The notes under the pieces were generated by a model that was not told the origin of the DNA, searched no databases, and saw nothing but the letters and a program-made list of their open reading frames with translations. From Pseudomonadota bacterium (GTDB lineage Bacteria > Pseudomonadota > Gammaproteobacteria > Burkholderiales > Rhodocyclaceae), in assembly GCA_018240785.1 (NCBI GenBank), contig JAFEFC010000024.1, positions 1-64,000 of the forward strand: a stretch of DNA of 64,000 nucleotides, in the 5' to 3' direction. Positions 1 through 64,000 of this stretch are shown here, piece after piece. Each line of letters begins with the position of its first letter. The first letter of the stretch is position 1. A program made the translations under genes and the position numbers.

Positions 1-108
1 CGTACAGGATTCACCTCGTTGTGCTTCGTTTCCAACAATGGCCTCCTTGCGTACGAGGGGGTCAGTTTCTCGTGTCGCTAGGGGGTCAATTTACGGTGTC
101 GCCTGACA
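1..108. mobile_element. Terminus of an IS21-like element (body outside window)
   Basis: Two tandem copies of a 25-bp unit (55-79 and 80-104) share the core GGGGGTCA followed by a GTGTCGC block. The outer copy ends in TGACA at 104-108. Read on the minus strand, the end starts TGTCAGGCGACAC and runs into TTGACCCCC. IS21-family elements typically have TGT...ACA ends and multiple internal terminal repeats, so this is probably one end of such an element whose istA/istB genes lie to the left. No transposase is visible here, so the family assignment is an inference. Confidence 0.5.
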
Positions 109-170
109 CACCGTGCCGTTCTGTCCAATTGCACGACCGTTTGCATACATGAATCTCCCATCCAGGCGAG

Positions 171-270
171 TAGGGCGGATGAGCCGCAGGCGCTATCCGC
201 CGGATGCATGTGAGGGCACCGACCTTTCGGCGGAAGGGACTTCGCTTTGCCGCCCTGCGCTCGCTGCGTC
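171..270. repeat. Dispersed ~95-bp repeat family A, copy 1
   Basis: It begins GGGCGGATGAGCC, contains the complementary segment ATCCGCCGGATGC, then a GTGAGGGC block and a GGCGGAAGG...CTTCGCTTT tail. The GGCGGAT/ATCCGCC pair can form a hairpin. Related copies lie at 1580-1674 and 22762-22860. It sits between the IS-like end and the antitoxin gene. Confidence 0.75.
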
Positions 271-338
271 ATGCAGTCCAGCAAGCTGGCTCCTGCCGAG
301 CAAGACCAAGGCTTAGTTCACTGCGGCGGGAGCCCCGC

Positions 339-611
339 ATGCGGATCGTCAACGTTCATGAGGCCAAGACCCATCTGTCGCGCCTGCTCGAAATGGTCGA
401 GCGTGGGGAGGAAGTCGTCATTGCCCGTGCCGGCCAGCCCGTCGCCACGCTCACGGCCTATCGTCCGCCACGGCACAGGATCGCTCCACCGGGGAGCATG
501 AAAGGCCGCGACTGGCTGATGGCCGACGACTTCGACGCGCCGGTCGATGAGCTGTTTTCCTGTCTGCAAGACCCGCAAGGCGAAACCGGCATGCCGGGAG
601 CCAGCCGGTGA
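339..611 (+). CDS. Phd/YefM-type antitoxin
   Basis: This 90-residue protein begins MRIVNVHEAKTHLSRLLEMV, the typical N-terminal DNA-binding half of Phd/YefM antitoxins. The C-terminal half is less conserved, as expected for the toxin-binding tail. The start is the ATG with a GGGAG ribosome site about 7 nt upstream; a longer reading from 204 lacks family similarity. The stop overlaps the downstream GTG start by 4 bp (608-611), so the two genes are translationally coupled. In this family the antitoxin neutralises the PIN toxin and represses the operon. Confidence 0.9.
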   Translation: MRIVNVHEAKTHLSRLLEMVERGEEVVIARAGQPVATLTAYRPPRHRIAPPGSMKGRDWLMADDFDAPVDELFSCLQDPQGETGMPGASR

Positions 612-991
612 GGCTGCTGCTCGACACGCATTTCGCGTTCTGGTGGCAGACCGGCGACCCCCGCGTCACCGAGGAGGTCCGTGCCATGTTGGAAGCTGCC
701 GACGAAGCATTCGTCAGCAGCGTGTCGCTGTGGGAACTGACGATCAAGGCGGGCTTGGGCAAGGCCCGCATCGATCTATCCACTTTTGCGGAGCAGGTCG
801 AATCCATGGGCTTTTCCTGGCTCCCGATCCGGAACGCCCACATCCTCAAGTTTTCGGCCGTGCCGACTTACGACGACCATCGTGACCCTTTCGACCGCCT
901 GCTGGTTGCCCAGTCGATGAGCGAGCCACTCATTCTCCTTACGGTGGACGACAAGCTCGGGCGTTACGGAAGCACTGTTCGGGTCGTTTGA
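608..991 (+). CDS. PIN-domain toxin (VapC-like)
   Basis: This 127-residue PIN-domain protein starts MRLLLDTHFAFWW. The acidic residues expected of a metal-dependent ribonuclease are present: D6, E43 (SLWELTIK), D93/D96 (DPFDRLLVAQ) and D114 (TVDDKL). Start is GTG, overlapping the antitoxin stop by 4 bp. Family knowledge says VapC toxins cleave tRNA or rRNA, but the target here cannot be read from sequence. The pairing of a PIN toxin with a Phd/YefM antitoxin is common. Its position beside an IS-like end supports mobility of the module. Confidence 0.9.
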   Translation: MRLLLDTHFAFWWQTGDPRVTEEVRAMLEAADEAFVSSVSLWELTIKAGLGKARIDLSTFAEQVESMGFSWLPIRNAHILKFSAVPTYDDHRDPFDRLLVAQSMSEPLILLTVDDKLGRYGSTVRVV

Positions 992-1151
992 GTTGCAGGG
1001 GGGCGGTTCGCAGCGGTCAACGAGTTTCGGCCATTGGCCATTGGCCAAGGCGACACAGGCGGCAAGTCGTCCGCAGTCTCCCTACTGCCCTTGAAACCCA
1101 TATTGCGTAACTGCGGTATGCTGTGGCCTCGGTAACGAATGGGAGCTTGGC

Positions 1152-1529
1152 ATGGGTGAATGGTCTGACTATTTCGAGGACTTCCCGGAGGAAAACCCAG
1201 CGAACTGGGTGAACGGTAAGTTCGACCCTCAACTACGTGAACAGCTCAATCGAGAGGCTGCGCAGCAGGCAGTTGCTAACCTCGAGGTCAGGCAACTGAT
1301 TATGAACGCCAAGCGCGACAGAAAGGCCAAGGCATTATTTGATACGGCTGTTTGCCCTCAGTGCGGGGAGCACAAACTGAATTCCTACAGGATCAGCGAG
1401 ACGTTCTACCTTTGTGAGTGCCAGGAATGCGGTATCTATGGCGCAGGCGCAACACATGATGACGCCGTCGCCAAGACGGCTGATTCCATCGGCGAAGGGC
1501 TGGATTGGCGCGATGGTTCCCTGTACTGA
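1152..1529 (+). CDS. Hypothetical protein with a zinc ribbon
   Basis: This 125-residue protein has an acidic N-terminus (EDFPEENPANW), a charged middle helix, and a putative zinc ribbon built from C68-x2-C71 (CPQC) and C90-x2-C93 (CQEC, with an additional C88). The ATG follows a GGGAG site at 1141-1145. I do not recognise a family. Base composition is clearly lower in GC than the genes after 2900, consistent with an acquired patch shared with its two downstream neighbours. Confidence 0.6.
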   Translation: MGEWSDYFEDFPEENPANWVNGKFDPQLREQLNREAAQQAVANLEVRQLIMNAKRDRKAKALFDTAVCPQCGEHKLNSYRISETFYLCECQECGIYGAGATHDDAVAKTADSIGEGLDWRDGSLY

Positions 1530-1857
1530 GTTTGCGTGGTCGATGCAAACTCTCTGGAGGGTTGTTTTTGCATTTGGCGAGGGCGGATGAGCCGCATACG
1601 GATTCCGCCGGATGCGTGTGAGGGCGTCGACCATTCTGCGGAAGGTGCTTCGCTTTTCTCCCCTACGCTCGCTGTCCTGTAATTTTGCCTTGGGCGTAGT
1701 TCTGGTTCTGAACAGTAACTTGCAAGGCAAGTTGTCCGGCATTCCGATGCGCAAAGCTGTCGCCAAAAATCGATATTGAGCGCAGTAGTGCAGCAGCATC
1801 GCGTAGCCCGTAGATAAAAGTGAAAGTGCGGTTGGAAAATCCCGTAAGGAGAGCATC
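1530..1857. other. Gene-free stretch with repeat and palindrome
   Basis: No coding sequence is convincing here. It contains family A repeat copy 2 (1580-1674) and a perfect palindrome AACTTGC-AAG-GCAAGTT at 1717-1733. The rest is lower-GC sequence leading into an AAGGAGAG ribosome site at 1843-1850 for the next gene. The palindrome could be an operator for that gene, but this is only a suggestion. Confidence 0.5.
1580..1674. repeat. Dispersed repeat family A, copy 2
   Basis: It matches the copy at 171-270 over GGGCGGATGAGCC, TCCGCCGGATGCGTGTGAGG and the GCGGAAGG...CTTCGCTTT tail, with scattered substitutions and small indels. It is intergenic, within the low-GC patch. Confidence 0.75.
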
Positions 1858-2136
1858 TTGAGTAACGAGACGGTCTGCGGCGTCTTGCTTGAAGATCAGG
1901 CCTACACTTTGCTCGGGGAGGCTATTTCTCCCTATGTGCGAGAGGGCCGCATCGGGAAGTTCATCTATTGCGAATCGGCCATTCAGAACGGCAACTTCAT
2001 TGAGATGCGCTTTCGTCCTGAGCAATGCGATGGAACGATTCAGTGCCCCATGCAGGTCTCCATCCCAGTTCATTTTGTCAAATTCATGGCGACGGGCATC
2101 ACCGAGCGCCAGCTTGGCTTCCTTTCCGATAAGTAG
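1858..2136 (+). CDS. Hypothetical protein, TTG start
   Basis: This 92-residue protein is read from a TTG codon, 7 nt after a strong AAGGAGAG ribosome site (1843-1850). No family is recognised. It shows a mixed alpha/beta composition with two or three cysteines (C8, C38, C57/C62 region) and no membrane segment. It belongs to the low-GC accessory patch. Confidence 0.5.
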   Translation: MSNETVCGVLLEDQAYTLLGEAISPYVREGRIGKFIYCESAIQNGNFIEMRFRPEQCDGTIQCPMQVSIPVHFVKFMATGITERQLGFLSDK

Positions 2137-2241
2137 TGCGTCAAAAGCCATGGCGCCCAACGCCGCGCTCCAGTCGCCCGGTCAAACGCTGCACTTTTGC
2201 CCGTCGGCTGAGCTGCGACGCTAGACCACAGGAGGGCAGCC

Positions 2242-2709
2242 ATGCCAGTTGATCTCGGCACTTCCGAACAGATCGCGCGCTACGCATTGGTCGTATCTGC
2301 CGCGAGCTTCCTAGTTTCATTCGTCAGTGTGGGTATCGCCGTTTACACTGCGCGTCGAGACAAGGCAGCCATAAGAGCAACAGCCACCTACTACAGCTAC
2401 GCATCCCCGACGGCGCAAGCAAAGGTCGTAATCAGGATCGTTAATGTTGGTCGTCGCCCACTCGGTCTGCAAGCGCTCATCGGTCTCACCGAGACGGGTG
2501 ATTGGGTTGGCTGGCAACTCAGTAAGGCCGGCGCACTGATCTTGCCCGAGGCGAACCACCACGAGATTGTTTGGTACAAAACCGACCTTCGCACCGGCCC
2601 TGGGTCAGGTCAATGGCTGTTCACTGACTTACGCATCGAAGATGTTGAAGGCACGCGGTATCGAGTCAAGAATGCAAAGAAAAGTCTCCGAAGGTTGCTG
2701 GGCTCTTGA
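2242..2709 (+). CDS. Hypothetical single-pass membrane protein
   Basis: This 155-residue protein has one strong membrane segment at about residues 13-37 (ALVVSAASFLVSFVSVGIAV), followed by basic residues ARRDK. The remaining ~115 residues are probably a beta-rich cytoplasmic domain. The ATG is preceded by a GGAGGG site at 2231-2236. Family not recognised; similar small anchored proteins occur in phage and defence islands, but nothing here proves such a role. Confidence 0.6.
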   Translation: MPVDLGTSEQIARYALVVSAASFLVSFVSVGIAVYTARRDKAAIRATATYYSYASPTAQAKVVIRIVNVGRRPLGLQALIGLTETGDWVGWQLSKAGALILPEANHHEIVWYKTDLRTGPGSGQWLFTDLRIEDVEGTRYRVKNAKKSLRRLLGS

Positions 2710-2912
2710 GCTTGCCGCCTAACTCAGGTGTTGAACGACAGCTTTCGTCAAAGCTCAACGGCGGCTCCGGGTCGAGTGTTGCCGCCCACGGCACTCGCTT
2801 TCCCCACCTCTTGTACCCAAATCTTGAGTCGGCGACAGGCTCAGGCAGCGGATAGACGACGTCGTCCAAGCAGTCTCGCGTGCCGCGTCTCTCTCGTCGC
2901 AGTCCTCGATGT

Positions 2913-3404
2913 TCACCCGAAGCGCCAGCCACCGTGGCTGCCCGCGGCGGCGCCGATGACCACGGCGAGGCTTGCGGCGAGCAGGATGCGGTGCACGCGC
3001 AGGATGAGCGCCATCGTGCCGACCGGGTCGCGCTGAGCGCGCGCACGGAACACGCGGTGGAGGACGAGGGGCTCGAGGATGTAGAGCATCACCGCGAGGA
3101 TCGTCCACACTGCCACCGTGCCGTGCATCCACCACCACTGAAGCGGATCGGTGAAGCGGCTCCAGGCGTCGAGGCGCGAGGTCAGCCACAGGCCGGAGAG
3201 GCCCGCCAGCAGCACGCTCCAGCGTGCGATGGCGGCGAAGCGGTGCTCGAGGGCTTCGAACAGCTCGAGTTGCTGGCGGTTGTCGGGCAGGCCGCGGCAG
3301 GCCGGCAGCAGCACCAGGGTGACGAAGGCCACGCCGCCGATCCACAGCACGATGGCGAGCAGGTGCAGGGCGCGCGCGATGGCGAAGTCGTTGAGGTCGG
3401 TCAT
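2913..3404 (-). CDS. CopD/DUF2269-like four-helix membrane protein
   Basis: This 163-residue protein has four predicted membrane helices at about 9-34, 58-76, 93-113 and 133-155. The first contains HLLAIVLWIGGVAFV, characteristic of small CopD-like proteins. H14, H94, H116 and H138 near the membrane could bind metal or heme. Its role (copper uptake or heme-linked electron transfer) is unproven. It lies downstream of the carboxyl-transfer genes on the same strand, about 50 bp after the biotin carrier, so it may be read through. The 200 bp between 2710 and 2912 show nothing recognisable. Confidence 0.7.
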   Translation of the reverse strand: MTDLNDFAIARALHLLAIVLWIGGVAFVTLVLLPACRGLPDNRQQLELFEALEHRFAAIARWSVLLAGLSGLWLTSRLDAWSRFTDPLQWWWMHGTVAVWTILAVMLYILEPLVLHRVFRARAQRDPVGTMALILRVHRILLAASLAVVIGAAAGSHGGWRFG

Positions 3405-3453
3405 CGACGTGCAGGCGGCGATCGGGCGGAAAAAGGGGGCGCCGCCGCCTACC

Positions 3454-3843
3454 TCATTCGAATTCGACCACCACCTGCCCCGCCTGGACGTTGTCGCCCT
3501 GGGCGACCTTCAACGCGGCGATGCGGCCGGCGATGGGGGCGCTGATGTTGGTTTCCATCTTCATCGCCTCGAGCACCATCAGCGGGTCGCCGACCTGCAA
3601 CTGCTGGCCGGGCTGGGCGATGAGGCGGACGACGATGCCCGACACCGGGCTGCGGCACACCTTGTCCTCGCTGACGGTGGAGGCTGCCGCGCTGGTGGCG
3701 GGAGCGGGCGGCGGGGTGGCGACGCTGCCGGCGAGCACGGCGGAGCCGACCGGGTAGGCCGGCGGCAGAGTGGTGACGTCGGCTTCGGCGACTTCCACGT
3801 CCACGTCGAAGGTCTTGTCGTTGATGGTGATCCTGAGTTTCAC
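3454..3843 (-). CDS. Biotin carboxyl carrier subunit (1.3S-like)
   Basis: This 129-residue protein has a short N-terminal beta segment (1-25), a Pro/Ala linker (about 40-60) and a C-terminal biotinyl domain (62-129). The biotinylation motif is EAMKMETN, with K95 as acceptor. The layout matches the 1.3S subunit of transcarboxylase and the biotin domains of Na+-pump decarboxylases. It carries CO2 as carboxybiotin between the 12S-like (4176-5723) and 5S-like (5798-7315) subunits. It is last of four closely spaced genes, 13 bp after the preceding one. Confidence 0.9.
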   Translation of the reverse strand: MKLRITINDKTFDVDVEVAEADVTTLPPAYPVGSAVLAGSVATPPPAPATSAAASTVSEDKVCRSPVSGIVVRLIAQPGQQLQVGDPLMVLEAMKMETNISAPIAGRIAALKVAQGDNVQAGQVVVEFE

Positions 3844-3856
3844 GGCGGAATTCCTT

Positions 3857-4165
3857 TCAATGCACGCGATGCGAGGCCTGGATGTGCACCCGGCCGACCT
3901 GCGCCCAGGTGGCCGAATGCACCAGGCGGACCTGGCGGATCTTCGCGCGCACGCCGAGGAAGGCGGCGATGGCGGCGGAGATGGCGAGCAGTTCTTCCTC
4001 GGTGATGGATGCGTCGGCAGTAACGGGCGCTGGCGCGACCGGTGGTGTCACGTGCGGCGCGAGGGCCTGAAGTTGCGTTTCGAGTTCGCCGACGCGTGCT
4101 GCCAGGCTGCGCACTTCGGCGCGCAGCTCGTCGATGACGGCCAGCAGGGTGTCCTGATCGCTCAT
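3857..4165 (-). CDS. Small linker subunit of the carboxyl-transfer complex
   Basis: This 102-residue protein has an N-terminal coiled coil (residues 5-38), a Pro/Ala hinge, and a C-terminal segment EEELLAISAAIAAFLGVRAK continuing into IRQVRLVHSATWAQVGRVHI. Comparable C-terminal segments occur in small subunits encoded beside methylmalonyl-CoA/glutaconyl-CoA decarboxylases, where they tether the biotin carrier. No membrane anchor is visible, unlike OadG. A GAGGAG site precedes the ATG, and the gene begins 10 bp after the 12S-like stop. Confidence 0.65.
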   Translation of the reverse strand: MSDQDTLLAVIDELRAEVRSLAARVGELETQLQALAPHVTPPVAPAPVTADASITEEELLAISAAIAAFLGVRAKIRQVRLVHSATWAQVGRVHIQASHRVH

Positions 4166-4175
4166 GTCCGGCTCC

Positions 4176-5723
4176 TCACAGCGGCATCAGGCCGTGCTTC
4201 TTGTGCGGCCGGGGTTCGCGCTTGGTGCGCAGGTATTCGAGGCTCTGCGCGATGTGGCGGCGGGTGAGCGCGGGCTCGATGACCGCATCCACCAGCCGGC
4301 GCTCGGCGGCCACATAGGGCGTGGAGAAGGTGTCGCGGTACTCGCGGATCAGTTCCTGGCGCTTCTCGTCGGGCTGGTCGGCCTGGTCGATCTCCTTGCG
4401 GAACACGATCTCGGCCGCGCCTTCGGCGCCCATCACCGCGATCTCGGCGGTCGGCCACGCGAACACGCGGTCGGCCCCCAGATCCTTGCTGCACATCGCC
4501 ACATAGGCGCCGCCGTAGGCCTTGCGCAGGATCACGGTGATCTTGGGCACCGTGGCCGAGGAGTAGGCGAACAGCAGCTTGGCGCCGTGGCGGATGATGC
4601 CGCCGTATTCCTGCTTCACCCCGGGCAGGAAGCCCGGCACGTCGACGAAGGTGACGAGCGGGATGTTGAAGGCGTTGCAGAAGCGGATGAAGCGCGCCGC
4701 CTTGTCGGAGGCGTCGATGTCGAGCGCGCCGGCCTGCACCAGCGGCTGGTTGGCGACGATGCCCACCGTGCCGCCGCTGATGCGGGCGAAGCCGACGACC
4801 ACGTTGGCTGCATGGCCCGCCTGCACTTCGAGGAAGTCGGCGGCGTCGACGATGCCGGCGATCACGTTGCGCACGTCGTAACCCTGGCGGCCTTCCACCG
4901 GCACCAGCGCCTCGAGAGCCGGATTCGGTTCCACGCGGCGGTCGCCCTCGATCTGCGGAGGATCTTCCAGGTTGTTGGCGGGCAGGAAGCTCAGCAGCTT
5001 CTGGCACAGCAGCACCGCGTGGCGGTCGTCGTCGGCGATGAAGTGGATCACGCCCGAATGCAGCATGTGCGCGTCCGGTCCGCCGAGCTGCTCGGCGGAG
5101 ACCGTCTCGCCGGTGACCTGCTTGATGACCTGCGGCCCGGTGATGAAGAGCTGCGCCTGGCGCGTCTGGATGATGAAGTCGGTGAGCGCCGGGCTGTAGG
5201 CCGCGCCGCCGGCGCAGGGCCCGCAGATCAGCGAGATCTGCGGCACCACGCCCGACAGCAGCACGTTGGCGTGGAACACCTTGCCGTAGCCGGACAGCGA
5301 ATCGATGCCCTCCTGCACGCGCGCGCCGCCGGAGTCGTTGATGAAGACGAAGGGCGAGCCGATCTTCAGCGCCATCTGCATGATGTCTGCGACCTTGGTG
5401 GAGTGCACTTCGCCCGCCGAGCCGCCGGCCACGGTGAAGTCCTGGCTGGCCAGATGCACGAGGCGGCCGCCGATCGCGGCGGCGCCGGTGACCACGCCGT
5501 CGGCCGCCAGCGCCTTGCCGTCCATGCCGAACAGGGTGGAGCGGTGGGTGGCGAACAGGCCGGCCTCGTCAAAACTGTCGGCATCGACCAGCGCGCCGAT
5601 GCGTTCGCGCGCGGTGAGCTTGCCGGCGTCGCGCTGCTTCTGCAGCCGATCGGCGCCGCCGCCGGCTTCGGCCGCGGCGCGGCGGCGCTGCAGGTCGGCG
5701 ATCTTGTCCTGCATGGTGTTCAT
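4176..5723 (-). CDS. mmdA: Acyl-CoA carboxyltransferase (12S/MmdA-like)
   Basis: This 515-residue protein has the tandem crotonase-type carboxyltransferase halves of propionyl-CoA carboxylase beta, MmdA and transcarboxylase 12S. Visible signatures are GKLTARERI, the oxyanion segment SGGARVQEG, GPCAGGAAYSPA, FVDVPGFLPG, and RKAYGGAYVAM near the C-terminus. It moves CO2 between biotin and an acyl-CoA, probably methylmalonyl-CoA/propionyl-CoA. A GGAGAA site precedes the ATG. No biotin carboxylase gene is nearby, which favours a transcarboxylase or decarboxylase over an ATP-driven carboxylase. Confidence 0.9.
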   Translation of the reverse strand: MNTMQDKIADLQRRRAAAEAGGGADRLQKQRDAGKLTARERIGALVDADSFDEAGLFATHRSTLFGMDGKALAADGVVTGAAAIGGRLVHLASQDFTVAGGSAGEVHSTKVADIMQMALKIGSPFVFINDSGGARVQEGIDSLSGYGKVFHANVLLSGVVPQISLICGPCAGGAAYSPALTDFIIQTRQAQLFITGPQVIKQVTGETVSAEQLGGPDAHMLHSGVIHFIADDDRHAVLLCQKLLSFLPANNLEDPPQIEGDRRVEPNPALEALVPVEGRQGYDVRNVIAGIVDAADFLEVQAGHAANVVVGFARISGGTVGIVANQPLVQAGALDIDASDKAARFIRFCNAFNIPLVTFVDVPGFLPGVKQEYGGIIRHGAKLLFAYSSATVPKITVILRKAYGGAYVAMCSKDLGADRVFAWPTAEIAVMGAEGAAEIVFRKEIDQADQPDEKRQELIREYRDTFSTPYVAAERRLVDAVIEPALTRRHIAQSLEYLRTKREPRPHKKHGLMPL

Positions 5724-5744
5724 GCGATGTTCTCCGGAATCCGT

Positions 5745-5789
5745 GGGGAGAGGGGGAAGGGGGAGGGGGGAGGGGGGAGAGGGCGGGGG
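5745..5789. repeat. G-rich tract between the 5S- and 12S-like genes
   Basis: The plus strand has seven runs of three to six G separated by one to three bases. It could form a G-quadruplex on DNA. The minus-strand transcript is correspondingly C-rich and G-poor, resembling a Rho loading site. It lies wholly in the 74-bp intercistronic gap. Confidence 0.6.
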
Positions 5790-5797
5790 CGGCGCGA

Positions 5798-7315
5798 TCA
5801 GCCGACCGGCGCGACCGTGATGCGGTGCGAACGGCCATTGACGGTGACGTCGTAGGCCACCGGCACGCGCACCGGCGCGGCGCTGCCGGCGCTGGCGGGT
5901 GCGGCGGCGCTGCCGCTGGCGGCGGGTGCGCTGGCGGCCGGGTCTTTGCCCAGGTTCTTCGGTCCCTGGCTGCGGCTGGCGAAGAACTTCGGCGCCACCT
6001 GCGGGAACATCGCGTGTGTCAGCACGTCCTCGTCGCTGCCGTCACTGCCTGGCAGCGCGATCGCCGCCTCGCGCAGCGTGTGCCATTCGGGCTTGAGCAG
6101 GTCGGCGGGGCGGCAGTCGATCGGCGGCTTCTTCCCCTGCTGTTCGGCGAGCTTCACCACCTCGGGGTCGCGTTCGCCGGGCGCTGCGCCGTAGTAGCCC
6201 AGCATGAGGTCGGCGAACTCGCCCGACATCGCCTTGTAGCGGCCCATCATCACGTTGAACACTGCCTGCGTGCCGACGATCTGGCTCGACGGCGTGACCA
6301 GCGGCGGGAAGCCGGCGTCCTCGCGCACGCGCGGCACCTCGATCAGCACTTCCTTCAGGCGGTGGGCAGCGTTCTGCTGCTTCAACTGGCTTTCCATGTT
6401 GGAGATCATGCCGCCCGGGATCTGGCTGTCGAAGATGTCGGTGTCCACGCCGTGGATGTTGGACATGAACTCCGCGTAGCGCGGCCGCACGCTGGCGAAG
6501 TGGTCGCGGATGCGGCGCAGGCGGTCCTTGTCCAGTCGCGCTTCGAAACCGGTGCCCTCCAGCATTTCCACCAGGCTCTCGGTCGGGTTGTGGCCGGGGC
6601 CCAGGCTGAGCGAGCTGATCGCGGTGTCCACGCAGTCAGCGCCGGCCTCGATCGCCTTCATCAGGCTCACCAGCGTCACCCCGGTGGTGGCGTGGGTATG
6701 CACATGCACGCGCACGCCGGCGCCGCAGCGCTGCTTGATGCCGGTGACGATGTCCCAGGCGGGCTGGGGCTTGAGCAACGCGGCCATGTCCTTCAGGCAG
6801 ATCGAGTCGCAACCCATCTCCACCAGGCGCTGCGCCATGTCGACGAAGCCCTGCACGGTGTGCAGCGGGCTCACCGTGTAGCAGATCGTGCCCTGGGCGT
6901 GCCTGCCGGTGCGGCGCACCGCGGCGATGGCGCGCTGCAGGTTGCGCACGTCGTTGAGGGCGTCGAACACGCGGAACACGTCCATGCCGTTTTCGGCCGC
7001 CTTGTCGACGAAGCGGTCGACCACCGTGTCCTCGTAGTGGCGGTAGCCGAGCAGGTTCTGGCCGCGCAGCAGCATCTGCAGGCGCGAGTTCGGCAGCAGG
7101 TGGCGGAACGTGCGCAGGCGCTCCCACGGGTCTTCGTTGAGGAAGCGGATGCAGGCGTCGAAAGTGGCGCCACCCCAGCATTCCACCGACCAGTAGCCGG
7201 CGCGGTCGATGTCTTCGCAGGCGGGGATCATGTCCTCCAGCGCCATGCGGGTGGCGAGCAGGCTCTGGTGGGCGTCGCGCAGCGCGAGCTCGGTGATGTC
7301 GATGAGGCGGGTCAA
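5798..7315 (-). CDS. oadA: Oxaloacetate/pyruvate carboxyltransferase (5S-like, OadA/PycB)
   Basis: This 505-residue protein starts MTRLIDITELALRDAHQSLL, the TIM-barrel start of the 5S/OadA/PycB family. D14, the carbamylated-lysine motif CLKDMAALLKP and metal ligands in VHVHTHATTG are present. A Pro/Ala/Ser linker (about 455-485) follows the PYC_OADA domain, but there is no attached biotinyl domain; that is the separate protein at 3454. TTG start chosen because AAGGA lies 7 nt upstream and homology begins there. It transfers carboxyl between oxaloacetate/pyruvate and carboxybiotin. It is first of a four-gene operon behind an FNR-type promoter. Confidence 0.9.
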   Translation of the reverse strand: MTRLIDITELALRDAHQSLLATRMALEDMIPACEDIDRAGYWSVECWGGATFDACIRFLNEDPWERLRTFRHLLPNSRLQMLLRGQNLLGYRHYEDTVVDRFVDKAAENGMDVFRVFDALNDVRNLQRAIAAVRRTGRHAQGTICYTVSPLHTVQGFVDMAQRLVEMGCDSICLKDMAALLKPQPAWDIVTGIKQRCGAGVRVHVHTHATTGVTLVSLMKAIEAGADCVDTAISSLSLGPGHNPTESLVEMLEGTGFEARLDKDRLRRIRDHFASVRPRYAEFMSNIHGVDTDIFDSQIPGGMISNMESQLKQQNAAHRLKEVLIEVPRVREDAGFPPLVTPSSQIVGTQAVFNVMMGRYKAMSGEFADLMLGYYGAAPGERDPEVVKLAEQQGKKPPIDCRPADLLKPEWHTLREAAIALPGSDGSDEDVLTHAMFPQVAPKFFASRSQGPKNLGKDPAASAPAASGSAAAPASAGSAAPVRVPVAYDVTVNGRSHRITVAPVG

Positions 7316-7387
7316 GGTGTCATCCTTCGCATCGGTGGCGCGGGCAGCCGGGTGGGCTGCGCGGCCGGAGTGCGTAAAATAGTTGGT

Positions 7388-7435
7388 GATTGCAACTATA
7401 GCCTGCGACGGGCGTTCGTGTTTGACCTGGATCAA
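7388..7435 (-). promoter_or_regulatory. FNR class II promoter for the carboxyl-transfer operon
   Basis: TTGAC-CTGG-ATCAA at 7422-7435 matches the FNR/Anr consensus TTGAT-N4-ATCAA in nine of ten positions. On the minus strand a -10 box TATAGT lies at 7400-7395. The site centre is about 31 bp from the -10 centre, so it falls near -41 of a start predicted around 7388, the class II FNR geometry. The site sits inside a larger perfect inverted repeat with 13-bp arms (7413-7425 and 7432-7444). Confidence 0.75.
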
Positions 7436-7493
7436 ACACGAACGCGAACACCGACCTGCGGCGGCAACACACGCCGCGATCGTTCCGGCAGGC

Positions 7494-8798
7494 TCAAAGG
7501 CTGCGGGCGAGGGCGGCGCGGTCCATGCAGTGGCCGTAGCGCATCTTGACGCGGTCGGCGAACCAGGCGGTGGTGATCTTGCTGCGGATCTTCGGGCTCT
7601 TGAGGTCGATGCGCGGTACCAGCTCGCGCGGCACGGGACGCCCCGCGGTGGCGTCGGCGAGCTGGAACACGCGCTGATAGACCTTGCTGCGGTAGAAGGA
7701 CTCCTCCTTCTCCAGTCGCAGGCCGGCCTGGATCTCATCCCGGCTGAGGCCGAGGCGTGACGCCAGGCCGAACACCGCGCGCTGCGTGCTGCTGGTGGCT
7801 GCGCTGGGTACGCCGTTCACATAGCTCAGGAGGTCGCCGTCCAGCACCAGCCGCTGCCCGCTCAGTTGCGCCACCGCCTGCTGGAAGGCGGCGTTGCGGC
7901 TGCTGTAGTGGCCGGCGTTGAAGTCGGCGAAGCGGTAGAGCGGGTCGCGGTAGGGCACGGGATAGTCGAGCAGGTGGGCGATGCCGAAGTAAAGGCCGCC
8001 ACGCCGCGAGAACACTGCGTCGCGCAGCGTGCCCTTGCCCGCCAGCGGGTAAGGTCGCGCGCGGGCGTGCTGTTCGGCGTAGGCGACGCTGACCTGCATC
8101 GGGCCGCCGGTGCGTACCGGGTTGTAGCCGGACAGCAGCAGCTTGCCGCCGGGCAGCTCGTCGATCATGTCGCCGAACAGCTCGCTCATCTCGCGCTCGG
8201 TACCCAGCGCGTCGATGCGCTGCCTGTAGCTGCGGCCGTTGGGCGAGGGCTTGGACAGGGCCGCGTCGAGCGCGAGCTTGGGGATCATGTACTTCGCACG
8301 GCGCGTCTCGATCTCGCGCCACACGATCTTCGGCAGGCCGGGTACTGCCGGATCGGCCTGGAAGGTGGATTCCTGCTCGATCACCGCGATCGCCGCGCAG
8401 TAGTTCTCGGCGCTCGGTACGAGGCCCAGCGCGTTGAAGGCGCTGTCGATGTCGGCGGCCCAGCCGGCGCGATCCCGCGTTGCCGTCGGCGGCAGCAGGC
8501 GCACAACGAGGGCCTGGCCCTGCGGGCCGATCGCCGGTGGTGGCGACAGCGGCGGCAGGCCGGGCGCGGGCAGCGGCGGCATCGGGCTGCCCGGCGCGAC
8601 AGGATAGAGGGGCGGCAGCGGCTGGGTCGATGCGGGCGGCACTGCGCCGAGCGGTGCCCTCGGGGTGGGCTGCCGGCTTTCGACCGGCGCGGGCGGCTGC
8701 ACCGGCGGCGCCGGGGGCGTGGCACAAGCCGCGGCCAGAAGCGCGGCGAGCAGGGCACCGGGAAGCGTCGGGCGGATGCGGAGTGGGCTGGGCTTCAT
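7494..8798 (-). CDS. DUF1615-family lipoprotein
   Basis: This 434-residue protein has a lipoprotein signal (GALLAALLAAAC, lipobox cysteine near residue 22), then a long Pro-rich linker (about 23-80), then a globular domain with ENYCAAIAVIEQESTF and SGYNPVRTGGPMQVSVAYAE. This resembles DUF1615 proteins, whose IEQES helix is reminiscent of lytic transglycosylases. A cell-wall role is therefore plausible but unproven. The start is the ATG giving the signal peptide; a longer upstream reading has none. It is followed by the FNR-controlled operon on the same strand. Confidence 0.8.
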   Translation of the reverse strand: MKPSPLRIRPTLPGALLAALLAAACATPPAPPVQPPAPVESRQPTPRAPLGAVPPASTQPLPPLYPVAPGSPMPPLPAPGLPPLSPPPAIGPQGQALVVRLLPPTATRDRAGWAADIDSAFNALGLVPSAENYCAAIAVIEQESTFQADPAVPGLPKIVWREIETRRAKYMIPKLALDAALSKPSPNGRSYRQRIDALGTEREMSELFGDMIDELPGGKLLLSGYNPVRTGGPMQVSVAYAEQHARARPYPLAGKGTLRDAVFSRRGGLYFGIAHLLDYPVPYRDPLYRFADFNAGHYSSRNAAFQQAVAQLSGQRLVLDGDLLSYVNGVPSAATSSTQRAVFGLASRLGLSRDEIQAGLRLEKEESFYRSKVYQRVFQLADATAGRPVPRELVPRIDLKSPKIRSKITTAWFADRVKMRYGHCMDRAALARSL

Positions 8799-8970
8799 GA
8801 CGTGCCGCAAGGAGGCGACGCGGGTCGCCGAAGCCGGGATTCTATCCGCGCCTCCGCGCAGCGGCCAGGAACGCGGCACAGCCACTTTTGCCGGGTCCGC
8901 CGGCGCGTTAATCGGTAACATGCATCCATACCCAAAGTGGTACGTAGTTTCCCGCCAAAGTGCCCTGCGC

Positions 8971-11900
8971 ATGACTCCGCCTCCACCCAACGACATGCCG
9001 AGCCGCCCGTCCCGACTTCATGGCCTCCTGATTCCGTTGCTGATCTTCGCGGCCGGGCTCGCCCTGACGCACGTCGTGCAGCGCACGCTGCACCTGCGCT
9101 CGGAAGCGGCGTTGCGCGAAGAGTTCACCTATCGCGTCGACGACCTGGTCGGCAATATCCGTGGCCGGCTGGCCGCCTACGAGGAGATCCTGGCGGGCGT
9201 GGGCGGCCTGTTCACAGCGTCGCGCTCGGTGGAGCGGGGCGACTTTCGCGCCTACGTGCGTGCGCTCAAGCTCGAGAGCCGCTACCCGGGCGTACAGGGT
9301 GTGGGCTTCGCGTCGTGGATTCCGGCGGCGGAACGCGAGCGCCATGTGCACGCGGTGCGTGCGGAAGGCTTCCCCGGCTATGACATCCGTCCGCCCGGCC
9401 AGCGCGACTGGTATGCGGCGATCCTGTACCTGGAACCGTTCGACTGGCGCAACCAGCGCGCCTTCGGCTATGACATGTACAGCGAGCCGGTGCGCCGTGC
9501 CGCCATGGAGCGGGCCGCCGACGAGGACGTGACGAGCATTTCCGGCCGCGTCCGGCTGGTGCAGGAGACCGAGCGCGACGGACAGGCCGGCTTCCTGATG
9601 TATCTGCCGGTGTATCGGACCGGGGTGGCCCTGGACACGCGCGCGCAGCGGCGCATGGCGCTGCAGGGATGGGTGTACGCGCCCTTTCGCATGAACGACC
9701 TGATGAGCGGTCTGCTCGGCAGCCAGCCGGGCGAACTCGGCGCGGCCCTCGGGCTGAAGATCTACGACGGCGACGGCCGCGACGAGGATGCGCTGATGTT
9801 CGATTCGGCGGCGTCGTTCGATGCTTCCCGCGCGCTGCATCGGGTCGAGCGCGCGATCGAGGTCGATGGCCGCCGCTGGACGGTGGTGGCGCACTCGCTG
9901 CCGGCCTTCGATGCGCGGCTCAATGTCGACGAAGCCGCGCTGGTGCTGATCACCGGGGTGCTGGGCAGCGGCCTGCTGGGCGGCATCGCCTGGCTGATGC
10001 TGACCGCGCGCACGCGCGCGCTGGCGATGGCCGAGCGCATGACCGTGGAGCTGCGTCTGTCCGAAGCCAGGCACACCGCCGTGTTCGAGAACATGAGCAA
10101 TGCGGTCGCCCTGTTCCGGGCCTCCGGCGACGGCCGCGACTTCTATTTTTCAGCGTTCAATCGAGCGGCCGAGCGCATCGACCGCGTGTCGCGCGGCGAG
10201 GTGCTGGGCCGGCGCGTGCAGGACGTGTTCCCGGGTGTGGCGGACATCGGCCTGCTGGACGCGATGCGCCGCGTCTGGCAAAGCGGCAACCCGGAGGACT
10301 GCCCGGCGTGCTTCTACGCCGACGAGCATGTCTCGGGCTGGCGCGAGCGTTTCGTGTACAAGCTGCCGGATGGCGATATCGCGGTCACGTTCAACGACAT
10401 CACCGCGCGCAAGGAGGCCGAGCTTGCCCAGCAACGGCTCAACCGCGCGCTGCGCCTGCTGAGCGACTGCAACACCGCGCTCGTCCATGCCGACGATGAA
10501 TACCGCCTGCTGGTGGAGATCTGCCGGCTTATCGTCGATCGCGGCGGCTACCTGATGGCCTGGGTCGGCTATGTGGGCGAGGGCGGCGACACGACGGTGC
10601 GGCCGATCGCCCAGTCCGGCTACGAGGCGGGATATCTCGACACCATAAGGGTGACCTGGGACGAGTCCGAGTACGGCCGCGGCCCGACCGGCACGGCGAT
10701 CCGCACCGGCAGCAGCGCCATCATCCAGAACGTGCTGACCGATCCGAAGATGGCGCCCTGGCGCGAGGCCGCGCTGGAGCGCGGCTACCAGGCGTCGCTC
10801 GCACTCCCCCTGGTCTGCGAGGGCACCACGCTGGGTGCGCTGTCCCTGTATGCGCGCGAGGCCAACGCCTTCAATGCGGACGAGATCAGGCTGCTGGAGG
10901 AGATGGCGAACGACCTTGCCTTCGGCATCATCACGCTGCGCACGCGCGCCGAGCATGTCGCCGCCAAGGAACGGGTTGCCTACCTGGCGAGCTACGACAG
11001 CCTCACCGGCCTGCCCAATCGCCTGCTGTTGAGGGATCGCTTCGAGCACGCGGCGCTGATCGCCGACCGGGAGGGCGCTTCAGGCCTGCTGGGGGTGCTG
11101 TATCTCGACATGGACAACTTCCAGCATGTGAACGACGGTCTTGGCCACGAAGCCGGCGACCGGCTGCTGGTGCAGGCGGTCGAGCGGCTCAAGCAGTGCC
11201 TGCCCGAGGTCGATACCATCGCCCGCCTGAGCGGCGACGAGTTCGTGGTGCTGCTGACGAATGTCGGTGACCTGGCAGCCATCGCCGCTGCGGCCGAAGC
11301 TGTCCAGGGGGCCTTCGCCGAGCCGCTGGCAGTGGGCGAGCATCTGCTGACGACCTCGTTTTCGGTTGGCATCAGCGTGTTTCCGCACGACGGGCGGGAT
11401 TTCGAGACGCTGCTCAAGCGCGCCGACACCGCCGTGCACAACGCGAAGGAGAATGGGCGCAACACCTTCCGCTTCTACACGCGCGAGATGAACGCCGACG
11501 TCGTCGAGCGCATGCGCCTCACCGGCATGTTCCCGGGGGCACTGCGCAGGGGCGAGTTCGTGCTGCACTACCAGCCGCAGATCGATGTCGCCACTGGCCG
11601 CATCATCGGTGTCGAGGCGCTGCTGCGCTGGCAGCATCCGCTCGAGGGGCTGATCCCGCCCGGCCGCTTCATCCCGATCGCCGAGCAGAGCGGGCACATC
11701 GTCGCCATCGGCGAATGGGTGATCTCCGAAGCCTGCCGCCAGGCGCAGGCGTGGCTGGCGGACACCGGCGTCCGGCTGGTGACGGCGGTCAACCTGTCGG
11801 CGCTGCAGTTCAAGCGCGGCAACGTGCTCGAGACGGTGACCGCGGCGCTGCGCGAGTCGGGCTTGCCGCCGCACTGCCTGGAGCTGGAACTGACCGAATC

Positions 11901-12288
11901 CATCCTGCTGCAGGACGTGGAGCTGACGATGCGCACGCTGCGTGCGCTGAAGGCGCTGGGCGTGAAGCTGTCGATCGACGATTTCGGCACCGGCTATTCC
12001 AGCCTCGCCTACCTGAAGCAGCTTGCGGTGGACAAGCTGAAGATCGACCAGTCCTTCGTGCGCGACATGCTGACCGATGCCGATGGCGCCTCCATCGTGA
12101 AGGCGATCATCCAGCTCGGGCACACGCTCCAACTGAAGGTCATCGCCGAGGGCGTCGAGACCGAGGCGCAACTGGCCTTCCTCGGTGGTTCCGGCTGTGA
12201 TGAGGTGCAGGGCTACCTGTTCAGCCGCCCGGTGCCGGCAGCCGTGTGCGGCGGACTGATCGTGGCCGGGTTGTCGGCGCGCACATGA
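8971..12288 (+). CDS. CHASE-PAS-GAF-GGDEF-EAL cyclic-di-GMP protein
   Basis: This ~1105-residue inner-membrane protein has a helix at about 15-35, a periplasmic CHASE domain (about 60-310), a second helix near 330-350, PAS (about 370-480), GAF (about 500-655), GGDEF (about 670-835) and EAL (about 850-1095). The cyclase signature is SGDEF rather than GGDEF, and the upstream inhibitory RxxD is not evident. The EAL motif EALLRW, DDFGTGYSSL and KIDQSF indicate an intact phosphodiesterase. Starts at 8920, 8971 and 8995 are in frame; none has a clear ribosome site, so the start is uncertain. It is divergent from the DUF1615 gene. Confidence 0.88.
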   Translation: MTPPPPNDMPSRPSRLHGLLIPLLIFAAGLALTHVVQRTLHLRSEAALREEFTYRVDDLVGNIRGRLAAYEEILAGVGGLFTASRSVERGDFRAYVRALKLESRYPGVQGVGFASWIPAAERERHVHAVRAEGFPGYDIRPPGQRDWYAAILYLEPFDWRNQRAFGYDMYSEPVRRAAMERAADEDVTSISGRVRLVQETERDGQAGFLMYLPVYRTGVALDTRAQRRMALQGWVYAPFRMNDLMSGLLGSQPGELGAALGLKIYDGDGRDEDALMFDSAASFDASRALHRVERAIEVDGRRWTVVAHSLPAFDARLNVDEAALVLITGVLGSGLLGGIAWLMLTARTRALAMAERMTVELRLSEARHTAVFENMSNAVALFRASGDGRDFYFSAFNRAAERIDRVSRGEVLGRRVQDVFPGVADIGLLDAMRRVWQSGNPEDCPACFYADEHVSGWRERFVYKLPDGDIAVTFNDITARKEAELAQQRLNRALRLLSDCNTALVHADDEYRLLVEICRLIVDRGGYLMAWVGYVGEGGDTTVRPIAQSGYEAGYLDTIRVTWDESEYGRGPTGTAIRTGSSAIIQNVLTDPKMAPWREAALERGYQASLALPLVCEGTTLGALSLYAREANAFNADEIRLLEEMANDLAFGIITLRTRAEHVAAKERVAYLASYDSLTGLPNRLLLRDRFEHAALIADREGASGLLGVLYLDMDNFQHVNDGLGHEAGDRLLVQAVERLKQCLPEVDTIARLSGDEFVVLLTNVGDLAAIAAAAEAVQGAFAEPLAVGEHLLTTSFSVGISVFPHDGRDFETLLKRADTAVHNAKENGRNTFRFYTREMNADVVERMRLTGMFPGALRRGEFVLHYQPQIDVATGRIIGVEALLRWQHPLEGLIPPGRFIPIAEQSGHIVAIGEWVISEACRQAQAWLADTGVRLVTAVNLSALQFKRGNVLETVTAALRESGLPPHCLELELTESILLQDVELTMRTLRALKALGVKLSIDDFGTGYSSLAYLKQLAVDKLKIDQSFVRDMLTDADGASIVKAIIQLGHTLQLKVIAEGVETEAQLAFLGGSGCDEVQGYLFSRPVPAAVCGGLIVAGLSART

Positions 12289-12324
12289 AGCGGCGCCCGG
12301 CCTCGACCGGCGGGCGAGGGCCGC

Positions 12325-12570
12325 TCAGGCCAGGCGGCGTTGCGGCAGGTGCGGACGCGAGCCGGTGCCGGCCTCGTTGAGGGCAGTGCGCAGCATCTTT
12401 TGCGCGGTGCGGTGCATTTCATGCCAGCTCGGCGCTGCCGACATCGCCGCGTTGGCCGAGGCGATGGCCGCAAGCAGCATCGCGTTCTGCGCGCGAAGCC
12501 GCTCGACCTCGCCGGCGAGGCTGGCGGTCGGGTGACGGTCATGGGCATGGGTGCGTTCGATGGCTTTCAT
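12325..12570 (-). CDS. Small putative coiled-coil protein
   Basis: This 81-residue protein has a helix rich in Leu and Ala (SLAGEVERLRAQNAMLLAAI), suggesting a short coiled coil. A strong AAGGAG site lies 9 nt before the ATG, which argues that it is a real gene. No family recognised. It converges on the GGDEF-EAL gene. Confidence 0.55.
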   Translation of the reverse strand: MKAIERTHAHDRHPTASLAGEVERLRAQNAMLLAAIASANAAMSAAPSWHEMHRTAQKMLRTALNEAGTGSRPHLPQRRLA

Positions 12571-12715
12571 GATATTGCTCTCCTTTTCAGTCCCTCCGCG
12601 CCGGCGCCGGCCTGCTGCCGGTCGCCGTTTCGCTCCACGTGCCGTCGTTGCGGCACCGGTTCATCGGGAGGACGAATGCAGTGTACGCGGCGGTTTTTAA
12701 TTCGTAAAATGAATA

Positions 12716-12729
12716 GAAATCATAATTTC
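12716..12729 (+). promoter_or_regulatory. Possible operator of the LysR gene
   Basis: The inverted repeat GAAAT-CATA-ATTTC lies 21 bp upstream of the LysR ATG, in a markedly AT-rich leader. Position and symmetry suit an autoregulatory site, but no experimental support is visible. Confidence 0.35.
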
Positions 12730-12749
12730 AATTCTTCAAGAGAATCATT

Positions 12750-13643
12750 ATGGATGTACGTGCTTTGCGCTATTTCGTCGAGGTCGTGAATCAGCAGGGT
12801 TTCACCCGGGCGGCGGAAGTCCTGCATGTCACCCAGCCGACCATCAGCAAGATGGTGCGCAGCCTGGAGGAGGAGCTCGGCGGCCCGCTGCTGATCCGCG
12901 ACGGCCGCCATACCCGGCTGACCGAGGCCGGCAAGGTGGTGCATGCGCGTGGCCAGGCGGTGCTGGGTGAGGTCGCCCGCCTGCGCCAGGAAGTGGCCGA
13001 GGTCGATGGCCTCTCCCGCGGCGAGCTGACGATCGGCATCCCGCCGGCGACCGGCTCGTACTTTGCGCGGGCGATCGGTGCCTATCGCCAGCAGTATCCC
13101 GACGTGACGCTGCGCCTGCGCGAGCAGGGCACGCGCGCGCTGGAAGATGCGGTGGTCAGCGGCGAACTGGACATCGGGGTGACCTTCCTGCCGGTGTCGC
13201 GACCCGGACTGGCCAGCTATCCGGTGGCGAGGCAGGCGGCGTCGGCCCTTTTCCCCGCCTCGCGCACGTCGGCCAGCGCGGGGCCGGTGTCGTTCCGCGA
13301 ACTGGCCGACTACCCCTTCGTGCTGTACGAGGACGACTTCGCGCTGGCGCGCATGGTGTCCGATGCCTGCGCCAGCGCCGGCTTCATCCCCAACGTGGTC
13401 GCGCGCAGCCGCTACTGGGACTTCATCGGCGAGCTGGTGGCGGCCGACGTCGGCATCAGCATCCTGCCCGACGAAGCCTTCGCCCGCCTCGATCCCGCGC
13501 GCATCGTGCGGCGGCCGGTGCGCGAACCCGAAGTGGTGTGGGATCTCGGCCTGATCTGGCGCGAAGACTATGTGTCGCGCGCGGCGCGCGCCTGGCTGGA
13601 CTGCTGCGAGCGGATCTTTTCGCCGGCACCGGAATCGAACTGA
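12750..13643 (+). CDS. LysR-family regulator
   Basis: This 297-residue protein has an N-terminal winged helix-turn-helix (residues 3-60, GFTRAAEVLHVTQPTISKMV) and a periplasmic-binding-fold effector domain (about 90-290). It is 23 bp upstream of a short-chain dehydrogenase on the same strand, so it may control or be co-transcribed with it. Effector unknown. Similar regulators of the CidR type exist, but a closer call is not justified. Confidence 0.85.
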   Translation: MDVRALRYFVEVVNQQGFTRAAEVLHVTQPTISKMVRSLEEELGGPLLIRDGRHTRLTEAGKVVHARGQAVLGEVARLRQEVAEVDGLSRGELTIGIPPATGSYFARAIGAYRQQYPDVTLRLREQGTRALEDAVVSGELDIGVTFLPVSRPGLASYPVARQAASALFPASRTSASAGPVSFRELADYPFVLYEDDFALARMVSDACASAGFIPNVVARSRYWDFIGELVAADVGISILPDEAFARLDPARIVRRPVREPEVVWDLGLIWREDYVSRAARAWLDCCERIFSPAPESN

Positions 13644-13666
13644 GGCATCGCAAGGAGGCTGTCACC

Positions 13667-14401
13667 ATGATCAGGGCGATCGTCACCGGACACAGTCGCG
13701 GCCTGGGCGCCGCCATCACGGAGAACCTGCTGCAGCGGGGTGTTGCCGTGCTCGGGCTGGCACGCCGGCCCAATGATGCGCTGGCCGCGCAGTTTGGCGG
13801 CAGCCTGGCGCAGCACGCCATCGACCTGGCTGATTCAGCGGCGCTGGCAGCCTGGATCGCGGGCGGCGAGCTTGCCCGTTTCGCCGCAGGCAGCGAGACC
13901 GTGCTGCTGGTCAACGACGCCGGCACGCTGCACCCGGTCGGGCCGCTGCGCCTGCAGGACGCGGCCGCCATCGCCGGTGCAGTCGCGCTCAACGTCGCCG
14001 CGCCGCTGATGTTGGCTGCGGCGGTGGCCGCGCTGCCGGACGTCGGCGAGCGGCGCGTGCTGCATGTGTCCAGCGGTGCGGCGCGCAAGCCCTACGCCGG
14101 CTGGAGCGTGTATTGCGCAACCAAGGCGGCGCTCGACCACCATGCGCGCGCGGTGCAGGTGGATGGTGGCGCCGGCCTGCGCATCTGCAGCACGGCGCCG
14201 GGCGTCGTCGATACCGACATGCAGGCGACGGTGCGTGCGTGCACGCTGGAGCAGTTTCCGCTGCGCGACCAGTTCGCCGCCATGCAGCAGGCCGGCGGCC
14301 TCATCGCGCCGGCCGCGGCGGCGGCCCGGCTGGTGGCCTACTTGCTCGGTGACGATTTCGGTGCGCAGCCGACGATGGACCTGCGCGACCTGCCCGGTTA
14401 A
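13667..14401 (+). CDS. Short-chain dehydrogenase/reductase
   Basis: This 244-residue SDR has the nucleotide motif TGHSRGLG (residues 7-14), an NDAGTL segment equivalent to NAG, and the catalytic Ser-Tyr-Lys arrangement in VSSGAARKPYAGWSVYCATK. An AAGGAGG site precedes the ATG. The small, basic N-terminus (ARRPN) after the second strand suggests NADPH preference. Substrate unknown; sepiapterin-reductase-like members look similar. Confidence 0.82.
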   Translation: MIRAIVTGHSRGLGAAITENLLQRGVAVLGLARRPNDALAAQFGGSLAQHAIDLADSAALAAWIAGGELARFAAGSETVLLVNDAGTLHPVGPLRLQDAAAIAGAVALNVAAPLMLAAAVAALPDVGERRVLHVSSGAARKPYAGWSVYCATKAALDHHARAVQVDGGAGLRICSTAPGVVDTDMQATVRACTLEQFPLRDQFAAMQQAGGLIAPAAAAARLVAYLLGDDFGAQPTMDLRDLPG

Positions 14402-14432
14402 CAGCGGTAGAAGTCTCGATCACGCGTCATGA

Positions 14433-14489
14433 TCGCGGTCAAGCCCGCTCCTACGGGTGCGGTCTCCGTAGGAGCGGGCTTGACCGCGA
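14433..14489. repeat. REP-like hairpin, family B copy 1
   Basis: Perfect inverted repeat with 24-bp arms (14433-14456 and 14466-14489) and a 9-nt loop; the core is GTAGGAGCGGGCTTGACCGC. It lies between convergent genes (SDR and pyk), where it could end transcription in both directions. Related elements are at 19202-19269 and 20102-20208. Confidence 0.9.
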
Positions 14490-14538
14490 CCCGCCACGTT
14501 CCGGTCGCGGCCAGGTCGGCCTTCACCCCGGCGCAAGA

Positions 14539-15957
14539 TCAGCCGGGAATCCGCTCCACATGCAGCAGGTTGGTGCTGCCGCTGCGGCCGAAGGGCAGGC
14601 CGGCGATGACGACGATGTTGTCGCCGGGGGCGGCGAAGCCGTGGGTGACCGAGGCGCTGGCCGCATGCGCCACCATCTCGGTGACGTCGGCGACCTGCTC
14701 GAACGGGATCGGATGCACGCCCCAGGCGAGCGCCAGCCGGCGTGCGGTGCCGAGCTGCGGCGTCAGCGCCAGGATGGGCGCCACCGGGCGCTCGCGGCTG
14801 GCTCGCAGCGCGCTGAAACCCGAGGATGTGTAGGCCACCGTGGCGGCCGGCTCGAGCAGCGCGGCGACGCGGCGCAGCGCGCAGCAGATCGCGTCCGGCG
14901 TGTCGGTGCCGGCTGGCGTGTGGCTCGCGTCCAGGCCCTCGCGCCAGGCCGGGTCCTGCTCCACCTCGCAGATGATGCGATGCATGATGCTGACCGCTTC
15001 CACCGGATACTGGCCCGATGCGGATTCGGCCGACAGCATCACCGCATCGGCGCCGTCGTAGATCGCGGTGGCGACGTCCGAGGCTTCGGCGCGGGTGGGC
15101 ACCGGCGCGGTGATCATCGATTCCAGCATCTGCGTCGCCACCACCACCGGGCGACCGGCGGCGCGCGCCGCGCGCACGATGCGCCGCTGCAGCACCGGCA
15201 CCTGCTGCGGCGGCAGTTCCACGCCGAGGTCGCCGCGCGCCACCATGATGCCGTCGGCCAGCGCGACGATGGGCTCGAGCTGCTCGATCGCCGAAGGCTT
15301 CTCCAGCTTGGCCATGATCCATGCGCGGTCGCCGATGATCTCGCGCGCCTCGCGGATGTCCTCGGCGCGCTGCACGAAGGACAGCGCCACCCAGTCCACG
15401 CCCAGCGACAGCCCGAAGTCGAGGTCGGCGCGGTCCTTGGCGGTGAGCGGCGAGATCGGCAGCACCACGCCGGGCACATTGACGCCCTTGCGGTCGGACA
15501 GCACGCCGCCCACCAGCACGGTGGTGTCGGCGAAGTCGGGGCCGTAGGCATCCACCCGCAGGCGCAGCTTGCCGTCGTCGAGCAGCAGCTCGGTGCCGGC
15601 CTCGAGCGCGGCAAAGATTTCCGCATGCGGCAGGTTGGCGCGACGCACGTCACCTTCCTCCGGCGACAGGTCGAGGCGGAAGCGGGCACCGGGTACCAGC
15701 GTGACCTTGCCTTCGGCAAAGCGGCCGACGCGCAGTTTCGGCCCTTGCAGGTCCATCAGCACGCCGATCGGGCGGCCGAGCTCTTCCTCGACCTGGCGGA
15801 TCTGCTTCAGGCGCTCGGCGTGGTCGGCATGGCTGCCATGGCTGAAGTTCAGGCGGAACACGTCGGCGCCGGCGTCGGCCAGCGCGCGGATGCGTTCGAT
15901 GGTGGAGCTCGCCGGCCCCAGGGTGGCGAGAATGCGGGCACTGCGTTCGCGTTTCAT
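14539..15957 (-). CDS. pyk: Pyruvate kinase
   Basis: This 472-residue pyruvate kinase has the N-terminal ATLGPAS, the barrel active-site segments RLNFSHG, MDLQGPKLR, IMAKLEKPSA (catalytic lysine) and MVARGDLGVELP, and the signature TRAEASDVATAI. It converts PEP and ADP to pyruvate and ATP. It is last of the glyoxylate operon, and its ATG overlaps the upstream stop by 4 bp (15954-15957). As a dedicated operon copy it would pull PEP made from glycerate into pyruvate, as the second pyk of other glycerate operons does. Confidence 0.95.
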   Translation of the reverse strand: MKRERSARILATLGPASSTIERIRALADAGADVFRLNFSHGSHADHAERLKQIRQVEEELGRPIGVLMDLQGPKLRVGRFAEGKVTLVPGARFRLDLSPEEGDVRRANLPHAEIFAALEAGTELLLDDGKLRLRVDAYGPDFADTTVLVGGVLSDRKGVNVPGVVLPISPLTAKDRADLDFGLSLGVDWVALSFVQRAEDIREAREIIGDRAWIMAKLEKPSAIEQLEPIVALADGIMVARGDLGVELPPQQVPVLQRRIVRAARAAGRPVVVATQMLESMITAPVPTRAEASDVATAIYDGADAVMLSAESASGQYPVEAVSIMHRIICEVEQDPAWREGLDASHTPAGTDTPDAICCALRRVAALLEPAATVAYTSSGFSALRASRERPVAPILALTPQLGTARRLALAWGVHPIPFEQVADVTEMVAHAASASVTHGFAAPGDNIVVIAGLPFGRSGSTNLLHVERIPG

Positions 15958-16370
15958 GCTGCCTCCTTGACCGCAATGACGGCGGCGACACCGGCGCGCG
16001 CCACCTGGGCGTCCTCGCCCGACTTCACGCCCGACACGCCGACCGCGCCGATCACCGTGCCGTCGACGATGATGGGTTCGCCGCCTTCGAGCGGCACGAC
16101 CGGCATCTTCAGCGCGGCGAAGCGGCCGTTGTTGACCATCTCTTCATAGACGCGGCTGGGCTTGCCGCTCAGCACGCAGGTGCGCGCCTTCTCCGGTGCC
16201 ACGATGGCGCTCATCGGAGCTGCGCCGTCCAGGCGCTGTAGCCACAGGGCGTGGCCGCCGGCATCGCAGACCGCGATGCTGACGGCCCAGCCATTGGCGA
16301 GCGCTTCGTTTTCGGCTGCCGCGGCGATGCGTTTTACGTCGTCCAGCGTCAGTGCCTTGATGTCCTTCAT
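15954..16370 (-). CDS. GlcG/HbpS-family protein
   Basis: This 138-residue protein belongs to the GlcG/HbpS family: AVCDAGGHALWLQRLDGA, an EKARTC helix and GAVGVSGVKSGED near the C-terminus. Members cluster with glycolate/glyoxylate genes but have no settled enzymatic role; some bind heme. Here it lies between glycerate 2-kinase and pyruvate kinase, overlapping pyk by 4 bp, so it is a fixed member of the operon. Confidence 0.85.
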   Translation of the reverse strand: MKDIKALTLDDVKRIAAAAENEALANGWAVSIAVCDAGGHALWLQRLDGAAPMSAIVAPEKARTCVLSGKPSRVYEEMVNNGRFAALKMPVVPLEGGEPIIVDGTVIGAVGVSGVKSGEDAQVARAGVAAVIAVKEAA

Positions 16371-16408
16371 GGGCTTTCTCCTTGCCTGTTCTTGTGTCCC
16401 CAGCCCGA

Positions 16409-17671
16409 TCAGGTGATCAGGATGGCGCGGAAGTCGTTCACGTTGGTGAGTGTCGGCCCGGTGACGAGCGAATCGCCCAGCGCCTCGAAGAAGCCGTGGC
16501 CGTCGTTGTCGTCCAGGCTGTCGCGTGGCCGGATGCCTTGCGCCCAGGCGCGCGCCAGCGTGTCGGGGGTGACGAAGGCGCCGGCGATCTCTTCCAGGCC
16601 GTCGACGCCGTCGGTGTCGCCCGCCACTGCATGCACGCCCGGCGCGCCGTTGAGCGCCAGTGCCAGCGCCAGCAGGAACTCGACGTTGCGCCCGCCGCGG
16701 CCGGTGCCGCGCACGGTGACGGTGGTCTCGCCGCCGGACAGCAGCACGCAGGGCGGCGGCACCGGCTGGCGGTGGTTGCGGGTCTGCAGCGCGATGCCGG
16801 CCATCACCTTGCCGACGTCGCGCGCTTCGCCTTCGATGCTGTCGCCGAGCAGCACCGGCGTCACGCCTTCCAGCGCCGCCACCTTGGCGGCCGCCTTCAG
16901 CGCCAGTTGCGGTGTGGCGATCAGGTGGGTGCTGACGCGGGCGAGGCGGTCGTCACCCGGCTTCACGGTCTCGCCCGCGCCGCTCTCGAGCAGGGCACGC
17001 GCGCCTGCCGGCAATTCGATGCCGTAGCGGCGCACGATCTCCAGTGCGTCGGCGCAGGTGGTGGGGTCGGCCACCGTGGGGCCGGAGGCGATGTCGATCG
17101 GGTTGTCGCCGGGCACGTCGGAGATCAACAGGTTCACCACCCGCGCCGGATGGCAGGCTGCCGCCAGGCGCCCGCCCTTGATGCCGGACAGGTGGCGGCG
17201 CACGCAGTTCATCTCCGAGATCGTCGCGCCGGATTTCAGCAGCGCGCGGTTGATGGCTTGCTTGTCTTCCAGAGTGATGCCGGCGCCGGGCAGCGGCAGC
17301 AACGCCGAGCCGCCGCCGGAGATCAGGCAGATCACCAGGTCGTCCTCGGAGAGGCCGCGCACGAACTCCAGCATGCGGCCGGCAGCTTCGCGGCCTGCCG
17401 CATCGGGCACCGGATGCGCCGCCTCGACGATCTCGATGCGCTCGCACGGCACCGCGTAGCCGTAACGGGTGACGACCAGGCCCGTCAGTTCGCCCGGCCA
17501 GTGGCGCTCGAGCGCCTGGGCCATGGCCGCCGACGCCTTGCCGGCGCCGATGACCAGGGTGCGGCCCTTCGGCGGCTCGGGCAGGAAGCGGGGAATGCAG
17601 TGTTCGGGCAGCGCCGCGTTCACCGCGGCGGTGAACATGTTGGCGAGCAACTCGCGCGGGGTGATGTTCAT
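16409..17671 (-). CDS. ttuD: Glycerate 2-kinase (TtuD/GckA type)
   Basis: This 420-residue MOFRL/DUF4147-type protein shows VIGAGKASAAMAQALE at the N-terminus, CLISGGGSALL, LLISDVPGDNP, and the C-terminal LSGGETTVTVRGTGRGGRN and GDTDGVDG motifs. These proteins are often called hydroxypyruvate reductases, but characterised relatives phosphorylate D-glycerate to 2-phosphoglycerate. The presence of glxR upstream and pyk downstream fits the kinase role. Confidence 0.9.
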   Translation of the reverse strand: MNITPRELLANMFTAAVNAALPEHCIPRFLPEPPKGRTLVIGAGKASAAMAQALERHWPGELTGLVVTRYGYAVPCERIEIVEAAHPVPDAAGREAAGRMLEFVRGLSEDDLVICLISGGGSALLPLPGAGITLEDKQAINRALLKSGATISEMNCVRRHLSGIKGGRLAAACHPARVVNLLISDVPGDNPIDIASGPTVADPTTCADALEIVRRYGIELPAGARALLESGAGETVKPGDDRLARVSTHLIATPQLALKAAAKVAALEGVTPVLLGDSIEGEARDVGKVMAGIALQTRNHRQPVPPPCVLLSGGETTVTVRGTGRGGRNVEFLLALALALNGAPGVHAVAGDTDGVDGLEEIAGAFVTPDTLARAWAQGIRPRDSLDDNDGHGFFEALGDSLVTGPTLTNVNDFRAILIT

Positions 17672-17693
17672 TGGGTTTGGCTCCGTTGTTGCG

Positions 17694-18116
17694 TCAGCGC
17701 AGGCCGAGATCGCTGAAGCGGATGTCCTGGGCGCCCTGCCACAGCACGTGGCGGCCCATCTCCATCAGCGTCTCGCCGCCCTCGACCACGGTCAGGAAGT
17801 GGTTGCCGGCGAGCTGTCCCATCTTGCTCGCGAAACAACTGCTGCCATAGGCAAAGAGGATTTCGGTCTCGGAGAAGCCGCCAGGGTAGAGCAGGATGTC
17901 GCCGCGCGACGGGTGGCTGGTGTGGTTCTCGAAGCCGAGGCCGGTGTCGAAATCGCCCAGCGGCACCCACACCGCCTCGCCGCTCCAGCGCGAATGGATG
18001 ACCTGGTTGGCGAAGGGCAGCAGCTTCAGGAAGGCGGCGCAGGTGCGGGGCGCGGCTTCTTCCTCGAGACGGGCGATGAAGCGGAAGGATCCGACGTCGA
18101 TGGCGAGATGACGCAT
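17694..18116 (-). CDS. DUF3830-family protein
   Basis: This 140-residue protein matches the cyclophilin-like DUF3830 family: a beta-rich fold with HSRWSGEAVWVPLG, HTSHPSRGDILLYPGG and a conserved aromatic/Gly pattern (FAYGSSCFASKMGQLAGN). Function is unknown. Its placement between ttuD and glxR suggests an accessory role in glyoxylate or glycerate metabolism. Confidence 0.75.
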   Translation of the reverse strand: MRHLAIDVGSFRFIARLEEEAAPRTCAAFLKLLPFANQVIHSRWSGEAVWVPLGDFDTGLGFENHTSHPSRGDILLYPGGFSETEILFAYGSSCFASKMGQLAGNHFLTVVEGGETLMEMGRHVLWQGAQDIRFSDLGLR

Positions 18117-18274
18117 GACATGCTCCTCTGGTGATCCCGCAGGCGCGCAGCCATGACGGGCCGGGCCGGTCGTTGCCGGACCTTTGTTGTGCTTGCCGCC
18201 CGGCGCAGTGCGGGCGGCGCGATGCTTGCAGCGAGATGTGCCGGCCGGGCAGCGGGTACCGGCCGGCGGGCGCG

Positions 18275-19162
18275 TTACTTGCCGCCGATCTCGAAGTTGG
18301 CCATGCGCTCGAGTGCGCGCACCATCGCCGAGTGGTCCTGGCCGGCACCGCCGTGCGCGGCGCAGGAATTGAACAGCTCCTGTGCGCTGGCGGTGTTGGG
18401 CAGCGACACGCCCAACTGGCGCGCGGTCGTCAGTGCCAGGTTGAGGTCCTTCTGGTGCAGCTCGATGCGGAAGCCCGGATCGAAGGTGCGCTTGACCATG
18501 CGTTCGCCATGCACCTCGAGGATGCGCGAGTTGGCGAAGCCGCCCATCAGCGCCTGGCGGACGCGTGCCGGATCGGCGCCGGCCTTGGCCGCCAGCAGCA
18601 GGGCCTCGCCCACCGCCTCGATATTGAGTGCGACGATGATCTGGTTGGCGACCTTGGTGATCTGGCCGTCGCCGTTGCCGCCCACCAGGGTGATGTTCTT
18701 GCCCATCAGATCGAACATCGGCTTCACCTTGTCGAAGGTGGCCTGGCTGCCGCCGACCATGATGGTGAGGCTCGCAGCCTTGGCGCCGACTTCACCGCCC
18801 GACACCGGGGCGTCGAGGTATTCGCAGCCCAGCGCGTTGATGCGCTTGGCGAAGTCCTTGGTGGCGACGGGCGAGATCGAGCTCATGTCGACGACGATCT
18901 TGCCCCTGGACAGGCCGGCGGCGACGCCGTTGGCGTTGAACAGCGCATCCTCGACGTGCGGCGTGTCCGGCACCATGGTGATGACGATGTCGGCGTTGCG
19001 TGCCACTTCGGCGCCGTTCGCGCAGGGCCTGGCGCCGGCTTCGAGCAGCGCCTTCGGCGTGTCGCCGTGGGTGTAGGTGTGGACGGTGTGGCCGCCCTTG
19101 AGCAGGTGGCCCGCCATGGGGGCGCCCATAATGCCAAGTCCGATGAAGCCGATGTTTGCCAT
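18275..19162 (-). CDS. glxR: Tartronate semialdehyde reductase
   Basis: This 295-residue beta-hydroxyacid dehydrogenase has the Rossmann motif GFIGLGIMGAPMA, the substrate-binding DAPVSGGEVGA, and the catalytic lysine in GDGQITKVANQIIV. It reduces tartronate semialdehyde made by Gcl to D-glycerate. The strong ribosome site AGGAG precedes the ATG. About 158 bp separate its stop from the DUF3830 gene; nothing else is evident there. Confidence 0.93.
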   Translation of the reverse strand: MANIGFIGLGIMGAPMAGHLLKGGHTVHTYTHGDTPKALLEAGARPCANGAEVARNADIVITMVPDTPHVEDALFNANGVAAGLSRGKIVVDMSSISPVATKDFAKRINALGCEYLDAPVSGGEVGAKAASLTIMVGGSQATFDKVKPMFDLMGKNITLVGGNGDGQITKVANQIIVALNIEAVGEALLLAAKAGADPARVRQALMGGFANSRILEVHGERMVKRTFDPGFRIELHQKDLNLALTTARQLGVSLPNTASAQELFNSCAAHGGAGQDHSAMVRALERMANFEIGGK

Positions 19163-19201
19163 GTTGTGTCTCCTGAAATTCAGTGGTGTGGTCGTGGTTT
19201 T

Positions 19202-19269
19202 GTAGGAGCGGGCTCGACCGCGAAATCGCAGGCCCTGGACGTTCGCATCGCGGTCAAGCCCGCTCCTAC
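19202..19269. repeat. REP-like hairpin, family B copy 2
   Basis: Arms 19202-19223 and 19248-19269 are complementary with one mismatch, built on GTAGGAGCGGGC and the TCGACCGCGA extension. The intervening 24 nt can form the loop. It lies between hyi and glxR inside the operon. Confidence 0.85.
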
Positions 19270-19281
19270 GGGGCAGTGGGG

Positions 19282-20061
19282 TCAGCCCGCCAGGGCCTTC
19301 ATCCAGCCCAGGCCGGCGACGGTGCCGGCGGCGGGCTTGTACTCGCAGCCGATCCAGCCGTCGTAGCCGAGCCTGTCGATGAAGCGGAACAGCCAGGCGT
19401 AGTTGATCTCGCCGGTGCCCGGCTCGTTGCGGCCCGGGTTGTCGGCGATCTGCATGTGGGCGATGCGCGGCAGGTGCTTGGCGATGGTGTTCGCCAGTTC
19501 GCCCTCCATCCGCTGCATGTGATAGATGTCGTGCTGCACGAACAGGTTGTCGGAGCCGACTTCGTCGAGCAGCGCGATCGCCTGCGCCGTGCCGTGCAGG
19601 TAGAAGCCGGGGATGTCGAAGGTGTTGATCGGTTCGACCAGCAGGCGGATGCCGGCCGCCTTGAGCTGCCCGGCGGCGAAGCGCAGGTTGTCGACGACGG
19701 TGGCATGCACCTTGTCTGCATCCACGCCGGCCGGGACGATGCCGGTCAGGCAGTTCACCTGCTTGCAGCCCAGTGTCGTCGCGTAGTCGATGGCGCGGCC
19801 GACGCCGTCGCGGAACTCGCCGACGCGATCGGGGTGGCAGGCGATGCCGCGCTCGCCGCCTTCCCAGTTACCTGCGGGCAGGTTGTGCAGGACCTGGGTC
19901 AGACCATGGCGTTGCAGGCGCTCGGCAAGTTCGTTCTTGTCGAAGGCATACGGGAAGAGGTATTCCACGCCCTTGAAGCCCGCCTCGGCGGCGGCCTGGA
20001 AGCGGTCGAGGAAGGGAACTTCGTTGAACAGCATGGTCAGGTTGGCGGCAAATTTCGGCAT
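19282..20061 (-). CDS. hyi: Hydroxypyruvate isomerase
   Basis: This 259-residue TIM-barrel isomerase begins MPKFAANLTMLFNEVPFLDR, typical of Hyi. It has the metal-ligand region LLVEPINTFDIPGFYL and VQHDIYHMQRMEGEL. It interconverts hydroxypyruvate and tartronate semialdehyde. The start is the ATG with GGAGAG about 8 nt upstream; an in-frame ATG 54 nt earlier would add an unrelated N-terminus. It lies between gcl and glxR with REP-like hairpins on both sides. Confidence 0.93.
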   Translation of the reverse strand: MPKFAANLTMLFNEVPFLDRFQAAAEAGFKGVEYLFPYAFDKNELAERLQRHGLTQVLHNLPAGNWEGGERGIACHPDRVGEFRDGVGRAIDYATTLGCKQVNCLTGIVPAGVDADKVHATVVDNLRFAAGQLKAAGIRLLVEPINTFDIPGFYLHGTAQAIALLDEVGSDNLFVQHDIYHMQRMEGELANTIAKHLPRIAHMQIADNPGRNEPGTGEINYAWLFRFIDRLGYDGWIGCEYKPAAGTVAGLGWMKALAG

Positions 20062-20101
20062 CGTTCTACTCTCCGTGTTCAGTTCGTTGTTACGGTCGCC
20101 T

Positions 20102-20208
20102 GTAGGAGCGGGCAAACGTCTTGTGTGCGGTCAATGTCGCAGCCAGGCCCGCTCCGGCGTACGTGAAGGGAGGAGGGAGCGTGACCGCCGGGGCGGGCCT
20201 GGCTGCGA
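20102..20208. repeat. REP-like composite element, family B copy 3
   Basis: It starts with GTAGGAGCGGGC (20102-20113), diverges, and contains a second inverted repeat with perfect 16-bp arms (20137-20152 and 20193-20208, core CAGCCAGGCCCGC). It fills most of the gcl-hyi gap. Confidence 0.8.
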
Positions 20209-20217
20209 ACACCTGCA

Positions 20218-21993
<1,776 letters not shown>

Positions 21994-22083
21994 CTTTGTC
22001 TCCATTGCCATTGTCGGTTGGGGGATGGCGCAAGGTTAGAGACATGGCCCGGGCTGTTGAATCCCTGTCGTTGTCGCTTCTGT

Positions 22084-22100
22084 CGATACTCAGGGTATCG
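22084..22100 (-). promoter_or_regulatory. Palindrome upstream of gcl
   Basis: CGATAC-TCAGG-GTATCG is a perfect 6-bp-arm inverted repeat, about 90 bp before the gcl start. It is a plausible operator for a regulator of the glyoxylate operon or of the divergent deaminase gene. No -35/-10 pair is clear. The 277 bp from 22012 to 22288 contain no other recognisable gene. Confidence 0.4.
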
Positions 22101-22288
22101 ATTAAGAGCCGGGGCGCTCTGATGACGGCGAGCATCCATATCGCGGCGCTTATACGCCGGATCACGTTGCGCAATAGTCCTTGCGTGGGCCGATCCTAGA
22201 ATCCGAAGGGATCTTGCCGTGAGTGCTGGAGCACGCGGAGGCATGTCAATTCAATCGATGCAGGCAGGCTGAAATGGAGGATGACAGA

Positions 22289-22756
22289 ATGAACAAGCTC
22301 GACGAAGCCGATATTCGATATCTACGCAAGGCTATCGAACTGTCGCGGGTCGCGAAGACCAAGGGCAACGGCCCCTACGGGGCGGTCCTCGTGGGCGCTG
22401 ACGGCCAGGTGCTCGCCGAGGCGGAGAACAACCAGGTGACCGATCGCGACCCGACCGGGCATGCCGAGATGAACCTGGTGCGCCTCGCCGGGCGGCGCTT
22501 CGATGCGCAGACGCTGGCCGGCGCGACGCTTTACGCGAGCGCGGAGCCCTGCGCGATGTGCGCGGGGGCGGTGTTCTGGAGCGGGGTGAAGCGCCTCGTC
22601 TATGCGCTCGGCAGCGCGCGCAACTACGCCCTGCTGCCGCCGGGCGACGAGCTGCGCATGGGCTGCCGCGAGGTGATCGGTCGTGGCGGGCGCACCGTCG
22701 AGGTGGTCGGCCCGGCGCTCGAGGACGAGGCCGCGCGGGTGTTCGGTGACGGTTAG
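22289..22756 (+). CDS. CDA-fold nucleobase deaminase (possible guanine deaminase)
   Basis: This 155-residue zinc deaminase has HAEMN (TGHAEMNLVR) and PCAMC (EPCAMCAGAVFW), giving one His and two Cys zinc ligands and the catalytic Glu. GPYGAVLV and NNQVTDRDPT resemble the small GuaD-type guanine deaminases more than TadA, but sequence alone does not fix the substrate. The ATG follows GGAGG by 8 nt. With the urate genes downstream, guanine to xanthine is the likely reaction (inference). Confidence 0.75.
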   Translation: MNKLDEADIRYLRKAIELSRVAKTKGNGPYGAVLVGADGQVLAEAENNQVTDRDPTGHAEMNLVRLAGRRFDAQTLAGATLYASAEPCAMCAGAVFWSGVKRLVYALGSARNYALLPPGDELRMGCREVIGRGGRTVEVVGPALEDEAARVFGDG

Positions 22757-22761
22757 GGCAC

Positions 22762-22860
22762 AGGGTGGATGAGCCCCAGGCGTGATCCGCCGGATGCGTG
22801 TGGGGGCGTTTGCCGTTCGGCGGAAGGCGCTGCGCTTTCGGCTTTGCCGAAACTTCGAGC
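22762..22860. repeat. Dispersed repeat family A, copy 3
   Basis: It has GGTGGATGAGCC, GATCCGCCGGATGCGTGTG, a GGCGGAAGGC block and a terminal GCTTTCGGCTTTGCCGAAAC hairpin. It lies between the convergent deaminase and LysR genes, about 21 kb from the other copies. Confidence 0.75.
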
Positions 22861-22868
22861 GCCCGGCG

Positions 22869-23801
22869 TCAGCTCTCCTCGCTCAGCACCCGGCGGCCGA
22901 CGTCGCACAGCAGGTTGCGCAGCCAGCGATGGCCTTCGACCTGGTGGGTGCGCTCGTGCCACAACTGGTAGAAGCGCATGCGCGGAAAGTCGAAGGGCGG
23001 CGGCAGGATGGCGAGTGGCAGGAACTTCGCGAAGTGGCGCGCGAAGTGGCGGCTGGTGGTGAACACCAGGTCGGTGCCCGGCAGCAGGTAGAGCGCCATG
23101 CTGAAGTAGGGCAGCACCACCACCGCGTTGCGCGACAGGTTGAGGCTGGCGAGGTGGGTGTCGACCACGCCGCGATGCACGACGGAATAGGCCATCGGCA
23201 CGATGTGGGCGGCGCGCAGGTACTGTTCGACGCTCATGCCCTTGCGCGCCAGCGGATGGTTCTGGCCGACGACGCAGACCACTTCGTCCTCGATCAGCGT
23301 GGTCAGGTGCAGGCTGTCGGGCGGCGTAGGCCAGTTGCCGATCACCACGTCCAGCTCGCCGTCGGCGAGCGCTCGCTGGTAGTCGAACCCCGGCCCCAGC
23401 GGATGGATGATCAGCCGCGCATGCGGGGCCTCGCGCCGCATGCGCTCGACCACGCCCGACAGGAACACCACCGACAGGAAATCCGGCGTGCCGATCCGGA
23501 AGGTGACCTCGCTCTGGGCCGGATCGAAGCTCTTGCGCTCGGCGAACAACTTGTCGATGTCGCCGAGGATGGTGCGTGCGGTGGCGTGCAGTTCCAGCGC
23601 ACGCTCGGTCGGGATCAGGCGCCCCTTGTCGAGCGCGAACAGCGGATCCTTGAAGATCTCCCGCAGTCGCTTGAGCGCATTGCTGATGGCCGGCTGCGAC
23701 TGGTTCAGCCTGATCGCGGTGCGCGACACGCTGCGCTCGACGATCAGCGTGCACAGCACGCGCAGCAGGTGCGTGTCGAGCGAATCGGAGGCTTTCGGCA
23801 T
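22869..23801 (-). CDS. LysR-family regulator, probably of urate catabolism
   Basis: This 310-residue LysR protein has its HTH at about residues 8-65 (ERSVSRTAIRLNQSQPAISNAL) and a NodD-like effector domain. The start is the ATG at 23801; an upstream in-frame ATG is possible. It is divergent from uraD with a 164-bp shared upstream region, so it most likely regulates the urate genes. The inducer is unknown; the NodD-like C-terminus ends GRRVLSEES. Confidence 0.85.
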   Translation of the reverse strand: MPKASDSLDTHLLRVLCTLIVERSVSRTAIRLNQSQPAISNALKRLREIFKDPLFALDKGRLIPTERALELHATARTILGDIDKLFAERKSFDPAQSEVTFRIGTPDFLSVVFLSGVVERMRREAPHARLIIHPLGPGFDYQRALADGELDVVIGNWPTPPDSLHLTTLIEDEVVCVVGQNHPLARKGMSVEQYLRAAHIVPMAYSVVHRGVVDTHLASLNLSRNAVVVLPYFSMALYLLPGTDLVFTTSRHFARHFAKFLPLAILPPPFDFPRMRFYQLWHERTHQVEGHRWLRNLLCDVGRRVLSEES

Positions 23802-23965
23802 GAGGGGTCGCCGAGTCGGCGCGGGTGCTATCAAGTCGGGTTATTCGGAGTATAGCCGCGCCGCCGTCCTCTCCCTTTTGCGAAAAATATACTGCCCATC
23901 AAGCAAGGACGATCCTTGCGGAAAACAAGGACACGCCGGGGTACGCCGGCCAGGAGACAGGACTC

Positions 23966-24490
23966 ATGCAGATCTCGATCGACCAGATCAACGCCATGGA
24001 CCGGGACGCCTTCGTGAAGGCCTTCGGCGGCATCTTCGAGCATTCGCCGTGGGTGGCGGAGCGCGCCTGGGCCGCGCGTCCGTTTGCCGATGCCGGCGCC
24101 GTGCATGACGCGATGGCGGCGGTGGTGCGCGCCCTGCCGCGAGAGGAGCAGGTCGCGCTGCTGTGCGTGCACCCCGACCTGGCGGGCAAGGAGGCGGAGG
24201 ACGGCACGATGACCGACCATTCGGTGTCGGAGCAGGCCAGCGCCGGCCTCGACGCCCTGAGCAAGGCGGAGATGGCGCGCATGCGCGAGCTGAACCAGCG
24301 CTATCGCGCCCGCCACGGCTTTCCTTTCATCATCGCCGTCCGCCGCCATACCAGGGATCAGATCTTCAGCGAGTTCGAGCGGCGCCTGGCGAGCGATACC
24401 GACGCCGAGCTCGAGGCGTGCCTCGCGCAGATCTTGACGATCACCCGCCTGCGCCTGATGGCGCTCACCGGCGAGATGGCCGTCGCCTGA
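23966..24490 (+). CDS. uraD: OHCU decarboxylase
   Basis: This 174-residue protein matches 2-oxo-4-hydroxy-4-carboxy-5-ureidoimidazoline decarboxylase: FGGIFEHSPWVAERAW with the catalytic His, HPDLAGK and SVSEQASAGLD, then FPFIIAVRRHTRDQI. It makes S-allantoin from OHCU. The ATG follows AGGAG. It is first in the row uraD, uraH-like, uraH and MFS. No urate oxidase is in the window. Confidence 0.95.
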   Translation: MQISIDQINAMDRDAFVKAFGGIFEHSPWVAERAWAARPFADAGAVHDAMAAVVRALPREEQVALLCVHPDLAGKEAEDGTMTDHSVSEQASAGLDALSKAEMARMRELNQRYRARHGFPFIIAVRRHTRDQIFSEFERRLASDTDAELEACLAQILTITRLRLMALTGEMAVA

Positions 24491-24529
24491 GCGGGAACCC
24501 GCTTCAATCAAAGAACAAAGGAGACAGAG

Positions 24530-25030
24530 ATGGACAAACAGGATCCAGGCCGGCGCCAGTTCCTCGCCGGCAGCCTCGCCCTCGGCACCGCCTCGCTGCT
24601 GCCGGCGCGTGCGATCGCCGCCGATGCCGCACCGGCCCCCGCGGCGACGCCGGCCCCCGCGGCCACCGGCGCGACGGGCGGCCGCCTCACCTTCCACGCC
24701 ATCGACACCCATCACGGTGCCACGATCGGCAGCCTGCGGGTGGAGCTGCGCCGCCTGGAGGGCGGACGCTATCAACCGGTGAAGACCTTCGACACGGTGA
24801 AGAATGGCCGCTCGGACGGTGCGGTCATCGAGGGCGAAGCGTTGAAGCCCGGTCTCTACGAAGCGGTGATGCATGTGGACGACTACTTCGCTTCCCTGGG
24901 CACGAAGCTGCCGTCGCCGACCTTCCTGTCCAAGGTGCCGCTGCGCTTCGGCGTGCATGACGCCTCGCAGCGCTACCACCTCGCCGTGCTGTTCAATCCC
25001 TGGAGCTACTCCTACTACCGTGGCAGTTGA
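24530..25030 (+). CDS. uraH: Tat-exported 5-hydroxyisourate hydrolase paralogue
   Basis: This 166-residue protein has a twin-arginine signal (RRQFLAGSLALGTASLL, residues 8-24) with AxA cleavage near residue 31, then an Ala/Pro spacer, then a transthyretin/HIU-hydrolase domain (about 52-166). The catalytic set looks intact: FHAIDTHHG, GRSDG, RYHLAV and the C-terminal YYRGS. It should hydrolyse 5-hydroxyisourate to OHCU in the periplasm. An AAGGAG site precedes the ATG. It is a paralogue of the next gene. Confidence 0.88.
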   Translation: MDKQDPGRRQFLAGSLALGTASLLPARAIAADAAPAPAATPAPAATGATGGRLTFHAIDTHHGATIGSLRVELRRLEGGRYQPVKTFDTVKNGRSDGAVIEGEALKPGLYEAVMHVDDYFASLGTKLPSPTFLSKVPLRFGVHDASQRYHLAVLFNPWSYSYYRGS

Positions 25031-25108
25031 GCGGGGCCTCACGTCGCGCCCGGCAGCGCGGCTTCGTCCCGCCCCGCAGATCCCGAATCGATTTCCAGGA
25101 GAACCTCC

Positions 25109-25462
25109 ATGGCAGGCATTACCACCCACGTGCTCGACACCACCAGCGGCCGACCCGGCGCAGGCATGCGGATCGACTTCTCGATGCTGGTCGATGGCAG
25201 CTACAAGCTGGTCGAGACCGTCTACACCAACGTCGATGGCCGCACCGACCAGATGATCCTCAAGCCCGAGGACACCGTCGTCGGTGAATACGAGCTGCTG
25301 TTCCATGTCGACGACTACTTCCGCAAGCTGGGCATGACGCTGCCCGAGCCGCCCTTCATCGGCCAGGTGCCGGTGCGTTTCGCCGTGTTCGACCCGAAGC
25401 AGCACTACCACGTGCCCATGCTCGCCACGCCCTGGAGCTGCGCGACGTATCGCGGCAGTTGA
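25109..25462 (+). CDS. uraH: Cytosolic 5-hydroxyisourate hydrolase
   Basis: This 117-residue protein is the standard bacterial HIU hydrolase length. It has ITTHVLDTTSGRPG at the N-terminus, GRTDQ in the middle, HYHVPMLATPWSCATYRGS at the C-terminus, and no signal peptide. It acts between urate oxidase and UraD. It ends 80 bp before the small reading frame leading to the transporter. Confidence 0.95.
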   Translation: MAGITTHVLDTTSGRPGAGMRIDFSMLVDGSYKLVETVYTNVDGRTDQMILKPEDTVVGEYELLFHVDDYFRKLGMTLPEPPFIGQVPVRFAVFDPKQHYHVPMLATPWSCATYRGS

Positions 25463-25542
25463 GGCGGCGGGACGGGCGACGCCCCAGGCATGAACACAGG
25501 GAAGGGCGAGACCCTTCCTCAAGACAGATCGAGGAGACCGAG

Positions 25543-25590
25543 ATGAACCACCATAACCTGCGCATCGACTCGAGGGGGGCGCCGCAATGA
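25543..25590 (+). CDS. Possible 15-residue leader peptide
   Basis: An ATG with an excellent GAGGAG site (25531-25536) opens a frame of 15 codons, MNHHNLRIDSRGAPQ. Its stop overlaps the MFS start as ATGA (25587-25590). It may couple translation to the transporter or be the remnant of a lost gene. No homology is claimed. Confidence 0.4.
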   Translation: MNHHNLRIDSRGAPQ

Positions 25591-26906
25591 CGCACGCTGC
25601 CTCCCTGCCGATGGCGGTCGGCAACGACGAACAGTCGCTGCTCGAGCGCGCCTATTCGAAGATCACCTGGCGCCTGATTCCCTTTCTTGCCGCGCTGTGG
25701 GTCCTGGCCTGGATCGACCGCGTCAACATTGGTTACGCCAAGCTGCAGATGCTCGACGATCTCGCCTTCAGCGAAGCGGTGTACGGGCTTGGCGCGGGCA
25801 TCTTCTTCCTCGGCTACTTCTTCTTCGAGGTGCCCAGCAACCTGTTGCTGGAGAAGATCGGCGCCAAGAAGACCATCATGCGCATCACCATCGGCTGGGG
25901 GCTGGTGTGCATCGCCCAGATGTTCGTCAAGACGCCGGGGATGTTCTACTTCCTGCGCTTCCTGCTGGGCGTGTTCGAGGCCGGCTTCTACCCCGGAATC
26001 ATCCTGTACCTGACCTACTGGTATCCGACGACACGCCGCGCCCGGGCCTTCGGCCTGTTCATGTCGGCCTCGGCGCTGGCCGGCGTGATCGGCGGTCCGC
26101 TGGCGGGCTCGATCATGACCGGCCTGCATGGGGTGAACGGCTGGTCGGGCTGGCAATGGCTGTTCCTGATCGAGGGCATCCCGTCGGTGCTCGCCGGCCT
26201 TGTGACGATGGTCTACCTGACCAACAAGCCGCAGCAGGCGAAGTGGCTGACCGAGGAGGAAAAGCGCCTGGTGCTGGCCGACATCGAGCGTGATCATGGT
26301 CAGCTCGGCGAGCGCGAGCACAGCTTCCTGGCGGCGCTGCGCAACCCGAAAATCTGGTTGCTGGTGCTGATCTTCTTCTGCGTGATCGGGGCCAACTCGT
26401 CACTGACGTTCTTCGCGCCGACGCTGGTCAGGCAACTGGGCTTCACCAGTACCATGCAGATCGGCTGGATCATGTCGGCGATCTACCTGCTCGGCGCCGC
26501 GGGCATGATCCTCAACGGCCGCCATTCGGACCGCTCGAAGGAGGCCAGGCTGCATTGCGGCATCGCGGCCGTCGTCGGCGCGGCCGGCCTGACCGTGGTG
26601 GCGCTGGTCAGCGACAATACGGCCGTTGCCCTGGCCGCCCTGGCGGTCGCAGTGGTCGGCACGATGAGCGCCATCCCGGTGTTCTGGCAGTTGCCCAGCT
26701 ACTTCCTGTCGGGGTCCGCCGCAGCGGCCGGCATCGCGTTGATCAACTCGATCGCCAACCTCGCCGGCTTCGGCGCGCCATGGATGCTCGGCGTGGTGAA
26801 GACCAACACCGGGTCCTTCACCAGCGGTTTGCTGGCCGTCGCAGCGATCGAAGCGCTCACGCTGCTGATCATCCTCGCGGTCATCCCGCGGCGCATGAAC
26901 ACCTAG
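25587..26906 (+). CDS. MFS transporter, anion:cation symporter type
   Basis: This 439-residue carrier has twelve predicted membrane helices and the ACS-family layout: ALWVLAWIDRVNIGYAKLQM near helix 1, FLGYFFFEVPSNLLLEKIG, and RFLLGVFEAGFYPGIILYLT in helices 4-5. The ACS family carries organic anions such as tartrate, glucarate and phthalate. Placement after uraD/uraH suggests urate, allantoin or another purine breakdown product (inference). A G-rich ribosome site precedes the ATG. Confidence 0.85.
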   Translation: MTHAASLPMAVGNDEQSLLERAYSKITWRLIPFLAALWVLAWIDRVNIGYAKLQMLDDLAFSEAVYGLGAGIFFLGYFFFEVPSNLLLEKIGAKKTIMRITIGWGLVCIAQMFVKTPGMFYFLRFLLGVFEAGFYPGIILYLTYWYPTTRRARAFGLFMSASALAGVIGGPLAGSIMTGLHGVNGWSGWQWLFLIEGIPSVLAGLVTMVYLTNKPQQAKWLTEEEKRLVLADIERDHGQLGEREHSFLAALRNPKIWLLVLIFFCVIGANSSLTFFAPTLVRQLGFTSTMQIGWIMSAIYLLGAAGMILNGRHSDRSKEARLHCGIAAVVGAAGLTVVALVSDNTAVALAALAVAVVGTMSAIPVFWQLPSYFLSGSAAAAGIALINSIANLAGFGAPWMLGVVKTNTGSFTSGLLAVAAIEALTLLIILAVIPRRMNT

Positions 26907-26935
26907 GCTTGAGCAGGCGTCAGTCGTTGCGCCCG

Positions 26936-26970
26936 AACCCGGGCGGCGTCTTCGGGCGCCGTCCGGGTTT
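26936..26970 (+). terminator. Intrinsic terminator after the MFS gene
   Basis: A 13-bp stem (AACCCGGGCGGCG with CGCCGTCCGGGTT, one G-U pair) encloses an 8-nt loop and is followed by T, then TTTT 5 nt further on. It begins 30 nt after the MFS stop and separates the urate operon from the next LysR gene. Confidence 0.75.
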
Positions 26971-27099
26971 GGCCTTTTGAGCGCTACCGGCAGCGGGTGA
27001 CGGCTTTGTGATATTTTCGGCCTGCCAATGCTCGACCCGGTGCAGATGGCGATTCGCGCTGGCTGGGACGCTGGCTTCCGGTCGTGCCGGAGCGGGGAG

Positions 27100-28089
27100 A
27101 TGGATCGATACACCGAGATTCGCAGCTTCGTGCTGGTGGCCGAAAAGGGTAGTTTTGCGGCGGCGGCGCTGACCGAAGGTGTCACGCCGGTGGTGATGGG
27201 GCGTCGTCTCGACGGGCTCGAGCAGCGGCTCGGCGTCAAGCTGATGCACCGCTCCACGCGCGGGCTGACGCTGACCGAGCTTGGCGAACAGTTCCTCGAC
27301 CAGTGCCGCGCCTTGCTGCGCGAGTTCGACGCGGTGGAGAGCGCGGTGAGCGCCGGCCGCAAGGTCGTGCGCGGGCATCTGGTGGTGTCGGCGCCGGCCG
27401 CCTTCGGCCGCCGCCACGTCGCGCCGCACGCGCCGGCGTTCAAGGCGATGCATCCCGAGCTGAAGATGTCCTTCAATTTCACCGACAGCGTCGTCGACCT
27501 GGTGCGCGAGGGCTACGACATGGCGATCCGCATCGGCGAGGTGACCGACCCCAACTACGTCGCGGTGCGGCTGTATCCGAACCGGCGCGTGGTATGCGGC
27601 ACGCCGGACTACTTCGAACGCCACGGCGTGCCGCGCGTGCCCGAAGACCTCGTGCGCCACAACTGCCTCGCCTTCAACCTGCAGGGCGGCCAGCAGCGCG
27701 GCTGGAGCTTCGTGCGCGATGGCCGGCTGTTCGCGGTGCGCGTCGATGGCGACCTCGACTGCAACGACGGCGAGTTGCTCTACGGCTGGGTCAAGCAGGG
27801 CCTGGGCATCGGCTGGCGCTCGACCTGGGAGATCCAGTCCGAGCTCAAGCGTGGCGAGCTGGTCACCGTACTCGACGAGTTCGCCGTGCCGAGCTACGAC
27901 ATCCAGGCGGTGTATCCGCATCAGCGCTTCCTGCCGGCCAAGGTGCGGCGCTTCATCGATTACCTGAAGGCGATCTACAACACCACCGGGTATTGGGAGC
28001 GAGGCGTGGGGGAGCGAGGCGTGGGGGAGCGAGGCGTGGGGGAGCGAGGCGTGGGGGAGGGGGGCGCGAGGGAGAGCGGCGCAGGGTGA
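27100..28089 (+). CDS. LysR-family regulator with repeat-expanded C-terminus
   Basis: This 329-residue LysR protein has its HTH at about residues 5-60 (GSFAAAALTEGVTPVVMGRR) and an effector domain to about residue 298. The last ~30 residues are low complexity, four VGERG-type pentapeptides encoded by a DNA tandem repeat. The start is the ATG with GGGGAG upstream; an ATG at 27028 would add 24 residues before the HTH. No divergent partner lies close by, so the target is unknown. Confidence 0.85.
   Translation: MDRYTEIRSFVLVAEKGSFAAAALTEGVTPVVMGRRLDGLEQRLGVKLMHRSTRGLTLTELGEQFLDQCRALLREFDAVESAVSAGRKVVRGHLVVSAPAAFGRRHVAPHAPAFKAMHPELKMSFNFTDSVVDLVREGYDMAIRIGEVTDPNYVAVRLYPNRRVVCGTPDYFERHGVPRVPEDLVRHNCLAFNLQGGQQRGWSFVRDGRLFAVRVDGDLDCNDGELLYGWVKQGLGIGWRSTWEIQSELKRGELVTVLDEFAVPSYDIQAVYPHQRFLPAKVRRFIDYLKAIYNTTGYWERGVGERGVGERGVGERGVGEGGARESGAG
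27997..28056. repeat. Tandem repeat, 15 bp x 4
   Basis: Four perfect copies of GAGCGAGGCGTGGGG lie at the 3' end of the LysR gene, followed by a degraded copy. The unit is a multiple of three, so copy-number change would lengthen or shorten the protein tail without a frameshift. Confidence 0.95.
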
Positions 28090-28166
28090 GGCCAGCGCAC
28101 GGTGTCTTCTTCCGGCGGCTAAACTTCCAGTTCCGGATGCCGTAGAACGCTGGATGGAGGGGCCAC

Positions 28167-29321
28167 ATGACCCGGTTCAGGAACATCAACGATAGCGCCC
28201 GCATCGATCCCGGATTTACGTACGCCGACTACGCCGTGCAGATGAACGAGGTGATCTTCGCCGGATTGCCGCGGATGGCGCGGACGGTGTCGGGCACGCT
28301 GCCGACGAGCCTTTCCCGGTCGGCGTCTGCGCTCGACGCAAGCTGGGCGGACGGCGTCCTGCTGCATGGCGATGTGGCGCGCCAGCGCGGCGCGTCGCTT
28401 GTCCTTGACCATATCCTGCTCGAATCCGCGGATGCCTGGCTGGAGGCTTACGGCAAGCTCCAGATCGACCTGGCGAGCGGCAGCAGTTCGGCGCTGAGCG
28501 CGAATCGGCTGGGTTTCGGCAATGACCAGACGGCCGAGGTGTGGACCGGCAAGCTGACGCTGGACATGGCGACCGGCGCACTGAGCGGCAGGATCCAGAC
28601 GATGACCCTGGCGTGGAGTGCAGACGATCCGGCCACGCCGGCGCACGAGTGGAATTACCTCACGCTGGTCGGCAATGCCGCGTTGAGCTCCGCGGGCGAG
28701 CTCACGGGAAAGGTGCGCAGCGTCGAATGGGGGACGGCGACGAGTGCCGCCGCGCACGACGCGGATCTGCACTATGCGGTCGCAGGCAGTGTCGATGGCC
28801 TGAAGGCGGATGCCGGGGCGCTGTTCGCGGCGATGCAGACGGAAGGTTTCGATGCGCTGGCTGCCGGCCTGAACGGGGCCAATGATTTCATCTGCGGCAC
28901 CGTCGGCGCCGATCGCCTGGCGGGGGGTGCCGGCAACGACTGGGTGTTCGGCGGCGCGGGCGATGACGTGCTCGCCGGCGGGGCGGGAAAGGATCATCTG
29001 GTCGGCGGTGCGGGCAGCGACACTTTCGTCTTCGACAACCTCGCGACCGGGGGCGCCGACACCATCATGGACTTCGAAGCCGGCGACCGCATCGCCTTCG
29101 ACGCGACCGTGTTCACCAGCTTGGCAGGCGGCATCGGGCCCGACAACTTCGTGCGCGGCAAGGTGGCGATGGACGCCAACGACTACCTGATCTTCGATCC
29201 CGCCGGCGGCAAGCTCTACTACGACGCCGATGGCAACGGCGCCGGCGCTGCGGTGCAGATCGTCGCCGTCAAGGGGGCGACCGCCGACCTGGGCTACGCC
29301 GATTTCCAGGTCTTTACCTGA
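28167..29321 (+). CDS. Small RTX-type calcium-binding secreted protein
   Basis: This 384-residue protein has an N-terminal ~240-residue domain that I do not recognise, then four to five RTX nonapeptides at about 244-288 (GGAGNDWVF, GGAGDDVLA, GGAGKDHLV, GGAGSDTFVF). A C-terminal ~95-residue region ends GYADFQVFT, as in type I secretion substrates. There is no N-terminal signal. A GGAGGGG site lies before the ATG. No HlyB/HlyD/TolC export genes adjoin it, so export would depend on a distant system. Confidence 0.8.
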   Translation: MTRFRNINDSARIDPGFTYADYAVQMNEVIFAGLPRMARTVSGTLPTSLSRSASALDASWADGVLLHGDVARQRGASLVLDHILLESADAWLEAYGKLQIDLASGSSSALSANRLGFGNDQTAEVWTGKLTLDMATGALSGRIQTMTLAWSADDPATPAHEWNYLTLVGNAALSSAGELTGKVRSVEWGTATSAAAHDADLHYAVAGSVDGLKADAGALFAAMQTEGFDALAAGLNGANDFICGTVGADRLAGGAGNDWVFGGAGDDVLAGGAGKDHLVGGAGSDTFVFDNLATGGADTIMDFEAGDRIAFDATVFTSLAGGIGPDNFVRGKVAMDANDYLIFDPAGGKLYYDADGNGAGAAVQIVAVKGATADLGYADFQVFT

Positions 29322-29357
29322 GCGGTCGGCTACCGTAGCCGCGTGCCGCGATCCCGG

Positions 29358-30428
29358 TCAGGTGGAGGAGCGTGGCGCAGCGGGCTCGCTGCGCACGTGC
29401 AGCCGGATGTGCCGCGGCTGCGGCACCAGACCGGCAGCCGCGGCGCGGGCGCGCAACTGGCCGCAGCCACCGTCCACATCCTGGCCCGCAGAATGGCGCA
29501 GCTTGGTCAGCACGCCGCGCTGATGCAGCGCGCGCGCCATCGCGGCGGCGCGCTCCCAGGACGGGCGGCGGTAGGTCAGCTCCGGCACCGCGTTGTAGGG
29601 GATCAGGTTCATCACCGCGTACTTGCCGGCAAGCAGGCGGGCGATGCCTTCCACTTCCTCGTCGCTGTCGTTGATGCCTTCGAGCAGCGTCCATTGGTAC
29701 TGGATGGGGTAGGTGGTGGCGCGCGCGTAGGTCTCGCCCAGTTGGACGAGTTCCTCCGGCGTGATCTGCGGGGCGCGCGGCAGCAGCGCGGCGCGCAGCT
29801 CGGCGCGGGTGGTGTGCAGCGACAGCGCCAGCGCCGGCTTCACCGTCTGCTGCGGCAGGCGCTCGAACACGCGGCGGTCGCCGACGGTGGAGAAGACGAG
29901 GTTCTTGTGGCCGATGTCGCCCAGCGTGCCGAGCGCGTCGATCGCTTCCAGCACGCTGTCGAGGTTGTGCGCCGGTTCGCCCATGCCCATGAAGACGACC
30001 TTCTTCACCGGCTGGCGACCGCGCGCCAGCGCCACCTGGGCGACGATCTCGGCGCTGTCGAGCTGGCGCACGAGGCCGTCGCGGCCGGTCATGCAGAACA
30101 CGCAGCCTACCGCGCAGCCGACCTGGGTGGAGACGCACACGCCGCCGCGCGGCAGCAGCACCGATTCCACCGTCTGGCCGTCGGCCAGTTCCACCAGCAG
30201 GCGGGCGCCGTCCTCGCCCGGGTGCTCGGACCGTACATGCGCCAGGCGGTCGAGCTCGGCGAGCAGGCCGGCCATGCCTTCGCGCAGCGCCAGCGGCAGG
30301 AAGTCCGCGGCGCGGCCGCGCCGCGTGTCGAGCGGGCGCGCCTGTATCCACGCGCGCAGCACACGCTGTTCATGGCCGGGTTTGGCGCCGAGGGCGCGCA
30401 GGCGCTGGCGGAGGTCTTCGATACGCAT
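29358..30428 (-). CDS. RlmN-family radical SAM methyltransferase
   Basis: This 356-residue protein has the radical-SAM cluster CAVGCVFC within STQVGCAVGCVFCMTGRDGL, VVFMGMGEPAHNLDSV, and the C-terminal GGCGQLRA cysteine used for methyl transfer by RlmN/Cfr enzymes. Canonical RlmN methylates A2503 of 23S rRNA and A37 of some tRNAs. No canonical neighbours of rlmN are here, so this may be a second paralogue. It converges with the RTX gene. The start is the ATG at 30428; an ATG 18 nt earlier is possible. Confidence 0.82.
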   Translation of the reverse strand: MRIEDLRQRLRALGAKPGHEQRVLRAWIQARPLDTRRGRAADFLPLALREGMAGLLAELDRLAHVRSEHPGEDGARLLVELADGQTVESVLLPRGGVCVSTQVGCAVGCVFCMTGRDGLVRQLDSAEIVAQVALARGRQPVKKVVFMGMGEPAHNLDSVLEAIDALGTLGDIGHKNLVFSTVGDRRVFERLPQQTVKPALALSLHTTRAELRAALLPRAPQITPEELVQLGETYARATTYPIQYQWTLLEGINDSDEEVEGIARLLAGKYAVMNLIPYNAVPELTYRRPSWERAAAMARALHQRGVLTKLRHSAGQDVDGGCGQLRARAAAAGLVPQPRHIRLHVRSEPAAPRSST

Positions 30429-30597
30429 GGGGCGCGAATGTAGCACTACGCGTCCGGTCGCGGCATGGTGTCAGCGGCACCCGGGTTGATCACCCGCCGC
30501 TTCGGGCGGACAATCTCGCCCGCGTTGCAGCCGATGCTGCGAAAATGCGGCACGTGCCTGCAAGACTCCGAATTCCCCCATCCCTGCCCAGAAGACC

Positions 30598-31407
30598 ATG
30601 AAGAAGCTGACCTCCCTGCTGATGATGTCCCTCACCGCCGGCGCGCTGCTGTCGGGCTGTGGCAAGAACGAACCGGCGCCGGCGGCGCAGTCGGGCGCGG
30701 CGCCCGCGCCTGCGCCCGTCGCGAGCAAGATCGTGATCGGCCTCGACGACAACTTCCCGCCGATGGGCTTCCGCAACGAGAAGAATGAGCTCGTCGGCTT
30801 CGACATCGACCTGGCGAAGGAAGCGGCCAAGCGCCTGGGACTGGAGGTCGAGTTCAAGCCCATCGACTGGAGCGCGAAGGAAGCCGAGCTCAATGGCAAG
30901 CGTGTCGATGCGCTGTGGAACGGCCTCACGATCACCGAGGAGCGCAAGCAGAACATCGGCTTCACTGCGCCCTACATGGAAAACCACCAGATCATCGTCG
31001 TGCCGGCCAACTCCACGATCAAGGCCAAGGCCGACCTTGCCGGCAAGGTCGTCGGCATCCAGGACGGCAGCAGCGCAGTCGATGCGGTGCAGAAGGACGC
31101 GGTCGCGGGTTCGTTCAAGGAGCTGAAGAAGTTCGGCGACAACGTCACCGCGCTGATGGACCTCACCACCGGTCGCCTCGACGCGGTGGTGCTCGATGAG
31201 GTCGTCGGCCGCTACTACACGTCCAAGAAGCCGGGCGCGTACACCGTGCTCGACGACCACTTCGGCACCGAGGAATACGGCGTCGGCACGCGCAAGGACG
31301 ATACCGCGCTGCTCGGCAAGCTGCAGAAGGCGATGGACGAAATGAAGACGGACGGCAGCGCCGCGCGCATCTCCAGCGAGTGGTTCGGCAAGAACATCAT
31401 CAAGTAA
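30598..31407 (+). CDS. Amino-acid ABC transporter binding lipoprotein
   Basis: This 269-residue family 3 solute-binding protein has a lipoprotein signal (LTAGALLSGC, Cys 21) and a mature domain with IVIGLDDNFPPMGFRNEKNELVGFDIDLA, the characteristic ligand-pocket start of polar amino-acid receptors. Its partner permease and ATPase follow on the same strand. The ligand (cystine, arginine, glutamine or similar) cannot be set from sequence. Confidence 0.93.
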   Translation: MKKLTSLLMMSLTAGALLSGCGKNEPAPAAQSGAAPAPAPVASKIVIGLDDNFPPMGFRNEKNELVGFDIDLAKEAAKRLGLEVEFKPIDWSAKEAELNGKRVDALWNGLTITEERKQNIGFTAPYMENHQIIVVPANSTIKAKADLAGKVVGIQDGSSAVDAVQKDAVAGSFKELKKFGDNVTALMDLTTGRLDAVVLDEVVGRYYTSKKPGAYTVLDDHFGTEEYGVGTRKDDTALLGKLQKAMDEMKTDGSAARISSEWFGKNIIK

Positions 31408-31418
31408 GGCAGTCGCCC

Positions 31419-31450
31419 GGCCGGGCCGCGACGCCGTGCGCGGCCCGGCC
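31419..31450 (+). terminator. Strong hairpin between receptor and permease genes
   Basis: GGCCGGGCCGCG pairs perfectly with CGCGGCCCGGCC (12 bp) around an 8-nt loop, right after the receptor gene stop. There is no T run. Such hairpins after the first ABC gene commonly stabilise receptor mRNA or partly terminate, giving more receptor than permease. Confidence 0.7.
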
Positions 31451-31464
31451 TGCCGCTCACCGCA

Positions 31465-32115
31465 ATGGACTACATCCTCAGCATCATCGCGCCGCTTGCC
31501 GAAGGCTCGGTCGTCACCCTCAGGCTCTTCGTCATCACGCTGGTGCTGGCGGTGCCGCTCGGCCTCGCGCTGGCGCTGATCCGCATCTCGCGCTTCAGCG
31601 CCGCCAGCCAGGCGGTCAACGGTTACATCTGGCTGATGCGGGGCACGCCATTGATGCTGCAGTTGCTGTTCATCTACTACGCGCTGCCCTTCGTGCCAGT
31701 GGTGGGCGTCCGCCTGCCCGATTTTCCAGCGGCGATCGTCGCCTTCGCGCTCAACTACGCGGCCTATTTCGCGGAGATCTTCCGCGCCGGCATCCAGTCC
31801 ATCGACCGTGGCCAGTACGAGGGCGCCAAGGTGCTGGGCTTCACCTATGGCCAGACCATGCGCCGCATCGTGCTGCCGCAGGTGGTCAAGCGCATCCTGC
31901 CGCCGATGAGCAACGAGACCATCACCCTGGTGAAGGACACGTCGCTGATCTACGTGCTCGCGCTCAACGACCTGCTGCGTGCGGCGCGCGGCATCGTGCA
32001 GCGTGATTTCACGATCACGCCCTTCGTCGTGGCCGCCGGCTTCTACCTGCTGATGACGCTGGTGCTGACCTGGCTCTTCCAGCGCCTGGAGAAACGTCAT
32101 GCCGTCTATGACTGA
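31465..32115 (+). CDS. Amino-acid ABC transporter permease
   Basis: This 216-residue HisM-type permease has five predicted helices. The EAA loop EGAKVLGFTYGQTMRRIVLPQ contacts the ATPase. It ends 17 bp inside the ATPase gene, indicating coupling. It imports the ligand delivered by the binding lipoprotein at 30598. Confidence 0.93.
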   Translation: MDYILSIIAPLAEGSVVTLRLFVITLVLAVPLGLALALIRISRFSAASQAVNGYIWLMRGTPLMLQLLFIYYALPFVPVVGVRLPDFPAAIVAFALNYAAYFAEIFRAGIQSIDRGQYEGAKVLGFTYGQTMRRIVLPQVVKRILPPMSNETITLVKDTSLIYVLALNDLLRAARGIVQRDFTITPFVVAAGFYLLMTLVLTWLFQRLEKRHAVYD

Positions 32116-32890
32116 GGCCAACCCGATGGCAGCGCCGATGATTCTCGCCGACGGCATCCGCAAGCGCTTCGGTGCTAACGAAGTGCTGAAGGGCGTGTCG
32201 CTGACGCTGGCCAAGGGCGAGGTGGTGGCGGTGATTGGCCCGTCCGGCTCGGGCAAGAGCACTTTCCTGCGCTGCCTGAACCACCTCGAGACCATCGACG
32301 CCGGCCGCATCGTCATCGAGGGCGAGGTGCTCGCGGAAAACGACGAGCGCAGCGAGGCGCGTTACGCGCCCGAGGCGGAGTTGCGCCGCATCTGCCGGCG
32401 CATGGGCATGGTGTTCCAGCACTTCAACCTGTTTCCGCACCTCACCGTGCTGCAGAACGTGATCGAGGCGCCGATCACGGTGAAGGGCCTGAAGCGCGAA
32501 GCGATCCTGCCCAGGGCCGAGGCGCTGCTGAAGAAGGTCGGCCTCTTCGACAAGCGCGACGCCTATCCGGCGCGCTTGTCCGGCGGCCAGAAGCAGCGCG
32601 TGGCGATCGCGCGTGCGCTGGCGATGGAGCCCGACATCATGCTGTTCGACGAGCCCACCTCGGCACTCGATCCCGAACTGACGGGCGAGGTGCTGCGCAC
32701 CATGCGCCAGTTGGCCGACGAGCACATGACCATGCTGGTGGTGACGCACGAGATGGGTTTCGCGCGTGAAGTCGCCAGCCGCGTGGTGTTCATGGACGGC
32801 GGCGAGCTGATCGAATCGCGCCCGGCGGCCGAGTTCTTCGCCAACCCGCAGCATCCACGCACGCGCGCCTTCCTCGACAGCATGCTGTGA
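32099..32890 (+). CDS. Amino-acid ABC transporter ATPase
   Basis: This 263-residue ATPase has Walker A GPSGSGKS, Q-loop VFQHFNLFPH, signature LSGGQKQRVAIARAL, Walker B IMLFDEPTSALDPE and H-loop VVTHEMGFARE. It overlaps the permease by 17 bp; a GGAG site lies 9 nt before the ATG. An in-frame ATG at 32108 is an alternative start. It powers the polar amino-acid importer. Confidence 0.95.
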   Translation: MPSMTEANPMAAPMILADGIRKRFGANEVLKGVSLTLAKGEVVAVIGPSGSGKSTFLRCLNHLETIDAGRIVIEGEVLAENDERSEARYAPEAELRRICRRMGMVFQHFNLFPHLTVLQNVIEAPITVKGLKREAILPRAEALLKKVGLFDKRDAYPARLSGGQKQRVAIARALAMEPDIMLFDEPTSALDPELTGEVLRTMRQLADEHMTMLVVTHEMGFAREVASRVVFMDGGELIESRPAAEFFANPQHPRTRAFLDSML

Positions 32891-32911
32891 CGGCGCGCCG
32901 CCGCCCCGGCA

Positions 32912-33145
32912 TCAGTCGCCGAGCATCGCCGCCAGCGTGTCGACCAGTTCAGCCCAGTCGGCGTCGTCCTGGATTTCCTCGCGCAGGAACTGCGCCTGGC
33001 TAGGCGACCAGAACGCGGCGTCGGCGAGCCGGGTACCGCGCGGCAGCGGGCGGTGGGTCGCGACGAAGTGCTCGATGTCGGCAGGCGTGTCGGGCAGGCC
33101 GAGCTGCCGGAACAGGTCGCCGAGGTCGTGAGTTGCCTTTTCCAT
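32912..33145 (-). CDS. DUF2789-family protein
   Basis: This 77-residue protein has LGDLFRQLGLPDTPADIEHF, HRPLPRGTRLADAAFWSPSQ and AQFLREEIQDDADWAELVDTL, the pattern of the small DUF2789 family. Function unknown. The start is the ATG at 33145 because homology begins there; a longer frame to 33265 has no similarity. It converges with the ABC ATPase. Confidence 0.8.
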   Translation of the reverse strand: MEKATHDLGDLFRQLGLPDTPADIEHFVATHRPLPRGTRLADAAFWSPSQAQFLREEIQDDADWAELVDTLAAMLGD

Positions 33146-33315
33146 GTCTGCGTCTCCCGGGGCTGATCGAACCGGCGCCCGCATCGCTGCTGGCGTCCTG
33201 ATACAGGATAGAGTGCGAAGCCCGGGTGGGAAAGGGCTGCCGTCGTGCTTCAGTTTTGCCGCCACATGCCGATTTAACCGATATACCCCGTTTCCTTCGA
33301 GCCGATTTCCCCGTC

Positions 33316-34272
33316 ATGAAAAAAAGCGAACCCAATGTCGGTGCCCTGATCGCCGCCTTCCTTGCCGCCTTGCTGTCCGCAGTGGCTGCCGTCCTGGGCA
33401 GCGACGTCGCACGCTACTGCGCGTCAGCCGCCGCAGTCCTGGGCTTCGCTGCGGCATGGCTCGCCTGGAGCGGCGGGGCGAGTTCGCAACAGGGCCAGGC
33501 GCTGGTTGCGCTGGAGGACGAGCTCGAGCGCGAGCGTGCGCAGAGCGCGGCACTGCAGGCGCGATTGAGCGACGCCGAGACGGCTGCGCAGGGTGCGCAG
33601 TCGGCGGCCGCAGCCGAGATCGAGCAACTGCAGGGGCTGCAGCGCGCATCCGGGCGCGCCGGCAGCCTGGCGCAGGAACTGCTCGCGATGGTCGACCAGG
33701 CGGTGGCGGACATGGCCGAGGCCAACACGCTGGCGAAGGCGAGCGGCGAAAAAGTGGCCCTTGGCGGCGACCTGATCTCGCGTGCCGGCGACGCCATCGA
33801 GCAGCTCGGCGCCGGCCTGCAGCGTGCGCAGGACGATCTCGTGGCGCTGGCGGCGCAATCCGGCGAGATCGGCGGCATCGTCGCCTCGATCACGCAGATT
33901 TCGGAACAGACCAACCTGCTGGCGCTCAACGCGGCGATCGAGGCGGCGCGTGCGGGTGAGGCTGGGCGTGGGTTCGCGGTCGTTGCCGACGAGGTGCGAA
34001 AGCTCGCCGAACAGGCGAGAAACGCGAGCGAGCGCATCGGCCGCATCGCCGCCGACCTCAGCCTGACTTCTCGCGACGCTTCCGACGCGGTGCGGGAGAC
34101 CAGCCGCATCGTCGACAGCGGCCGCGAGCTCGCCCACGGCGCGCGTGACGCGATGGGCGAGATCCAGGCCGGCGCACGGCGCCGCGTCGAGGTCGTCGGC
34201 CAGATCACGCGCGCGATTGGCCGCCAGCGCGAGATCGGCGCCGGCATCATCGACGCGCTCGACGGGCGCTGA
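33316..34272 (+). CDS. Minimal methyl-accepting chemotaxis-like protein
   Basis: This 318-residue protein has two closely spaced membrane helices (about residues 9-30 and 36-52), no periplasmic sensor and no HAMP. A coiled coil (about 60-130) leads to the MCP signalling hairpin, with tip sequence [20 protein letters not shown] then [18 protein letters not shown]. It could bind CheA/CheW, or act in a non-chemotaxis pathway. No che genes adjoin it. Confidence 0.88.
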
Positions 34273-34287
34273 ACGGCGCGCTGCGCT

Positions 34288-34977
34288 TCAGCGCTGTGCC
34301 GGGAGGAGCCGGCGTGTCACCCAGGCGACGAAGTCCTGCGCCATCGCCGGCGTGATCTCGTGCCGTGCCGTGTAGCGCCTCTGCTCGAAACGCACGCCCA
34401 GTTCCTGCAGCAGGGACGCGCTGCGCTCGGCCCACATCACCGGCAGGCGATCGTCCTGATCGCCATGCAGGATCAGCGCATCGAGCGTGCCGAGTTGCGC
34501 TGGCGCGGCGATCAGCGGGGCGATCTCGGGCAGGATGCGGCCGGACAGGATGGCGAACCCGGCAACGATGTCGGGGCGCGTCAGGCCGAGGCCTGCCGAC
34601 ATGATGCCGCCCTGGCTGAAGCCCGCCACCAGCGTGCGTGAGGGCGCGAGGCCGGTGCGTGCCTGCAGTTCGCCGACGAAGCTTGCCAGCAACCGGCGGC
34701 TGTTTTCGGCGGCGTCGGCGTCGATCACCGGGCCACTGGCGGTGAAATTGACACTGAAGGCGCTGTAGGCACCCGGCGCCATTTCGATCGGGAATCGCAC
34801 CAGCGCGACGGCGATGTCGTCGGGGATCAGGCCGAGGAAGCCGGCGAGCGAGGTTTCGTTGCTGCCCACGCCGTGCATCAGCAGCACGAGTCCGGAGGCG
34901 TTGCCGCGTGCGGGCCGCAGGCGGTAGGGCAGGCTCAGGTCGGTGACGAGTGGGGGAAGCTTGAGGCGGTCGTCCAT
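34288..34977 (-). CDS. Alpha/beta-hydrolase (phospholipase/carboxylesterase type)
   Basis: This 229-residue hydrolase has the nucleophile motif GFSQGG, the acid in [10 protein letters not shown], and a C-terminal histidine in ARHEITPAM. It belongs to the small cytosolic carboxylesterase/phospholipase family (EstB-like). Substrate unknown. It is 16 bp downstream of the cytochrome b561 gene on the same strand, so they probably share a transcript. Confidence 0.88.
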
Positions 34978-34993
34978 TGCGGGGTCTCCGGGG

Positions 34994-35533
34994 TCAGGTC
35001 TTGTCGGCCGCAGGCAGCATGCGGGTCAGCACGTCGTCGCGATCGATGAAGTGATGCTTCAGCGCGGCGCCGACGTGGGCCACGAGGATGGCCAGCAGCG
35101 TGAAGTTGAGCGCTTCATGGACTTCCTGCAGCAGGTCGCCGAGCGCTTTGTCCTTGGCGACCAGGTCGGGCAGCGGCAGCACGCCGAACCACACCGTCTG
35201 GAAACCCTTGGCGGAACTCATCAGCCAGCCGCTGAGCGGGATCATGATCATCAGCGCGTACAGCACCCAGTGCGCCGCGTTGGCGGCAAGCCGCATTGCG
35301 GCGGGCATCGTCGCCGGCAGGGGCGGCGCGGGATGGGCGATGCGCCACGCCAGGCGCAGGATCAGCAGCATGAACAGCGTCACGCCGGCCCATTTGTGCC
35401 AGGAATAAAGCTGCAGCTTGGTGGGCGACAGCGGCAGCTCGTGCATGTACGTGCCGAGGGCGAAGGTGCCGATGATGCCCAGCGCCATCAGCCAGTGCAG
35501 CGAGATCGCGGTGCGGGTGTAGCGGGCTTTCAT
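34994..35533 (-). CDS. cybB: Cytochrome b561
   Basis: This 179-residue membrane protein has four helices and heme-ligand histidines in ISLHWLMALGIIG (H14), SWHKWAGVTLF, and near the C-terminus VAHVGAALKHHFIDRDDV. It transfers electrons from quinol or to superoxide at the inner membrane. It lies between the DODA-type dioxygenase and the esterase on the same strand. Confidence 0.92.
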   Translation of the reverse strand: MKARYTRTAISLHWLMALGIIGTFALGTYMHELPLSPTKLQLYSWHKWAGVTLFMLLILRLAWRIAHPAPPLPATMPAAMRLAANAAHWVLYALMIMIPLSGWLMSSAKGFQTVWFGVLPLPDLVAKDKALGDLLQEVHEALNFTLLAILVAHVGAALKHHFIDRDDVLTRMLPAADKT

Positions 35534-35581
35534 GTCTTTTCCTTTGAGGAACGGGGGTGTCGTGGCCGCGTGGCGGCGGGC

Positions 35582-36400
35582 TCAGGCCAGCGCGGCCTGC
35601 GGGGCCGCCACATCGACGTCGAGGCGGGCACCGAGCACGAAGCTGTCCATGCTCAGCACGCCGTAGGTCACGCCGCCTTCGAGCCGGGTCGCGTGGGTCC
35701 AGTCCTCGCCGGCGGCGCCGATGGCGAAGTACAGCGGCAGGAAGTGCTCGTCGGTGGGATGCGCCCGCGCTGCTGCCGGGGCCTTGCTGCGGTAGTCCAG
35801 CAGTTCGCCGAGCTCGCCGTCCTCGATGCGTTGCCAAACCCAGTCGGCAAAGGCCTGGGCATAGGGTTCGTCTGCGCCCGCCATGCGGAATTCGTAAAGG
35901 TTGTGCGTCATGCTGCCGGAGGCGACGATCAGGATGCCGCGCTCGCGCAGCGGTGCCAGCGCCTGGCCGAGTTCGAGCAGCGCCAGCGGCGACGGGCTCG
36001 CGGGCTGCGACAACTGGATCACCGGGATGTCCGCCTCGGGATAGAGGTGCATCAGCGGCACCCAGGCGCCATGATCGAGACCCTGGTGCTCGTTCGGCGT
36101 TGCGCTCAGGCCACTGTGGGCGAGCTGTGCGATCACCTCCGAGGCCACGTCGAGAGCGCCGGGCGCGGGATACTGCAGGGTGTACAGCGCGCGCGGAAAG
36201 CCGCCGAAGTCATGCACGGTGTCGGGCCGCGGGCTGGCGGTCACTTCCAGCCGGCGGCTCATCCAGTGCGGCGACAGCACGACGATGGCGCGCGGCCGCG
36301 GCAGGGCGCGCCCCAGCTTGCCGAGCAGCGGGCCAAGGCGGCCGGGTTCCACGGCGAACGTGGGGGCGCCGTGCGAAATGAACAGGGTGGGAAGTTTCAT
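35582..36400 (-). CDS. ygiD: DODA-type (YgiD-like) extradiol dioxygenase
   Basis: This 272-residue class III enzyme has the metal-site pattern TLFISHGAP (H10), LSPHWMSR, GLDHGAWVPL and SGSMTHNLYEF. This matches YgiD/4,5-DOPA dioxygenase proteins, which open catechol rings with Zn or Fe. The native substrate is uncertain. It is divergent from a LysR gene across a 132-bp region with LysR-type palindromes. Confidence 0.9.
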   Translation of the reverse strand: MKLPTLFISHGAPTFAVEPGRLGPLLGKLGRALPRPRAIVVLSPHWMSRRLEVTASPRPDTVHDFGGFPRALYTLQYPAPGALDVASEVIAQLAHSGLSATPNEHQGLDHGAWVPLMHLYPEADIPVIQLSQPASPSPLALLELGQALAPLRERGILIVASGSMTHNLYEFRMAGADEPYAQAFADWVWQRIEDGELGELLDYRSKAPAAARAHPTDEHFLPLYFAIGAAGEDWTHATRLEGGVTYGVLSMDSFVLGARLDVDVAAPQAALA

Positions 36401-36501
36401 GGTCGGATCGTCCCGTGAAGTGGCGCACCAGGGAGGCGGTGCCGTGCCGATGCTTGCAGTCTATTGCTCACTAGTGGATCGATAAATGATCCCGCGCTTG
36501 A

Positions 36502-36526
36502 TTGACTGTCAAGGATTGTTTGACAA
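36502..36526 (+). promoter_or_regulatory. Paired LysR-type palindromes
   Basis: TTGAC-T-GTCAA (36502-36512) is perfect, and TTGTT-T-GACAA (36516-36526) is nearly so. Their centres are 14 bp apart, immediately before the LysR start. The position in a divergent promoter region suits recognition and activation sites of the adjacent LysR protein. Confidence 0.5.
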
Positions 36527-36532
36527 TTGGCC

Positions 36533-37447
36533 ATGGACCGCTTTCGCGCAATGGAGAGTTTCATCGCCGTGGTGGAGGCCGGCAGCTTCGTCGGCGCCGC
36601 TGACCTGCTGCGTGTCACCAAGGCCGCGGTGTCGCGCGGCGTGATGGAACTGGAGGCCCGCCTGGGTGCCCGCCTGTTGCAGCGCACGACCCGCCGCCTG
36701 TCGCTGACCGAGGCCGGTCGTGCCTACTACGGCCGCTGCAAGCAGATCCTCGCCGAAGTGGAGGAGGCCGACAGCGCCGTGGGGGTGGTCACCGGCCACC
36801 CGGTGGGGCGGTTGCGCATCAACGCGCCCTTTTCCTTCGGCATCCTGCATCTGGCGCCGTTGTGGGGGCCGTTCATGGAGCGCTATCCGGACGTCGAACT
36901 GGAGGTGACGCTGGCCGACCGCATGGTCGATGTGGTGGAGGAGGGCTTCGACGTCATCGTGCGCATCAGCCGGCTGGAGGACTCCAGCCTGGTCTACCGG
37001 CGGCTGGCGTCGACCCGGATCCTTGCCTGCGCCAGCCCGGAATACCTGGCGCGCAACGGCAGCCCTGCCAGCGTCGAGGACCTTGCCCGCCACCCGGTCA
37101 TCGCCTACACGTATGCGGCGCAGGGCGACCAGTGGCGCTTCAGCACGCCCGACGGCGAGCGCGAAGTGCTCACGCGTCCGCGCATGCGCACCAACAACGG
37201 CGACACCTGCCGTGCGGTGGCGCTGGCGCACCAGGGCATCGTGCTGCAGCCCGACTTCCTGGTCAGCGACGACATTGCTGCCGGCCGACTGGTTGAAGTC
37301 CTGCCCGATTGCCGCGGCCCGGAGATCGGCATCTTTGCCGTCTATCCGTCGCGCAAGCATCTTTCGGTCAAGGTGCGGGCGCTGGTGGACTTCCTGGTCG
37401 ACGCGTTCGCGGCGCCCCGCGGCTGGGGACGGGCAGGGGACGTCTGA
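36533..37447 (+). CDS. LysR-family regulator
   Basis: This 304-residue LysR protein has its HTH at about 3-60 (GSFVGAADLLRVTKAAVSRG) and an effector domain with the PFSFGILHLAPLWGPFM segment common in the AaeR-like subgroup. The ATG at 36533 is preferred to an in-frame TTG 6 nt earlier. It is divergent from the DODA-type dioxygenase and probably controls it and the genes behind it. Confidence 0.87.
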   Translation: MDRFRAMESFIAVVEAGSFVGAADLLRVTKAAVSRGVMELEARLGARLLQRTTRRLSLTEAGRAYYGRCKQILAEVEEADSAVGVVTGHPVGRLRINAPFSFGILHLAPLWGPFMERYPDVELEVTLADRMVDVVEEGFDVIVRISRLEDSSLVYRRLASTRILACASPEYLARNGSPASVEDLARHPVIAYTYAAQGDQWRFSTPDGEREVLTRPRMRTNNGDTCRAVALAHQGIVLQPDFLVSDDIAAGRLVEVLPDCRGPEIGIFAVYPSRKHLSVKVRALVDFLVDAFAAPRGWGRAGDV

Positions 37448-37542
37448 GGCAGGTGCGGCTGACATCTCCGGTAACGGGAAGGGCTTGCAGTTTGGATGCT
37501 GCAATGCAACATTAAGACGTTTCCCGAACTTCGGAGTTGTTC

Positions 37543-38565
37543 ATGTTCTTCGGTTCCCGCTGCACGAACCGTGTCAGCCTGGCCCTGCAAGGTGGGGGCG
37601 CCCATGGTGCGTTCACCTGGGGTGTGCTCGATGCGCTGCTCGAGGACGGCCGGCTTGATTTCGAAGGCATCAGCGGCACCAGCGCCGGGGCGATGAACGC
37701 GGTGGTGCTGGCCGACGGCCTGGCGAAGGGCGGCCGGGATGGCGCGCGCGAGGCGCTCGCGCGCTTCTGGGAGGCGGTTGCGAGCAGCGCGCCGTTCGAC
37801 CTGAGCGTTGGCGCGGATGCCGAGAACGGCGCTGTGGCGCCCAGCGTCAAGATGCTGCTTTACTGGGCGCGGCAGTTCTCCCCCTCGCAGCTCAATCCGT
37901 TCGACATCAATCCGCTGCGCGACATCGTCAGCGCCCAGATCGACTTCGACCGCTTGCGGGCACGCAGTCCGCTCAAGCTCTTCATTGCCGCCACCCACGC
38001 CAACACCGGCCGCCTGCGGCTGTTCCGAACCCGCGAGCTGAGCGCCGCGGCGCTGCTTGCGTCCGCCTGCCTGCCATCCATCCATCACACCATCGAAATC
38101 GACGGCGAGCCGTACTGGGACGGCGGCTATTCGGCCAATCCCGCGGTCTTCCCGCTGGTGTACGACTGCGACGCGAGCGACATCCTGCTGGTGCTGCTGA
38201 GCCCCCTGTTGCACGGAGAGACACCCCGTAGCGCGGAGGAGATCCGCGGCAGGCAGATGGACCTGGCGTTCAACGCCACCTTCCTGCGCGAGATGCGCTC
38301 GCTTGCCCATGCGCGCGAGTACGCCAGCCGCTCGGTGTTGCCGCTGGGGCGACTGGAGCGGCGCCTGAAGCGGCTGAATTTCCACCTCGTCGCCGACGAC
38401 GAGCTGATGAGCCAGCTTGCCGCCGAGACGAAGCTCACCACCAGCCTGGCCTTCCTGCAGATGCTGCGCGACCGTGGCCGCGCGCATGCGCTCGAGTGGC
38501 TGTCGGCGCACTTCTGGGAAATCGGCCGGCGCTCGTCGGTGGACATCCGCGGCATCTTCGATTGA
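37543..38565 (+). CDS. Patatin-like phospholipase
   Basis: This ~340-residue patatin has the oxyanion loop LQGGGAHGAF, the nucleophile GTSAG (FEGISGTSAGAMNAV) and the catalytic Asp in WDGGYSANPA. It should be a lipid acyl hydrolase. Start ATG at 37543 with CGGAG 6 nt upstream. The next gene, a membrane protein, follows after 52 bp on the same strand. Confidence 0.9.
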   Translation: MFFGSRCTNRVSLALQGGGAHGAFTWGVLDALLEDGRLDFEGISGTSAGAMNAVVLADGLAKGGRDGAREALARFWEAVASSAPFDLSVGADAENGAVAPSVKMLLYWARQFSPSQLNPFDINPLRDIVSAQIDFDRLRARSPLKLFIAATHANTGRLRLFRTRELSAAALLASACLPSIHHTIEIDGEPYWDGGYSANPAVFPLVYDCDASDILLVLLSPLLHGETPRSAEEIRGRQMDLAFNATFLREMRSLAHAREYASRSVLPLGRLERRLKRLNFHLVADDELMSQLAAETKLTTSLAFLQMLRDRGRAHALEWLSAHFWEIGRRSSVDIRGIFD

Positions 38566-38617
38566 AGTAACGGGTTTTCCGCAAGCTGCGCCGGTTCCGG
38601 TTGTGCGCCTTCGCTCG

Positions 38618-39670
38618 ATGCCCCCCTGGAAAGCCCGTCTGCTCGGTCTGTCAGAACGCCTGTTCGCCCTCGCGCGCCGCTATCCCGGCACGATCGCCGC
38701 CTTCGGCTTCGTGTCGGGGCTCGCCAGCTTCTTCCTCGTCGACCGCCACGAAGGTTTCGCGCGCAGCGTGGCGGTGCTGATGCTGGTGAGCTGGGTGTGG
38801 CTGATGCTGGAGAACGCGCTGCGCAGCAAGGTGGAGCGCTGGTTCGGCTTCACGCTGCCGCCGCCGCTGCTGCGTTACGCCACGCAACTGATCCACCAGG
38901 AAAGCCTTTTCTTCGCCTTGCCCTTCTTCGCCACGACCACTTCGTGGAACAGCGGCCAGGCGGCGTTCACCGGCCTGCTGGGTGTCGCGGCGCTGGTGTC
39001 CATCACCGATCCCCTCTATTACGGGCGTCTGGCCGAGCGCCGCTGGCTGTACCTGAGCTATCACACGCTGACGCTGTTCGCCGTGCTGCTGGCCGCCCTG
39101 CCGGTGATCCTGCAAACGCCGACGCCGCTGAGCTACGAGCTGGCGCTGGGCGTCGCGGTGTTGCTGTCCTTCCCCTCCATCGCCGGCTCGCTGCCCATGC
39201 CGCGCTGGTGGCGCGGCGTACTGCTGGTGCTGCTGATGGCGGCGCTCGCCGGCGCCGGGTGGTGGTTGCGGCTGTGGGTGCCGCCGGCCACGCTGTGGCT
39301 GAACGAGGTGGCCGTGACCGTGCGGGTCGACGATGCGAGCAAGGCGCCCGGTGAAAGCCTGCGCGCGCTCGGTGCCGCCGAGCTCAAGGCCCAGGGGCTC
39401 TACGCCTACACCGCGGTCAATGCGCCGCTCGGCCTGCAGGAGCGGATCTGGCATGTGTGGATGCATGACGGCGCCGAAGTGGACCGCATCGCCATCGACA
39501 TCCGCGGCGGGCGCAAGGAAGGCTACCGGGCGTGGACCCACAAGCAGAACTTCCCGGCCCAGCCTGTCGGGCGATGGCAGGTCAAGGTCCTCACCGACGC
39601 CGGCCAGATGATAGGGACGCTGCGCTTCAGGGTCACCGCCGACGACGTGCCGGGCGCGGTCCGACAGTGA
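38618..39670 (+). CDS. DUF5924/DUF2914-like membrane protein
   Basis: This 350-residue protein has about six to seven hydrophobic helices in the first ~220 residues, followed by a soluble beta-rich domain (about 230-350) with IWHVWMHDGAEVDRI and FPAQPVGRWQVKVLTDAGQM. The tail resembles DUF2914 domains, which sit outside the membrane. Function unknown. Its conserved-looking tandem with a patatin suggests an envelope role (inference). Confidence 0.7.
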   Translation: MPPWKARLLGLSERLFALARRYPGTIAAFGFVSGLASFFLVDRHEGFARSVAVLMLVSWVWLMLENALRSKVERWFGFTLPPPLLRYATQLIHQESLFFALPFFATTTSWNSGQAAFTGLLGVAALVSITDPLYYGRLAERRWLYLSYHTLTLFAVLLAALPVILQTPTPLSYELALGVAVLLSFPSIAGSLPMPRWWRGVLLVLLMAALAGAGWWLRLWVPPATLWLNEVAVTVRVDDASKAPGESLRALGAAELKAQGLYAYTAVNAPLGLQERIWHVWMHDGAEVDRIAIDIRGGRKEGYRAWTHKQNFPAQPVGRWQVKVLTDAGQMIGTLRFRVTADDVPGAVRQ

Positions 39671-40014
39671 CGCGTGGTGCGCCGCAGCGCGGCCGAGCGG
39701 GGCGCCCGGTGACGTCGCGGCGTTGATCACGGTTGCGGATGCCGCAAATGCTTGCGATTCGTATTATTTTTTGCTTTGCGAAGCGGGCGGACTATAGTTA
39801 AGGCATCCTCGCACGCATACCGGCCGGCGCCCACGAAAAGGCGCCGGGGGGTGCGTTTCCGGCGTAGTCGAGGCCGGGTCGAGGTGTACAGAACATTCCA
39901 GGGAGGCTCGATCAGGCCGGGTGCATGTGCCGGCCGGGCGCGGCATGTCCGCATCGGGGACCGTAGGGCGGGCACCGTGCTCGCCACAGCAGGGGATTCC
40001 CTTCCGGGAGAGAC
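39671..40014 (+). other. Gene-free stretch: promoter and long structured leader
   Basis: No gene is convincing here. It contains a sigma-70 type promoter (39771-39798) and roughly 210 nt of leader. Within the leader, CCGGCGCC and GGCGCCGG (39824-39847) form a perfect 8-bp hairpin with an A-rich loop. The ribosome site CGGGAG is at 40005-40010. I could not match a known riboswitch. Confidence 0.6.
39771..39798 (+). promoter_or_regulatory. Predicted sigma-70 promoter
   Basis: TTGCTT (-35, 39771-39776) and TATAGT (-10, 39793-39798) are 16 bp apart, in an AT-rich island that stands out in this genome. It should drive the secreted repeat protein gene at 40015. Confidence 0.6.
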
Positions 40015-40458
40015 ATGATGAAACACCTGAGTCACTCCGTGCTGCCCGCGCTGGCTGCCGTTGCGCTGTGCGGCCTATCCACCAGCGCGCTGGGCGGTGG
40101 CATGAACGACGCCGACCGGTGGAGCGGAGATCTCCGCTACAGCGTCTATCACATCGCCGCGGAAAACGACGCGGCGCTCAAGCAGGGCGCCATGGACTCC
40201 GGCCAGGCCGGACGTGCCGGCCCCGAATCGCTGCCGATGGGCAAGACCGATTCGGACATCACCGCATGGCCGTCGGACACCCGGTACAGCGTCTATCACA
40301 TCGCCGCCGAGCGCGATGCCGAGAAGAAGGCTGGGATGATGAGCGGACAGGCCGGCCGCGCCGGTCCCGAGACCTTGCCCACCGGGCGCGTCGAACTGCT
40401 CGATACGCGTGACACGCGTTTCAGCATCTATGACACCAAGGGACGCAGCGAGTGGTGA
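40015..40458 (+). CDS. Secreted protein with internal repeats, unknown family
   Basis: This 147-residue protein has a signal peptide (residues 1-26, ending TSALG). Two near-identical units follow: residues 41-76 and 90-124 share RYSVYHIAAE, then GQAGRAGPE and LP. A third partial unit (about 135-140) has RFSIYD. Lys/Asp/Glu-rich linkers join them. No cysteines remain in the mature part. It is probably periplasmic; function unknown. A second ATG at 40018 is equally likely as start. Confidence 0.75.
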   Translation: MMKHLSHSVLPALAAVALCGLSTSALGGGMNDADRWSGDLRYSVYHIAAENDAALKQGAMDSGQAGRAGPESLPMGKTDSDITAWPSDTRYSVYHIAAERDAEKKAGMMSGQAGRAGPETLPTGRVELLDTRDTRFSIYDTKGRSEW

Positions 40459-40546
40459 GCAAGATCGCGTGGTGAGCAAGATCGACTGCTGAGCAGGATT
40501 GCCGGCAGCCGTCAGGCCGAAGGTGCGCTCAAGGCCCAACTGACAG

Positions 40547-40570
40547 GGGCGGCTCTGCGGAGCCGCCCTT
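40547..40570. terminator. Bidirectional terminator
   Basis: GGGCGGCTC-TGCG-GAGCCGCCC forms a perfect 9-bp stem with a tetraloop, followed by TT. It lies between the repeat-protein gene (plus) and the HExxH protein gene (minus), which converge. Confidence 0.7.
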
Positions 40571-40592
40571 GACGTTCATGCCGTCAGCTTGA

Positions 40593-41612
40593 TCAGCGCG
40601 CCGATTGCGCGATCATCAGCCCTGCGGGGCTCGCCGGCTTGGGCGTCTCCTGCGGCGCAGCCTCCCTGCCTTCGAACAGGCCGATGATCTGCGCCACCAG
40701 CGGGCGCTGCGCAGGCGGACAGGCGTCTTCCCAGGCGCGCAGATAGTCGTCGAACGGGCGCTCGGCGTCCTCCGGGCGATGGTTCAGGTAGCCGATGGCG
40801 CCGAGCGCGTCGCTGTCTTGCTCGAACAGCGGCAGCATGCGATTAGCCACCACCTCGTTCTTGTCGCGCAGATAGGGGCTGCCCTCGAGATCCGCACGAT
40901 TCGAGCGGAACCAGTCGGCCAGTGTGGTGGAGGCCGACAGGCGCCGGTGGGGTTCGCTGACGAGGTAGTCGGCGAGGGCCTGCAGCGTCTGACCGTAGCC
41001 GGCGAACTGCGGCGCCGGTGGATCGGTTTCCCAGCGGATGGCGAGCCGTCGCACCGTGTACAGCGCCGCCGCCTCGCACACGCTCTCCTCGAACCACTGG
41101 TTGCTGTGGCCGATCTCGCCATGATGGGCGAGCTTGTTGTCGAAATTGGAATACAGGTGGCAGAGCTCGTGCGAGAACTGATACACGAACTGGTGCCAGC
41201 GCGAGTGACGTGCGCTGAGGCGGATCACGTAGTCGCCGTCGGCGCTCTTCTCATAGAAGGCCAGCGGGCCGCCTTCGCCGTAGACGATGCGCAGCGTGCC
41301 GAGCTCGCGCCCGGGAAAGCGCGGCGCAAGCTCCGCCGCGACCGCGTCGAGCACGATCCTGAGTTCGTCCAGCGAGGTGTTGCCCCAGCCGTCGGGCGAA
41401 ATGCGCAGCGAGGGCGTGGCGCCGTGCGAGAGCTTGTGCTCCACCGCGGCGCGGGCCGGCTTGGCAGGAAGGACGGAAAACAGCACGGCCGCCACATACA
41501 GCAGGCGCACGAAGCCCGTCCGCGGGCTCTTGCGCGTGCCGTGGCGCGCACCCAGCCGGATGGTGCGGTGTGTTTCGCCGCGCGGGTGATCGAGCTTGAC
41601 GTTGGGTCGCAT
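40593..41612 (-). CDS. Secreted HExxH protein (putative metallopeptidase)
   Basis: This 339-residue protein has a basic N-terminus and a hydrophobic export segment at about 34-55. The putative zinc motif HELCH is at residues 148-152, with acidic candidates in WFEESVCEAAAL (E175/E176/E180) as third ligands, a gluzincin-like spacing. The remainder is helical. I do not recognise the family, so peptidase activity is an inference from the motif. It converges with the repeat-protein gene. Confidence 0.7.
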   Translation of the reverse strand: MRPNVKLDHPRGETHRTIRLGARHGTRKSPRTGFVRLLYVAAVLFSVLPAKPARAAVEHKLSHGATPSLRISPDGWGNTSLDELRIVLDAVAAELAPRFPGRELGTLRIVYGEGGPLAFYEKSADGDYVIRLSARHSRWHQFVYQFSHELCHLYSNFDNKLAHHGEIGHSNQWFEESVCEAAALYTVRRLAIRWETDPPAPQFAGYGQTLQALADYLVSEPHRRLSASTTLADWFRSNRADLEGSPYLRDKNEVVANRMLPLFEQDSDALGAIGYLNHRPEDAERPFDDYLRAWEDACPPAQRPLVAQIIGLFEGREAAPQETPKPASPAGLMIAQSAR

Positions 41613-41924
41613 GATGGATCCCGCCGTGCCTTACCCCAGTCGTGCATCCGCCGATGAGACTGCTGGAAGTCGCACAGCTCCTGTGAAATAAACAGTTCAA
41701 ACCTAGCAGCCGAAAGCCATCCCCGTCAACCTGAGGATTCATGAAAAATTCATAATAATCAATATGCTGAGTCGTCTTCTGGGCGGCTGGCAAGGGCCAC
41801 GTGGTGCTGCGGCGCCATGGCCGCTGACAGCGCGTTCGCGCGGTGCGAGAATCAGCGGCGGGGAGGTGCCGCGGGCGGTGGACAAAGGTTCGGCGCAGGT
41901 GCGTCGAGCGGCCGGCGGGGCAGA
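41613..41924. other. Divergent promoter region
   Basis: No gene seen. An AT-rich core at about 41685-41770 has a direct repeat ATTCAT (41737-41742, 41748-41753) and TAATAAT. It probably holds promoters for both the HExxH protein (minus) and the potassium channel (plus). Confidence 0.4.
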
Positions 41925-43007
41925 ATGGGGCAGAAAGGGGGCGGGGTGGAGCGCATCACCGATGTGCGGCAGCAACTGGTTGGCGTGGCCGCGCCGACCT
42001 CGCGTGTGCTGCGCCGCATCTACTGGGCAAGTGCGGCCCTGGTCCTGCTGCTGCTGGTGGGCACGGCCGGCTTCCTGCATTACGGTCCCGCGGGCACGCC
42101 GCTGTCCGATGCCTTCTACATGACGGCCATCACCATCACCACCGTCGGCTATGGCGAAGTCGTCGACCTGAGCCACAGCCATGGCGGCCGCCTGTTCGCC
42201 GCCTTCGTGTCGTTCGCCGGCTTTGGAACGGTGACCTTCATCTTCTCCAGCCTGACCGTCTTCTTCCTCGAAACCGATCTCAACGAAGCGCTGCGGAGGC
42301 GCCGCATGGAAAAGGCCATACGCAAGCTGCACAGCCACTACATCGTCTGCGGTTTCGGCCGCGTCGGCCGCAACGTGGCGATCGAGCTGCAGGTGACCAA
42401 CCACCGCTTCGTCGCGGTGGACACCGAGGTCGGCGAGATCGAGCGCTTCCTCGAGCGCTACCCCGGGCTGCTCTACATCCAGGGCGACGCCTCGGATGAC
42501 GACGTGCTGGTGCGCGCCGACATCGCGGACGCGAAAGGCGTGTTCGCCGTCACCGGCGACGACAGCCGCAACCTGATGATCTGCCTGACCGCCAAGCAGC
42601 TCAATCCGACGGTGCGCGTGGTGGCGCGCTGCCACGAGCTGCGCAACGCGGACAAGCTGCGCAAGGCCGGTGCGGACGTGGTGGTGTCGCCGGACTTTAC
42701 CGGCGGCATGCGCATCGCCTCGTCGATGATCCGGCCGCAGGTGGTGTCCTTCCTTGACGAGATGCTGCGCTCCGAGGTCAAGACCCGCATCGACGAAGTG
42801 AGCGTGCCGGGCGGCTTCGAGCCCTGCACGCTGGGCGAGCTGGGGCGGCGCAGCCCCCACTACGTGCTGCTGGGCGTGCGCGTGGGCAGCGAGATGCACT
42901 TCAACCCGCCGGACGAGTTCCGCATCGAGCCCGGCCAGACGCTGATCCTGATGGGCAATGCCTCAGGACGCGTCGCGTTGGAGTCCGCGCTGTTGCCTGC
43001 CGGCTGA
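41925..43007 (+). CDS. Potassium channel with RCK domain
   Basis: This ~360-residue protein has two membrane helices (about 30-50 and 85-107) flanking a pore loop with the K+ selectivity filter TITTVGYGE. A cytoplasmic RCK domain follows, with Rossmann motif IVCGFGRVGRNVA, then a TrkA-C-like domain ending LILMGNASGR. This is the MthK-like 2TM-RCK architecture. The start is uncertain: ATG at 41925 or a GTG at 41946 preceded by a G-rich site. Confidence 0.88.
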   Translation: MGQKGGGVERITDVRQQLVGVAAPTSRVLRRIYWASAALVLLLLVGTAGFLHYGPAGTPLSDAFYMTAITITTVGYGEVVDLSHSHGGRLFAAFVSFAGFGTVTFIFSSLTVFFLETDLNEALRRRRMEKAIRKLHSHYIVCGFGRVGRNVAIELQVTNHRFVAVDTEVGEIERFLERYPGLLYIQGDASDDDVLVRADIADAKGVFAVTGDDSRNLMICLTAKQLNPTVRVVARCHELRNADKLRKAGADVVVSPDFTGGMRIASSMIRPQVVSFLDEMLRSEVKTRIDEVSVPGGFEPCTLGELGRRSPHYVLLGVRVGSEMHFNPPDEFRIEPGQTLILMGNASGRVALESALLPAG

Positions 43008-43016
43008 GGGCGACGC

Positions 43017-43883
43017 TCAGCCGGCCTGCTGCGGCGGCCACGGCCGCCCGCGGCGGCGGCAGAAATCGCGCAACAGCCAGTGGGCGATGGTCGACTGGCT
43101 GGGCAGAGAGGCGGGCAGCGCGTCCACATGGAAGAAGCCGGCGTGCTCGATCTCGTCCGGCGCGCAGACGATGTCGCCGGCCTCGTATTCGGCCTGGAAG
43201 CCCAGCATCAGCGAATGTGGAAAAGGCCAGGGCTGGCTCGTGAAGTAGCGCACGTTGCGCACGCGCAGCGCCACTTCCTCGGCGATCTCGCGGTGGATCG
43301 CCTCCTCGGCCGATTCGCCGGCGTCCACGAAGCCCGCCAGCGTGCTGTAGAAGCCGGGCGCGAAGTGGTAGGAACGGCCGAGCAGGATCTCGTCGCCGCG
43401 CTCCACCGCGACGATCACCACCGGCGACACGCGCGGATAGTGCTCGCGGCCGCAGGCGGGATTGGTGCAGCGCCGCACCTTGGCGTCGCCCGGCTGCACC
43501 GTCGGCGAACCGCAGGCGCCGCAGAACTGGTGCGCGCGGTCCCATTCGAGCAGTTCCAGCGCGCGCGCGGCGAGGCGGCGGAGGTTGTCGGGCAGGACGT
43601 CGTTGAGGCGCTTGAGGTGGGTGAAGCGGGTGCCCGGCGGCGGTTCGGCGTCGGCCGGCAGTTCCGCCGCCTGGCAGGGCAGGCCGGCGCCCGCCCCGGC
43701 GTCGGCCGGCACGCCCAGCGACTGGGTGCGCAGCGGCAGCCGACCGAGCGCGCTGAGCGCGTCGCCCGCCGGCAGCGTGCCGGCGTCGGTGAGCAGCAGT
43801 TCGGCGCCGCGAAACGCCAGCCAGTGCAGCGGCTGCGCCAGTGCGCCGGCGGCGGCATCCTGCCCCATTCCCGGTTCATCCAT
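43017..43883 (-). CDS. nudC: NADH pyrophosphatase (NudC)
   Basis: This 288-residue protein has the NudC zinc ribbon (FCGACGS and RRCTNPACG) and the Nudix box GFVDAGESAEEAIHREIAEE, followed by the NADH-specific SQPWPFPHSLMLGF. It cleaves NADH or NAD caps on RNA to NMN products. Its ATG lies 8 bp inside the end of the Hsp70 gene, so translation is coupled to it. Confidence 0.92.
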   Translation of the reverse strand: MDEPGMGQDAAAGALAQPLHWLAFRGAELLLTDAGTLPAGDALSALGRLPLRTQSLGVPADAGAGAGLPCQAAELPADAEPPPGTRFTHLKRLNDVLPDNLRRLAARALELLEWDRAHQFCGACGSPTVQPGDAKVRRCTNPACGREHYPRVSPVVIVAVERGDEILLGRSYHFAPGFYSTLAGFVDAGESAEEAIHREIAEEVALRVRNVRYFTSQPWPFPHSLMLGFQAEYEAGDIVCAPDEIEHAGFFHVDALPASLPSQSTIAHWLLRDFCRRRGRPWPPQQAG

Positions 43884-45147
43884 AACGTCTTGCCGCCTCC
43901 ACTGCGAGTCCGGCTCCGATACTGCCATACAGATCGCCTTCCACGCTGCGCGCCGCCGGCAGCTCGGCGGCGATGCGAGCGCGCAGTTGCGCCACCCCGC
44001 TGGCGCCACCGGTGAAGTAGATCGTGTCCACGCGCTCGCGGCGCACGCCGGCCTGCGCCAGCAGGGCGCCCACGCATTCGCCGACGCGCTCGACCAGCGT
44101 GCGGGTGGCGCGGCTGAAATCCTCGCGGGTGATGGCGTGCGTCAGGCCGGCTTCGAGGCGGTCGAGGTTCAGCGTCGCGATCGGCGCGGCCGACAGGTCG
44201 ATCTTGGCCTCTTCCACCTGCAGCGCCAGCCAGTGGCCTTCGCGCCGGCTCACCAGCCGCGACAGGCGGTCGAGTTCGGTGCGCGCCAGCGCATCGCGGT
44301 AGATGTGCTGCAGGTCGGCCCACGCCTGGCGGCTGTAGGCGAAGTTGATGGTGTGCCAGGTGGCGAGCTGGAAGAAGATGCTGGACGGGATCTCGGCGCC
44401 GTTCTTCATGCGGCCGCGATAGCCCAGCAGCGGCATCACGCATTCCAGGCTCAGCACGCGGTCGAAATCGGTGCCGCCGATGTGCACGCCGGCATTGCCC
44501 AGCAGGTCTTCATGGCGCTCGGCGTGTTTGCCAAGGCCGCGCGCGCGCTCCGGCGACAGGCGCACCAGCGAGAAATCCGCGGTGCCGCCGCCGATGTCGG
44601 CGATCAGCACCAGCTCCTCGCGCGCCAGCGAAAGTTCGTAGTGCAGCGCCGCGCCGATCGGCTCGAACTGGAAGCTGACCTCGCGAAAACCCACCTGATG
44701 CGCGATCGCCTCCAGCGTGTCCTGCGCCTTGCGGTCGGCGGCTTCGTCGTCGTCGACGAAATGCACCGGGCGGCCGAACACCGCCTGCTCGAAGGAACGC
44801 CCGGCCTGCGCCTCGGCGCGCCGCTTGAGCTCGCCGATGAAGCTCGCCAGCAGGTCGCGAAAACGCAGCGCGCGGCCATGCACCTCGGTGTGGCCGTCGA
44901 TCAGGCTGCTGCCGAGCAGGCTCTTCAGGGCGCGCATGAGCCGGCCTTCGTAGCCTTCGAGGTACTCGGCGAGCGCGGCGCGGCCGTAGCAGGTGCTGTC
45001 CTCGTCGGCATTGAAGAACACCGCCGACGGTAGCGTCGGCCGGCCATCCTCGAGTGCGAGCAGGGCCGGCGCATCCGGGCGCAGCCAGCCCACGGTGGAG
45101 TTCGAGGTGCCGAAGTCGATGCCGCAGGCGCGGGCAGGTGCTTGCAT
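43876..45147 (-). CDS. yegD: Hsp70-family protein (YegD type)
   Basis: This 423-residue protein has only the actin-like ATPase domain of Hsp70: CGIDFGTSNSTVGW (phosphate 1), IADIGGGTADFSLV (phosphate 2) and YFTGGASGVAQLRARI (adenosine site). It lacks the C-terminal substrate-binding and lid domains of DnaK, as YegD proteins do. Client unknown. It overlaps nudC by 8 bp. Confidence 0.9.
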   Translation of the reverse strand: MQAPARACGIDFGTSNSTVGWLRPDAPALLALEDGRPTLPSAVFFNADEDSTCYGRAALAEYLEGYEGRLMRALKSLLGSSLIDGHTEVHGRALRFRDLLASFIGELKRRAEAQAGRSFEQAVFGRPVHFVDDDEAADRKAQDTLEAIAHQVGFREVSFQFEPIGAALHYELSLAREELVLIADIGGGTADFSLVRLSPERARGLGKHAERHEDLLGNAGVHIGGTDFDRVLSLECVMPLLGYRGRMKNGAEIPSSIFFQLATWHTINFAYSRQAWADLQHIYRDALARTELDRLSRLVSRREGHWLALQVEEAKIDLSAAPIATLNLDRLEAGLTHAITREDFSRATRTLVERVGECVGALLAQAGVRRERVDTIYFTGGASGVAQLRARIAAELPAARSVEGDLYGSIGAGLAVEAARRYG

Positions 45148-45310
45148 GGTCGGAGTCGGTGGCAGGAGTCGGTGGCGTGACGGCCGGCGATGCTACGCGA
45201 GCGTGATGCAATGGTCGACCGCCGCGCGGTGCTGAATCCGTGCGGAATTTCTCCCGCCTTGCGCGTTGGGGGTGCTTCAATGCGGCCGCTTGCGGGTGTA
45301 GGCTGAAATC

Positions 45311-46894
45311 ATGAATACGACCGAACCGACGCCGGCCACCGGCAATGGCAGCACGGCTTTCCCGCTCGCGCTGCGGCGGGTGGCGATCGACACGTATCGC
45401 GAGAACGTCGCCTACCTGCATCGCGACTGCGAGGTTTATCGCGCCGAAGGCTTCCAGGCCCTGGCCAAGGTCGAGGTGCGCGCCAATGGGCGGCGCATCC
45501 TCGCCACGCTCAACGTCACCACCGACCCGCGTATCGTGCGCTGCAACGAGCTCGGGTTGTCGGAGGACGCTTTCGCGCAGCTTGGCGCCAGTCCGGGCGC
45601 GTCGGTGGTGGTGTCGCAGGCCGAGCCACCGACCTCGATCCCGGCCCTGCACCGCAAGATCGCCGGCGAGCGCCTGACACGCGACGATTTCCAGGCCATC
45701 GTGCGCGACATCGCCGAGCACCGCTATTCCAAGATCGAGCTCACCGCCTTCGTGGTCGCGTCCAACCAGGGCGAGCTCGACCGCGAGGAGGTCTACTTCC
45801 TCACCGAGGCGATGTCCGCGGTCGGCAGCCGGCTCGACTGGCGCGAGCGGCCGGTGGTGGACAAGCACTGCATCGGCGGCATTCCCGGCAACCGCACGTC
45901 CATGCTGGTGGTGCCCATCGTTGCGGCGCACGGCATGCTGTGCCCCAAGACCTCGTCGCGCGCGATCACGTCGCCGGCCGGCACGGCCGACACCATGGAA
46001 GTGCTGGCCAACGTCGAGCTGCCGATGGAGCGCCTGTCCGAGATCGTGCGCGAGCACCGCGGCTGCCTCGCCTGGGGCGGCACGGCGCAACTGTCGCCGG
46101 CGGATGACGTGCTGATCTCGGTGGAGCGACCGCTGTCGGTCGATTCGCCGGGCCAGATGGTGGCCTCCATCCTGTCGAAGAAGATCGCCGCCGGTTCCAC
46201 CCACCTGGTGCTGGACATTCCGGTGGGGCCGAGCGCCAAGGTACGCTCGATGCCCGAGGCGCAGCGCCTGCGCAAGCTGTTCGAGTTCGTCGCCGCACGC
46301 CTGAACCTCGCGCTGGATGTGGTGATCACCGACGGTCGCCAGCCCATCGGCGGCGGCATCGGCCCGGTGCTGGAGGCGCGCGACGTGATGCGGGTGCTGG
46401 AGAACGACCCGCGCGCGCCCAACGACCTGCGCCAGAAGGCGCTGCGCCTGGCCGGACGCATGCTGGAGTTCGACCCTGACGTGCGCGGCGGCGACGGTTT
46501 CGCCATTGCGCGCGACATTCTCGACTCCGGCCGTGCGCTGGCGAAGATGAACGCGATCATCCAGGCCCAGGGCGGCAAACCCTTCGACCACAACGCGCCG
46601 GCCCTCGCGCGCCTGGACTTCGTCGTCGCGGCGCCGGCCGATGGTGTGGTGACGGCGATCGACAATCATCAGCTTGCCCGCATCGCGCGCCTGGCCGGCG
46701 CGCCCAAGGTGCCCGGCGCAGGCGTCGACCTGCAGCGCAAGCTGGGTGATCCGGTGGTGGCGGGCGAGGCGCTGTACCGGGTGCACGCCGATTTCCCCGC
46801 AGATCTCGAGTTCGCCCGCCAGGCTGCCGCGCGCGCGAGCGCCTACAGCATCGGTCGGGTGGACGAGGTGCCGCACATGTACGTGGAGCTGTGA
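45311..46894 (+). CDS. AMP phosphorylase-type NMP phosphorylase
   Basis: This 527-residue member of the thymidine/AMP phosphorylase family has an N-terminal extension of roughly 85-100 residues that bacterial DeoA lacks. The core [20 protein letters not shown] and [20 protein letters not shown] matches archaeal AMP phosphorylases, not the GGVGDVTS/GRGLGHTGGT of DeoA. Expected reaction: nucleoside monophosphate plus phosphate to base plus ribose 1,5-bisphosphate. The stop overlaps the next start (TGATG). Reading it simply as thymidine phosphorylase is the main alternative. Confidence 0.85.
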
Positions 46895-47802
46895 TGGACC
46901 TGCTGCTGCATTTCGACGACGAGCGCGATGCCGCGCAGCGCCTGGCGCGCGAAGCCGGGCTGGCCCCGGCGTGCATCGAGCGCCATCGTTTCCCCGACGA
47001 CGAGTTGCGCCTGCGCCTGCCGGTCGATGGCGGTGGCGGTCTGCCGCTGCGGGCGGTGCTGTTCCGCAGCCTGGTCCGCCCCAACGAGAAGCTGGTGGAA
47101 TTGCTCTTCGCTGCGCGTACTGCGCGCGTGCTCGGCGTCGGCCACCTGACCCTGGTCGCACCTTACCTCGCCTACATGCGGCAGGACATCGCCTTTCACC
47201 CCGGCGAGGTGGTCAGCCAGCGGGTGCTGGGCGAGTTCCTTGCCGGCCTGTTCGATGCCGTCATCACCGTCGATCCGCACCTGCACCGCGTGGCGAGCCT
47301 GGCCGAAGCGGTGCCGACGCGCCACGCGGTGGCGTTGTCTGCCGCGCCGTTGCTGGCCGACCTGATCGCGGCCCGATGTGGCGGTGCTGCCCCGGTGCTG
47401 ATCGGTCCCGACGCCGAGTCGGCGCAGTGGGTCGGCGCCGCCGCGGCGCGGCACGGCTTCGATCACGCGGTGTGCAGCAAGCGCCGTCATGGCGACCACG
47501 AGGTCGATGTCGAGCTGCCGCCGCTGGACCTGCGGGGCCGCGCCGCGGTGCTGATCGACGACGTCGCCAGTTCCGGTCGCACTCTGGCGCAGGCTGCACG
47601 CCTGCTGCTGCAGGCCGGGGCCGCCCGGGTGGACGTCGCGGTCACCCACGCCCTGTTTGCCGACGATGCGCTGCCGACCATCCTGGACGCGGGGGTCGGG
47701 CAGGTGTGGAGCACCGACTGCATCGCCCATCCGACCAATTCCGTTGCCATCGCGCCGCTGCTGGCCGCGGCCTTGCAGGTCCTGGCTGGGGATCGGGCCT
47801 GA
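46894..47802 (+). CDS. Divergent ribose-phosphate pyrophosphokinase homologue
   Basis: This 302-residue Prs-like protein retains HRFPDDELRLRLP, PYLAYMRQD, a flexible-loop KRRHGDHE and the PRPP loop VLIDDVASSGRTLAQA. Several positions differ from canonical Prs (DPHLHR for DLHADQ, VASSGRT for MIDTAGT). It may make PRPP from ribose 5-phosphate or handle a related substrate such as ribose 1,5-bisphosphate. The ATG is fused to the upstream stop as TGATG, so the two proteins are made together. Confidence 0.85.
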   Translation: MDLLLHFDDERDAAQRLAREAGLAPACIERHRFPDDELRLRLPVDGGGGLPLRAVLFRSLVRPNEKLVELLFAARTARVLGVGHLTLVAPYLAYMRQDIAFHPGEVVSQRVLGEFLAGLFDAVITVDPHLHRVASLAEAVPTRHAVALSAAPLLADLIAARCGGAAPVLIGPDAESAQWVGAAAARHGFDHAVCSKRRHGDHEVDVELPPLDLRGRAAVLIDDVASSGRTLAQAARLLLQAGAARVDVAVTHALFADDALPTILDAGVGQVWSTDCIAHPTNSVAIAPLLAAALQVLAGDRA

Positions 47803-47966
47803 GCCCACCCAGGCCTGCTCGCGTCGCCGGTCCTATGCCCGGGCGATGACGCTGGACGGGCCGCAGTGTTACGATTCAGGCCTGTATCGATGTGGCCAGG
47901 TCGGGTTTGGCCAGATTTGCCGTGTGGTGCCGTGGCCTGCGGCCTTGCAGCAGGCGCCCGTTTTTC

Positions 47967-48893
47967 ATGAGGAATGATGTGGAACAGTCGGTGAGGACCG
48001 TCGTATTTGTCGACCTGACGGGCAGTACCGGTCTGTTCGAATCGATCGGCAATGTCCTGGCGACACAGGTCGTCACGCGGTGTACGCAGGCCATCGGCCA
48101 GCATTTCGCGCGCGCCGGCGGGCATATCGTCAAGTACCTGGGCGACGGCGTGCTGGTGCTGTTCGACGACACCGTGGCCGCGGTCGAGGCCTGTGCGCGG
48201 GTCAAGGAGCTGCTCGCCGAGCTCGACATCGCCGAACTGCGCAGGGTGCGGCTGGAGGCCAAGACCGGCGTCGAGCGCGGGCTGATCGTCGAGCACGACG
48301 GCGATTGCTATGGTGACGCGGTCAACGTGGCCGCCCGCCTGAGCGACCTGGCCCAGTCGGGCGAGATCCTCGTCGGCGAGTCGGTCTACGCCTGCCTGCC
48401 GGATTTTCACCGCGTCGCCTGCCACAACCTCGACCGCATCATCATCCGCGGCAAGGCCGAGCCGATGCGCGTGTGGCGCATCGACTGGGCGCGAACCGCC
48501 GAAACGACGCTCACGGCGCCGATGGAGTTCTTCGAGATGCAGGGCGAAAGGCCGGCCCAGCACCGCATCGATCTCAACTGCATGGACCAGCACCTGCGGC
48601 TCGAGCCGCACGACGGCCCGCTCATCATCGGTCGCGGCCAGGATGCAGGCTTCCAGGTGAACGACCAGCGCGTGTCGCGGCGCCATGCCCGCATCGAGTG
48701 GAATGGTGGCCAGTGCGTGCTCACCGACTCGAGCAGCAACGGCACCTGGGTGCGCTTCGCCGGTTCGCCGGTGGCGGTGACGCTGAGGCGCGACAGTTGC
48801 ACGCTCAATGGCGAAGGCGAGATCGGCCTCGGCGCCACGGCCGACGATTTCACCGCGCCCACAGTGGGCTTCCGCGTGCTCAACGACGCCTGA
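47967..48893 (+). CDS. Class III nucleotide cyclase with FHA domain
   Basis: This 308-residue protein has a class III cyclase domain (about 8-185) with metal aspartates in VVFVDLTGST (D16) and VKYLGDGVLVLF (D60) and the DAVNVAARL segment. A C-terminal FHA domain (about 205-285) follows, with IIGRGQDAGF, VSRRHARIEW and SSNGTWV. It likely makes cAMP or cGMP and binds phosphothreonine partners. A GTG at 47979 is preceded by GAGGA and may be the true start. Confidence 0.85.
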   Translation: MRNDVEQSVRTVVFVDLTGSTGLFESIGNVLATQVVTRCTQAIGQHFARAGGHIVKYLGDGVLVLFDDTVAAVEACARVKELLAELDIAELRRVRLEAKTGVERGLIVEHDGDCYGDAVNVAARLSDLAQSGEILVGESVYACLPDFHRVACHNLDRIIIRGKAEPMRVWRIDWARTAETTLTAPMEFFEMQGERPAQHRIDLNCMDQHLRLEPHDGPLIIGRGQDAGFQVNDQRVSRRHARIEWNGGQCVLTDSSSNGTWVRFAGSPVAVTLRRDSCTLNGEGEIGLGATADDFTAPTVGFRVLNDA

Positions 48894-48971
48894 AGGCCGT
48901 CAGCCTGCACTTGCCTGCCGAGACCGGCCGGCGCAGGACGGCGCGGGCCGCAACGGCGTGGGGAAGGGCCG

Positions 48972-50096
48972 ATGCCGCACGATGACGCTGAAGGCGAGCA
49001 AACATCCGCGAATGATCCCGTCGCCATCGCGGGCGCGGGGCCCGCGGGCCTGGCTGCCGCGATCACGCTGGCACGTGCGGGGCGTCGGGTGGTGGTGCAC
49101 GAGGCGCGCCGCGAGGTGGGATGCCGCTTTGGTGCCGACCTGCAGGGGCTCGAGAACTGGTCGGGCCGTGAAGATGTGCTCGACGAACTGCGCGCAGAGG
49201 GCCTGACTGACGGTTTCTTGCGTCATGGCTGCAGCGAGGGTGTCGCCTTCGATGCCTGGGGCCGTGCCTATGCCTTGCGCAGCCCGTCGCCGATGGTGTA
49301 CGTCGTCGAGCGCGGTCCGCGGCCGGGCAGCCTCGATCATGCGTTGTTGCAGCAGGCGCTCGACCTGGGTGTGGAGCTGCGCTTCGGCAGCCGTGTGCGC
49401 GAGGCCGGCGCCGTCCACATCCTCGCCACAGGCCCCACGCATGCCGATGCGGTCGCCGCCGGCTACCAGTTCGAGACCGGCATGGCGAATGGCTTCTGGC
49501 TGGTGCTGGACGACGCGCTGGCGCCGGGCGGCTATGCCTATCTGCTGGTGATGAACGGCCATGGCACGGTGAAGAGCTGCATGTTCGCGGACTTCGGCCG
49601 CCAGCAGTCGTACGTCGCGCGCACGGTGGAGCGTTTCCGGCGCCTGGTCGGCCTCGACATGCAGGCGCCGCGCTTCCATGCGGGCGCGGGGAACATGCTG
49701 ATGCCGCAGACGGCGATGCACGGCGGGTGTGCGGTCGTCGGCGAGCGCGCCGGCTTCCAGGACGCCCTGGCCGGCTTCGGCATGCGCTACGCCATGCGAT
49801 CCGGCGTGCTCGCCGCCCGTGCGCTGCTCGACGGACGCGACTACGACAGCCTGTGGCGCCAGCACATGGCGCAGCCGTTGCGCGCGTCGCTGGTCAACCG
49901 GGCGCTGTACGCCCGCCTCGGCAATCGAGGCTACCGCTGGCTGTTGCAGGCACAGGCCGCCAGCGGCAACACCCGCGCCTTCCTGCGCTGGCTTTACGGC
50001 GATGGCCCGCTCAGTCGCAGCCTGGTGCCGTGGGCTCGGCGGCGCGTGCGCAGCCTGCGCGCGGCGACTCCGGACGAGGGCCGGCAGTCGCGCTGA
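48972..50096 (+). CDS. FAD-dependent oxidoreductase (geranylgeranyl-reductase-like)
   Basis: This 374-residue flavoprotein has the N-terminal FAD fold IAGAGPAGLAAAITLARAGR and the glutamate-ended ribose segment VVVHEAR. GERAGFQDALAGFGMRYAMR corresponds to the GDA..-type flavin motif of lipid/geranylgeranyl reductases and halogenases. No partner gene defines its substrate. It starts 78 bp after the cyclase gene. Confidence 0.75.
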   Translation: MPHDDAEGEQTSANDPVAIAGAGPAGLAAAITLARAGRRVVVHEARREVGCRFGADLQGLENWSGREDVLDELRAEGLTDGFLRHGCSEGVAFDAWGRAYALRSPSPMVYVVERGPRPGSLDHALLQQALDLGVELRFGSRVREAGAVHILATGPTHADAVAAGYQFETGMANGFWLVLDDALAPGGYAYLLVMNGHGTVKSCMFADFGRQQSYVARTVERFRRLVGLDMQAPRFHAGAGNMLMPQTAMHGGCAVVGERAGFQDALAGFGMRYAMRSGVLAARALLDGRDYDSLWRQHMAQPLRASLVNRALYARLGNRGYRWLLQAQAASGNTRAFLRWLYGDGPLSRSLVPWARRRVRSLRAATPDEGRQSR

Positions 50097-50137
50097 CCCG
50101 GGCCGGCGGTCGCGCTGACCTGGGCCGGGCCACCGGC

Positions 50138-51160
50138 TCAGGCCAGCTTCCAGTCGAAGCTGCGGATGTGCCGGCGCAGCGCTGCGCACTCCTGCTCGAA
50201 CGCGCGTCGCGCACCCGCGAAGTGCGTGTCCCAGTCCTCGATCCCCCGCGCCTCGCGATAGGCAGGGTCGAGCTGCAAGGTCTGCACCGCGAGGATCAGG
50301 TCCGCGACCTCGTTCTGCAGTTCTCCGACCATCCGGCGCAGACCGTCGCCGACGGCCGGCGTGATCGATGCGCCATGCCCGCCTGCCGTGCCGGCAGGGA
50401 CCTGCAGTTCGTCGATGATGCGCCGCAGCGCCTCCACGTCGTTGTTGCGATAAGCCTCCTGCACGCGCAGGAAGCGCGCATGGGCCTGCGCCTTGTCCGC
50501 TTCGCCGGCACGGTCGGGATGGCAGCGGCTCGCTGCCGTCCGGTACAGCCGGCGCAGTTCGTCACGCTCGTCCTCGTCCAGCTCGGGCAATGCAGGCGGC
50601 TGCGCCTGCGCGCTACGCTGGTAGGACTCGAAGTCGTCCGCGGCCGCACGCGCGGCGTCGATGTCGGCGTCCGCGCCCGAGCGTTCCGCCTGCAGCCGGG
50701 CGTGCTCGCCCCGCAGCCGCAGGCATTCGGACAGGACCTCGTGCAGCGCCTCATACTGGCGCCGCTCGAACTCGCGTACGAGCCTCTGCATTTCCGCCAG
50801 CTTCGCGCCGACTTCCAGCTTCTGTTCCTGCAGCCGTGTTGAACGGGCGAGCAGGCGGTCGTGGTCGGCATCCGGTAGCGGCGCCGGTGTCATCGGCGGT
50901 TCTTCAGGGTTGGGCGGATCGATGGGCAAGGGCTCGGCTGCCACCGCCTGCTGCGGTGCAGGGCCGCGCATGACCGCTCCGGGGGCGTCGGTGTCCGGCG
51001 TTGCTGCCTCAGGCGTCACGGGTGCCCTGTCTGCCACCGCAGGGCCGATGTCCGCGCTCGCACGAACGGAAGCGTCGGCCTCGTCGCCATGGGCACGTCG
51101 GCCACGCAGTCGGGCCGTGATGGCCTCGCGGAGGCGGGCGAAGGCGAGGCTCAGATTCAC
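50138..51160 (-). CDS. J-domain protein
   Basis: This ~340-residue protein has a Pro/Ala-rich N-terminus, a coiled coil (about 100-175) and a J-domain around residue 212 with the HPD motif (RLYRTAASRCHPDRAG), then a helical C-terminus. J-domains stimulate Hsp70 ATPase; the client-binding part here is unlike DnaJ. The GTG start at 51160 has GGAG 8 nt upstream and is preferred to an ATG at 51208. Confidence 0.75.
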   Translation of the reverse strand: MNLSLAFARLREAITARLRGRRAHGDEADASVRASADIGPAVADRAPVTPEAATPDTDAPGAVMRGPAPQQAVAAEPLPIDPPNPEEPPMTPAPLPDADHDRLLARSTRLQEQKLEVGAKLAEMQRLVREFERRQYEALHEVLSECLRLRGEHARLQAERSGADADIDAARAAADDFESYQRSAQAQPPALPELDEDERDELRRLYRTAASRCHPDRAGEADKAQAHARFLRVQEAYRNNDVEALRRIIDELQVPAGTAGGHGASITPAVGDGLRRMVGELQNEVADLILAVQTLQLDPAYREARGIEDWDTHFAGARRAFEQECAALRRHIRSFDWKLA

Positions 51161-51339
51161 TGTCGATCTCCATTGCAGGTGCCGCAGGTTTTTGCGGCGG
51201 TGCAGCAATGTTAATCGAGTCGTGGGTCGGGAATGTTGTACTGCAGCAAATGACTTCCCCGCGCCGACGGCGAGATACGCGCGGTGAACGAGCGCGGGCC
51301 CGACGGCGCTCGCTGCGCCGCCGGGGCCCGCGACACCGA

Positions 51340-52191
51340 TCAGCCCAGGCGGGCGAGGGTGCCGGCGTCTGCCAGCGCCATCACCACGTTGCCGCTGCCG
51401 GAGGACTGCGCGTACTCGCCGTACTGGCGACCGGCGAGCGGGCCGGCGTCGGCTGCCATCGCGCGTGCCACGCCCAGCATCGTCGCCAGCGGGCGGCCGC
51501 CCATCTCGGCGCCGACGAACTTGCTGTACTCGGTGATGCCCTCCACGGCCTCGTCGATCTTCCCCGCCTTCAACTGTGCGATGAAGCGCTGGTCGGCCTC
51601 GATGCGCTCGGGCAGCGGCCAGTTCTCGCGGCCGCGCACCAGCACGTGCGAGAGCGCCGAGCTGGTGACGAACACCACGCGCCGGCCGAGTTTCTTCGCC
51701 GTCGCATGCACCAGCTCACCCGCGCTCAGGCATTCCTCGTGCGTCGACATCAGCACCGAGGGCAGCGCCACCACCGGCACGTCGCCTGTCGGGTCGAGAT
51801 ACTGCATCGGTACGAAAGTGCCGTAGTCCCACTCGAAGTACTCGGAGTCGTTGCGGTTCGACGGCACGCCACCGGCCTTGAACGCTTCGACCAGCGCGCC
51901 GGCGAATTCCGGGTCGCCCGGGTAGTCGTAGGGCCGGCCCGGGATCAGTTGCGGCGCCTCGTCGGCGACGCAATGGCCAACGTGGCGCGGCTGGCAGGTC
52001 ACCGGCCAGTCGAAGGTGGCCACCCAGTGGCTGGAGACGATCACCCACAGGTCGGGCTTCAACTGGCGGCGAATCGCTTCGCCCAGCGCGCGCTCGGCCG
52101 CCACCAGCGTCTGCTGGTAGTCGGGGGTGTTCTTTGCCAGCCCCAGCGTGGGCACATGCGCCGCGATCGTCGCGGCAATCACTCCACTCAT
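51340..52191 (-). CDS. Class III extradiol dioxygenase (LigB type)
   Basis: This 283-residue enzyme has candidate Fe(II) ligands H12 (TIAAHVPTLG), the His of IVSSHWVATF and a glutamate in KFVGAEMGGRP, with catalytic His in SSALSHVLV. It belongs to the LigB/MhpB superfamily that opens catechol rings. With mobA and pobA nearby, protocatechuate is the likely substrate, but the alpha subunit LigA of protocatechuate 4,5-dioxygenase is absent. It is last in the mobA-led operon. Confidence 0.82.
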   Translation of the reverse strand: MSGVIAATIAAHVPTLGLAKNTPDYQQTLVAAERALGEAIRRQLKPDLWVIVSSHWVATFDWPVTCQPRHVGHCVADEAPQLIPGRPYDYPGDPEFAGALVEAFKAGGVPSNRNDSEYFEWDYGTFVPMQYLDPTGDVPVVALPSVLMSTHEECLSAGELVHATAKKLGRRVVFVTSSALSHVLVRGRENWPLPERIEADQRFIAQLKAGKIDEAVEGITEYSKFVGAEMGGRPLATMLGVARAMAADAGPLAGRQYGEYAQSSGSGNVVMALADAGTLARLG

Positions 52192-52215
52192 CGTCGTTTC
52201 CCCTCAGTTAACGGC

Positions 52216-52689
52216 TCAGTTGACAGTATTCGCGCCCGCTTTCGCGGCCGCTTCTTCATCGGCCTCGCGCTTGGCGATGTTGGCCAGGATCTCGGCGCCA
52301 CGGTTGGCCGCCGACAGGCCGCGGAACAGGAAGGCGAGGCCGATGGTGGCCTGCAGTTCTTCCCAGGTGGCGCCGGCGCGGCGCGCGGCGATGGCGTGCA
52401 GCGGGGCAGCGTCGTTCAGATCCATCATCAGCATGCCGAACAGCATCAACTGCGAGGTCTTCACGTCGAAGCACTTCGGGTACATGGCGTGCGCGCGCAT
52501 CTGCTCCTGCAGCTCGAGCAGCTTGGGGTCGAGCGCGCCCGTCACGTTGATGCGCGCCTCGATGCGCGGCGGCACGAAGCCGATCAGCTCCTTGTAGATG
52601 GCGAAGCGCTCTTCCTGCGTGTAGTCCTGCTCGGCGTAGGCGCCGATGCGTTCGCGGACGAGGTCGATATTGACGCGAGGGGGAATCAT
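52216..52689 (-). CDS. Carboxymuconolactone decarboxylase/AhpD-like protein
   Basis: This 157-residue helical protein has the CMD-family core: MLMMDLNDAAPLHAIAARRA, a GATWEELQATIGLAFLFRGL helix, and RGAEILANI. The AhpD CxxC pair is not present, so redox activity is unlikely. It lies between mobA and the class III dioxygenase, suggesting a role tied to the ring-cleavage product or as a structural partner. Start ATG with GGAG upstream. Confidence 0.8.
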   Translation of the reverse strand: MIPPRVNIDLVRERIGAYAEQDYTQEERFAIYKELIGFVPPRIEARINVTGALDPKLLELQEQMRAHAMYPKCFDVKTSQLMLFGMLMMDLNDAAPLHAIAARRAGATWEELQATIGLAFLFRGLSAANRGAEILANIAKREADEEAAAKAGANTVN

Positions 52690-52865
52690 GGGAGTCTCCT
52701 TGGAAATCAGGCCAGTGGCCGGCGTGCCACCAGGCGATACGGTTATTGTCGAGCTTGGGATCGCCGCCGGGGTCGGGCCACATGCCGGCCCCGGCGCGAT
52801 GTTCCATTGCAGCGCGTCGCGATCGAACGCATGAAGCGGTTCAACCCTTTTGCGCTGACATCGAA

Positions 52866-54776
52866 TTACCGGAGAATTCCAGCAAAGAACGAAGACAACT
52901 CGGCGAAGCCATCCAGCGGCAAGACGTGCGCAACGTACTGGTCGGGACGAACCACGACCATGGCCCCCTTGTCGCGGTCGATGCCACGCATGTCGAAGAT
53001 GTCGCCGAGGCCCTTGTGATCGACGCAGAAGACCTTCTCGTGGTCCTGCAGGCCGAGCTTTCCGGTCTTCGGCTTCAGCAGGGACGGCATGTTCTCGTAG
53101 GCGAGCTGATCGAAGGTCTGCTGGAATACCGCGCGGAAGTCGATCACTGCGTCGATGTCTTCGCCCTCGCGGGTATGCTTGACGACAGGCGAGCTGGGGT
53201 TGGTTTCCAGCCAGTCCGCGAGCTTGTGGATCGCGGAGCCGGCGTCGGAGCTGTCCGCCTTGCCGGCGAACGCGTAGATGCGCCAGCGTGCGTCTGCCTC
53301 GGCGGCATGGCCCAGTTGCATCTGCTTGGCATCCGCCACACGTACCACCGGGGCCGAGTGGAAGCGACGGCCAATCTCCAGCTTGCTCGCCAGCGCCTGG
53401 TGAGTCCCTGCGCCAATCACTTGGGACTGGTCGTATTTCACCGCATTGCCGCCGGTGAATTCCAGGTTCTCCTTGAACTGGCGGATGATGCGCGGCTCCT
53501 CGGTGCCATTGCGCTCAGCCTCGGTGGTCGGTGCCGACATGACGCGAGCCCACTTGTGATCCGTCTCGACCAGACGCTTGGCCTCGGTCAGACGCTCCCT
53601 GGAGTAGGTTCGCAGCAGGCTGGCGTCAGCCCGTCCCTGGAGGACGTGCACCAGTTTCCAGCCCAGGTTGAAGGTGTCCTGCATCGACACGTTCATCCCC
53701 TGGCCGGCCTTGGGCGAGTGCGTGTGGCAGGCGTCGCCGGCGGTGAAGACGCGAGGATTGCGAACCTCGCCTTCGGGAACATCATCGAATCGGTCGGTGA
53801 TGCTGTGACCAATCTCATAGATCGACCACCAGACCACCTCCTTCACGTCGATCGAGTACGGCTTGATGATGCGGTTGGCCGCGGCAATGATGTCATCCTG
53901 GTTCAGCTTGCGCTGCGCGATCTTCTCGTCCGGCGCGAGCTTGTCGAGCTCGACGTACATGCGGAAGATGTAGCCGCCCTCGCGCGGCAGGATCAGCACA
54001 TTGCCCTCCTTGGCGGAGGAAATCAGGCACTTCTGGCGAATATCCGGGAAATCCGTGTTGGCGAGGATGTCCATCACACCCCAGCCCTGATGCGCGGCAT
54101 CGCCATGCAGTTGGCCGCCGATCGACTTGCGCACTGCGGAATGCGCACCATCGCAACCGACCACGTAGTTGGCGCGCACGGTGCGGGTTGCCCACCAATT
54201 GATGCCGGTGGCGTCCTTCAGCGTCACGGTGACCGGATGATCGTCGGTGGTGGGATCGACCGTCACATTCACGACTTCCCAGCCGTAATCCGGTTCAAGC
54301 CGCGAGGGCGAGTTCTGCATGACTTCCAGGAACAGTTGATGCATGCGCGCCTGGTTGATCAGGATATGCGGCATTTCCGAGCTGTCATCGGCCACGTCCT
54401 GCACGCGACCGACGCGCTTGATGTGCTCGGGATTCTTGGGATCGGGCATCCAGAACGCGGTCTGGTTGACCCAGTAGGTTTCGCGCTTGACCTTGTCGGC
54501 AAATCCGAAGGCCTGGAACATTTCCATGGTGCGCGTGTTGATGCCGTCGGCCTTGCCCTTGATGATGTTGCTGGGCATGCGCTCGATGATCATCGTCTCG
54601 ATCTCGGGGAACTGCGACAACTGGGCAGCCAGACACAAGCCGGCAGGACCGGTGCCGGCAATCAGCACATCCACCTTTTCGGGCAAGGGTTCGTTGATCC
54701 CGCGGTTGCGACGGTTCGGTGCCGCCGGCTTGATGTCGGGGTTGCCACCTCTGAATCCATTCTTGTAGAACTGCAT
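52866..54776 (-). CDS. mobA: 3-hydroxybenzoate 4-monooxygenase
   Basis: This 636-residue flavin hydroxylase of the phenol hydroxylase type has the FAD motif VLIAGTGPAGLCLAAQL, the CDGAHSAVRKSIG segment and GDACHTHSPKAGQGMNVSMQD, then a C-terminal thioredoxin-like domain (about 470-636). The length and divergent LysR match MobA, which makes protocatechuate from 3-hydroxybenzoate. Phenol 2-monooxygenase is the alternative. GGAGGAAA lies before the ATG. Confidence 0.85.
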   Translation of the reverse strand: MQFYKNGFRGGNPDIKPAAPNRRNRGINEPLPEKVDVLIAGTGPAGLCLAAQLSQFPEIETMIIERMPSNIIKGKADGINTRTMEMFQAFGFADKVKRETYWVNQTAFWMPDPKNPEHIKRVGRVQDVADDSSEMPHILINQARMHQLFLEVMQNSPSRLEPDYGWEVVNVTVDPTTDDHPVTVTLKDATGINWWATRTVRANYVVGCDGAHSAVRKSIGGQLHGDAAHQGWGVMDILANTDFPDIRQKCLISSAKEGNVLILPREGGYIFRMYVELDKLAPDEKIAQRKLNQDDIIAAANRIIKPYSIDVKEVVWWSIYEIGHSITDRFDDVPEGEVRNPRVFTAGDACHTHSPKAGQGMNVSMQDTFNLGWKLVHVLQGRADASLLRTYSRERLTEAKRLVETDHKWARVMSAPTTEAERNGTEEPRIIRQFKENLEFTGGNAVKYDQSQVIGAGTHQALASKLEIGRRFHSAPVVRVADAKQMQLGHAAEADARWRIYAFAGKADSSDAGSAIHKLADWLETNPSSPVVKHTREGEDIDAVIDFRAVFQQTFDQLAYENMPSLLKPKTGKLGLQDHEKVFCVDHKGLGDIFDMRGIDRDKGAMVVVRPDQYVAHVLPLDGFAELSSFFAGILR

Positions 54777-54877
54777 GTTGTTTCCTCCTCTGGCGGCGCC
54801 CCGGCCGCGCGGTTTCCTGTGGGGCGTACTGTATGCAGGCGGCTCACATCTCTCAATGTGATGAGTAGAATAGATTC

Positions 54878-54894
54878 AATTCGAAATTCGAATT
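54878..54894. promoter_or_regulatory. LysR-type operator between mobA and its regulator
   Basis: AATTCGAA-A-TTCGAATT is a perfect 17-nt palindrome, with the T-N11-A spacing of LysR binding sites. It lies 13 bp upstream of the LysR start and about 100 bp from the mobA start. Confidence 0.65.
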
Positions 54895-54906
54895 TTCATT
54901 CCGTAC

Positions 54907-55824
54907 ATGCATAGCCTCGACACCCGACTGCTGCAGATCTTTGACGAGATCTACAAGACGCGTAGCGTGAGCCGCGCCGCGGAACAGCTCGGGCTGGGGC
55001 AGCCGGTGGTCAGCATCGCCCTGGGCAAGCTGCGCCAGCACTTCGGCGATCCGCTGTTCGTGCGCACTTCGTCCGGGATGGATCCGACGCCGCTGGGCGA
55101 GGAGCTTGTGCGGCCGATTCGCAACGCGATCGACGCGCTGCAGGCGGCGCTCGGCTACCGCACCGCCTTCGATCCCCGCACCGTGCAGCGCATGTTCCGC
55201 ATCGCGATGACGGACATCTCCCAGATCGTGCTGCTGCCCGGGTTGTGGACCCGCCTGCACCAGCTCGCTCCCGGCGTGACGGTGGACGTGGCCAACCTGT
55301 CGCTCGAGACGGCGCACATGCTGGAGTCCGGAGAGGTCGATCTGGCGCTCGGCTTCATGCCGCAACTGGATGCGGGCTTCTACCAGCATACGCTCTTCGC
55401 GCAGCGCTACGTCTGTCTCGCCAGCGTGGATCACCCTCGCATACAAGGCGAATTGACTCTGGAGCGCTTCCAGGCTGAAGAGCATGCCATGGTGATCAGC
55501 TCGGGTACGGGCCATGGCTATCTGGAGCGCGAGCTCGCGCGCCAGGGCGTCACGCGCAAGGTGGTGTTGCGCGTACCGAACTTCCTCGGCGTGGCCTTCG
55601 TGGTCGAGCATACCGATCTGGTGGTCACGATTCCCGCCCGGCTGGGGGATATGCTGAGCCGGCACGGCCGTTTCCGCATCTACCCCACGCCCTTCGCCCA
55701 GCCCGGCTACTCGGTGAAGCAGTTCTGGCACGAGCGCTTCCACCATGACCCGGGCAATCGCTGGTTGCGCGGCCTGATCCGCGAACTGCTCGGCGAGGCG
55801 GCGGCAGAGGCTAGCCGGCCCTGA
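54907..55824 (+). CDS. mobR: LysR-family regulator of mobA
   Basis: This 305-residue LysR protein has its HTH at about 5-62 (RSVSRAAEQLGLGQPVVSIA) and a NodD-like effector domain. Divergent orientation and the shared palindromic operator indicate that it controls mobA, as MobR does in other betaproteobacteria (3-hydroxybenzoate-responsive). The symbol is by context. Confidence 0.85.
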   Translation: MHSLDTRLLQIFDEIYKTRSVSRAAEQLGLGQPVVSIALGKLRQHFGDPLFVRTSSGMDPTPLGEELVRPIRNAIDALQAALGYRTAFDPRTVQRMFRIAMTDISQIVLLPGLWTRLHQLAPGVTVDVANLSLETAHMLESGEVDLALGFMPQLDAGFYQHTLFAQRYVCLASVDHPRIQGELTLERFQAEEHAMVISSGTGHGYLERELARQGVTRKVVLRVPNFLGVAFVVEHTDLVVTIPARLGDMLSRHGRFRIYPTPFAQPGYSVKQFWHERFHHDPGNRWLRGLIRELLGEAAAEASRP

Positions 55825-55862
55825 CGCCAGTCCTTGACGTCCGGGCGAGGCCGGCTTCCTCG

Positions 55863-58137
<2,275 letters not shown>

Positions 58138-58210
58138 CGCTGCTCATCCAGTCCAGGCCACTGCCGGATTCTGCACGAGCGCCCGGGCGGTGTGCAGCAT
58201 CCGCCTCGTG

Positions 58211-61200
58211 TCAGGTGCGCGATGCGCGCGCGTCTGCGCGCAGCTTCCACTGCTTGACCCACGCATAGATCGCCGGGATCACCGCCAGCGTCAGCACGGT
58301 GGAGGAGATCATGCCGCCCACCATCGGCGCGGCGATGCGGCTCATCACCTCACTGCCGGTGCCGTTGCCCCACATGATGGGCAACAGGCCCGCCATGATG
58401 GCGACCACCGTCATCATCTTCGGCCGCACGCGCTCGACTGCGCCTTCCATGATCGCCTCGTACAGGTCGCCGACGGTCGGTGAGCGGCCTTCGGCGCGGC
58501 GGCGGGCCTGGATCGCCGTCCACGCATGATCGAGGTAGATCAGCATGATCACGCCGGTCTCGGCGGCGACGCCGGCCAGCGCGATGAAGCCCACCGCCAC
58601 CGCCACGCTCATCTGGTAGCCCAGCCACCACATCAGCCACACGCCGCCCACCAGGGCGAAAGGCACCGACAGCATCACGATCAGGGTCTCGGTGAGGCGG
58701 CGGAAGTTCAGGTACAGCAGCACGAAGATCAGGGCCAGCGTCAGCGGCAGCACCAGCTTCATCTTCTCCTTGGCGCGCTCCATGTTCTCGAACTGGCCGC
58801 TCCAGGTAGCGTAGTAGCCGGGCGGCATTTGCACCTGCGCGGCGACTGCCTGCTGCGCTTTCCTCACGAAGGCGCCGAGGTCGGCGTCGCGCGTGTCCAC
58901 GTAGACATAGGCGGCGAGCAGCGCGTTCTCGGTGCGGATGGCCGACGGCCCCAGCTTCAGGCGCACGTCGGCCAACTGGCCCAGCGGGATGGCGCCGCTG
59001 GCGGTCGGCACCAGCACCTCGCGCGCAATGCGCTGCGGGTCGTCGCGCAGGCCGCGCGGGTAGCGCACGCTGACGCCGTAGCGCTCCAGGCCCTCGACGG
59101 TGGTCGTCAGCGTCTCGCCGCCGAGTGCGCTGGCGACCACGTCCTGCACCATGTCGATGGTGAGGCCGTAGCGTGCAAGCTGTTCGCGGCGCGGCTCGAT
59201 GTCCAGGTAATAGCCGCCGGCGACGCGCTCGGCATAGGCGCTGGCCGTGCCCGGCACGCTGCGCACCGCGGCCTCCACCTGCTTCGCCACCTGTTCGATC
59301 GTCGCCAGATCCTTGCCGAATACCTTCACGCCGATCGGCGTGCGGATGCCGGTGCTGAGCATGTCGATGCGCGCCTTGATCGGCATCGTCCACGAGTTGG
59401 CCAGGCCGGGGAATTTCAGCGCCGCGTCCATCTCGGCGACGAGTCTGTCGGTGCTCATGCCCGGCCGCCACTGGTCCTGCGGCTTGAGGTTGATGACCGT
59501 CTCGAACATCTCCAGCGGCGCAGGATCGGTGGCGGTGCTGGCGCGGCCGGCCTTGCCATACACCGACTCGACTTCGGGGAAGGTCTTGATGATGCGGTTG
59601 GTGGTGGCCAGCAGCCGTCCCGCCTCGGTCACCGACATGCCGGGCAGCGCCGCGGGCATGTAGAACAGCGTGCCTTCGTTGAGCGTGGGCATGAACTCGG
59701 CACCCAGCTGGCGCGCCGGCACGATGGTCGCGGCGGTGGCCAGCAGCGCCAGCAGCAGCGTGATGCCCTTGAAGCGCAGAACGCCACGGATCACCGGCCG
59801 GTACAGCCAGATCAGCGCCCGGTTCACCGGGTTGCGCGCCTCGGGCAGGATGCGCCCGCGCACGAAGAACAGCATCAGCACCGGCACCAGCGTCACCGAC
59901 AGCAGCGCCGCGCCGGCCATGGCGAAGGTCTTGGTGAAGGCGAGCGGCGAGAACAGCCGGCCCTCCTGGCCTTCCAGCGTGAACACCGGCAGGAAGGACA
60001 CGGTGATGATCAGCAGCGAGAAGAACAGCGCCGGGCCGACTTCCTTGCACGCGGCGAGGATGGCGGCGGCGCGGACTGCCTTGAGCCCCATCCCCCTACC
60101 GACCGATAGCCTCGGCACCGCTTCGTCGCTACGCAGGCGTCGAGCAGTGCTCGCCGAAACCCCTGCTTCGCCCCCCTTGAAGGGGGAGGAGAATTCCGCA
60201 GACTCTGCGGGGTTGGCTCCCTCCCCTTCAAGGGGAGGGTTGGGGTGGGGATGGGGTCCGGTTGAGGAGGACTCGATCCTCTCCAGATGCTTGTGCGCGT
60301 TCTCGATCATGACGATGGCCGCGTCCACCATCGCGCCGATGGCGATCGCGATGCCGCCCAGGCTCATGATGTCGGCGCCCAGGCCGAGCGCACGCATGGC
60401 GACGAAGGCGATCAGGATGCCCAGCGGCAGCGTGATGATCGCCACCAGCGCGCTGCGCACATGCAGCAGGAACACCACGCACACTGCGGCGACGATCAGG
60501 CTTTCCTCGAGCAGCGTGGCTTTCAGGTTGGCGATGGCGCGCTCGATCAGCGTCGAGCGGTCGTACACCGGCAGGATCTCGGCGCCGGCCGGCAGGCCGG
60601 GGGCGATCCCGGCGATCTTCGCCTTGACGTTGGCGATCACGTCCAGCGCGTTCTGGCCGAAGCGCGCCATGACGATGCCCGAGGCCACTTCGCCTTCGCC
60701 GTTCAGCTCGGCGATGCCGCGCCGCTCGGTCGGCACCAGCTCGACGCGGCCGACGTCGGCCACCCGCACCGGCGTGCCGCGCTCGCTCTTCAGCACGATG
60801 GCGGCGATGTCCTCCACGCTGCGCAGGTAGCCGCGGCCGCGCACCATGTATTCCTTCTCCGCCAGTTCGACGACACGGCCGCCGACGTCGCGGTTGGAGG
60901 CGCGGATCGCCTTCGCCACCTCGTCGAGCGCGATGCCGTAGCCGGCGAGGCGCTGCGGATCGACGGTGACCTGGTACTCGCGCACGAAGCCGCCGAGGCT
61001 GGCCACCTCCGCCACGCCCTGCGCCTTGGTGAGCTGGTAGCGCAGGTACCAGTCCTGCAGGCTGCGGGTGTCGGCGAGGCTCATGTCGCGGCCGGTCAGT
61101 GCGTACTGGTACACCCAGCCCACGCCGGTCGCATCCGGCCCGAGCTGCGGCGCCACGCCCTGCGGCAGGCGGCCGGCGGCCGAGCTCAGGTATTCGAGCA

Positions 61201-61561
61201 CCCGAGAGCGCGCCCAGTAGATGTCGGTGCCGTCCTCGAAGATCACATACACCCAGGACGCGCCGAACATCGAGAAGCCGCGCACCACTTTCGCCCGTGG
61301 CACCGCCAGCATCGAGGTGGTGAGCGGGTAGGTCACCTGGTCCTCGACCACCTGCGGCGCCTGGCCGAGGAAGTCCGTGTAGACGATGACCTGCACGTCG
61401 GACAGATCGGGCAGGGCGTCGAGCGGCGTGTGCTTCACCGCGTACAGCCCGCCGCCGATCAGGAACAGCGTGGCCAGCAGCACGAGGAAGACGTTGCGCG
61501 CCGACCAGTCGATGACGCGGCCGAGCATGCCGCCACCACGCTGCTCCTCGGATGCGTGCAT
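58211..61561 (-). CDS. cusA: Cu/Ag efflux RND transporter CusA with in-frame insertion
   Basis: This 1116-residue RND pump is longer than the usual 1030-1050. It has VIDWSARNVFLVLLATLFLI at helix 1, PDLSDVQVIVYTDFLGQAPQ, and GKAGRASTATDPAPLEMFET and RIDMLSTGIRTPIGVKV typical of HME-RND Cu/Ag pumps, including candidate metal methionines. Residues about 436-492, between NAHKHLERIE and AACKEVGPALFF in a cytoplasmic loop after helix 4, are encoded by a repeat element. ATG 61561 is 1 bp after the cusB stop; an ATG at 61528 is the alternative. Confidence 0.92.
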   Translation of the reverse strand: MHASEEQRGGGMLGRVIDWSARNVFLVLLATLFLIGGGLYAVKHTPLDALPDLSDVQVIVYTDFLGQAPQVVEDQVTYPLTTSMLAVPRAKVVRGFSMFGASWVYVIFEDGTDIYWARSRVLEYLSSAAGRLPQGVAPQLGPDATGVGWVYQYALTGRDMSLADTRSLQDWYLRYQLTKAQGVAEVASLGGFVREYQVTVDPQRLAGYGIALDEVAKAIRASNRDVGGRVVELAEKEYMVRGRGYLRSVEDIAAIVLKSERGTPVRVADVGRVELVPTERRGIAELNGEGEVASGIVMARFGQNALDVIANVKAKIAGIAPGLPAGAEILPVYDRSTLIERAIANLKATLLEESLIVAAVCVVFLLHVRSALVAIITLPLGILIAFVAMRALGLGADIMSLGGIAIAIGAMVDAAIVMIENAHKHLERIESSSTGPHPHPNPPLEGEGANPAESAEFSSPFKGGEAGVSASTARRLRSDEAVPRLSVGRGMGLKAVRAAAILAACKEVGPALFFSLLIITVSFLPVFTLEGQEGRLFSPLAFTKTFAMAGAALLSVTLVPVLMLFFVRGRILPEARNPVNRALIWLYRPVIRGVLRFKGITLLLALLATAATIVPARQLGAEFMPTLNEGTLFYMPAALPGMSVTEAGRLLATTNRIIKTFPEVESVYGKAGRASTATDPAPLEMFETVINLKPQDQWRPGMSTDRLVAEMDAALKFPGLANSWTMPIKARIDMLSTGIRTPIGVKVFGKDLATIEQVAKQVEAAVRSVPGTASAYAERVAGGYYLDIEPRREQLARYGLTIDMVQDVVASALGGETLTTTVEGLERYGVSVRYPRGLRDDPQRIAREVLVPTASGAIPLGQLADVRLKLGPSAIRTENALLAAYVYVDTRDADLGAFVRKAQQAVAAQVQMPPGYYATWSGQFENMERAKEKMKLVLPLTLALIFVLLYLNFRRLTETLIVMLSVPFALVGGVWLMWWLGYQMSVAVAVGFIALAGVAAETGVIMLIYLDHAWTAIQARRRAEGRSPTVGDLYEAIMEGAVERVRPKMMTVVAIMAGLLPIMWGNGTGSEVMSRIAAPMVGGMISSTVLTLAVIPAIYAWVKQWKLRADARASRT
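60086..60256. repeat. 171-bp palindromic element inserted in cusA
   Basis: Outer arms CCCCATCCCC (60086-60095) and GGGGATGGGG (60247-60256) flank further inverted arms CCCCTTGAAGGGG and CCCCTTCAAGGGG. The length, 171 bp, is 57 codons and adds no stop, so cusA stays open. The translated peptide contains PHPNPPLEGEG, a hallmark of repeats widely read as protein in proteobacterial genomes. Confidence 0.85.
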
Positions 61562-61562
61562 G

Positions 61563-63155
61563 TCAGTGGCCCTCGTGCGCGGAGCGTACCGTTGCTGGAT
61601 GGCCGGCGGGCGCTGGCGTGGTCCGCTCGATGCGGGTGATGACGAATTCGCCCGCTGCGCGCTGCTCGAACTCGAAGCGCACCGCGGTGCCCGGCGCAAG
61701 ACCGGCGACGAGCGCGGGCGCGGCGAGGCCGAAATCCATCGTCATCTGCGGCCACTTCAGTGCGGGGATCTCGCCATGCGTCAGCGTCACGCTGTTCGTG
61801 CCGAGGTCGATCGCGTCCAGCGTGCCTTGCGCGCGGTACACGGTTGCCGCCGCGGCCGACCCGGTGGTGCCGTCCGCGTCGGTCAGGTTGGCCAGCGCCG
61901 CCTTCAACTGGCTTTCGGAGTCGATCAGGAAGTTCGCCGACACCACCACCCGCTCGCCGGCGCGCAGGCCTTCGCGCACTTCGACCAGATCGCGGCCGCG
62001 TGCGCCGAGCTTCACCGGCTGCGGCTTGAAACGGCCTTCGTCCAGCGCCAGCAGCACGACCTGGCGCACGCCGTCGTCGATGACGGCCGAGACCGGCACC
62101 GTCACGCGCGGTGCGCTGCTGCCGGTGGCGAGCTCCACCTGCGCGAACATGCCCGGGCGCAGTTGCCCGTCGCGATTGGCCAGCTCGAGCCGCACCCGGG
62201 TCGTGCGCGTTGCGGCGTCGAGCGTGGGGTAGAGGTAACCGACCTTCGCCTCGAAGGTCCGGCCGGGGAAGGCGGGGATCGTCACGGTGGCGGTCTGACC
62301 GACGCGCACGCGCGCCAGATCCTGCTCGAAGATGTCGGCGATCACCCACACCGACGACAGGTCGGCGATACGGTAGATCGCCTCGCCGGGCATGAAGCGC
62401 GCGCCCTGCACCGCGTTCTTTTCCAGCACCACGCCGTTGGCCGGCGAGGCGAAGGTCTGGCGCTGGCCCGCCTGGCCGGCGACCTCCATGTTGCGCAACC
62501 GGGCGCGCGTCGCCTCGGCCAGCCGGCGCGCGGATTCCGCCGCTGCCGGATCGGTCGCCGCCGCGTCGCGCTGCAGGCGCTCGGCGATGCGCAGCTCCTC
62601 TCCGGCCGACTGCAGTTCCGGGCTGTACACCGTGAACAGCGGTTGGCCGCGGCGCACAGGATCGCCGACCGCATTCACGTGCAGGCGCTCGATCCAGCCC
62701 TCGAAACGCGGCGCCACCTGCACCACCGCGCGCTCGTCGATCTCCACCCGGCCCACCGCGCGCACTGCAGCATCCACCACGCCTTCCTCGGCGAGCGCGG
62801 TCTTCACGCCCAGGGTCTGCGCCCGCGCCGGGCTCACCACCACCGCGCCGGCATCGTCGGGCTTGTCGTCCGCGTAGACGGGGATGTAGTCCATGCCCAT
62901 CGAATCCTTCTTGGGAACCGGCGAGGTGTCGGGCAGGCCCATCGGGTTGCGGTAGTAGAGCGGTTTGCGTTCGCCGGGGGCGCTCGCTGCCTCTGACGAA
63001 ACGCCGGGCGAGCCGGCAGCCTTGCTGGCTGCGGGCGGGGTCGCCGATGTAGCACGATGGGCGTCGTCCGCGCCGCGGCTGCCCGCCCAATAGCCGGCGC
63101 CCAGCGCCAGCGCGACCGCCGTGGCGGACAGTGTGAGTTGCACGGCGGGCTTCAC
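61563..63155 (-). CDS. cusB: Efflux adaptor CusB with fused CusF-like domain
   Basis: This 530-residue adaptor has an N-terminal membrane segment (about 6-26), a heavy-metal-binding YYRNPMGLPDTSPVPKKD segment near residue 67, then HlyD-type barrel-sandwich and beta-barrel domains. A C-terminal CusF-like domain (about 440-510) has KWPQMTMDF, the Trp/Met copper site. It links CusA to the outer-membrane channel and passes Cu/Ag. Start GTG overlaps the cusC stop as GTGA. Confidence 0.93.
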   Translation of the reverse strand: MKPAVQLTLSATAVALALGAGYWAGSRGADDAHRATSATPPAASKAAGSPGVSSEAASAPGERKPLYYRNPMGLPDTSPVPKKDSMGMDYIPVYADDKPDDAGAVVVSPARAQTLGVKTALAEEGVVDAAVRAVGRVEIDERAVVQVAPRFEGWIERLHVNAVGDPVRRGQPLFTVYSPELQSAGEELRIAERLQRDAAATDPAAAESARRLAEATRARLRNMEVAGQAGQRQTFASPANGVVLEKNAVQGARFMPGEAIYRIADLSSVWVIADIFEQDLARVRVGQTATVTIPAFPGRTFEAKVGYLYPTLDAATRTTRVRLELANRDGQLRPGMFAQVELATGSSAPRVTVPVSAVIDDGVRQVVLLALDEGRFKPQPVKLGARGRDLVEVREGLRAGERVVVSANFLIDSESQLKAALANLTDADGTTGSAAAATVYRAQGTLDAIDLGTNSVTLTHGEIPALKWPQMTMDFGLAAPALVAGLAPGTAVRFEFEQRAAGEFVITRIERTTPAPAGHPATVRSAHEGH

Positions 63156-64000
63156 TTGATCTCTCCGGTCAGTTTTTCCAGGTCGGCGAGCGCCATGTGC
63201 GCATCGACCTCGGCCTGCAGCAGCGCCATGCGGGTGTCGATCAACTGGCGCTCGGCGTCGAGCACCGAGTCGAAATCCACGCGCGCGTTGGCGAACGCCG
63301 CTCGCGTCGCGTCGCGCGTCGCCTCGGCCTGCGGCAGCAAGGTGCCGCGCAGCAGACGCGCGGTGTCACGTCCGCCGGCCAACGCGGAATGCGCACGGCC
63401 GAGCTCGCCCAGCAGCGTCGCCTCGGCCGCTGCGCGCCGCGCCCCGGCCGCTTCCTCCATGTGCAGCGCCTCGCGCTCGCGCGACCGGCGCGCCGACTGC
63501 TGCAGCGGGATCATCACCTCGAACATCAGGTCCCACGACTGCTCGGCGCCGCGCGGGCGGTTGTTCGTCAGCCCGACGGCAAAGTCGGGGTAACGCTCGC
63601 GCCAGGTGCGCTCGCGCGCCAGGCGCGCCGCTTCCACGCCACGATCCTCGGCCACCAGCGTCGGGCTGAAGCCGCGCGCGCGCGCGATCAACTCGGCGAG
63701 CGGCGGCACCGCCGGCAGCGGCGGCAACTCTCCCGGCGCCGCCAGCGGGGCATGCGCCGCGCGCGCCAGCAAAGCATTCAGCGCTGCCGCCGCGCCTTGC
63801 CGGCGCTGCTCCACCGCCACCAGCGCCACCCGCTGCGCCGTCATCTCGCGCTGTGCCCGCAGCACCCCCGCCTGCGGCAGCAAGCCGGTGCGGTAGCGCG
63901 CCAGCGTCGTCTCCTCCAGCCCCTGCAGCAACGCCAGCGCATTGCGCCCCAGCACCGCCTCGCGGTCGGCCATGTAGTAGCGCAGCCACGCCGACCTGAT
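63152..64000 (-). CDS. cusC: Outer-membrane efflux channel CusC (partial)
   Basis: The frame runs off the right edge, and its 5' end lies beyond 64000. The visible ~282 residues form the C-terminal TolC-fold helices: YRTGLLPQAGVLRAQREMTA, a middle PDFAVGLTNNRPRGAEQSW, and DSVLDAERQLIDTRMALLQA near the end. First gene of a CusCBA operon, it overlaps cusB by 4 bp. Confidence 0.9.
   Translation of the reverse strand: MRSAWLRYYMADREAVLGRNALALLQGLEETTLARYRTGLLPQAGVLRAQREMTAQRVALVAVEQRRQGAAAALNALLARAAHAPLAAPGELPPLPAVPPLAELIARARGFSPTLVAEDRGVEAARLARERTWRERYPDFAVGLTNNRPRGAEQSWDLMFEVMIPLQQSARRSREREALHMEEAAGARRAAAEATLLGELGRAHSALAGGRDTARLLRGTLLPQAEATRDATRAAFANARVDFDSVLDAERQLIDTRMALLQAEVDAHMALADLEKLTGEIK

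Follow-up and report, generated by a model that had tools for sequence, protein, structure and literature searches.

Gene Organization of the Locus

The window, by which we mean the whole 64,000-nucleotide stretch of DNA that was analyzed, carries two adjacent ORFs on its forward strand, one encoding an NMP-phosphorylase-like protein and the other a divergent homolog of PRPP synthetase (Prs); these and their features are collected in Table 1. Both ORFs were confirmed at the positions given in an earlier note on this DNA, and both phosphorylase core motifs quoted there were found in the translation. The same note described the stop of the first gene as overlapping the start of the second in the sequence TGATG, which is correct, the phosphorylase TGA occupying 46892-46894 and the Prs-like ATG 46894-46896. 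It also called the genes translationally fused, and here it was mistaken: the ORFs are separate and encode two proteins, which rules out that the genes are truly fused. Given the stop/start overlap, the phosphorylase and Prs-like genes are probably translationally coupled. Of 79 related loci, 40 had the one-base TGATG overlap and another 7 overlapped by 4 bases (nearest-start rule). Third-position GC was high, as in real genes of a GC-rich genome (0.90 in the phosphorylase ORF and 0.86 in the Prs-like ORF), and a chance origin of the ORFs is excluded because the two proteins match their profiles with E-values of 1.9e-213 and 5.8e-111 and because the pair is conserved.

Table 1. Features of the phosphorylase/Prs-like locus (positions in the window).
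Feature	Position	Strand	Remarks
NMP-phosphorylase-like protein, 527 aa	45311..46894	+	NCBIfam NF003338/PRK04350; database name "thymidine phosphorylase"
SRAITS, residues 216-221 of the phosphorylase	45956..45973	+	Common to Thermococcus AMP phosphorylase (alignment); GRGLGH in DeoA
Lys310 of the phosphorylase	46238..46240	+	Counterpart in the Thermococcus enzyme is Lys288; replaced by Phe in the three DeoA-type proteins
TGATG, phosphorylase stop/Prs-like start	46892..46896	+	One-base overlap
Divergent PRPP-synthetase homolog, 302 aa	46894..47802	+	NCBIfam NF005537/PRK07199
DPHLHR, residues 127-132 of the Prs-like protein	47272..47289	+	Stands where ordinary Prs has a DLHAxQ-type motif
GPDAE, residues 171-175 of the Prs-like protein	47404..47418	+	Pyrophosphate loop; Glu175 where ordinary Prs has Gly

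The Phosphorylase Is of the AMP Type

The first protein had been assigned to the archaeal-type AMP phosphorylases and not to DeoA. Profile scores, site residues and phylogeny uphold this assignment, with the reservation that the protein lies just under the cut-off for AMP phosphorylase in the strict sense. In profile searches it scored 709.4 bits against NF003338 (PRK04350; cut-off 434) and 611.6 bits against TIGR02645 (NMP/AMP phosphorylase group; cut-off 434.6; match starting at residue 20), and 500.5 bits against the AMP_phos equivalog TIGR03327, below the curated cut-off of 535. It missed the cut-offs of all the DeoA-type profiles, namely TIGR02643 (158.2 vs. 570.7 bits), TIGR02644 (197.1 vs. 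409.05 bits), NF004490 (204 vs. 269 bits) and NF004747 (133.9 vs. 559 bits). The N-terminal extension noted earlier is present, AMP-type profiles aligning from residue 19-20 and DeoA-type profiles only from residue 113-115. Matches to the TrpD profile were weak (33 bits for one phosphorylase copy of the genome and 57 for the other).

For the nucleotide site we took the archaeal positions to be G168, 194-199, T203, D256, S264 and K288. In the alignment, the letters of the window phosphorylase at this site were identical to those of the Thermococcus enzyme and recurred in the 52 other bacterial rows compared, apart from one Asp-to-Arg change in one of the PhnN fusions described below, and all three DeoA-type rows differed. 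SRAITS, presumably the nucleotide-binding segment, is exact in 75 of the 79 named loci; three others have one changed letter, and locus L123 was not parsed. The tree split DeoA-type from AMP-type sequences at 100/100 support, and the phosphorylase did not cluster with DeoA; the single archaeal sequence included is on a long branch, which may place it falsely with DeoA, and support for the branch uniting the bacterial rows was only 87/70. On scores, site residues and tree together, a DeoA identity was rejected.

The Partner Is a Divergent Homolog of PRPP Synthetase

The Prs-like protein has a full-length Prs fold and scores over the cut-off of TIGR01251, the general PRPP-synthetase subfamily; PhnN (TIGR02322) was not among the 16 families that it matched. 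PRK07199 proteins retain RQD, the K-x-R loop, the DD of the ribose-phosphate loop and most of the ribose 5-phosphate (R5P) site, and the S273/H279/N282 region is nearly invariant among them. In the DxG/DxE loop, which we take to bind pyrophosphate, Glu (DxE) was found in all 81 PRK07199 sequences, most of them close to the window's type, and Gly (DxG) in all four ordinary Prs aligned; the Gly is also present in three further solved enzymes, the Prs of Thermoplasma, Sulfolobus and Bacillus. L130, H131 and R132 likewise occur in 81 of 81 family sequences, L-H-R occurs in none of the four ordinary Prs, and these three residues and Glu175 are invariant in a more diverse alignment of 22 rows. The complete DPHLHR is found in the window protein and at 79 of 79 loci, and does not match D-[LI]-H-x-x-Q near residue 130, the Prs signature pattern; archaeal Prs deviate from this pattern as well. 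Two other Prs proteins are encoded in the window's genome, both without the PRK07199-type changes. The TIGR01251 score and the mostly intact R5P site would also fit an ordinary R5P enzyme.

Distribution of the Gene Pair and Fusions to PhnN

A conservation survey had been suggested in the earlier note, and the pair proved to extend far beyond the Thauera-like source strain. The genomes sampled are not phylogenetically independent. In the phylum sample (398 genomes) 40 carried both genes, 5 the phosphorylase only, 1 PRK07199 only and 352 neither; in the class sample (369 genomes) the corresponding numbers were 71, 5, 8 and 285, and among 61 relatives 24, 0, 3 and 34. The two genes lie side by side in 38 of 40 cases in the phylum sample, 69 of 71 in the class sample and 79 of 80 named loci. 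Genomes with PRK07199 and no phosphorylase include G588, G671, G711, G437 and three Thauera.

Five phylum-sample genomes carry the phosphorylase but no PRK07199. In four of them it forms a fusion with PhnN (164-186 bits, cut-off 156), and in the fifth the gene is truncated. Two named plasmids also carry a phosphorylase-PhnN fusion. The four genome fusions belong to the sample that prompted the idea, and those on plasmids were sought with one of the four as query, 2 of 113 records covering at least 80% of it. Another plasmid record, from Paraburkholderia, has no annotation at the corresponding place. The prediction that every phosphorylase lacking PRK07199 has PhnN, which was set before the class sample, failed in both informative genomes (0 of 2), G589 and G656 having neither PRK07199 nor PhnN near the phosphorylase; among the other three class-sample genomes of this kind, two have a Prs cut by the contig end and one is uninformative. 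The phosphorylase is also without PRK07199 and PhnN in an Azospirillum plasmid copy (19.4 kb covered) and in locus L129 (20 kb covered).

The PhnN fusions form one clade, adjoin nadC and not the RNase gene, and differ at two tabulated phosphorylase sites (T196 to I and C187 to S), and for these reasons the PhnN-fused phosphorylases may have another substrate. In Variovorax, bug27 is located beside nadC and phnN according to PMC11452294, in which the term "thymidine" does not occur.

Operon Neighbors and Upstream Sites

In 11 of 28 phylum-sample loci an MBL gene adjoins the phosphorylase or Prs gene, and all three such MBL proteins scanned contain β-CASP and RMMBL domains; no MBL gene adjoins the window pair. 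The second copy in the window's genome has the order Prs, phosphoketolase-like, MBL nuclease, phosphorylase, which recurs in two genomes of other families, and no match to the phosphoketolase-like protein was found beside 80 window-type loci. Of the 80 loci, 78 were testable, and 15 of these had an FNR/FixK-type site with at most two mismatches within 300 bp upstream, a weak signal to be read against rates of 8.9% in 300-bp windows drawn at random from these loci and 3.0% in shuffled upstream stretches. The upstream region of the window pair has no such box, the best candidate having four mismatches. According to excerpts of PMC6515984 and PMC9104804, Bradyrhizobium diazoefficiens needs FixK2 under microoxia both for a phosphorylase-Prs-MBL operon and for one that encodes phosphoketolase and acetate kinase.

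A Proposed Route from NMP to PRPP and Its Alternatives

Other outlets for ribose 1,5-bisphosphate (R15P) were sought by profile search of the window's genome. The earlier note had stated that neither an isomerase nor RubisCO is present. The first part holds genome-wide, the only match to R15P isomerase being MtnA, the methylthioribose-1-phosphate isomerase (164 bits, cut-off 314). The second part holds for the window and not for the genome, a RubisCO large subunit being encoded on contig C44 (800 bits vs. 438 for PRK04208). This RubisCO scored 413 bits against a form III cut-off of 497, and an outlet through R15P isomerase and RubisCO was discarded, the isomerase not having been found and the RubisCO score falling short of form III. 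A PhnN encoded elsewhere was discarded likewise as an outlet in this genome, none exceeding the cut-off and guanylate kinase being the best match.

We propose that the two genes form a salvage unit working in two steps. In the first step the phosphorylase, given its family and its active-site residues, would split nucleoside 5′-monophosphates (NMPs) with Pi into free base and R15P. In the second step the Prs-like partner would phosphorylate R15P with ATP to give PRPP, a reaction suggested by the PhnN fusions, by the altered pyrophosphate loop and by the finding of neither R15P isomerase nor PhnN in the genome. This would make the Prs-like protein an R15P kinase with the PRPP-synthetase fold, one that does the job of PhnN by another route, and a β-CASP/RMMBL-type ribonuclease, present in the same operon in many genomes, could supply NMPs from RNA. 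To the unit running from NMP through R15P to PRPP, with both reactions and their direction read from sequence, we give slightly less than an even chance. The wider proposition is more tentative, and we hold it somewhat less probable: that PRK07199 represents a new activity, an R15P kinase unrelated to PhnN that forms PRPP and ADP and completes an RNA to NMP to R15P to PRPP module (β-CASP nuclease, NMP phosphorylase, R15P kinase) across Pseudomonadota, its last two steps having been assembled independently in the PhnN-phosphorylase fusions. The route itself had been suggested before; the phosphorylase-PhnN fusions lend it independent support, although by sequence the Prs-like protein may use either R15P or R5P. 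If the base were re-used, making PRPP from NMP would amount to a futile cycle unless the PRPP were drawn off for another purpose.

The Prs-like protein might instead be an ordinary PRPP synthetase (R5P + ATP to PRPP + AMP) dedicated to the operon, R15P from the phosphorylase being handled elsewhere and PRPP being used to salvage the freed bases or to restore the balance of nucleotide pools once RNA has been degraded. The full-length fold, the TIGR01251 score, the intact RQD, K-x-R and DD motifs and the existence of genomes with PRK07199 only would all agree with this. We nevertheless consider it unlikely, if a serious contender, given the family-wide Gly-to-Glu change in the pyrophosphate loop together with a different metal motif, the two unaltered Prs that the genome already has, the action of the alternative fusion partner PhnN on R15P and not R5P, and the lack of any R15P isomerase match over cut-off in the genome. 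An improbable reading is energy-saving ribose catabolism at low oxygen, in which RNA would yield NMPs and then R15P, the Prs-like protein would move the C1 phosphate to AMP or ADP and free R5P, and isomerization and a phosphoketolase-like enzyme would lead to acetyl phosphate. For the phosphate of a sugar 1-phosphate, transfer to AMP or ADP runs uphill, and the PhnN fusions point the opposite way; the window-type loci also have no phosphoketolase-like match beside them, and the window pair no FNR/FixK-type box. What recommends catabolism is the gene order of the second copy, shared with two genomes of other families, and the FixK2 dependence of both B. diazoefficiens operons under microoxia (excerpts of PMC6515984 and PMC9104804).

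Two further readings concern the phosphorylase. It seems very improbable that the protein named "thymidine phosphorylase" is a phosphoribosyltransferase in the TrpD/DeoA superfamily that draws on PRPP supplied by the partner. TrpD belongs to its structural class, the partner makes or binds PRPP and both copies match TrpD weakly, but the profiles of the AMP phosphorylase group exceed these matches by hundreds of bits and the nucleotide site carries the residues of the archaeal enzyme. An ordinary DeoA-type thymidine or pyrimidine-nucleoside phosphorylase, the disfavored reading for which only the annotation of relatives speaks, is scarcely credible in view of the four missed cut-offs, the fully supported tree split and the absence of the GRGLGH and Phe site residues.

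Relation to Known Systems

The archaeal AMP (NMP) phosphorylase of Thermococcus kodakarensis (TK0352; 4ga5/4ga6) shares its domain layout, SRAITS and the Lys288 equivalent with the window phosphorylase; we take 4ga5, whose entry title is "putative thymidine phosphorylase," to be this enzyme. The window protein differs in having DKHC in place of DVHS and in its score under the AMP_phos cut-off, and its coupled partner is a Prs homolog in place of R15P isomerase with form III RubisCO. In the pentose bisphosphate pathway the archaeal enzyme converts NMP and Pi to base and R15P (excerpts of PMC9700705), and the window phosphorylase probably catalyzes the same reaction. PhnN, the R15P phosphokinase, is like PRK07199 in the reaction proposed here (R15P + ATP to PRPP) and in its phosphorylase partner, in PhnN's case as a fusion; it is unlike PRK07199 in being a P-loop kinase with guanylate-kinase kinship, the PRPP-synthetase fold being unrelated. 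Relative to Prs (1u9y, 3mbi and human PRPS1), PRK07199 is set apart by DxE, DPHLHR, the S273/H279/N282 region and the NMP phosphorylase neighbor.

Little is understood of R15P, for which few producers and consumers are known, and the pair would give bacteria a widespread path from nucleotides to PRPP by way of R15P that works without R15P isomerase or form III RubisCO. It would also be a candidate case of a PRPP-synthetase fold turned to a different phosphoryl transfer, and the names "thymidine phosphorylase" and "ribose-phosphate diphosphokinase" may both mislead for hundreds of such genes. Among the titles and abstract openings searched, none dealt with the PRK07199/PRK04350 pair or with the fusion of PhnN to the phosphorylase; a mention within the AMP phosphorylase or R15P literature is possible. 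In B. diazoefficiens, bll3117-bll3116-bll3115 are predicted to form an operon; a FixK2-type box lies at -74, and under microoxia a fixK2 mutant expresses the operon at a lower level (excerpts of PMC9104804). Like the window pair, it holds phosphorylase and Prs homologs, and unlike the window pair it adds an MBL gene and the FixK2-type box. All three genes are also listed in PMC6515984, the table rows in these excerpts give the operon no biochemical role, and the term bll3115 occurs in PMC5017801.

Identity of the Window Phosphorylase

The earlier note described an archaeal-type AMP phosphorylase "translationally fused" to a PRPP-synthetase homologue (PRK07199/NF005537, here Prs-like). The overlapping pair was borne out, with one base of a TGATG shared by the phosphorylase stop and the Prs-like start, and "fused" is wrong: the two ORFs encode separate proteins. 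In profile searches, the phosphorylase scored 709.4 bits against NF003338/PRK04350 (cut-off 434) and 611.6 bits against TIGR02645 (cut-off 434.6), fell far under the cut-offs of all four DeoA-type families, and narrowly missed the AMP_phos equivalog cut-off (500.5 bits vs 535). The nearest solved structure by sequence was 4ga5 (E 1.2e-102), which we take to be a Thermococcus AMP phosphorylase. Residues were compared in an alignment of 57 sequences comprising the window protein, the archaeal enzyme, three DeoA-type proteins and 52 other bacterial rows; the AMP-contacting residues are those known from annotation of the AMP phosphorylase family. At the nucleotide-site positions (SRAITS, D278, S286, K310) the window protein equals the archaeal enzyme, and the DeoA-type proteins have GRGLGH for SRAITS, E for D278 and F for K310. 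The 52 other bacterial rows depart from this only once: a protein fused to PhnN, the ribose 1,5-bisphosphate kinase, has R in place of D278. Elsewhere among the tabulated sites, the six PhnN fusions have T196 replaced by I and C187 by S, the latter change found also in two more rows. SRAITS was exact in 75 of 79 named loci, had one letter changed in each of L088, L095 and L101, and was unparsed in L123. The tree split DeoA-type from AMP-type proteins with support of 100/100 and placed the single archaeal row on a long branch outside the bacterial rows, whose side was supported 87/70 only. By its sequence, the window phosphorylase belongs to the NMP/AMP-phosphorylase group, outside DeoA; the earlier note's family assignment was right in essence.

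The window genome is Thauera or a very close relative; a Thauera sp. 2A1 record matched the window neighbourhood, with a phosphorylase 99% identical. Of the 80 named loci, four have both the Hsp70-like and the cyclase/FHA neighbour: L050, L051, L052 and L084. Further along the window, two adjoining minus-strand ORFs (51340-52689) resemble by eye protocatechuate 4,5-dioxygenase-type ring-cleavage subunits, and a large FAD-monooxygenase-like ORF (52866-54776) adjoins them.

Features of the window, of the second set in its genome, and of the PhnN fusion loci
Feature	Location	Strand	Remark
Hsp70-like gene	window 43876-45147	-	divergent, upstream of phosphorylase
Phosphorylase-like gene	window 45311-46894	+	527-residue product
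Prs-like gene (PRK07199)	window 46894-47802	+	302-residue product
Adenylate-cyclase + FHA domain protein gene	window 47892-48893	+	downstream of pair
Second, diverged four-gene set	G000:C29:115000-134500 (L010) 8856-15075	-	window's genome
PhnN-phosphorylase fusion	L171 7662-10681		next to nadC
PhnN-phosphorylase fusion	L172 7622-10616		next to nadC
PhnN-phosphorylase fusion	L173 6470-9430		next to nadC
PhnN-phosphorylase fusion	L174 6425-9077		next to nadC
PhnN-phosphorylase fusion	L177 9159-12154		next to nadC
PhnN-phosphorylase fusion	L178 9125-12091		next to nadC

Conservation of the Pair

The pair is conserved well past the window strain. Among 61 relatives, the phosphorylase passed the family cut-off in 24, each of which also had PRK07199 (E up to 1e-60); three had PRK07199 only and 34 neither. 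The phosphorylase occurred in 22 of 29 genomes of the genus, counting the window's own, and over cut-off in none of eight genomes from other genera of the family. An even phylum sample (n = 398) gave both genes in 40 genomes, phosphorylase only in five, PRK07199 only in one and neither in 352 (Fisher p 3e-48); a class sample (n = 369), overlapping it by six positives, gave 71, 5, 8 and 285 (p 3e-60), both p-values ignoring relatedness. In 38/40 and 69/71 of the genomes with both genes, respectively, PRK07199 started on the phosphorylase strand less than 400 bp past that gene. The 80 named loci had the highest scores among at least 572 and so are not a random sample. PRK07199 lay directly downstream in 79 of them, which span Pseudomonas, Halomonas, Arsukibacterium and many Burkholderiales; the exception, L129, had neither PRK07199 nor PhnN within 20 kb. 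Over 79 loci, one frame being unparsed, the one-base TGATG overlap occurred in 40 and a four-base overlap in seven, and a nearest-start rule assigned a 14-base overlap in three more.

Among the five class-sample genomes with phosphorylase and no PRK07199 call, PRK07199 was cut by a contig end in two and the phosphorylase itself was cut in one. The other two, G589 and G656, had neither PRK07199 nor PhnN near the phosphorylase, so the prediction set before that sample, that every phosphorylase lacking PRK07199 has PhnN, was refuted in its universal form. As for PRK07199 without phosphorylase in the class sample, G588, G671 and G711 had no phosphorylase nearby and G770 had just a short 36% match; the PRK07199 gene sat on a contig of 4.7 kb in G739 and at contig ends in G728, G742 and G789. 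The same state was seen in G437 of the phylum sample and in three Thauera. Two Thauera genomes (G018, L170; G022, L175) keep the Prs-like gene and a window-like cyclase-type neighbour with no phosphorylase over cut-off, and have apparently lost the first gene. In two others (G006, L165/L166; G009) some 23 kb separates the genes; some ORFs in the G006 gap, the one read, look phage-like by eye, which suggests insertion into the operon. In G004, G005 and G027 the Prs gene is on a different contig from the phosphorylase.

PhnN Fusions and a Proposed Route to PRPP

Of the five phosphorylase-only genomes in the phylum sample, four encode the enzyme fused behind a PhnN domain (164.4, 185.6, 181.4 and 168.8 bits; curated cut-off 156); in the fifth the match stops at profile position 341 of 502, with an MBL gene adjoining. 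Two more fusions, both halves found by tblastn, are on named plasmids of Variovorax sp. SRS16 and Pacificitalea manganoxidans. These six proteins, the whole evidence base for the fusion, form a single clade (100/100). PhnN converts ribose 1,5-bisphosphate to PRPP, according to PMC9700705 and PMC11452294. Since the phosphorylase is partnered by PhnN in some genomes and by a modified Prs in others, the gene associations are most simply read as a phosphorylase that would yield ribose 1,5-bisphosphate and a partner that would turn it into PRPP. Profile searches of the window's genome found neither PhnN (best match guanylate kinase) nor ribose 1,5-bisphosphate isomerase (best match MtnA), and the Prs-like protein is therefore the obvious candidate outlet there. 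The NMP-to-PRPP salvage loop raised as a possibility in the earlier note is the best-supported reading, and of the two substrates considered for the Prs-like enzyme, ribose 1,5-bisphosphate appears likelier than ribose 5-phosphate. The pair would add a new bacterial branch to known ribose 1,5-bisphosphate metabolism and would not amount to a system of a new kind.

Because all six fusions adjoin nadC, the genome's only nadC in three of four genomes searched, this clade may supply PRPP for NAD synthesis, or its phosphorylase may act on nicotinate mononucleotide. A PRPP-recycling conversion of quinolinate to nicotinate is possible, in which NadC would make nicotinate mononucleotide, the phosphorylase would free nicotinate and ribose 1,5-bisphosphate, and PhnN would remake PRPP. 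Some fusion loci lie near transport genes (TAXI/TRAP, tricarboxylate-type binding protein), and the L171 locus has an FAD monooxygenase and an Fe-S hydroxylase subunit, nicotinate-degradation-like by eye with NCBIfam scores under cut-off.

A Probable MBL Nuclease, a Second Set and Regulation

Of the 28 best-scoring phylum-sample loci, 11 have an MBL gene next to either the phosphorylase or the Prs gene (1.5-kb flanks). It also adjoins, mostly with 4-base overlaps, at annotated loci on plasmids from Roseovarius, Variovorax and Bradyrhizobium; of the 80 window-type loci, L120 alone has it adjacent. All three such proteins scanned had Lactamase_B, Beta-Casp and RMMBL ('RNA specificity') domains, and the operon MBL protein is therefore likely an RNase. 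The second set in the window's genome comprises PRK07199 (434 bits), a phosphoketolase-like protein, a beta-CASP MBL nuclease and a phosphorylase 44.6% identical to that of the window, with UspA-like and PHA-synthase-like genes nearby; its gene order recurs in two genomes of other families (L167, L168). The second Prs-like gene is preceded by a perfect palindrome, CTGATGCAGATCAG, some 155 bp upstream of 15075 (L010, minus strand), that lies two mismatches from an FNR/FixK-type box; the window pair has no such site upstream. In Bradyrhizobium diazoefficiens, bll3117-bll3116-bll3115 (phosphorylase, Prs, MBL) are a predicted operon with a FixK2-type box at -74, and expression of the outer genes bll3117 and bll3115 drops in a fixK2 mutant under microoxia, according to PMC9104804; all three genes are listed too in PMC6515984.
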